DNA of 22,285 bases from a virus. Under the pieces are notes generated by a model that saw only the letters and a list, made by a program, of their open reading frames with translations, searched no databases and was not told the DNA's origin. Made by a program: the position numbers and the translations under genes. Each line of letters starts with the position of its first letter. Positions within the stretch are counted from its first letter, which is position 1. Shown piece by piece: positions 1 to 22,285 of the stretch. Location: positions 1-22,285 of IMG/VR virus record IMGVR_UViG_3300032323_003594. One strand, 5' to 3'.

Positions 1-902
1 GTCATGTTGTTGCCTAACAGCTCCTCATCAAACCACAGAGTTTTGGAAAGTAAAGCGTCATCTACTTCAAAAATTCTATCGAACCCAATCTGATCCATGG
101 ATTCATTGATTCTATTTTTGATAAACTCTTTTAAAATAGGAGCTGATAAATTTTCTTCTGCGGTGCCATTAACCATCCAATCCACAATCTTGCTTTCGGA
201 TTTGAAAGCTTCATGTGCTTCGTGCTTAATTCGCTCTATCAATTCATCGTCGAACAATTCAGGATGCTCTTCGCGAATGGTGTTGATCAACTTTACACCA
301 ACCAGAGCATGCAGAGCTTCTTCATTGCGTGTGTATTTAACTTGCTGATCTGTGTCTTTCAAGACATTTTTGAAACGAGCAAACCAATTAATAATATAAA
401 ATTGAGAAAATAATGAAACATTTTCTACAAACAATGTGAATAAAATCAATGCGTATAGATATTGCTTTTTAGAATCTTTGTAGAATTTGTGGGTGTATTT
501 TCTGAGATACTTAACACGACCCTGAATCCACTCCAGTTTTAGGTTTTCTTCAAAAATGTCATTGAGACCAAGAACATCAAGCAATCTTTCGTAAGCGTTG
601 TTGTGAATAACCTCAACATTCGCCATTACATAACCAAGATCTGATAAAGATGGATGTGGTAGATTCTCTCCCAACTTTGCCCAAAATGTTTTTACTGCAA
701 CTTCAATTTGCCCAATTGCTGACAGTGTTCGAATTATAATTTCACGCTCTTGATCACTTAATTCAACTTTGAATTGCTGTACATCAGATTTGAAATTGAA
801 TTCTTTATCCGTCCAAAATCCATTGTGCATAGCCTCTATGAATTGATCTGTCCAAGGATATCGATTCGGCTTTCTGCTTATTTGCTCACTAAAAATGCTC
901 AT
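1..902 (-). CDS. nrdB: Ribonucleoside-diphosphate reductase class I small (beta) subunit, C-terminus cut by window edge
   Basis: Supplies the di-metal/tyrosyl radical cofactor with which NrdA reduces ribonucleoside diphosphates to deoxyribonucleotides for phage DNA synthesis in the cytoplasm. I translated the minus strand from ATG at 902-900 and read 300 residues with no stop before the window edge. The ligand pattern of the family is complete: E67, E97-x-x-H100, E160 and E195-x-x-H198. The expected radical tyrosine is Y104, four residues after the first histidine. Family members are about 375-390 residues, so roughly the last 80 are outside the window. The gene is divergent from the gene at 1036, with an inverted repeat between them. 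NrdA is not in view. The family assignment is secure. Confidence 0.95.
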   Translation of the reverse strand, partial: MSIFSEQISRKPNRYPWTDQFIEAMHNGFWTDKEFNFKSDVQQFKVELSDQEREIIIRTLSAIGQIEVAVKTFWAKLGENLPHPSLSDLGYVMANVEVIHNNAYERLLDVLGLNDIFEENLKLEWIQGRVKYLRKYTHKFYKDSKKQYLYALILFTLFVENVSLFSQFYIINWFARFKNVLKDTDQQVKYTRNEEALHALVGVKLINTIREEHPELFDDELIERIKHEAHEAFKSESKIVDWMVNGTAEENLSAPILKEFIKNRINESMDQIGFDRIFEVDDALLSKTLWFDEELLGNNM

Positions 903-988
903 TGTTGATTGATTGTTTTCTATTGTATCGTATTGCATAAATTTGTCAAACTGGTTTCGTTCGATTATTTAGCTTGTGTTTTTGGTTC

Positions 989-1016
989 AAACATCGCTGT
1001 TTAAAAAGCGATGTTT
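989..1016. terminator. 10-bp perfect inverted repeat in the divergent nrdB/1036 spacer
   Basis: AAACATCGCT (989-998) and AGCGATGTTT (1007-1016) are perfect complements around an 8-nt loop. The arms end in A- and T-rich tracts on both strands, so it could act as a weak bidirectional terminator or as an operator hairpin. It lies upstream of both flanking genes, so a role at the divergent promoters is as likely as termination. Confidence 0.45.
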
Positions 1017-1019
1017 TGA

Positions 1020-1026
1020 CTAAATA
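1020..1026 (+). promoter_or_regulatory. Late-promoter-like heptamer CTAAATA
   Basis: CTAAATA ends 9 nt before the GTG start at 1036. It belongs to the (T/C)TAAATA series seen in front of many genes of this window, but with a longer gap than the usual 5 nt. Confidence 0.4.
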
Positions 1027-1035
1027 CTGATACTT

Positions 1036-1368
1036 GTGAAGACTAAATGGACAGATGAAATGCATTTGATGTGCGAATGGGATGCTCGACAATCCTTTCC
1101 GAGAAGAGCGGATGGTATGCGTCCAGAAACCATAAATTGGAAAGATTCTTACAACAGCAAAGTTGGAGTTAGTGATGGAACAGCTAGTACTCGCGCTGCT
1201 GCAAACCCCATGCAACAATCATTCATTGGTGAAATGGAAGAAGATGAAGCTGTATCAAAATCTGAAGTAATCAGCTTGATTGATGATATGTTAAATGATC
1301 TGAATCCTAATTCAGAGCTTGATAAAAAAGCAATATTGCAATTATCATTGTTGAAAAGAAAACTATGA
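1036..1368 (+). CDS. Hypothetical phage protein, 110 aa
   Basis: I do not recognise this family. The product is soluble-looking with no signal peptide or membrane segment. The N-terminal half is rich in Trp, Met and Arg (about residues 5-40). The C-terminal half contains an acidic helix-prone stretch (about residues 66-105) and ends in a basic tail. The start is GTG, 9 nt after a CTAAATA element; no Shine-Dalgarno is evident. Its stop overlaps the ATG of the next gene by 4 nt (ATGA), so the two are probably translated together. The neighbour carries a capsid-targeting-like N-terminus, so this small protein could act with it in the virion, but that is inference. Confidence 0.65.
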   Translation: MKTKWTDEMHLMCEWDARQSFPRRADGMRPETINWKDSYNSKVGVSDGTASTRAAANPMQQSFIGEMEEDEAVSKSEVISLIDDMLNDLNPNSELDKKAILQLSLLKRKL

Positions 1369-2219
1369 AAAACTTCGAAGAATTTTATAACGCCATTTCT
1401 GAAATGGCGCTTACTGATTTTAAAAAAATCGGAAAGTGGGATGACAAGAAAAGTAGACATGGATATGATAAAGCGTCTGTTGGGATTCTGAATTCCGACG
1501 CTGGTGTTCGTAAGATACAGGATGCATTCAACAAAGTCAAGCTTGCGGATTTCAATCTTTATTTTGTAAAGCAGCCGAATGCTTGGACTCATGAACAAAT
1601 CGGCAAAACGACGCCCGAATTTATAAAAAAGGCTTTTAATTTAGAAGTTGGAAAAGATATAAAAAATCCCGATAATGGAGAAATAAGTATCATTTTCACA
1701 AATAATGCAGCTGCTGAACGAACCCCCTTGACTCCTTGGACTATTGCGCATAGAATAGGACATGCCTTTTATTCAGAGAAACAAATACGCAGATCCTCAA
1801 GTATTGAAGATCATATTAAAAATATAAATAATATATTTAAATATATTCTCGATGATTGTTATCAATATACAAATAAAAAAAGTATATACTTAGGAAGTAA
1901 TGATTATATATTCAGAGATTTTATAGAAAATATAGGAACATTTAGAAGTGCTAGACTTAAAAAATTACCAAGAACATTTGAATTCTTTTATGAATGTTTT
2001 GCTCAGTGGTTGTTATCAAATGGAAATTTAAAATTTAATGATTTTCCCAAGGTTTTAAAAACTAGTAACCGTAAAGCATGGGGTAAAGATACTGGACGTT
2101 ATTATAAATTAGTGGATGAAGATCTAGCAGATAATTACAAGAGTGATTTGATTTATGCATTTGAAAACGCATTTAGAGATTTATTAGATTCAAATCTTGA
2201 TAATATTTCAATAATGTGA
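1365..2219 (+). CDS. Putative capsid-targeted internal protein with degenerate zincin-like HRIGH motif
   Basis: 284 residues. The N-terminus (MKNFEEFYNAISEMA) has the aromatic pattern shared with the genes at 15585-17708 and resembles T4 capsid-targeting sequences, with a possible prohead-protease cut after ISE. In the middle lies TPWTIAHRIGHAF (H129-R130-x-x-H133), which looks like an HExxH metallopeptidase helix whose catalytic Glu is Arg. About 75 residues later an aromatic segment with ECFAQ could supply an acidic ligand. The fold is therefore zincin-like at best, and catalysis is doubtful. The second half of the gene is markedly AT-rich. The start overlaps the upstream gene by 4 nt. Packaging into the head is inferred from the N-terminus only. 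Confidence 0.65.
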   Translation: MKNFEEFYNAISEMALTDFKKIGKWDDKKSRHGYDKASVGILNSDAGVRKIQDAFNKVKLADFNLYFVKQPNAWTHEQIGKTTPEFIKKAFNLEVGKDIKNPDNGEISIIFTNNAAAERTPLTPWTIAHRIGHAFYSEKQIRRSSSIEDHIKNINNIFKYILDDCYQYTNKKSIYLGSNDYIFRDFIENIGTFRSARLKKLPRTFEFFYECFAQWLLSNGNLKFNDFPKVLKTSNRKAWGKDTGRYYKLVDEDLADNYKSDLIYAFENAFRDLLDSNLDNISIM

Positions 2220-2240
2220 TAAAAAATATCAACACTCAGA

Positions 2241-2247
2241 CTAAATA
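2241..2247 (+). promoter_or_regulatory. CTAAATA heptamer before a small ORF
   Basis: CTAAATA lies 15 nt before the ATG of the 24-codon ORF at 2263. The spacing differs from the main series, so a promoter role is uncertain. Confidence 0.3.
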
Positions 2248-2262
2248 GATTTGCAAGAACAA

Positions 2263-2337
2263 ATGTTTTCAGAAATTACAAGAAAAGGTTATTTACAAGC
2301 CCGCCCGTTTAATTGCGGATGGAGTATTGTAGTCTAA
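2263..2337 (+). CDS. Possible small ORF, 24 aa
   Basis: Reads MFSEITRKGYLQARPF followed by NCGWSIVV and stop. It lies between the 1365 gene and a strong terminator, downstream of a CTAAATA element. An in-frame TTG at 2251 would add four residues. I see no family or ribosome binding site. It may be a real micro-protein or simply the leader of a short transcript ending at the terminator. Confidence 0.3.
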   Translation: MFSEITRKGYLQARPFNCGWSIVV

Positions 2338-2369
2338 TCATTTTTAAGTAAACAAAACAAAATGATTAG
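2334..2369 (+). repeat. 11-bp inverted repeat preceding the terminator
   Basis: CTAATCATTTT (2334-2344) pairs perfectly with AAAATGATTAG (2359-2369) around a 14-nt loop. It overlaps the stop codon of the small ORF and directly abuts the terminator stem. The two hairpins share G2369, so they may compete or stack. Confidence 0.6.
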
Positions 2370-2390
2370 GCTCCTACGGGAGCCTTTTTT
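2369..2390 (+). terminator. Rho-independent terminator
   Basis: GGCTCC (2369-2374), loop TACG, GGAGCC (2379-2384), then six T (2385-2390). This is a textbook intrinsic terminator that closes the 1036-2219 transcription unit before the RNA region. Confidence 0.9.
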
Positions 2391-2627
2391 ATTATACACA
2401 AGTGGCTTATGACGAGGGAGTGCCAGAAACGCCCAAGAGTACGGATTGACCGAGGTCGAAGTTGAAAAGCTTGGATAAAAGAAAAAAAATGTAGAGAGAT
2501 GTTGACAACCGGGGAAAGTCGTGGTACAGTGACTACATCAATCGCTGACGGCGCTGCCGACACCGAAAGATACCAACCCGAAAGCGAGGTTGTTCAAACA
2601 GTTCTTTTACATTTCAATTTCAAAAAC
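2391..2627 (+). other. Leader spacer of the tRNA region, no gene seen
   Basis: It contains the promoter at 2502-2530 and, after its start site, small hairpins. One is CGGC-GCT-GCCG near 2548-2558; another is CAACC/GGTTG around a CGAAAG-containing loop near 2576-2595. I see no convincing coding region; the open frame on the other strand crosses the promoter and looks spurious. It may be the 5' leader of the tRNA precursor. Confidence 0.5.
2502..2530 (+). promoter_or_regulatory. Sigma70-type promoter for the tRNA region
   Basis: TTGACA (2502-2507), a 17-nt spacer, and TACAGT (2525-2530). The -35 is a perfect match and the -10 has four of six consensus bases. It sits after the terminator and about 100 nt before the first tRNA sequence, so it is the best candidate for host-polymerase (early) transcription of the tRNA array. 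Confidence 0.6.
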
Positions 2628-2693
2628 GCTCTCATCGTCTAACGGTTAGGACATTTGGTAGGACAAAAAATCAATGATTATTTGTATGTTCGA

Positions 2694-2700
2694 TTAAATA
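2694..2700 (+). promoter_or_regulatory. TTAAATA late-promoter-like element
   Basis: TTAAATA is followed by exactly 5 nt and then ATG (2706) of the endonuclease gene. It selects this ATG rather than the upstream in-frame TTG at 2655, which lies inside the tRNA half. Confidence 0.6.
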
Positions 2701-2705
2701 ATAAT

Positions 2706-3482
2706 ATGAAGACATGCCCTAAGTGTAATCACCTTCACGGTAAGAATGGAACATTTTGCTCAAGAACTTGCGCTAATAGTAGAGTTTGGTCTCCACTCGA
2801 TAAAGAGAAAAGATCAAAAGCGGCGATTAGTTCAGAAAAAATGAAAAAGGCAGCCAAAGCACGGAAAGATAAAGTTCTACCTCTAGTAGAAAAAATCTGT
2901 GCATGCGGTGAAAAGTTTCAAATTAAGTATTATTCTAGTAAACAATACTGTTCGATAAAGTGTTCCAATCTGTCACCGAAAAAAGGTGGTTATAGAGAGG
3001 GTTCAGGTAGAAGCAAATCGGGATATTACAGAGGCATATATTGCGGCTCAACATATGAGTTATGTTGGGTGATCTATAACTTAGATCATAATATACCATT
3101 TTCGAGGTTCGAAGGTTGCATTAAAAGCGACAATATATGCTATTACCCAGATTTTCTTCTTGAAGATAAAATTACTATTGTCGAAATAAAAGGTTTCGAA
3201 GATAAGGAAAGAGTTAAACGTAAAAAAGATCTTGCTATAGAACGAGGCTACAATGTCAACATTCTATATAAGGAAGATTTAGAGATAATGTTCAAATATG
3301 TATATGAAAAATATAATACTAAAAACTTTCATACATTATATGATGATTATGCTCCAATATACGAATATACATGTAATAATTGTTTATCTCTGTTTCAAAG
3401 AGATTTCAAAATAAAAACAGAAATTAAATTTTGTTCAAGAAAATGCGCTGGTAAGTTTCGTGCTTATTCACGCATACAATAA
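2706..3482 (+). CDS. PD-(D/E)XK homing-type endonuclease with zinc fingers
   Basis: 258 residues. The N-terminus has two treble-clef-like Cys clusters (CPKC at 4-7 with C18/C22; CACG at 66-69 with C82/C86). The nuclease core follows: E118 in a STYEL motif, D149 in YYPDF, and E160-x-K162 in IVEIKG, the typical PD-(D/E)XK triad on a GIYCGSTYE-type fold. A third Cys cluster (YTCNNC and FCSRKC) ends the protein. The gene lies inside a split tRNA, as expected of a selfish nuclease that invades conserved tRNA sequence. Start chosen at ATG 2706, 5 nt after TTAAATA; the longer frame from TTG at 2655 is less likely. DNA target and activity are inferred. Confidence 0.85.
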   Translation: MKTCPKCNHLHGKNGTFCSRTCANSRVWSPLDKEKRSKAAISSEKMKKAAKARKDKVLPLVEKICACGEKFQIKYYSSKQYCSIKCSNLSPKKGGYREGSGRSKSGYYRGIYCGSTYELCWVIYNLDHNIPFSRFEGCIKSDNICYYPDFLLEDKITIVEIKGFEDKERVKRKKDLAIERGYNVNILYKEDLEIMFKYVYEKYNTKNFHTLYDDYAPIYEYTCNNCLSLFQRDFKIKTEIKFCSRKCAGKFRAYSRIQ

Positions 3483-3524
3483 ACCTACAAATCGGAGTTC
3501 GATTCTCCGTGGGAGTATTTTAAT

Positions 3525-3599
3525 AGCGGGGTAGAGCAGACTGGTTAGCTCGGGAGTTTCATAAGCTCTAGGTCGTGGGTTCAAATCCCACCCCCGCCA
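3525..3599 (+). tRNA. tRNA-fMet-type (CAT), initiator-like
   Basis: The acceptor is A-GCGGGG against CCCCGC-C, giving a mismatched 1-72 pair (A-C) as in bacterial initiators (C-A in E. coli). D-stem GAGC/GCTC has the A11-U24 pair typical of initiators, and the T-loop is TTCAAAT. The D-arm region and T-loop closely follow E. coli fMet. The anticodon arm is GGAGT-TTCATAA-GCTCT, so the three G-C pairs of true initiators are only partly kept. Discriminator A, no full CCA. Elongator Met or Ile2 (CAU) is the alternative. Confidence 0.85.
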
Positions 3600-3603
3600 C
3601 CTT

Positions 3604-3671
3604 TAATGTATCGTCTAATTAGGACTCCTCCGACGCTGGAGGGAATGTAGGTGGAAATCCTACTGCATTAA
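3604..3671 (+). tRNA. tRNA-shaped gene without a 7-nt anticodon loop
   Basis: Acceptor TAATGTA/TGCATTA pairs over 7 bp (one G-U). D-stem is GTC/GAC. T-stem GTAGG/CCTAC encloses an atypical loop TGGAAAT. The anticodon arm is CCTCC-GACGCT-GGAGG: a 6-nt loop, or 8 nt if the closing pair opens. No U33 can be placed, so no anticodon is assignable. It may be non-decoding, a frameshift-type tRNA, or decayed. Confidence 0.6.
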
Positions 3672-3679
3672 CTTTTTTA

Positions 3680-3717
3680 GGGTAGTTCGTATAGCGGCAA
3701 TTACAGAAGACTTGGAA
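3680..3717 (+). pseudogene. tRNA 5' half, Pro(TGG)-like, truncated at the anticodon loop
   Basis: GGGTAGT acceptor strand, D-arm and 5' anticodon stem GAAGA followed by CTTGGAA (anticodon TGG), after which homology to a tRNA ends. No 3' half is found after the following HNH gene; a complete tRNA-Tyr begins there instead. Its acceptor strand GGGTAGT can pair fully with the 3' acceptor strand of that tRNA-Tyr (ACTGCCC). An intact tRNA-Pro(TGG) exists at 4914. Confidence 0.65.
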
Positions 3718-3728
3718 TATACATTTGG

Positions 3729-3735
3729 TTAAATA
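3729..3735 (+). promoter_or_regulatory. TTAAATA late-promoter-like element
   Basis: TTAAATA then 5 nt then ATG (3741) of the HNH gene. It lies just past the tRNA 5' half, so the inserted unit carries its own element. Confidence 0.6.
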
Positions 3736-3740
3736 TCACA

Positions 3741-4169
3741 ATGAAGCAAAATCACACAGAGAAAATTTCTGATAATGATTTATTAGAAGCGTATTATAAT
3801 TTTCAACACATCGGGAAAGTTTCCGTTCATTTTAATCTTCCACATATTACGGTTTGGAGACGTTTAAAAAAACTTGGCGTTGAAATCAAAAGTGTCAAAA
3901 CGGGAATAGCGATTCCACTAGAGGAAATACTAAACGGGGAGCACCCTTATTACCAAACATTTAAACTCAATAAAAGGCTCTTAGCAGAAGGAATTTTCCG
4001 TAATGAATGTGCTATATGCGGGATCAAGGAGTGGAATTCTCGCTCTATCTCAATGCAACTGGATCACATTAACGGGTGTTCTCATGATCATAGGTTAGAA
4101 AATTTAAGAATGATTTGTCCAAATTGCCACTCCCAGACTGATACGTGGTGTGGTAAAAATAAAGGGTAG
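3741..4169 (+). CDS. HNH homing endonuclease, 142 aa
   Basis: The N-terminal third is helix-turn-helix-like (about residues 12-48, ITVWRRLKKLG) and probably recognises DNA. The C-terminal HNH domain has zinc ligands C90-x-x-C93 and C126-x-x-C129, the LDH motif with H109, N121 and H130. The HNH gene at 8794 has the same length and the same positions for all these residues, so the two are paralogues. It follows a tRNA 5' half directly, and its TAG stop lies within the first bases of tRNA-Tyr (4164), so insertion is flush with tRNA sequence on both sides. Likely a selfish element of tRNA genes. Confidence 0.85.
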   Translation: MKQNHTEKISDNDLLEAYYNFQHIGKVSVHFNLPHITVWRRLKKLGVEIKSVKTGIAIPLEEILNGEHPYYQTFKLNKRLLAEGIFRNECAICGIKEWNSRSISMQLDHINGCSHDHRLENLRMICPNCHSQTDTWCGKNKG

Positions 4170-4246
4170 GTATACCGTTAAGGAGACGGTCTGGTCTGTA
4201 AAACCAGTGCCTAAAAGCTCGCTGGGATCGTTACCCAGACTGCCCA
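4164..4246 (+). tRNA. tRNA-Tyr (GTA)
   Basis: Acceptor GGGTAGG against ACTGCCC (last pair G-A mismatched). The anticodon arm is CTGGT-CTGTAAA-ACCAG, giving GTA. It has a long class II variable arm as expected for bacterial Tyr, and T-stem CTGGG/CCCAG with the atypical loop ATCGTTA. The first six bases overlap the end of the HNH gene. No CCA encoded. Confidence 0.8.
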
Positions 4247-4253
4247 CTTTTCA

Positions 4254-4449
4254 TTCGGGAAAGACCCGAAAGACAATCAGGGTTTCGGTCGCCTGATGTA
4301 AAAGAAAAGACCGAACAATTTTTCGATTAGAGATGGAGTTAGCCATGAAAACGGGGATATACTAGTTCTCCTCTTCGTGAGTAATTTAAGGAGCCGCTAA
4401 CGGCTAACTACACAACCCCTCGGTCAAAGGTTATAATCGAAAGTTTTTT
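4254..4449 (+). ncRNA. Structured RNA with an H-type pseudoknot and nested long stems
   Basis: A hairpin TTCGGG/CCCGAA (4254-4270) is followed by a pseudoknot: stem 1 ATCAGG (4276) with CCTGAT (4292), stem 2 TTCGGTC (4284) with GACCGAA (4309). Then a 9-bp stem TTTCGATTA (4321) with TAATCGAAA (4434) encloses an 8-bp stem AGTTAGCC (4337) with GGCTAACT (4402). A run of six T follows (4444-4449), which may terminate. CTCGGTC near 4419 could compete for GACCGAA. No ORF or canonical tRNA lies inside. T4 encodes two stable RNAs of unknown function among its tRNAs; this could be an analogue. No tmRNA tag or group I core was recognised. Confidence 0.55.
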
Positions 4450-4453
4450 AATT

Positions 4454-4505
4454 GGGGTGCGCAACATAAGGGCAACGATTGGTTCGAACCCAATCCGCTC
4501 CACCA
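4454..4505 (+). ncRNA. Minimal tRNA-like element with T-arm and encoded CCA
   Basis: Acceptor-like GGGGTGC pairs with CCGCTCC over 6 of 7 positions. A perfect T-arm follows (ATTGG-TTCGAAC-CCAAT), then A and CCA. Only 17 nt separate acceptor and T-arm, too few for D- and anticodon arms. The CTCCACCA end resembles tmRNA 3' ends, but no tmRNA 5' domain is found. It could be a tRNA remnant or a tRNA mimic. Confidence 0.5.
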
Positions 4506-4514
4506 ATTTCAAAA

Positions 4515-4588
4515 GCAGCCGTAGCTCAGCTGGATAGAGCACTCGCCTTCTAAGCGAATGGTCACTGGTTCAAATCCAGTCGGTTGTA
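4515..4588 (+). tRNA. tRNA-Arg (TCT)
   Basis: Full cloverleaf: acceptor GCAGCCG/CGGTTGT, D-stem GCTC/GAGC, anticodon arm CTCGC-CTTCTAA-GCGAA (TCT), T-arm ACTGG-TTCAAAT-CCAGT, discriminator A. No CCA encoded. Confidence 0.93.
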
Positions 4589-4596
4589 CTTTTCAA

Positions 4597-4665
4597 TGCT
4601 CGCTGGAATCCTGCATATCGCGATCAGGATAGCCTGTGCTGTGAGAACCAGACGGTGAGCAACCA
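4597..4665 (+). ncRNA. tRNA-like element without canonical T-loop, ending ACCA
   Basis: TGCTCGC (4597) pairs over 7 bp with GTGAGCA (4655), followed by ACCA as a discriminator plus CCA would be. Inside are a hairpin ATCCTG/CAGGAT and inner pairing of TGG with CCA, but no TTC-type T-loop and no recognisable anticodon arm. It sits between tRNA-Arg and tRNA-Gly and has tRNA size. Confidence 0.45.
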
Positions 4666-4670
4666 ATTTC

Positions 4671-4741
4671 GCGCTATAAGTGTTACGGCAGCACATCAGA
4701 TTTCCAATCTGAGAGCGTGGGTTCGACCCCCACATGGCGCA
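4671..4741 (+). tRNA. tRNA-Gly (TCC)
   Basis: Acceptor GCGCTAT/ATGGCGC, anticodon arm TCAGA-TTTCCAA-TCTGA (TCC), T-arm GTGGG-TTCGACC-CCCAC, discriminator A. Confidence 0.92.
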
Positions 4742-4912
4742 CTTTTTACCACGCCACATACGGCAGTGCGATTCGTATGTGAGCGTTTGTATTGAGTTTG
4801 TACTAGCCATGCAAATAAGACATACATCGTATTCCGACGCACGATAGTAAAACTAGGTGGCTCTAGATAATATCTATCCTCTGTGAATCTCGGTAGTGTG
4901 GTGAAGTTTTTT
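4742..4912 (+). other. Spacer with hairpins, no gene seen
   Basis: It contains an 8-bp hairpin CACATACG (4755-4762) with CGTATGTG (4774-4781), a weaker ATCGT/ACGAT hairpin near 4826-4854, and AGATA-A-TATCT near 4865-4875, then a T-run before tRNA-Pro. No canonical tRNA or convincing ORF. It may belong to the family of structured spacers of this array. Confidence 0.4.
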
Positions 4913-4913
4913 T

Positions 4914-4987
4914 CTAGACGTATTTCAGCTTGGTAGAATACCTGATTTGGATTCAGGAGGTCGTCAGTTCAACTCTGACCGTCTAGA
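4914..4987 (+). tRNA. tRNA-Pro (TGG), CCA encoded
   Basis: Acceptor CTAGACG/CGTCTAG perfect, anticodon arm CCTGA-TTTGGAT-TCAGG (TGG), T-arm GTCAG-TTCAACT-CTGAC, discriminator A followed by C, C, A (the triplet ends at 4990). This one clearly encodes the CCA end, unlike its neighbours. Confidence 0.93.
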
Positions 4988-4993
4988 CCAATT

Positions 4994-5095
4994 AAACATG
5001 TAGTTCAGTGGTAGATCACATCTTCTCTATGATGGTAAGCTACGCCGCAAAAGAGAGAAGCTCTGAGGACGCGGGTTCAATCCCCGCCATGTTTA
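4994..5095 (+). tRNA. Aberrant tRNA: no 7-nt anticodon loop, 36-nt variable region
   Basis: Acceptor AAACATG/CATGTTT and T-arm GCGGG-TTCAATC-CCCGC are perfect. The D-stem GTTC/GATC has one mismatch. The anticodon arm is CATCT-TCTCTA-TGATG (6-nt loop, T-T closing) or a 4-bp stem with 8-nt loop. About 36 nt (5035-5070) then separate it from the T-stem, longer than usual class II arms. CTTCTCT in the loop can pair with AGAGAAG in this insert. Decoding identity is unassigned. Confidence 0.55.
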
Positions 5096-5106
5096 AGATT
5101 TTTTAT

Positions 5107-5195
5107 GGGTGTGTGGTCGAGTCTGGTTTATGGCGTCGCACTTGAAATGCGAAGGTGGTGAAAGCTGCCCGTGGGTTCGAATCCTACCGCACCCG
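5107..5195 (+). tRNA. tRNA-Ser (TGA)
   Basis: Class II tRNA: acceptor GGGTGTG/CGCACCC, anticodon arm TCGCA-CTTGAAA-TGCGA (TGA), long variable arm, T-arm GTGGG-TTCGAAT-CCTAC, discriminator G as in Ser. Confidence 0.93.
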
Positions 5196-5204
5196 CTTTT
5201 TAAT

Positions 5205-5275
5205 TGGCATATAGCGTAATGGTAGCGCAACTGACTTTGACTCAGTGTGTGGGGGTTCGACTCCCTCTATGCCTG
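5205..5275 (+). tRNA. tRNA-Gln (TTG)
   Basis: GGCATA pairs with TATGCC and position 1-72 is unpaired (T-T), in line with the weak first pair of Gln tRNAs. D-stem GCG-type, anticodon arm ACTGA-CTTTGAC-TCAGT (TTG), T-arm GGGGG-TTCGACT-CCCTC, discriminator G. Confidence 0.9.
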
Positions 5276-5281
5276 CTTTTT

Positions 5282-5445
5282 CAATGTGTTGGCCGTGATG
5301 ATGTAATTTACGAGGCCGAAAGAATAGGTGACTGCGTATGCGGTGATATGCTGTATCGAATTTACAGAGAAGCTTCCAATAGGACGACAAGCCCGGATAC
5401 TTGAACAAATTTCTGCTATTCAAACTTCATCGTTTAAACACATTG
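5282..5445 (+). ncRNA. Structured spacer RNA closed by a 9-bp stem
   Basis: CAATGTGTT (5282-5290) pairs perfectly with AACACATTG (5437-5445), enclosing about 145 nt. Inside are local hairpins: GGCC/GGCC near 5291-5316, CTGTA/TACAG near 5351-5367, and TTGAA/TTCAA near 5401-5423. It lies in a 333-bp gap between tRNA-Gln and tRNA-Lys that has no convincing ORF. The open frames here are short and cross the structures. Confidence 0.45.
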
Positions 5446-5453
5446 GTTTTGCT

Positions 5454-5489
5454 CGTAGGCGGTTCTATGGTAATTCATTGCTGCCTACG
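5454..5489 (+). ncRNA. Hairpin CGTAGGC/GCCTACG with 22-nt loop
   Basis: CGTAGGC (5454-5460) and GCCTACG (5483-5489) form a 7-bp stem. The rest of the gap to 5609 has only a short GATT/AATC hairpin near 5568-5580 and no gene that I can see. Confidence 0.4.
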
Positions 5490-5609
5490 GGTTCTAAAAT
5501 TTCAACTTTTTCTACCTGATAAGAGCCTATAAGGAACGGTGATATAATGATCGTAGTGCTTCGGCCAGATTGTTTGAATCGGGCGAATCCTGTATGGTAG
5601 AAAGTTTTT

Positions 5610-5683
5610 GGGGGTATAATTCAATTGGCTAGAATAACTGACTTTTAATCAGTAAGTTTCGGATTCGAGTTCCGATGCCCCTA
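5610..5683 (+). tRNA. tRNA-Lys (TTT)
   Basis: Acceptor GGGGGTA/TGCCCCT (two G-U), D-stem ATTC/GAAT, anticodon arm ACTGA-CTTTTAA-TCAGT (TTT), T-arm TCGGA-TTCGAGT-TCCGA, discriminator A. Confidence 0.93.
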
Positions 5684-5689
5684 CTGGAT

Positions 5690-5757
5690 GTCAGGTCGCA
5701 CCTGACTGATCTGGAATAAGCAGGAGAAGGTCCAGAAAGAATAATGAATAACCCTGC
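5690..5757 (+). ncRNA. Hairpin followed by an H-type pseudoknot
   Basis: GTCAGGT-CGC-ACCTGAC (5690-5706) is a 7-bp hairpin. Then TCTGGA (5710) pairs with TCCAGA (5731), and GCAGG inside its loop (5720) can pair with CCTGC (5753), which makes an H-type pseudoknot. It lies between tRNA-Lys and the next tRNA-shaped gene. Confidence 0.45.
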
Positions 5758-5774
5758 ACAAATTTAAACATGTT

Positions 5775-5847
5775 TGTTCTGAACGCTGGCGGCAAAGCGA
5801 CTCGCCCAACTAGGCAGGTATCGTAGGTTCGAGTCCTACCAGAACAT
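5775..5847 (+). tRNA. tRNA-shaped gene without a 7-nt anticodon loop
   Basis: Acceptor TGTTCTG/CAGAACA, D-stem CGCT/AGCG and T-arm GTAGG-TTCGAGT-CCTAC are perfect. The anticodon arm is TCGCC-CAACTA-GGCAG (6-nt loop, one C-A mismatch), or CTCGC/GCAGG with an 8-nt loop. No U33-anticodon-R37 arrangement fits, so no amino acid is assigned. The intact remainder argues against random decay. Confidence 0.65.
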
Positions 5848-5853
5848 TTTCTC

Positions 5854-5881
5854 TTGACTTCTGTAGAAAATAGAATAAAAT
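5854..5881 (+). promoter_or_regulatory. Possible sigma70-type promoter inside the tRNA array
   Basis: TTGACT (5854-5859), 16-nt spacer, TAAAAT (5876-5881), just upstream of tRNA-Asn at 5891. Each box differs from consensus by one base, and the spacer is 1 nt short. It could start a second tRNA transcript. Confidence 0.5.
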
Positions 5882-5890
5882 ATATGTAAA

Positions 5891-5962
5891 TCCCAGTAAC
5901 GCACTAGGTGTGCGGCCGCTCTGTTAAAGCGTGTGAGCTTTGTTCGAATCAAAGACTGGGAG
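5891..5962 (+). tRNA. tRNA-Asn (GTT)
   Basis: Acceptor TCCCAGT/ACTGGGA, D-stem CGCA/TGCG, anticodon arm CCGCT-CTGTTAA-AGCGT (GTT; first pair C-T mismatched), T-arm CTTTG-TTCGAAT-CAAAG, discriminator G. Confidence 0.9.
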
Positions 5963-5992
5963 CTTTTAAAGGAACACTAATATAATAATTGT

Positions 5993-6268
5993 ATGAGCGG
6001 AGGACATTTTGAATATCAACAATACCGCATCGACGATATTGCCAGAGAGATTGAAGTTCTAATCGAACAAAACAATAGCAATGAACTTGGTGAACATGGT
6101 TATCTTGTTAGTCATGGATATTCAGACTATACAATCGCTAAGTTCAAAGAAGCCTTGACAACTCTACGAAGAGGTGCTATCATGGCTCAACGAATTGATT
6201 GGCTTGTTTCTGGTGATGATGGTGAGAATAGTTTTCATAGACGATGGGAAGAAGAACTGCATGAATAA
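5993..6268 (+). CDS. Conserved phage hypothetical protein, 91 aa (MSGGHF family)
   Basis: The opening MSGGHFEYQQYRIDDIAREIE is, from memory, typical of a small protein widespread in large phages, function unknown. The sequence is hydrophilic and helical, with a Trp-rich acidic tail, no signal peptide and no membrane segment. It starts 30 nt after tRNA-Asn. A purine stretch AAAGGA lies about 20 nt upstream, too far for an ideal ribosome site, and TATAAT (5983-5988) sits 4 nt before the ATG, in the position of the TTAAATA elements of other genes. The 3' end overlaps the next gene by 8 nt. Confidence 0.8.
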   Translation: MSGGHFEYQQYRIDDIAREIEVLIEQNNSNELGEHGYLVSHGYSDYTIAKFKEALTTLRRGAIMAQRIDWLVSGDDGENSFHRRWEEELHE

Positions 6269-6485
6269 AGACAATTACATTTTACAAAAACGCTGGTATG
6301 ATAGCCAGTGGAAGACATGGACAGATTGGGAGGAAGTTGATGAATCATATGGAACAACTTTAGAAGAAATGAAGAAATCCTCCCAAGCTTGGATTGATGT
6401 CGGTGGTACTTATGAGTATCGTATTATAAAAAGAACTGATGTTCTTGAATGGGAACTGTCTTTTCTTAACAAGAAACAAAATTAA
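6261..6485 (+). CDS. Hypothetical phage protein, 74 aa
   Basis: Small Trp/Tyr-rich protein (LQKRWYDSQWKTWTDWEEVD near the start) ending in a basic tail. It resembles small phage proteins with a repeated W/Y-x-W pattern, but I cannot name a function. ATG at 6261 is chosen because a purine-rich Shine-Dalgarno (GGGAAGAAG) precedes it by 6 nt and because it overlaps the previous gene by 8 nt, which suggests translational coupling. This is one of the few genes here with a good ribosome site. A longer frame upstream lies inside the previous gene and is unlikely. Confidence 0.7.
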   Translation: MNKDNYILQKRWYDSQWKTWTDWEEVDESYGTTLEEMKKSSQAWIDVGGTYEYRIIKRTDVLEWELSFLNKKQN

Positions 6486-6486
6486 T

Positions 6487-6560
6487 GCTTGGAGAGGGTC
6501 TGTAAGAGCATGCATAATGGGGAGCGTCACCCCAAGACTCGACAAAAACTCCAAGCGCCA
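6487..6560 (+). ncRNA. tRNA-like element ending GCCA
   Basis: GCTTGGAG (6487-6494) pairs perfectly over 8 bp with CTCCAAGC (6549-6556), followed by G and CCA as a discriminator and tail. A GGGG-AGCGTCA-CCCC stem-loop with a 7-nt loop (6519-6533) lies inside, but there is no canonical T-loop and no clear anticodon arm. It begins 2 nt after the previous stop codon. Confidence 0.5.
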
Positions 6561-6681
6561 TTTCAGCGACTCGTATCGTGCAGATAGAACCGAAAGGTAA
6601 ATTACAAAGGTGCAACTAGTAGGTCAACGAAACGTCACAGAATTAGCAGTCTGTGAGACTTTGTAGCGAGAAACGCCAATT
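6561..6681 (+). other. Spacer with hairpins, no gene seen
   Basis: It holds a hairpin CACAGA (6636-6641)/TCTGTG (6650-6655) and an ACC-GAAA-GGT hairpin near 6590-6599. It ends in CGCCAATTT, like the CCA-ending elements. No ORF or canonical tRNA. Confidence 0.35.
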
Positions 6682-6689
6682 TATAAATA
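6682..6689 (+). promoter_or_regulatory. Perfect T4-type late promoter octamer TATAAATA
   Basis: It matches the T4 late consensus exactly and would start transcription near 6695, at the beginning of the structured spacer before tRNA-Thr. It is outside any coding region, which supports a real promoter. Confidence 0.55.
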
Positions 6690-6694
6690 CACGC

Positions 6695-6916
6695 TGTCTA
6701 GTCAGCAGCTAGTGTGTTCGCGATAGACACTTGATGGTAAGGCACCATTTAGTCCACATGAAGAGAAGCCAGCAATACTGGTAAAAATCGCAAGTCTAGC
6801 TCAAGGTGACTCTTGGGAAGGATGCCTCGGCTGCGTGAAGCTTGTTATGTAACTGTTGGCTGGAGCGAAAGCTTTGAAGGTTGACTATCTTCTTCGGAAG
6901 TGTTACAATCGCGAAA
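6695..6916 (+). ncRNA. Candidate structured RNA with long-range 8-bp pairing
   Basis: TTCGCGAT (6717-6724) pairs perfectly with ATCGCGAA (6908-6915). Between them are local hairpins: GTGT/ACAC, ATGGT/ACCAT near 6734-6748, CCAG/CTGG near 6771-6783, and CTTC-TTCG-GAAG near 6889-6900. It follows a TATAAATA element and precedes tRNA-Thr. No ORF of note. It is a plausible stable RNA or tRNA-precursor leader. Confidence 0.45.
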
Positions 6917-6922
6917 TTTTAC

Positions 6923-6994
6923 GGCTTAAAAGCATAGATAGCGATGCACCGGATTTGTAACCCGGAGAGGAGAGTGCATGTCTCTCTTGAGCCT
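6923..6994 (+). tRNA. tRNA-Thr (TGT) with unusual T-loop
   Basis: Acceptor GGCTTAA/TTGAGCC, D-stem GCAT/ATGC, anticodon arm CCGGA-TTTGTAA-CCCGG (TGT; one A-C mismatch), T-stem GAGAG/CTCTC with loop TGCATGT instead of TTCRANY. The D-loop also lacks the usual GG. The tertiary D-T contact may be weak. Confidence 0.78.
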
Positions 6995-7000
6995 CTTAAT

Positions 7001-7073
7001 GGATGCGTAGCTCAGCTGGGAGAGCACAGCTTTGATAAAGCTGCGGTCGTTGGTTCGAGTCCAACTGTGTCTA
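7001..7073 (+). tRNA. tRNA-Ile (GAT)
   Basis: Acceptor GGATGCG/TGTGTCT pairs with several G-U, D-stem GCTC/GAGC, anticodon arm CAGCT-TTGATAA-AGCTG (GAT), T-arm GTTGG-TTCGAGT-CCAAC, discriminator A. Confidence 0.9.
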
Positions 7074-7078
7074 CTTTT

Positions 7079-7516
7079 ATGAAAGGGTATGATCCAACAG
7101 ATACAAACCTCGACCATGCATTGACTTGGAATGAATGGAAAGGCTCAGGATTCTATGTTATAAAAGGTGAGAAAGCTGCGTGTTTTTCTCCTGATGGAAA
7201 AGCTTTATTTTTACCCTCTCAGGTTAATCAAAAAGATAAATACAGAAGTAATTCTCCTAACAACAAAGATAGGCATCCTTCGACTGAAACTTTTTGGGAA
7301 CAGTCAGCGAATAGAGCACAAGCTAAAGGCACTCCCTGGGGTGTAGTTGAAGACTTTGATAGTTTTGTTCGCGAAGCTGGTAGATTACCAGATCTCAGTA
7401 ACAGACCTAGATTCGTCATAAACGATCCATTAGAAATGCATTTCATGAATATTGCTGATAAACACGGTATTTTTGACAGCGTGTTAGATGGTGATTACGA
7501 AGATGATTATTATTGA
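7079..7516 (+). CDS. Hypothetical phage protein, 145 aa
   Basis: I do not recognise a family. It is soluble, rich in aromatic residues near the N-terminus (a DHALTWNEWKGSGFYV region) and very acidic at the C-terminus (DGDYEDDYY). The start is ATG 7079, only 5 nt after the last base of tRNA-Ile, so a longer start would run into the tRNA. There is no Shine-Dalgarno. After 3' processing of the tRNA the mRNA would begin almost at the start codon. Confidence 0.65.
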   Translation: MKGYDPTDTNLDHALTWNEWKGSGFYVIKGEKAACFSPDGKALFLPSQVNQKDKYRSNSPNNKDRHPSTETFWEQSANRAQAKGTPWGVVEDFDSFVREAGRLPDLSNRPRFVINDPLEMHFMNIADKHGIFDSVLDGDYEDDYY

Positions 7517-7525
7517 ATTTTATAA

Positions 7526-7538
7526 GGGGGTTTAGCTC
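7526..7538 (+). pseudogene. Possible tRNA 5' fragment (acceptor and D-stem start)
   Basis: GGGGGTTTAGCTC matches the usual start of a tRNA (7-nt acceptor strand, TA, GCTC), and tRNA similarity then stops. The epimerase gene begins 19 nt later. It may be the remnant of a tRNA broken by gene insertion, but it is short enough to be chance. Confidence 0.3.
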
Positions 7539-7556
7539 TACATCCCGTATTTTTAT

Positions 7557-8396
7557 ATGAAAACAGTATTAGTGACAGGATCGCATGGATTTGTCGGTAC
7601 TCAGTTAGTTACTCAATTATTGAACGGTGGACAATACCGTGTTATCGCAGTTGATGATTCAATTATCTTGGGTTATTCCGAGTATAACAACCTGATTATC
7701 TGCAATACATCTTATGATAATATTGCAAATTTTCAGAATGTTGATGCTGTTGTTCACTTAGCGAATTATAAATATAATGATAATTCCAATCGATTGGCGT
7801 TTGACATCGCAGCGCTTCCGAAGTTCCTAAACAAATTCCAACCTCATGTGAAATTTGTATACGCATCATCAGCTGCTGTGTATGATGAAAACTATGATGT
7901 GAATCCATCCACAATGTATGGATTGTCCAAATTGACACAGGAAAATATATTACTCGAAAGTGACTTTAATAATTTATCAATCTTGAGATTTTTTAATATA
8001 TACGGTAAATCATCAAACGGTGGTGTGATACAAAATTTCAAAAATGCTATCGTAAACAATGAGCCTATCTACATCAATGGTGATGGTAACTCCACGAGAG
8101 ATTATATACATGTTTCCGATATTGTTAATTCGATTATCAAAGAAATTGAATGTGAAAGCACTGGCAAGATCATCAAAAATATAGGCACTGGAATAGGCAC
8201 AAGTTTAAATAATCTGGCTTCTATGATGTTTGATGTGTTTGGAAAATCCACAACAGTGATACACAATCAGAGCGCAGACTGTGGTATACAGTTTTCAATA
8301 GCTCCAAATCATTTGTATAATTGCTTGGATCTGAAAACGGGATTGAGAGAATTCCAGATTGACAATTCCAGAAACGGTGATAAGATACTTGCATGA
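7557..8396 (+). CDS. NAD(P)-dependent sugar-nucleotide epimerase/dehydratase (extended SDR)
   Basis: 279 residues. The Rossmann motif G8-x-x-G11-F-x-G14 is at the N-terminus. The catalytic set is S104/S105 in YASSAAVY with Y121-x-x-x-K125 in MYGLSK, and the RFFNIYG and NGDGNSTRDYIHVSDI segments are typical of GalE- and RmlB-like enzymes. It acts on nucleoside-diphosphate sugars in the cytoplasm; the exact substrate cannot be told. Such enzymes in phages may serve surface-glycan, virion-sugar or DNA-base modification. It sits among tRNAs and overlaps the MazG-like gene by 4 nt. No clear ribosome site; an AAGGGGG run lies 25 nt upstream. Confidence 0.88.
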   Translation: MKTVLVTGSHGFVGTQLVTQLLNGGQYRVIAVDDSIILGYSEYNNLIICNTSYDNIANFQNVDAVVHLANYKYNDNSNRLAFDIAALPKFLNKFQPHVKFVYASSAAVYDENYDVNPSTMYGLSKLTQENILLESDFNNLSILRFFNIYGKSSNGGVIQNFKNAIVNNEPIYINGDGNSTRDYIHVSDIVNSIIKEIECESTGKIIKNIGTGIGTSLNNLASMMFDVFGKSTTVIHNQSADCGIQFSIAPNHLYNCLDLKTGLREFQIDNSRNGDKILA

Positions 8397-8719
8397 CATT
8401 GAACGAATACCAACAGATGGCAGTTGAAACCGCAGTTTATGGCGATGGGGATAAGATCATTTACCCAACACTTGGATTGTGTGGAGAGGCTGGGGAAGTT
8501 TCAGATAAGGTTAAAAAAATTATACGAGACAAAAATGGAATCTTTGATGAAGAATCAAAGCTGGCTATTGCCAAAGAGATCGGTGATGTAATTTGGTATT
8601 GCGCTGCTTTAGCTAGAGATTTAGACTCTTCTCTCGAAGAGATTTGCACAATCAATATCGAGAAACTAAAATCCCGACAACAGAGAGGTGTGATAGCTGG
8701 ATCAGGAGACGATAGATAA
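8393..8719 (+). CDS. MazG-like nucleotide pyrophosphohydrolase
   Basis: 108 residues with the all-alpha NTP pyrophosphatase signature: E32-x-x-E35 in LCGEAGEV and E62-x-x-D65 in KEIGDVIWY, which bind magnesium. It hydrolyses nucleoside triphosphates to monophosphate and pyrophosphate. In phages these enzymes are thought to clean nucleotide pools or alter (p)ppGpp-linked stress. It is a single-domain form, much shorter than E. coli MazG (263 aa). Its ATG overlaps the epimerase stop (ATGA), so the two are coupled. Confidence 0.88.
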   Translation: MTLNEYQQMAVETAVYGDGDKIIYPTLGLCGEAGEVSDKVKKIIRDKNGIFDEESKLAIAKEIGDVIWYCAALARDLDSSLEEICTINIEKLKSRQQRGVIAGSGDDR

Positions 8720-8725
8720 GTTCAT

Positions 8726-8771
8726 GCCCATGTGGTGAAATGGTAAACACAGCGGACTTTTCATAAAAGTT
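8726..8771 (+). pseudogene. tRNA 5' half, Leu-like, truncated at the anticodon arm
   Basis: GCCCATG acceptor strand, D-arm GTG-AAATGGTAAA-CAC and GCGGA followed by CTTTT match the 5' half of a class II Leu tRNA. The matching 3' stem (TCCGC) and acceptor strand (CATGGGC) are not found before or after the HNH gene. An alternative fold GACTT-TTCATAA-AAGTT would give a CAT anticodon. Position and context copy the other tRNA halves that precede nuclease genes. Confidence 0.6.
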
Positions 8772-8781
8772 TACCTGTTGA

Positions 8782-8788
8782 CTAAATA
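8782..8788 (+). promoter_or_regulatory. CTAAATA late-promoter-like element
   Basis: CTAAATA then 5 nt then ATG (8794) of the second HNH gene. Same arrangement as at 2694 and 3729. Confidence 0.55.
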
Positions 8789-8793
8789 TTTAA

Positions 8794-9222
8794 ATGCGTA
8801 AATATAGAAGATACACTAATGATGATTTAATAAATGCAGTTAAAATTAGTTACTCCATTTCACAAGTTCTAAAGATTTTAGATTTAAAAACTGCCGGTGG
8901 AAACTTTGAATCTATTAAGCTAAAAATAGCTAAACTTAATTTAGATACATCGCATTTCACTGGACAGCTTTGGAGTAAAGGTAAAACAATCAAAGATTGG
9001 GCCGAATACAAAAAACCAGCAGGTAGAAAATCTTACTTAATAAGTCAGAGGGGTCATAAATGTGAAGATTGCGGTCTTTCGGAATGGAAAGGGCATCCTA
9101 TAGTTTTAGAACTTCACCATGTTAATGGTGATAGATTGAATAATAATATGGATAATCTTCAATTATTATGTTGTAATTGTCATTCAATGACACATAATTG
9201 GAGAGGTAAAAAGGCTGTGTAG
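8794..9222 (+). CDS. HNH homing endonuclease, 142 aa (paralogue of the 3741 gene)
   Basis: The C-terminal HNH domain has C90-x-x-C93, H108/H109 in ELHHVNGD, N121, C126-x-x-C129 and H130, in the same positions as in the HNH protein at 3741. The N-terminal 60 residues are helical and probably form a DNA-binding module (SISQVLKILDL), but differ clearly from the paralogue, which suggests different target sites. It follows a tRNA 5' half, and its TAG stop lies at bases 8-10 of the next tRNA (9213). Probable selfish mobile gene of the tRNA array. Confidence 0.85.
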   Translation: MRKYRRYTNDDLINAVKISYSISQVLKILDLKTAGGNFESIKLKIAKLNLDTSHFTGQLWSKGKTIKDWAEYKKPAGRKSYLISQRGHKCEDCGLSEWKGHPIVLELHHVNGDRLNNNMDNLQLLCCNCHSMTHNWRGKKAV

Positions 9223-9287
9223 TCCAACTGGCAGGAGACAAGTGACTTAAAATCACTACAGTGTGGGTTCGAATCCCACCGCAGCTA
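9213..9287 (+). tRNA. tRNA-Leu-like (TAA) with short variable loop
   Basis: Acceptor GGCTGTG/CGCAGCT, D-stem GTC/GAC, anticodon arm AGTGA-CTTAAAA-TCACT (TAA), variable loop ACAGT, T-arm GTGGG-TTCGAAT-CCCAC, discriminator A. Bacterial Leu tRNAs are class II with a long variable arm; this one has 5 nt, so charging with Leu is not certain. The first ten bases overlap the HNH gene end. Confidence 0.78.
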
Positions 9288-9297
9288 CTTTAATTTT

Positions 9298-9417
9298 ATG
9301 AAGAAACAGCAACGAGACGTTAAGAGGGTAAAGCGTAAAGGCATTCACGCTAAGAGTAAGACATCAAAGCTAAAGAATTCCAAGAATTACAAGAAGCTAT
9401 ATAGAGGTCAAGGTTAA
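9298..9417 (+). CDS. Small very basic conserved phage protein, 39 aa
   Basis: Almost half of the 39 residues are Lys or Arg (MKKQQRDVKRVKRKGIHAK at the start, KNYKKLYRGQG at the end). This short family recurs, from memory, in large phages; its function is unknown, and nucleic-acid binding is the obvious guess. It starts 10 nt after tRNA-Leu with no ribosome site and shares one base with the next gene (TAATG). Confidence 0.75.
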   Translation: MKKQQRDVKRVKRKGIHAKSKTSKLKNSKNYKKLYRGQG

Positions 9418-9686
9418 TGAAAATTAAATGTACACAGCACATAGAAGCTGAAATTACATGGCATGATCGACTTGAAATAACAGAAAAAACACTGCGCAGG
9501 ATTCTCGATTGGCCTGATCATACCTATGTTTCTCAGGATGGTAGACTTATAACAGATGTTATATACTCTACATCCCATGCTTGGACTGATAAAGTAGAGC
9601 TTCGTAAGGAAGCTACGGATGATGACAAAGCATTACAAAGGATTGTTAATCTCATTCGTGCTAATAGATATAAATACAAAGATTGA
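9417..9686 (+). CDS. Hypothetical phage protein, 89 aa
   Basis: I do not recognise the family. It is soluble, with a mixed alpha/beta look and a basic helical C-terminus (IVNLIRANRYKYKD). The ATG overlaps the stop of the basic 39-aa protein by one base, and an AAGG/AGAGG purine stretch inside that gene can serve as ribosome site, so the two are likely co-translated. The end of the gene contains TATAAATA (9669-9676), ahead of tRNA-His. Confidence 0.7.
   Translation: MKIKCTQHIEAEITWHDRLEITEKTLRRILDWPDHTYVSQDGRLITDVIYSTSHAWTDKVELRKEATDDDKALQRIVNLIRANRYKYKD
9669..9676 (+). promoter_or_regulatory. T4-type late octamer TATAAATA inside the 9417 gene
   Basis: Perfect octamer, with a predicted start near 9682, 14 nt before tRNA-His. 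It overlaps codons for Arg-Tyr-Lys-Tyr, so it may be coincidental. Confidence 0.35.
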
Positions 9687-9695
9687 GTTGAGATG

Positions 9696-9767
9696 TGGAC
9701 TATGGTGTATCGGTTAGCATTGGAGATTGTGATTCTCCCGGAGAGGGTTCGAAACCCTCTAGTCCAA
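9696..9767 (+). tRNA. tRNA-His (GTG)
   Basis: Acceptor TGGACTA/TAGTCCA, D-stem GTGT/GCAT, anticodon arm GGAGA-TTGTGAT-TCTCC (GTG), T-arm GAGGG-TTCGAAA-CCCTC. A G lies at position -1 (9695), but position 73 is A rather than the usual C. Confidence 0.92.
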
Positions 9768-9773
9768 TTTTAT

Positions 9774-9863
9774 AGAGAGTTGCCAGAGTCTGGTTTATCG
9801 GGCTTCCCTGCTAAGGAAGAGTGGCCTTTAAAGTCACCGCGGGTTCAAATCCCGCACTCTCTG
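9774..9863 (+). tRNA. tRNA-Ser (GCT)
   Basis: Class II tRNA: acceptor AGAGAGT/ACTCTCT, anticodon arm CTTCC-CTGCTAA-GGAAG (GCT), long variable arm, T-arm GCGGG-TTCAAAT-CCCGC, discriminator G. Last tRNA of the array. Confidence 0.93.
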
Positions 9864-9866
9864 CTT

Positions 9867-11264
9867 TTATCTTGATATTTCTTCCCAATCTATTGAGCCA
9901 TGAACTAATTCACCAGAGCCACCAGCTGTACTTGCTGTCACAGCTATAGTTAATTCATATCTATCACCAGTGAAACTGTTTCGTTCTAATTGAAACTTGA
10001 ACAATGCTTCCTTTAGAATATCAATAGTTGTAGATGCTTGAGTATTTGAAGTGAAATATCCACTTGCTAGTATTCTACCACCGCTGAGACTAGTGCCATC
10101 TAATTTATATTCTACAGCAGAATCAGTGCCAGCACTCAACCATGTACCCCCTGATGTAGTTCCACCAGCAACAGCTTGCCATTTATAAACAGCTGTGCCC
10201 ACTCCCATTAGAGAGATAGCTGTTAAAATAACAATAGCATCAGGTCTGTCAGCTCTTAATCTGATTGAAGCAACAGGGTAAAATGTACCAGCAACAGGTA
10301 ACAATTTTGGAGCTAGTATCGATGTACCAACTGCTTGTTGTAACCCTCTCAGTTCATACCCACCTTCGGATATAACTGTTGAACAAACTTGCTTCATTTG
10401 ACTTGGACTGCCTGTAGCTCCTATGTTTTCTATTTCATATCTAAGAGGTAGTGATGCAGTAGTAATATAAGTTGTATCAATTATATTAGCATGGTGGAAA
10501 AAGTGACAAGGTACAAATTGACCATTTATTACAAATCCAGTTCTAACTGTACCTAATCCTAACCACTCAATATCCATGAAGAATATTTGTGCTTTTGTTT
10601 TGTCTAAGATTATACCAGAAGGTCCAGTTCCATCTAATTTATCAACATTCCAATCAGACTGTGCTGTTCTAGTTGATATCACTGATCCAGTTACTATGCT
10701 TCGCTCTACCATGTAGAGAGTGTTTCCATCTAACTCTAGATAGATACCATTATCATTTCCAAAGTATCCAACACGCTGTCTTAGATTTGTTTTAGGTGCA
10801 TTGAATGTGAATGTATTTAAAACTTGAAGACTCTTACCGGGTTGATAGGAGAATACCTTTGTTGTTTCTCTATAAACTCTTGAACCACTCAATCCATCAA
10901 CATTTAAATTTACTAAACCTTGATTTGGACTAAAGACAGCAGATGCAGATCCACTTGTTAATGTAGACCACAGACTGTTATCTTTATAACGATGAGAAGA
11001 GTCGAACAATGTGAGAGGTGAAGACATTCGAGTACGTCCAAATGCATCAGACGCCATATTTAAATTGCCAGTATAGTTATCCGCTGTAGTATCAATGTTC
11101 TTAACAAGAACGGCGTATTTGGGATACTGTAATGTTCGAACAGCTCCATAAGTTGGATCTGTTGTCGCTGAAGTTGGAGGGAAGCGAGTATCATTTACAA
11201 TCTCTACAAATTTACCACTCTCCGTATTAGCTGCGTTTGTCCAAACTCTAGTGTCTATAGGCAT
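9867..11264 (-). CDS. Conserved phage virion structural protein, 465 aa
   Basis: It has conserved blocks that I associate with a structural protein shared by T4-like phages of marine bacteria: FGRTRMSSPLTLFD (about residues 75-88), FSYQPGKSLQVLNTFTF (138-154), RQRVGYFGNDNGIYLELDG (162-180), then FFMDIEWLGLGTVRTGFVI and LPLRYEIEN further on. It is beta-rich and Ser/Thr/Gly-rich with no signal peptide, typical of a tail or baseplate-associated particle protein; the exact position in the virion is unknown. It is transcribed opposite to the tRNAs, and its stop lies 4 nt from tRNA-Ser. The ATG is 5 nt after a TTAAATA element, fitting late expression. Confidence 0.82.
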   Translation of the reverse strand: MPIDTRVWTNAANTESGKFVEIVNDTRFPPTSATTDPTYGAVRTLQYPKYAVLVKNIDTTADNYTGNLNMASDAFGRTRMSSPLTLFDSSHRYKDNSLWSTLTSGSASAVFSPNQGLVNLNVDGLSGSRVYRETTKVFSYQPGKSLQVLNTFTFNAPKTNLRQRVGYFGNDNGIYLELDGNTLYMVERSIVTGSVISTRTAQSDWNVDKLDGTGPSGIILDKTKAQIFFMDIEWLGLGTVRTGFVINGQFVPCHFFHHANIIDTTYITTASLPLRYEIENIGATGSPSQMKQVCSTVISEGGYELRGLQQAVGTSILAPKLLPVAGTFYPVASIRLRADRPDAIVILTAISLMGVGTAVYKWQAVAGGTTSGGTWLSAGTDSAVEYKLDGTSLSGGRILASGYFTSNTQASTTIDILKEALFKFQLERNSFTGDRYELTIAVTASTAGGSGELVHGSIDWEEISR

Positions 11265-11269
11265 TTAAT

Positions 11270-11276
11270 TATTTAA
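11270..11276 (-). promoter_or_regulatory. TTAAATA late-promoter-like element
   Basis: On the minus strand TTAAATA, then 5 nt, then the ATG (11264) of the structural protein gene. Confidence 0.65.
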
Positions 11277-11317
11277 CCAAACGCTGATGCGAACCTTGAC
11301 ATTTCCCAAAACTGTGG

Positions 11318-11324
11318 TTAAATA
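11318..11324 (+). promoter_or_regulatory. TTAAATA late-promoter-like element
   Basis: TTAAATA then 8 nt then ATG (11333) of the RlpA-like gene. It is divergent from the element at 11270. Confidence 0.55.
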
Positions 11325-11332
11325 GTGGCGAT

Positions 11333-11728
11333 ATGAAGACTATTCTGACAGCAGCTATGCTTCTACTATTCACCACCGGTTGCACGGTTCATTCCCAAAC
11401 CACAATGCAAACACGGAATGAAAAACAATATGTAATGATCCAATCTGGGGAGGCATCGTGGTATTCCACCAGATGCAACGGCGGCACCCGAACCGCGAGT
11501 GGCAAACCCCTCCAAAATCACGCTTCCACAGCAGCTCACAAAACCCTTCCACTTGGAACTCGTGTCAAAGTTACACACATCAAAAGTGGTAAAAGTGAAA
11601 TTGTTACGATAACAGATCGCGGACCTCACACGAAGGGGCGGGTTATAGATGTAACAGTTGGGGTTGCTGAACGATTAGGGTTTAAATCAAACGGTATCGC
11701 AAAAGTTAAGCTCGCAGTATTAAAATAA
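11333..11728 (+). CDS. RlpA-like double-psi beta-barrel lipoprotein
   Basis: 131 residues. A lipoprotein signal (MKTILTAAMLLLFTTGC, lipobox Cys17) precedes an RlpA domain: GEASWYS at 39-45, TASGKPL at 54-60, LPLGTRVKV at 72-80, and TDRGPH (D95) with RVIDVT (D106), the residues that form the active groove of RlpA transglycosylases. Bacterial RlpA cleaves peptidoglycan strands lacking stem peptides at the septum. Here it would be anchored in the outer membrane facing the periplasm. It may assist lysis or remodel the wall during infection. It could have been taken from a host. It is followed 3 nt later by thyX. Confidence 0.85.
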   Translation: MKTILTAAMLLLFTTGCTVHSQTTMQTRNEKQYVMIQSGEASWYSTRCNGGTRTASGKPLQNHASTAAHKTLPLGTRVKVTHIKSGKSEIVTITDRGPHTKGRVIDVTVGVAERLGFKSNGIAKVKLAVLK

Positions 11729-11731
11729 ATT

Positions 11732-12496
11732 ATGATTGAAACAAAATTAGTAGATAGTATGGGATCGGATCTCTCTGTTGTAAACGCAGCAAGAGTATCA
11801 TTTGATAAAGCATCAGACTGGGAATATGAGTATGTTGAAGATGTTGATCTAGATTTCAGAACCATAACAACTACAAAAGTGCCTAAAAAATTAAAAGCGG
11901 GTGATGAAAAGCTAATTGCATTTCTTGCTAGAGAGAATCATTGGACACCATTCGGTCACGCTTCTATTTCTGTTCATGTAAAGGCTCCTATATTTGTAGC
12001 TCGACAACTTGGCAAGCATCAAGTCGGTCTTGTATGGAATGAAGTGTCTCGTCGTTATGTTGATTCACCGCCAGAGTTTTATTATCCAGAAAATTGGAGA
12101 GCTAGAAATAAAGATAAGAAACAAGGATCACACGAAGATCAATTTGTAGAAAACATCGAATGTGAAAATCTAATTTGCAGAGACTTTAATGGTAATCTTT
12201 TCCCTGCTGAGAATATTTCAACTCGTAACCTAGTTGAAAGAACAGTCGGAGGTTGTATTGATACATATCGTCTATTACTAGATGCTGGTGTGTGTCCTGA
12301 ACAAGCTAGAATGATTTTGCCTCAAAATATGATGACAGAATGGTACTGGAGTGGTTCTCTAATTGCATTTGCTAGAGTTTGTAATCTACGACTCAAGAAA
12401 GATACTCAAAAGGAGACACGCTTTGTAGCAGAGCAGATTGACGAGATTGCATCTAAGCTGTTCCCTGTTAGTTGGAAACATTTGAAGAAAGTGTAA
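11732..12496 (+). CDS. thyX: Flavin-dependent thymidylate synthase
   Basis: 254 residues. It makes dTMP from dUMP using methylene-tetrahydrofolate and FAD/NADPH, feeding phage DNA synthesis. The ThyX signature region is K95-H96-Q97, eight residues, S106, with NEVSRRYV at 103-110. The first part departs from the classic R-H-R, while the NExSxR part is intact. FGHASISVHVKAPIFVARQL before it and the C-terminal LRLKKDTQKETRFVAEQI (dUMP/FAD site) match the family. Length is normal. The ATG is 3 nt after the RlpA stop, so it is co-transcribed, with no clear ribosome site. It is convergent with the spanin genes, with no spacer. Confidence 0.93.
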   Translation: MIETKLVDSMGSDLSVVNAARVSFDKASDWEYEYVEDVDLDFRTITTTKVPKKLKAGDEKLIAFLARENHWTPFGHASISVHVKAPIFVARQLGKHQVGLVWNEVSRRYVDSPPEFYYPENWRARNKDKKQGSHEDQFVENIECENLICRDFNGNLFPAENISTRNLVERTVGGCIDTYRLLLDAGVCPEQARMILPQNMMTEWYWSGSLIAFARVCNLRLKKDTQKETRFVAEQIDEIASKLFPVSWKHLKKV

Positions 12497-12736
12497 TTAC
12501 TTATAGTATAATTCACGCTCAAGTAGACGGAATCTCTTATCTGAATGCCAAACTTCATTGGTCTCAGGTGTGTAGATTCCGTCTTTTGTTTGAACAGATT
12601 TACCTTCTTCCAGATAGAGAATAGAAGGTTGATATATGTTCAATACTTCGTTTTTCTTCCAAGAGTTCTGCTCGCAGGAGGTCAGCCCTGTCATTGCTGC
12701 TATTAGTACCAGCAGCGCGTAATTTTTCAATTTCAT
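12497..12736 (-). CDS. Putative outer-membrane spanin (Rz1-like lipoprotein)
   Basis: 79 residues with a signal peptide and lipobox (AAMTGLTSC, Cys21), leaving a mature lipoprotein of 59 residues. It starts inside the gene at 12600-12860 in another frame, the arrangement typical of Rz/Rz1. Spanin pairs bridge inner and outer membrane and fuse them in the last step of Gram-negative lysis. The mature part is not proline-rich as in lambda Rz1, so the call rests on lipobox, size and overlap. Confidence 0.7.
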   Translation of the reverse strand: MKLKNYALLVLIAAMTGLTSCEQNSWKKNEVLNIYQPSILYLEEGKSVQTKDGIYTPETNEVWHSDKRFRLLERELYYK

Positions 12737-12860
12737 TGATTAATTCTTTTTGTCTTATTCTAGATTTTTGCATTATGTCATAATAAAACGCCTTACTCTT
12801 TAACTCCAAGAAAGCAGTTAAAGCTAGTAAGGCGCTTTTAATTAGACCTATAATGTCCAT
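12600..12860 (-). CDS. Putative inner-membrane spanin (Rz-like)
   Basis: 86 residues. A short hydrophobic N-terminal helix (IIGLIKSALLALTAFLEL, about 3-20) could anchor it in the inner membrane. A charged helical, coiled-coil-like region follows (about 28-80, with many Glu, Lys and Arg), expected to cross the periplasm. The distal half of the gene encodes the lipoprotein start in another frame. The ATG shares one base with the stop of the upstream gene (TAATG), preceded by an AAAGG ribosome site. It lies with the endolysin and holin genes. The family is not recognisable by sequence; context carries the call. Confidence 0.65.
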   Translation of the reverse strand: MDIIGLIKSALLALTAFLELKSKAFYYDIMQKSRIRQKELINEIEKLRAAGTNSSNDRADLLRAELLEEKRSIEHISTFYSLSGRR

Positions 12861-13048
12861 TACTTACCTTTATCTTTTGCCTTGCCAATGTTGATTGCAA
12901 GGAAATCAATAACGGCATATACCTTAGCCCATACAGAACCTGCTTTGGGAGTTGGGGTAACAGCAGCAACAGCGGATGCTAAAGCGATGACCGCTGTAAC
13001 AACACCGAAGTATTGATTGCTTTGGATTAATTGAATTAGTGTTTCCAT
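12860..13048 (-). CDS. Small membrane protein, possible holin-like component
   Basis: 62 residues with an Ala/Val-rich hydrophobic segment (about 14-30) and a second weaker one (about 42-56, AVIDFLAINIG) before a basic tail KAKDKGK. The PTPKAGSVWAKVYAVIDFLAINIGKAKDK region resembles small phage membrane proteins seen near lysis genes. With a two-helix layout and a position before the spanins, a holin or antiholin role is plausible. Start chosen at 13048, 8 nt after a TTAAATA element. Confidence 0.6.
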   Translation of the reverse strand: METLIQLIQSNQYFGVVTAVIALASAVAAVTPTPKAGSVWAKVYAVIDFLAINIGKAKDKGK

Positions 13049-13056
13049 AACATATA

Positions 13057-13063
13057 TATTTAA
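13057..13063 (-). promoter_or_regulatory. TTAAATA late-promoter-like element
   Basis: On the minus strand TTAAATA, then 8 nt, then the ATG at 13048. Back-to-back with the element at 13071. Confidence 0.55.
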
Positions 13064-13070
13064 CCCGTGA

Positions 13071-13077
13071 TTAAATA
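13071..13077 (+). promoter_or_regulatory. TTAAATA late-promoter-like element
   Basis: TTAAATA then 5 nt then ATG (13083) of the endolysin gene. Confidence 0.65.
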
Positions 13078-13082
13078 AAAGT

Positions 13083-13844
13083 ATGGAATTTCCAGAAAAG
13101 AAAAGCTTGGTGAGATTAGTTCAAAGACATTTAAATCTTAAAGATGATGGTGTCGATGGTCCAAATACATGGAATGCAATTTTGAAAAAGTTAAACTTGT
13201 CTGTTGAGGAGCCTGTGAATAAACAAGAAACTCCAGCGATTGGGTTATCCGAAAAAGCATATAACTTAATTTTGAAACATGAAGTTGGAGGCGGATCTTC
13301 TTATTACAATAAAGCTTTGAAAAATCCAACATATCCCGGTGGCGCATCTGGTGTCACAATAGGTATCGGATATGATTTGGGATACAATACAAAATCACAA
13401 TTTGCTTCTGATTGGAAGCACCTATTGTCGCCAACAGTGTTTAGCAGACTTGAATCTTGCGTTGGAATCAAAGGGGAATACGCAAAGCAATTGGTTAGAA
13501 ATGTCAGAGACATTGAAGTTTCGTGGGATGCTGCATCTGATGTGTTTAAGAAAAGCACATTACCAAGATTCATATCTGAAACCTTGAAAGCATTTCCCGG
13601 AGCTGATAAACTTCACCCCGACGCATTTGGCGCATTGGTATCCATTGTTTTCAATAGAGGAGCTTCTGTTACAGGCAACAGCAGACGAGAGATGTTGAAT
13701 ATAAGAAATCTAATATCCAGTAAGAATTACAATGCTATTGCAAATGAAATAAGAAGCATGAAGCGTTTGTGGGTTGGTAAAGGGCTGGATGGTTTATTAA
13801 AAAGACGCGACGAAGAAGCGCAGATGGTTGACTCTTGTGGATGA
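13083..13844 (+). CDS. Endolysin: peptidoglycan-binding domain plus lysozyme-like hydrolase
   Basis: 253 residues. Residues about 7-38 (LVRLVQRHLNLKDDGVDGPN) form a PG_binding_1-type wall-binding module. After a linker rich in Glu and Pro comes a muramidase-like domain: E67 in ILKHEVGG is the likely catalytic acid, followed by GGASGVTIGIGYDLGY (86-101) as in phage GH24-like/pesticin-like lysozymes, and a C-terminal LDGLLKRRDEEAQMV helix typical of the family. There is no signal peptide, so access to the wall depends on a holin (candidates at 14395 and 12860). It degrades peptidoglycan at the end of infection. Start fixed by the TTAAATA spacing. Confidence 0.85.
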   Translation: MEFPEKKSLVRLVQRHLNLKDDGVDGPNTWNAILKKLNLSVEEPVNKQETPAIGLSEKAYNLILKHEVGGGSSYYNKALKNPTYPGGASGVTIGIGYDLGYNTKSQFASDWKHLLSPTVFSRLESCVGIKGEYAKQLVRNVRDIEVSWDAASDVFKKSTLPRFISETLKAFPGADKLHPDAFGALVSIVFNRGASVTGNSRREMLNIRNLISSKNYNAIANEIRSMKRLWVGKGLDGLLKRRDEEAQMVDSCG

Positions 13845-13848
13845 TCTA

Positions 13849-13855
13849 TTAAATA
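13849..13855 (+). promoter_or_regulatory. TTAAATA late-promoter-like element
   Basis: TTAAATA then 8 nt then ATG at 13864. It starts 5 nt after the endolysin stop. Confidence 0.5.
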
Positions 13856-13863
13856 TTTCTGCT

Positions 13864-14061
13864 ATGATTAAACGTATTAATGACAATACCGTTAAGCTTT
13901 GCTGCAACGGAAAAGGATGCCCCACAGTAACAGATCTAGGAAACGGATTGGTTGAAATTATCGATGATGATGGAAACAAGATCACCGTGAAAAGAGAAGA
14001 AGCTGCTCTCATTTCAGATGGTGTGAGAACCCTGACTGAAGATAAGTTGATTCTTGGATGA
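13864..14061 (+). CDS. Hypothetical phage protein, 65 aa
   Basis: A small acidic-to-neutral protein with a beta-hairpin look (LGNGLVEIIDDDGNKITVKREEAALI) and a Cys-Cys/Cys pair early on (KLCCNGKGCP). I do not recognise a function. ATG at 13864 is preferred over the upstream in-frame start because of the TTAAATA element 8 nt before it. It overlaps the next gene by 4 nt (ATGA), so it is probably coupled with the membrane protein that follows. Confidence 0.7.
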   Translation: MIKRINDNTVKLCCNGKGCPTVTDLGNGLVEIIDDDGNKITVKREEAALISDGVRTLTEDKLILG

Positions 14062-14327
14062 ATTTAGTATATGACACTGTGGTAACTTTAGGGATATGCT
14101 TCATATTAAAATATGGGGCTATCCTCAATTTTATTAGAAATCCTTTAAAGCGTATAAAATTCTTCAATGAATTGTTTTCATGCGCATTATGCATGGGATT
14201 TTGGATAGGATTGATATACAGTGGCTTATCGCAATATCATATCACATTTTCATTCTATACAGCTGCTACATGTTGGGTGGCTGATTATGGCATACAAATT
14301 ATTCAAAAACATCTATATCCAGATTGA
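14058..14327 (+). CDS. Small membrane protein, DUF1360-like
   Basis: 89 residues with about three hydrophobic segments (5-22, 44-58, 63-80). The central FFNELFSCALCMGFWIGL block (C42-x-x-C45) resembles the DUF1360 family of phage and bacterial small membrane proteins, function unknown. It lies in the lysis region between endolysin and holin, so a part in membrane events of lysis is possible but unproven. Translationally coupled to the 65-aa gene upstream. Confidence 0.7.
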   Translation: MNLVYDTVVTLGICFILKYGAILNFIRNPLKRIKFFNELFSCALCMGFWIGLIYSGLSQYHITFSFYTAATCWVADYGIQIIQKHLYPD

Positions 14328-14394
14328 TTTTTTAAATAATTTTATTAAATAATGTTTTTTATTTTATGTTATCTTAACATTAAATAATACTATA
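14328..14394 (+). promoter_or_regulatory. AT-rich leader with three TTAAATA elements before the holin gene
   Basis: TTAAATA occurs near 14333, 14345 and at 14380-14386; the last lies 8 nt before ATG 14395. TATAAT also touches the start codon (14391-14396). Extra copies could tune holin timing, which sets lysis time. Confidence 0.5.
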
Positions 14395-14712
14395 ATGGAA
14401 CCGGATAAAACTTTAATTAAAGACTTCTTGGAGGGGGGTTGGATCATCATGATGATCGGGGGATCTGCAATGTTAGCTAGGCTTCTTGCGTCCAATACCG
14501 CAATAACAATCATTGAGCATTTCAAGAAGATCATAAGCGCAGCTATCGCTTCAGGTATAGCTTGGTTTATATTAAAGGATGTTCAGGGATGGGATCTTTA
14601 CAAAGCAATTGCGTATGGCGTTGTTGGCGTTATATCCCCCGAGATTATCGACGGTATCATAAAGCTTGGCAAGAAGTTTGCCAAGAATCCAGAAAAAATA
14701 ATTAAAAGATAA
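14395..14712 (+). CDS. Putative holin (LydA-like)
   Basis: 105 residues with three hydrophobic segments (about 14-31, 46-61, 68-84) and a basic C-terminal tail (KKFAKNPEKIIKR). The GGSAMLARLL, SAAIASGIAWFIL and AIAYGVVGVISPEIIDGII pattern resembles the LydA-type phage holins. It would open the inner membrane to release the endolysin made from 13083. It ends 2 nt from the convergent effector gene. A second candidate (12860-13048) might be an antiholin or alternative holin. Confidence 0.72.
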   Translation: MEPDKTLIKDFLEGGWIIMMIGGSAMLARLLASNTAITIIEHFKKIISAAIASGIAWFILKDVQGWDLYKAIAYGVVGVISPEIIDGIIKLGKKFAKNPEKIIKR

Positions 14713-14714
14713 TA

Positions 14715-15575
14715 TCAGTCTTCTCCATAGTAATCAACAGCATCCTGCACAGTCTCTAGTATTGAGCTTTCTTCGGATGATTCTAATCTTGAATATATCA
14801 CATCAGGGGATTCGTGTCGTTTGATTCTAAACATACCTACAATTTTTGGATTTCCTGAAAATCCTATTGTCTTTTTAATTCTACCGCTATCTAATTCCAA
14901 TCCAGAAACTGATTTTTTAGATTTTTTAGATTTAAATCTTAGATTACTAACAGAATCGAAAAATTCCCTGAACCAAGATTCGGTATCGTTTTTTCCATAG
15001 TGTTCTAGAAAACGACGCACCATTTCGGGATCTGCGTTTTTATTTTTGTCTACACCTCTGAATAATACGATGGGAGCGTTTTCTATTAACCGAATTTGGA
15101 ATTGTTTTCTTTGATGCTCGTTGAATGTGAATCTTTTCTTTATATTCTTTAAAAATTCAACCAATACAAGCCCAAGAGCTTTTGAATTTTGAAAACCACC
15201 ATTAACAAAATCTGTAAGCTCCGACGCGATTTTATCAGGGTCAACAGAAGGGATCGCGTCTACGAGACTGTCTTCATCCATGAAAATTTGATTATATCCT
15301 CTGGACTCCACCACAACAAGACCGAAGTTGTTCAACTTGATGATATTCCAGTCTATAACAGTCATTGCGAGTTCTCTTAAATCTCTCCCAACATATACCC
15401 CACTGTATGATCTTTTGGATTGTGCTATATCTGAAGAAACATCTTCAAAATTTGATAATTTATTAGGAATCAATCCTTGTGATAATATACTTTTTAGATT
15501 GTTTCCGTCTGTTATATGGTAAACTAATTCTCTAGTTTTCGCAGCCTCTTCAAAATATTGTAAGAATGTTATCAC
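14715..15575 (-). CDS. Putative capsid-targeted ADP-ribosyltransferase-like effector
   Basis: 286 residues. The N-terminus (MITFLQYFEEAAKT) fits the capsid-targeting pattern, with a possible cut after FEE. It is followed at once by ELVYHITDGNNLKSILSQGL (16-35), which resembles the first strand and helix of ART-fold enzymes such as DarT and KptA (YHxT...NLxxILxxGL), and by SGVYVGRDLRELA (58-70), like the second ART motif (Y/YLT). A later Glu for the third motif is not certain. ARTs move ADP-ribose from NAD to protein or nucleic acid; T4 Alt is a packaged ART that modifies host RNA polymerase. GTG start, 6 nt after TTAAATA. The ART call is tentative. Confidence 0.5.
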   Translation of the reverse strand: MITFLQYFEEAAKTRELVYHITDGNNLKSILSQGLIPNKLSNFEDVSSDIAQSKRSYSGVYVGRDLRELAMTVIDWNIIKLNNFGLVVVESRGYNQIFMDEDSLVDAIPSVDPDKIASELTDFVNGGFQNSKALGLVLVEFLKNIKKRFTFNEHQRKQFQIRLIENAPIVLFRGVDKNKNADPEMVRRFLEHYGKNDTESWFREFFDSVSNLRFKSKKSKKSVSGLELDSGRIKKTIGFSGNPKIVGMFRIKRHESPDVIYSRLESSEESSILETVQDAVDYYGED

Positions 15576-15581
15576 TTTATA

Positions 15582-15588
15582 TATTTAA
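15582..15588 (-). promoter_or_regulatory. TTAAATA late-promoter-like element
   Basis: On the minus strand TTAAATA, 6 nt, then GTG at 15575. It overlaps the stop codon of the upstream gene (15585). Confidence 0.55.
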
Positions 15589-15815
15589 TTTTCTATCTCG
15601 GCAAGTCGATCATAATAATCCAACATTTCATCAATGTGATGAGACGCGATACGACGAGCGGTTGCTTTATCCGTGGTGTGTTCCATTTCAACCTTGGTTC
15701 CTTTATCAAGCGCTTTCTTGATATCGGATTTTGAAACATTGTGTTTTTTCATTAACTGTTCAACGCTTATCTCAGGTTTCAATCCTTCAAAAAAATAATT
15801 ATAAAATGGCTTCAT
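15585..15815 (-). CDS. Capsid-targeted small protein, DUF5661-like
   Basis: 76 residues. It opens with MKPFYNYFFEGLKPE, where FFE-G is a good prohead-protease-type cleavage site. The remainder (EQLMKKHNVSKSDIKKALDKG and VEMEHTTDKATARRIASHHIDEMLDYYDRL) matches the DUF5661 pattern: a helical domain with the EHT motif (45-47) and a His/Asp/Tyr-rich helix, found in many phages and of unknown function. The EHT and HHIDEM histidines could bind metal. It is flanked by other proteins of the same N-terminal type. Confidence 0.75.
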   Translation of the reverse strand: MKPFYNYFFEGLKPEISVEQLMKKHNVSKSDIKKALDKGTKVEMEHTTDKATARRIASHHIDEMLDYYDRLAEIEN

Positions 15816-15821
15816 TTTTAT

Positions 15822-15828
15822 TATTTAA
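15822..15828 (-). promoter_or_regulatory. TTAAATA late-promoter-like element
   Basis: On the minus strand TTAAATA, 6 nt, then ATG at 15815. Confidence 0.6.
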
Positions 15829-15844
15829 CAATATCACCAAGGTG

Positions 15845-17116
15845 TTATTTATACATGAGTTCTATGATTTTCTGTCTGTGATATCTCGGTAGCTTTAGAA
15901 AGTCCTCCACACCAGTCGCCCATAGTTCAAGATCATTGCTCATACCGTAGCTATCAGACCATTTCACAAGATCTTTTGCCACATCTCTAATATATTGCTT
16001 GCTCTTGCCGGAGAAGTTTTTGTAACTGTCGGCTTCTTCTCTCTTTGTCATTTTTAACACATGATGAATCAGATTCAATAATAACGCAACGGCATCGGGG
16101 GATGCAAATACATCAAACACCAAATCGTATCTCTTTCGGTATGATTCTATTTTTTCGCCATTAGCCTGATACCTATCTCTATCCCCCATATGTGCAACAT
16201 CATACAAACTCATTTCAGGATGTTCCTCGATATCCCATTTGATATCGCTATTATCATAACTGATTTTTTTATCGACATGTGGCAACAGAAGAGGAGCATA
16301 ATGAACAGCTACTTTGTTAATGAATTTCTTGTATTTATACATTTCATTTTTCAAAGATGAATCTATGATGACGCTTCCCTCAGTGATGATCTCTTCCAAT
16401 GTTTTCACCAAATAAGATTCTCTTTCAGCGTATTGCTTTTCTGAACTCTCTCTCCAATATCCATCTGGGTCAAAATCGGGATCTGGGTAACTCATGGTGT
16501 ATAGGGAATGATACACATTAGAAATATATCGCCAGATGTTATCTACAATGTATGTGAATGTATCATCTACTAGTTTGTGACTATACCCATCTCGATATAT
16601 AAAAGGATAATCCGCATTTAAATAATCATATGCATCTGAAGGGGTTGTGTAAGACTCAATCGAATAATCCCGTATCAAATCGTAATACTCTTTAACTGCC
16701 TTTTTAAATGCTTTGGAGTTATTAAACATCCAAAGGTGCGCCCATTCGTGAACGATGATTTTGATTAGATAATCAGCGTTTTTGATCATGTCAGTACCGA
16801 TCACCATATATTTTCCTTTTTGAGATGCGAATCCCCCAACTCCACCTCCTGTGTTTTGATTTACACGTTGAGATAAATCGCGTATCACTATATTGGAATG
16901 CATGGAAGAAAACCCCATCTTGGCTATGCTATTTCTAGCTTCTTTACACGCTTCCTGCAAACTGTTTTTATATGAGTCTATCTGATCCGCGTTTGTTTGA
17001 GCTAGTTGTTTGTCTATGAAAATGGAAAACATGGGAACATCCATTAAATGAATGTGGTCTTTCCTATCTCTGAACCTAGATTCGTTGAGACGGTAGAATT
17101 GTTTAAATGACAGCAT
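15845..17116 (-). CDS. Putative capsid-targeted HExxH metallopeptidase
   Basis: 423 residues from ATG 17116, which is preferred over the upstream ATG at 17149 because TTAAATA lies 5 nt before it and because it exposes the N-terminus MLSFKQFYRLNESRF, with LNE-S as a likely cleavage site. The body has IIVHEWAHLWMF (H123-E124-x-x-H127), a zinc metallopeptidase helix; I could not identify the third ligand with certainty. The rest is Tyr- and Asp-rich without membrane segments. A packaged peptidase could act inside the host after injection or during head maturation. Substrate unknown. Confidence 0.72.
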   Translation of the reverse strand: MLSFKQFYRLNESRFRDRKDHIHLMDVPMFSIFIDKQLAQTNADQIDSYKNSLQEACKEARNSIAKMGFSSMHSNIVIRDLSQRVNQNTGGGVGGFASQKGKYMVIGTDMIKNADYLIKIIVHEWAHLWMFNNSKAFKKAVKEYYDLIRDYSIESYTTPSDAYDYLNADYPFIYRDGYSHKLVDDTFTYIVDNIWRYISNVYHSLYTMSYPDPDFDPDGYWRESSEKQYAERESYLVKTLEEIITEGSVIIDSSLKNEMYKYKKFINKVAVHYAPLLLPHVDKKISYDNSDIKWDIEEHPEMSLYDVAHMGDRDRYQANGEKIESYRKRYDLVFDVFASPDAVALLLNLIHHVLKMTKREEADSYKNFSGKSKQYIRDVAKDLVKWSDSYGMSNDLELWATGVEDFLKLPRYHRQKIIELMYK

Positions 17117-17121
17117 ATTTG

Positions 17122-17128
17122 TATTTAA
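17122..17128 (-). promoter_or_regulatory. TTAAATA late-promoter-like element
   Basis: On the minus strand TTAAATA, 5 nt, then ATG at 17116. It decides the start of the metallopeptidase gene. Confidence 0.65.
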
Positions 17129-17142
17129 TTTATAAGGTCCAC

Positions 17143-17667
17143 TCACCATTTTCTACTCAATATAAATTGGCTTTCACCTTCACCCATATCCTTAAACAGA
17201 TCATCCAACTCGAAGTTTTGAATCATCGGAACCAATCTCTTCTTATAAAGCTTTGTTCTATTCGCTCCCTTGGATGTGAATGTCAGTAATCGGATTTCGT
17301 TGTTATCATCAAACTCTATGAATTGATTTATGATTTCAATCACGGTGGCCAACACTCTAAACGCATCACCGCCCTTTGTCAATTCAATATCCAGCTTTGT
17401 TTCTCCTCTGATTCCCTTTCCTGATTCGACGCCGAACGCTATTTCCCAAACGCTATCGTCGTATCTACTTTGTCTGGCATACCAGAGATAAGGCACACCA
17501 GCATCTGTTTTGAATCTTATAATTTGAACAGGATTTAATACTTCATCCATGTAAGTTTCTCCGGTTTCATCATCTTTTTTTTCGATAGTTTCTGTGGAAA
17601 AATCCCCTTTGTACCAATATGGATTGTCTAAACTTTCATTAATAAAATATGATTTAAATGATTGCAT
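17143..17667 (-). CDS. Putative capsid-targeted protein, unknown function, 174 aa
   Basis: It begins MQSFKSYFINESLDNPYW, where INE-S is a likely prohead-protease site. The rest is an alpha/beta domain with VWEIAFGVESG near the middle and IRLLTFTSKGANRTKLYKKRLVPMI near the end; that F(T/S)xKxxxRxKLYxRL pattern recurs, from memory, in phage proteins of unknown role. No catalytic motif is evident. It shares a 40-bp divergent spacer with the large gene at 17708, with opposed TTAAATA elements. Confidence 0.68.
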   Translation of the reverse strand: MQSFKSYFINESLDNPYWYKGDFSTETIEKKDDETGETYMDEVLNPVQIIRFKTDAGVPYLWYARQSRYDDSVWEIAFGVESGKGIRGETKLDIELTKGGDAFRVLATVIEIINQFIEFDDNNEIRLLTFTSKGANRTKLYKKRLVPMIQNFELDDLFKDMGEGESQFILSRKW

Positions 17668-17672
17668 ACCGG

Positions 17673-17679
17673 TATTTAA
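17673..17679 (-). promoter_or_regulatory. TTAAATA late-promoter-like element
   Basis: On the minus strand TTAAATA, 5 nt (CCGGT), then ATG at 17667. Divergent partner of the element at 17696. Confidence 0.65.
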
Positions 17680-17695
17680 TTATATCAAGTGATTG

Positions 17696-17702
17696 TTAAA
17701 TA
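17696..17702 (+). promoter_or_regulatory. TTAAATA late-promoter-like element
   Basis: TTAAATA then CCGAT then ATG at 17708. The upstream in-frame TTG at 17693 would place this element inside the coding sequence, so ATG is preferred. Confidence 0.65.
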
Positions 17703-17707
17703 CCGAT

Positions 17708-19432
17708 ATGCGCACATTTTCAGAATATTATAATTTCTACATTTTTAAAAACGAAAAATTAAGTGATATATTTGTCGAAAATGTAAAGACGAGAACTGAT
17801 CGTTATAATATGATGTTTTCAAAATTGTTAAAACAACACGGGGACGAGTTTAAACTTGGTATTTATAAACTCATACAAGAAGCTATTGTAAAATTGAAAA
17901 AAGACAATATTGTAGTTTTCGCTTTGCAGACTTTAAAAAAATCCATATTAAAATACTTAGAACAGGACCTAGATGCCTTTGAAGCTTTTACCAGAGGCAC
18001 CATACAGTTCAGGAGTAATATGCAAATTTTAGATCATTACTTATCATTACCAATACCAGAAATACAAAGATACAATTACGCAAATAAAGACTGGCGAGAT
18101 GTTAGGGATGATTTTAAAAGATTTGAAGATGAATGGAAAAAAAGCAGAGTTCAGTGGATTGATATAACAGATGAGTTGAGAGAAGAATCTATCACTCCAA
18201 TTATAACTTATAAAAATGGATATGCGTGGTTTGATTTAAGCAGACCGTATTGTGAATTTGAGGGAGATGCGATGGGCCATTGTGGAAACTCAGCGTCTTA
18301 CAGTTCAGACGACACTGTACTTTCATATAGAGCTATTAAAAAAATATCAGGTAGAACATTAGCCAGACCATCTCTGACGTTCATCTTGAATGGTGATGGT
18401 TATTTGGGAGAAATGAAAGGGCGAGCAAATGAAAAACCCAAAGAAAAATATCACGAAGCTATCGTGGATCTGTTGCTTCGAAAAGTGAATACATCATCGA
18501 GGGATGAAAACAAAAGGGAATTTTTTATAAAAGGACTTCGTGGGGGAGGATACCTACCAGAAAGCAACTTCAGCATAAATGATTTGAATGAAACATTAAA
18601 AAATAAATTATACTCACAGAGACCCGAATTTATGCCATTCTCAGAAAGGATGGCGAAAGAAGATAATGCACCATCCACTGTGGATATAATTAATGAATTA
18701 TCAGATGTGACTGGAATTTCAAACGATAGAATAGATATACCAGTTCCATATTTAAAGGTATTAACAAAAAGATATTCAAATTTTGCGAATATTTTGATAT
18801 GGAATGATTGGAATGATTTATTCAATTATAGTGATATTCCTAAAAATTTAGAAAACTACAGTGGGTATATTGAAAGCGGAACTTTCGAAACTGATTATTC
18901 CCGTGTTGATAAAGAACAAGTGATGGATTTTTTAGAAACTGTAATGTCTAGGAACAATGTAGTCAAAGCCCGAATAATGAACGCGATCAACGGTTGGCTG
19001 AATGACTATCCCGAAATGTCAGAAGAGGGTATTAATATAGATCCGAATGATATAGAGGGTGTATATAATCTATTGGAAATCAATGATCGTGATGTCATCG
19101 ATCTGGTGAAGAGTTCTATAGCAAATGGCGAAGAAGCGGGAGCATATAGTCAAATGCTAAAAGCATTTAAAGACGGCATAGAAAACTTAGAATTCATTTC
19201 CGATGATGGTATATCATTCGGAGTGAGATTCCTGAATGGTGAAAGTTGGATGGATTCTCCGCTGTATGCAACATTCAATTTTGAAAATGTCGCTAAGATA
19301 TTAGATGGTAAAACAAACCCGTTTGAATCATACAGTCGAGATGATGGCGATATGCAAGTTCCTTATTACGGTTTCGATGGATATGATGAAGATTATGCGA
19401 TTTCCAGTTTCGTGGACCAGCTTGAAATTTAA
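17708..19432 (+). CDS. Putative capsid-targeted large protein with Gly-His-Cys-Gly motif
   Basis: 574 residues starting MRTFSEYYNFYIFKNEKL, which fits the capsid-targeting pattern. A conserved core lies at 185-244: EGDAMGHCGN, then LSYR at 205-208, PSLTFIL at 221-227 and EMKGRANEKP at 235-244. I have seen this MGHCG...LTF...KGRAN.KP pattern in phage and mobile-element proteins without a known activity; the invariant His-Cys suggests a thiol enzyme. The C-terminal half is acidic and unrecognised. It is the only plus-strand member of this effector block and is convergent with the 700-aa gene, whose stop is 2 nt away. Confidence 0.7.
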   Translation: MRTFSEYYNFYIFKNEKLSDIFVENVKTRTDRYNMMFSKLLKQHGDEFKLGIYKLIQEAIVKLKKDNIVVFALQTLKKSILKYLEQDLDAFEAFTRGTIQFRSNMQILDHYLSLPIPEIQRYNYANKDWRDVRDDFKRFEDEWKKSRVQWIDITDELREESITPIITYKNGYAWFDLSRPYCEFEGDAMGHCGNSASYSSDDTVLSYRAIKKISGRTLARPSLTFILNGDGYLGEMKGRANEKPKEKYHEAIVDLLLRKVNTSSRDENKREFFIKGLRGGGYLPESNFSINDLNETLKNKLYSQRPEFMPFSERMAKEDNAPSTVDIINELSDVTGISNDRIDIPVPYLKVLTKRYSNFANILIWNDWNDLFNYSDIPKNLENYSGYIESGTFETDYSRVDKEQVMDFLETVMSRNNVVKARIMNAINGWLNDYPEMSEEGINIDPNDIEGVYNLLEINDRDVIDLVKSSIANGEEAGAYSQMLKAFKDGIENLEFISDDGISFGVRFLNGESWMDSPLYATFNFENVAKILDGKTNPFESYSRDDGDMQVPYYGFDGYDEDYAISSFVDQLEI

Positions 19433-19433
19433 T

Positions 19434-21536
19434 TTATTTTAATAAATGGGAGTATGTTTTATACAAACCAGATGATTTATACACAGGTTCAGTTCGTTCG
19501 GTTCTGAAAGGTAATATATTAAGCATATCATCAGCGTCGTCATTTGCAATATAAAATGCTAAACGCACCATATTCACAACATCATTTACGTGATCATCTA
19601 AAAACTTCGAAATATCAGCAGCTGTTTTATTAAATGTGTGAAATGTTATTTGCACATCGCAACTTATAACCGGGCGCGATCTGGTATTTACTGGACAAAT
19701 TACATCGACTATATTGTATAAATTTCCTTGGCCATCGTATGATTCGAAGAACTTGGCGAATGTTAATTGATTGGGAGATTCTTTTGGGCCAGATGGTTTG
19801 TAATATTTTTGCAAATACGAATAAAGCATTTTTTTAAATGGTTTTGATGCAGAACCAGTGTAAACATCTCGAACATTTCCTATTGTTACATTCAAAGATA
19901 ATGTATCATCGTCTGGATCATATGTGAAATTTTCCAACGTTTCGTCGAAATCTTCTGGGTTTTCAATTGCGGTGTATCGATCTACATCTACCCCCGTTAA
20001 GTATCCATTTATAGCCAACGCTTTGTTAATAGCCCGAAAAATTTCTTCATAGTTATTATCCATTAATTCTAAATTATCTAATATATTGCGATAATCACTA
20101 GTATCAAATCCGAGTTCATCCGTATTGAGATTGAATCTTACAAATCCCTGTACATCTATATCGATATCTTTGATATCACCTACATCAATACCCGATGGTA
20201 AAAATCTATCTAAATCTGTTATAAATTTTTTGGCGATTAATGCCTTTGAAACTTTGCCCATGAATTCATACGGTGTCCTTTTTTGCCACTCATATTGCCC
20301 ATTCGGATTGAATCTTTTTAAATCTTGAGGATTCAAAGTGATATCTTCATCGACATTATCGCTGAATTCAAATCGCCCGAATCTAATACTTGCCCATGCA
20401 GTATAATAAGGAGCATCAATATCATCATGAACATCGTATCCGTAATTTCCGTGTTCAAGATCGTATCTATCATTAATCTCCCGCAATTCCGCGTCCATTA
20501 TGTCAGCGAGATTTTTATCAATATCATCGTCGTCATATTCTGGCTCCTGCTCAACAACACGCTCCCTGTCAATCAAACTATCATAGAATTTAAAATCACC
20601 CGGAAACATATCATTGAAAACCGTGTCATTATTCACATCGGTGTAAGTTCCACCATATCGAACAATTTTGCCTTCTTTGTATTTATTAACGATATAATCC
20701 GTGTTGTTTAAAATCCGGGAATTCATTTTCAGGAAATTTGCAACCGCTTGGAAAAATCCGGGTATGTTTTTTCCATATATCCGATGTGTTGGAACAGCGA
20801 GGGAAGCTTCTATATCATCTTCGTCGTTGTGTGTGTCGTATCGTCTTATACGAAGGCGGGATATTGCATGTACGCCATTCACTTCGCGTTTTTTATCTTC
20901 GAATATTTCATCGTACTGTAATTCTTCTTCAGACAATGCTTCGATGTCTTCTGTCCTCACAACATATGCTATGCCACCTCCGCTCTTCGCTTCTTGTATG
21001 GCGCATTTAAAATAAGATCCTCCTTGAGCGTGACAGCTTTCCAAATTATCTCGAACGCCAAGCTCACCCATACGCAACACATCGATTGGGTTTCTAGAAA
21101 TCACAATCGAGTATTCTTTCGGTTCTGCCAAGTTTTCTCTATATGTAGCAAGAAAGTCCAAGAATTTTTTCTTTTTATCTTCGTCTATTTTCAAATTGGC
21201 AACAGCGCGCCCAATTGCAATCTTTTGTTCTTTCTCTCCCCCGCCGTATTTCGGGTCTAGTTTTATCTTTCTAGTGACCTCCCCTTTCTTCATATCGACC
21301 CCCGCGTAGTCTTTAATTTTAGAAATTTCTGAAAGTATATCAGATATAACTGTATCTGAATTCACGGTGTCGAACGGTATAACTATACGAACAGCGTCTC
21401 CGAATATATCTTGGAATGGTAGTTCCCGATCAGCAACAGCATCTTTAACTTCATCAACGAATTTCTGGGAAACCTCATTCACCAGAATGGTATTTTCATA
21501 TATCTTAGCAATATCTTCAGAGAATTTATTCAGCAT
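19434..21536 (-). CDS. Large probable virion-internal protein with Ser-Cys-His motif, 700 aa
   Basis: The N-terminus (MLNKFSEDIAKIYENTILVNE) is helical with Glu-ending sites (IYE, VNE) but fits the capsid-targeting pattern less well than its neighbours. The conserved core is at 147-255: SRNPIDVLRMG (147-157), ESCHAQGGSYFKCAIQEAK (166-184), GGIAYVV (187-193), ISRLRIRRY (225-233) and a VPTHRIYG segment. This SRxPxDVxRM...SCH...YKCA...IAYVV pattern is familiar from several large phages, function unknown. The layout (Cys-His, then a strand, then an Arg-rich strand) parallels the 17708 protein, so they may be distant relatives. The C-terminal 440 residues are acidic. TTAAATA lies 5 nt before the ATG. 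Confidence 0.7.
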   Translation of the reverse strand: MLNKFSEDIAKIYENTILVNEVSQKFVDEVKDAVADRELPFQDIFGDAVRIVIPFDTVNSDTVISDILSEISKIKDYAGVDMKKGEVTRKIKLDPKYGGGEKEQKIAIGRAVANLKIDEDKKKKFLDFLATYRENLAEPKEYSIVISRNPIDVLRMGELGVRDNLESCHAQGGSYFKCAIQEAKSGGGIAYVVRTEDIEALSEEELQYDEIFEDKKREVNGVHAISRLRIRRYDTHNDEDDIEASLAVPTHRIYGKNIPGFFQAVANFLKMNSRILNNTDYIVNKYKEGKIVRYGGTYTDVNNDTVFNDMFPGDFKFYDSLIDRERVVEQEPEYDDDDIDKNLADIMDAELREINDRYDLEHGNYGYDVHDDIDAPYYTAWASIRFGRFEFSDNVDEDITLNPQDLKRFNPNGQYEWQKRTPYEFMGKVSKALIAKKFITDLDRFLPSGIDVGDIKDIDIDVQGFVRFNLNTDELGFDTSDYRNILDNLELMDNNYEEIFRAINKALAINGYLTGVDVDRYTAIENPEDFDETLENFTYDPDDDTLSLNVTIGNVRDVYTGSASKPFKKMLYSYLQKYYKPSGPKESPNQLTFAKFFESYDGQGNLYNIVDVICPVNTRSRPVISCDVQITFHTFNKTAADISKFLDDHVNDVVNMVRLAFYIANDDADDMLNILPFRTERTEPVYKSSGLYKTYSHLLK

Positions 21537-21541
21537 ATTTG

Positions 21542-21548
21542 TATTTAA
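21542..21548 (-). promoter_or_regulatory. TTAAATA late-promoter-like element
   Basis: On the minus strand TTAAATA, 5 nt (CAAAT), then ATG at 21536. The 5-nt spacer is identical to that of the 17116 gene. Confidence 0.65.
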
Positions 21549-21644
21549 TTTTTCAACAATCCCAATACAATTAAAATGGTCACAATTCGCTCTATGATAA
21601 AATTACGAAAAATATAAAAAAAAAATAATTTTCAATCGAGGGGC

Positions 21645-21734
21645 CTTTAGGAGAAAACTGTAAAAAATAGTAAAAATATTTTTTTGATAGGAGGGCTTTA
21701 GGAGAAAACTGTAAAAAATAGTAAAAATATTTTT
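21645..21734. repeat. 39-bp direct repeat, two exact copies, 51-bp period
   Basis: CTTTAGGAGAAAACTGTAAA and the following 19 bases occur at 21645-21683 and 21696-21734. Each copy is preceded by a G-rich stretch (GAGGGG or GGAGGG) and ends in a T-run. The unit is A-rich and not coding in either direction. Confidence 0.85.
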
Positions 21735-21912
21735 CCATGGCCGCCCCGACATATGTCGAAGTTATGTCATACATAACCAAATCATAACATGGAGTTATGG
21801 CATATCTCATCACATGTGTAGAAGACATGCCATATCTCACGACACATCTACAGCACAACTCCCCCATCCCGCACAGACATGCACAGGACAGGGGAGATGT
21901 GTCCGAGATATC

Positions 21913-22134
21913 TCAGTCAGTTGAGGGCAGAGATAGAGCAAACCTATCTCGAAGATAGATACCGCTTCGACTCCCCACCATAACTTTAAGATACCGACTC
22001 ATGACAGATACGCCCGTGACACGATATGTCTGCCCTAAGATAAGGCGCGGGTTGTTCGAGTTATCTTTGCAGACAACTTCACTGCCGATTGATAAGGTGA
22101 ACTTATCGTGACGAATAGCTTGCGTGTTTTTCAT
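21913..22134 (-). CDS. Small phage protein with SH3-like fold, 73 aa
   Basis: Starts MKNTQAIRHDKF. The pattern IGSEVVCKDNS...LILGQTYRVTGV...YLKVMVGSRSGIYLRDRFAL is that of small phage proteins with an SH3-like barrel (a V-x-C-x-D...L-x-x-G-x-x-Y motif and a final RF), function unknown. The start is the ATG at 22134, not the upstream in-frame TTG at 22146: its ATG overlaps the stop of the upstream 30-codon ORF (ATGA), which suggests coupling. The stop codon lies within a GAGATATCTC palindrome. Confidence 0.72.
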   Translation of the reverse strand: MKNTQAIRHDKFTLSIGSEVVCKDNSNNPRLILGQTYRVTGVSVMSRYLKVMVGSRSGIYLRDRFALSLPSTD

Positions 22135-22223
22135 TTGATAAACCAATGGTGGATATAGATAGGGTTGTTGTCGATATAGATCGACGCGAGGACAATGACA
22201 ATGACAGCAACTAACTTTAGCAT
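22131..22223 (-). CDS. Possible membrane micro-protein, 30 aa
   Basis: Reads MLKLVAVIVIVLASIYI followed by a polar end (DNNPIYIHHWFIK). One hydrophobic segment spans residues 3-17, so a single-pass membrane peptide is likely. It lies just after a strong hairpin on its own strand and overlaps the next gene by 4 nt. No ribosome site is obvious. The hydrophobic profile and coupling support it; family unknown. Confidence 0.5.
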   Translation of the reverse strand: MLKLVAVIVIVLASIYIDNNPIYIHHWFIK

Positions 22224-22230
22224 AGCGATT

Positions 22231-22276
22231 AAAAAGTTAGGGCGGCGAGATAAAGATAATATCTATCCCGCCGCCC
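22231..22276 (-). terminator. Strong hairpin with T-run on the minus strand
   Basis: On the minus strand, GGGCGGCG and CGCCGCCC (22269-22276 and 22240-22247 on the plus strand) form an 8-bp GC stem extended inside by AGATA/TATCT. It is followed by TAAC and five T. A Rho-independent terminator for a gene beyond the right edge, directly before the 30-codon ORF. Confidence 0.8.
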
Positions 22277-22285
22277 GTGGTTCAA

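Follow-up and report, generated by a model that had tools for sequence, protein, structure and literature searches.

The window analyzed here, a metagenomic viral fragment of 22,285 bases, carries a tRNA-Glu(UUC) gene split in its anticodon loop by a gene for a 258-residue nuclease. Very probably, the insert is a free-standing homing endonuclease gene from a family specialized on tRNA-Glu(UUC); together with the steps proposed below, this is the best explanation that we can offer for the sequences as a whole. The window would then represent the outcome of a failed replacement, with a dead tRNA gene and an intact nuclease gene. The pattern at the level of the nuclease family, invisible to the original prediction made from the window's letters, is more interesting than the split itself.

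The split tRNA-Glu gene and its borders

The locus comprises the following features.

2628 to 2659, + strand: 5' half of tRNA-Glu(UUC), nucleotides 1-32 (acceptor strand, D-arm, 5' anticodon stem TTTGG and T32), identical to L044, L045 and L047 up to TTTGGT
2660 to 3481, + strand: insert of 822 nt that replaces TTTC (loop nucleotides 33-36), judged against the uninterrupted L044-L048, with borders ambiguous by about 1-2 nt per side
2659 to 2673, + strand: left end of the mobile element, TAGGACAAAAAATCA, in which a piece of D-arm is followed by AAATCA, common to the left ends of relatives in an alignment
2694 to 2700, + strand: TTAAATA, similar to late promoters of the T4 type, immediately 5' of the ATG, identified from TAAATA counts in the family
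2706 to 3482, + strand: 258-residue nuclease of probable PD-(D/E)XK type, a putative homing endonuclease (ATG at 2706, TAA at 3480-3482), identified from relatives, motifs and an AlphaFold model
3482 to 3517, + strand: 3' half of tRNA-Glu (nucleotides 37-38, 3' anticodon stem CCTAC, variable loop, T-arm, acceptor and A73), as in L046 and L048

That a tRNA-Glu gene is split here, as originally predicted, is borne out by the presence of both halves and the 258-codon ORF and by five IMG/VR loci in which the tRNA is uninterrupted, which argue against chance. These five viral contigs (L044, L045, L046, L047 and L048) came from a search with 26 nt of the 5' half as the pattern, and ARAGORN calls a tRNA-Glu(ttc) in each. 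The split gene of the window receives no call from ARAGORN or Rfam, though other tRNAs of the window are called. Because the upstream flanking DNA also matches the window, the intact copies are alleles at one site, and L044-L048 represent its gene-free form. They are of two kinds, TTTGG-TTTTCAA-CCAAC (L044, L045 and L047) and TTAGG-TTTTCAA-CCTAC (L046 and L048); each of the pairs L044/L045 and L046/L048 seems to come from a single phage or from two almost identical ones. Comparison with relatives lacking the insert, which had been proposed as the way to define its borders, places the left border at 2659, where the window diverges after ...GGACATTTGGT, and the right border at 3482, where it rejoins the intact alleles at AACCTAC.

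Several details of the original prediction call for amendment. The acceptor strands do pair over 7 bp, but the helix includes two G-U pairs, likewise found in the intact alleles. The ORF does lie in the anticodon loop, but deletion of the anticodon had been missed. The ends of the insert do pair (TTTGGTAGG with CCTACAAA), but what pairs is in part the old anticodon stem and in part TAGG from the left end of the element. Judged against the intact alleles, the anticodon UUC is in neither half, and the would-be anticodon stem TTTGG/CCTAC has lost one pair, leaving a U-U mismatch at 29:41; the mismatch at 27:43 is shared with the intact alleles. The 5' half corresponds to the TTTGG allele (as in L047) and the 3' half to the CCTAC allele (as in L046). 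For the 29:41 change, allelic recombination and drift of a gene already dead may each be the source, and a single base does not discriminate between them.

Two fates had been envisaged for the gene, death or a joining of its halves by some mechanism. In the latter case, a ligase or some unknown process would have to unite the co-transcribed halves as RNA into a functional tRNA-Glu, and the acceptor, D- and T-arms kept in the two halves, as well as the ability of the insert ends to pair (8 bp with one bulge), would be in keeping with this. Nevertheless, we find such joining scarcely credible. Because nucleotide 33 and anticodon nucleotides 34-36 are missing on both sides and the stem pair at 29:41 is lost, no joining of the halves would restore tRNA-Glu(UUC). 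Moreover, no splicing is needed, because relatives of the nuclease almost always adjoin a whole tRNA-Glu (49 of 55 distinct family members, all intact and with anticodon UUC). The same losses support the first fate, and the tRNA-Glu gene at this locus appears to be dead. A second tRNA-Glu may lie outside the fragment.

The nuclease and its lack of an intron

The reading frame of the nuclease is complete, and the last A of its TAA stop is nucleotide 37 of the tRNA. Its conserved core, YELCWVIY...PDF...ExKG, is flanked on both sides by CxxC...FCSxxC pairs, with three such zinc-finger motifs in the protein; YE (within YELCWVIY), PDF and ExKG are invariant across 24 sequences. With frame and catalytic motifs intact, the element may still be active. 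Of 54 family members, 37 have a TAAATA within the 45 nt that precede the start codon, versus a mean of 6.2 (maximum 13) in shuffles.

The motifs and weak fold matches point to membership of the PD-(D/E)XK superfamily. The AlphaFold model of the 258-residue protein has a pLDDT of 86.9, and the weak matches that Foldseek finds for it are to Bax1 (the best, E 0.0067), I-Bth0305I (E 0.13, probability 0.96) and PvuRts1I. For this protein, Pfam gives nothing above its cut-off, and a sequence search of the PDB gives only a sub-threshold match to Bax1. The matches in PHROGs are to families labeled as HNH endonucleases, a label that probably stems from the zinc-finger parts.

The original prediction had held that the insert leaves no room for a group I intron, and the Rfam searches uphold this: no group I intron is matched in the window at gathering cut-offs, nor in 2200-10000 at E values up to 5, and the same library detects group I introns in the tRNA-Leu of L049 and L044 as a positive control. 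Since the tRNA-Leu anticodon of those two contigs does harbor a group I intron, the insert could be imagined as a degenerate intron of this kind with its homing endonuclease. Against this stand the Rfam result, a non-coding part of only ~45 nt and the position of the relatives' nucleases, which adjoin whole tRNAs rather than lying within introns, and we consider the idea barely tenable. From these comparisons, the nuclease gene seems to sit in neither a self-splicing intron nor an intein, with a tRNA gene as its host.

The introns of those two contigs (Rfam RF00028), in the anticodon of viral tRNA-Leu(UAA) genes at L049:962-1154 (75 bits) and L044:9470-9665 (60 bits), are noteworthy in themselves because a 2014 review placed all phage group I introns then known in protein genes (PMC3984707).

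A nuclease family associated with tRNA-Glu

Counting the window, two scans brought together a family of 55 distinct members that share the core motif; 42 relatives came from one scan. The nearest full-length protein is ~58% identical to the nuclease of the window. Among the family members, no close relative with exactly this insert was found, and a scan of genome contigs gave no bacterial homologues; in named phages, tblastn gave only distant matches to the nuclease, in Prevotella Lak phages.

The 49 members that adjoin an intact tRNA-Glu comprise 46 identified by a permissive tRNA-Glu finder and ARAGORN, two recognized by eye (L074 and L113) and L100, counted because the tRNA-Glu overlaps the end of its ORF. 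The finder made one call in 110 shuffled flanks. The tRNA-Glu lies downstream on the same strand in 31 of the 46 script-found cases, downstream on the opposite strand in 5 and upstream in 10. The ORFs of many family members terminate within the tRNA, commonly at the UAG of nucleotides 8-10. No tRNA-Glu is nearby in L096, L124, L135 and L142. In L142, a distant member, the nuclease follows a tRNA-Ser(UGA) 5' half and is followed by a whole tRNA-Ser(UGA); here half and whole have switched together to serine.

Displaced half tRNAs are found on the other side of the nuclease. Upstream of it at many loci is a tRNA-Glu 5' half, typically TCGTCTAnnGGTTAGGAC, which ends near nucleotides 25-27 and ~30-48 nt before the ORF. 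When upstream sequences were compared with equal-size libraries for 20 isotypes at the 29 loci whose tRNA-Glu follows the nuclease on its own strand, Glu was the best isotype in 17, versus ~1.5 expected, the members being related and the counts thus non-independent. Against dinucleotide shuffles, the tRNA-Glu half likewise reached p <= 0.02 at 17 of the 29 loci, again among related family members. It was not ranked first in the other 12, and for this reason, and because 10 loci have the intact tRNA-Glu upstream, the layout is not uniform. Opposite-strand members have a 3' half upstream instead, as a mirrored insertion predicts.

Could the proximity to tRNA-Glu be incidental, with the nuclease drifting among the intergenic spacers of tRNA arrays? 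The four members with no tRNA-Glu nearby would be expected in that case. However, adjacency to the same isotype in 49 of 55 members, in arrays with about 20 isotypes, and the first-ranked tRNA-Glu remnants at 17 of 29 loci make drift extremely unlikely, and specialization of the family on tRNA-Glu(UUC) is the reading that we retain.

The leftover and intact tRNAs at a locus are not copies of one another. Where the leftover has the canonical D-arm TCGTCTA...GGA (or its TCATCTA form), the neighboring whole tRNA has a different D-arm at 12 of 12 loci; the two are therefore different alleles rather than a simple duplication. The difference suggests that the replacement tRNA may resist cleavage. 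We kept only this comparison within loci, because a population test of linked versus unlinked genes was unusable, its control containing copies of the linked genes.

Two further candidates were set aside. L013 had been considered as a second matched split, but its 5' and 3' halves around the nuclease do not pair, and a separate intact tRNA-Glu lies alongside. L014 had been considered as a half-tRNA case at tRNA-Thr, but its upstream copy is a whole tRNA missed by detection.

Parallel layouts at other tRNAs

The window contains related arrangements at two other tRNAs.

3680 to 3712, + strand: displaced tRNA-Tyr 5' half that stops immediately 5' of the anticodon, matching the intact tRNA-Tyr of L046 up to ...GACT
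3741 to 4169, + strand: HNH nuclease with its stop in the acceptor of the next tRNA-Tyr (Pfam HNH just below cut-off; PHROGs HNH)
4164 to 4246, + strand: complete tRNA-Tyr(GUA) with a different 5' half and anticodon loop CTGTAAA, read from the sequence, with no ARAGORN call
8726 to 8759, + strand: displaced tRNA-Leu 5' half with GACTT at its end, matching L049 and L044
8794 to 9222, + strand: HNH nuclease identified by sequence searches, its TAG stop being nucleotides 8-10 of the next tRNA
9213 to 9287, + strand: complete tRNA with anticodon TAA (Leu), called by ARAGORN and Rfam

An uninterrupted tRNA-Tyr is seen in L046. Relatives of the HNH gene at 3741-4169 (L050-L055) lie 2-11 nt upstream of a tRNA-Tyr, with no clear Tyr half there. 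The tRNA-Leu half ends at the nucleotide where the group I intron begins in L044 and L049. Elsewhere, a GIY-YIG gene separates a tRNA-Met half from a whole tRNA-Met in L044, with the uninterrupted form found in L046, and L041 has a Pro/HNH version of the layout. A nuclease gene between a displaced native part and its replacement is found, then, in many relatives and at the Tyr and Leu loci of the window; the tRNA-Glu locus of the window departs from this, with replacement 5' half and anticodon both absent.

Other features of the arrays were observed along the way. Near its contig end, L047 has a tRNA-Gly 5' half followed by a GIY-YIG ORF, and the contig stops before any replacement. After its tRNA-Tyr, L046 has a whole tRNA (anticodon TCT), an HNH ORF on the opposite strand and a tRNA 3' half, a mirrored layout. 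A 102-nt tRNA-like gene, with ~30 extra nt between the anticodon arm and the T-arm, is conserved in relatives (window 4994-5095, L046:1379-1480 on the minus strand and L044:6423-6524); it scores 41-43 bits as an Rfam tRNA, has no ARAGORN call and could have either an unusual variable arm or a short insertion. ARAGORN also leaves uncalled some other sequences, tRNA-like or truncated, at 4440-4504, 5785-5848 and 3606-3672 of the window, one of them with a T-arm and acceptor and no normal D- or anticodon arm. Inter-tRNA spacers with strong inverted repeats, at 4247-4316 and 4593-4665 of the window, are conserved in L046 and, for the second, L047, and are possibly structured RNAs. Finally, L044 has a tmRNA gene inside its tRNA array (11667-12043; ARAGORN and Rfam, 124 bits).

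A proposed mechanism

We propose that the enzyme cuts the tRNA-Glu gene of a co-infecting phage, in or near the anticodon arm, and that the break would be repaired from the nuclease-bearing genome with the tRNA halves serving as homology arms. If the donor has a whole tRNA-Glu beside its nuclease, the recipient would normally keep a working tRNA together with a leftover half.

The insert start in the window, TAGGACAAAAAATCA, matches the left ends of relatives, TTAGGACAnnnAAATCA. The recipient tRNA 5' of the insert already has its own TTAGGACATTTGG, and the D-arm piece is thus present twice. This duplication suggests that the insert came from a donor with a tRNA-derived left end and was joined at a non-equivalent position through a few shared bases. 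On the right, the stop of the ORF runs straight into nucleotide 37, with no replacement 5' half. The latter may have been lost by imprecise insertion, with the junction at a short shared GGT, or by later deletion, and it is because this half is absent that the tRNA-Glu gene of the window would be dead.

Since the record is metagenomic and the two halves resemble different alleles at a single position, the split might instead be an artifact of assembly, in which strains with and without the element were joined. This is very unlikely, however, given that the left junction has the family's own left end after a tRNA stretch that other family left ends lack, that the ORF is intact and that L116 provides an independent case, a split tRNA-Glu whose acceptor strands pair and whose orientation is the opposite one.

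A broader reading, which we favor by a small margin over doubt, is that homing nucleases of several kinds (PD-(D/E)XK, HNH and GIY-YIG) shape phage tRNA arrays by cutting the anticodon arm and bringing an uncut tRNA of the same isotype, with identity kept, sequence swapped and the D-arm difference as a mark of resistance. If so, one mechanism could account for phage tRNA arrays being varied, rich in half tRNAs and interspersed with nuclease genes. Conserved tRNA genes would be safe and widely shared landing sites, with the new tRNA as the price of entry. Homing would also be linked to tRNA-targeting defenses, as swapped tRNA sequences could alter sensitivity to host nucleases.

Comparison with known systems

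We found no description of the layout of half tRNA, nuclease and replacement tRNA in the open-licence literature. Several known systems share parts of it. First, free-standing homing endonucleases are established in T4-like phages, among them SegB and other Seg and Mob genes (PMC13096335, PMC2988022). SegB has its place in the tRNA region of T-even phages, makes its cuts inside tRNA genes and is often encountered near tRNAs (PMC13096335). Like the putative homing gene here, these are intron-less nuclease genes inherited by break repair, SegB within a tRNA array; unlike it, SegB is a GIY-YIG enzyme, and the passages on SegB considered here make no mention of a half tRNA displaced next to a replacement (PMC13096335). 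Second, MobE in Aeh1 nrdA and mobA in T4 gene 60 are likewise homing endonucleases that split a functional gene, but the split proteins reassemble and work (PMC2988022), which a tRNA without an anticodon cannot do. Third, the group I introns of anticodon loops (cyanobacterial tRNA-Leu and tRNA-fMet; L044 and L049) have the same kind of target, but they self-splice from RNA, whereas the insert here has no intron core. Fourth, motifs and a weak fold match to I-Bth0305I suggest that the nuclease here shares a superfamily with I-Bth0305I and I-Ssp6803I, the latter of which targets a tRNA-fMet gene; their flanking zinc-finger motifs differ from those here, and the PDB holds no clear sequence match.

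The closest parallel is provided by the mobile ORFs of fungal mitochondria, in atp6 of Allomyces and in atp6, atp9, cox2 and nad3 of Glomus, which insert into genes and bring a replacement C-terminus, with the native one displaced (PMC3630166). In both settings, an endonuclease ORF lies in a gene together with a replacement for the displaced part, and the native leftover is on the other side. The fungal ORFs concern a protein C-terminus in mitochondria and encode LAGLIDADG or GIY-YIG enzymes, whereas here the target is a tRNA gene, the genomes are those of phages and the enzyme is probably of PD-(D/E)XK type. By this analogy, the layout can be understood as the principle of the fungal mobile ORFs applied to the tRNA genes of phages.
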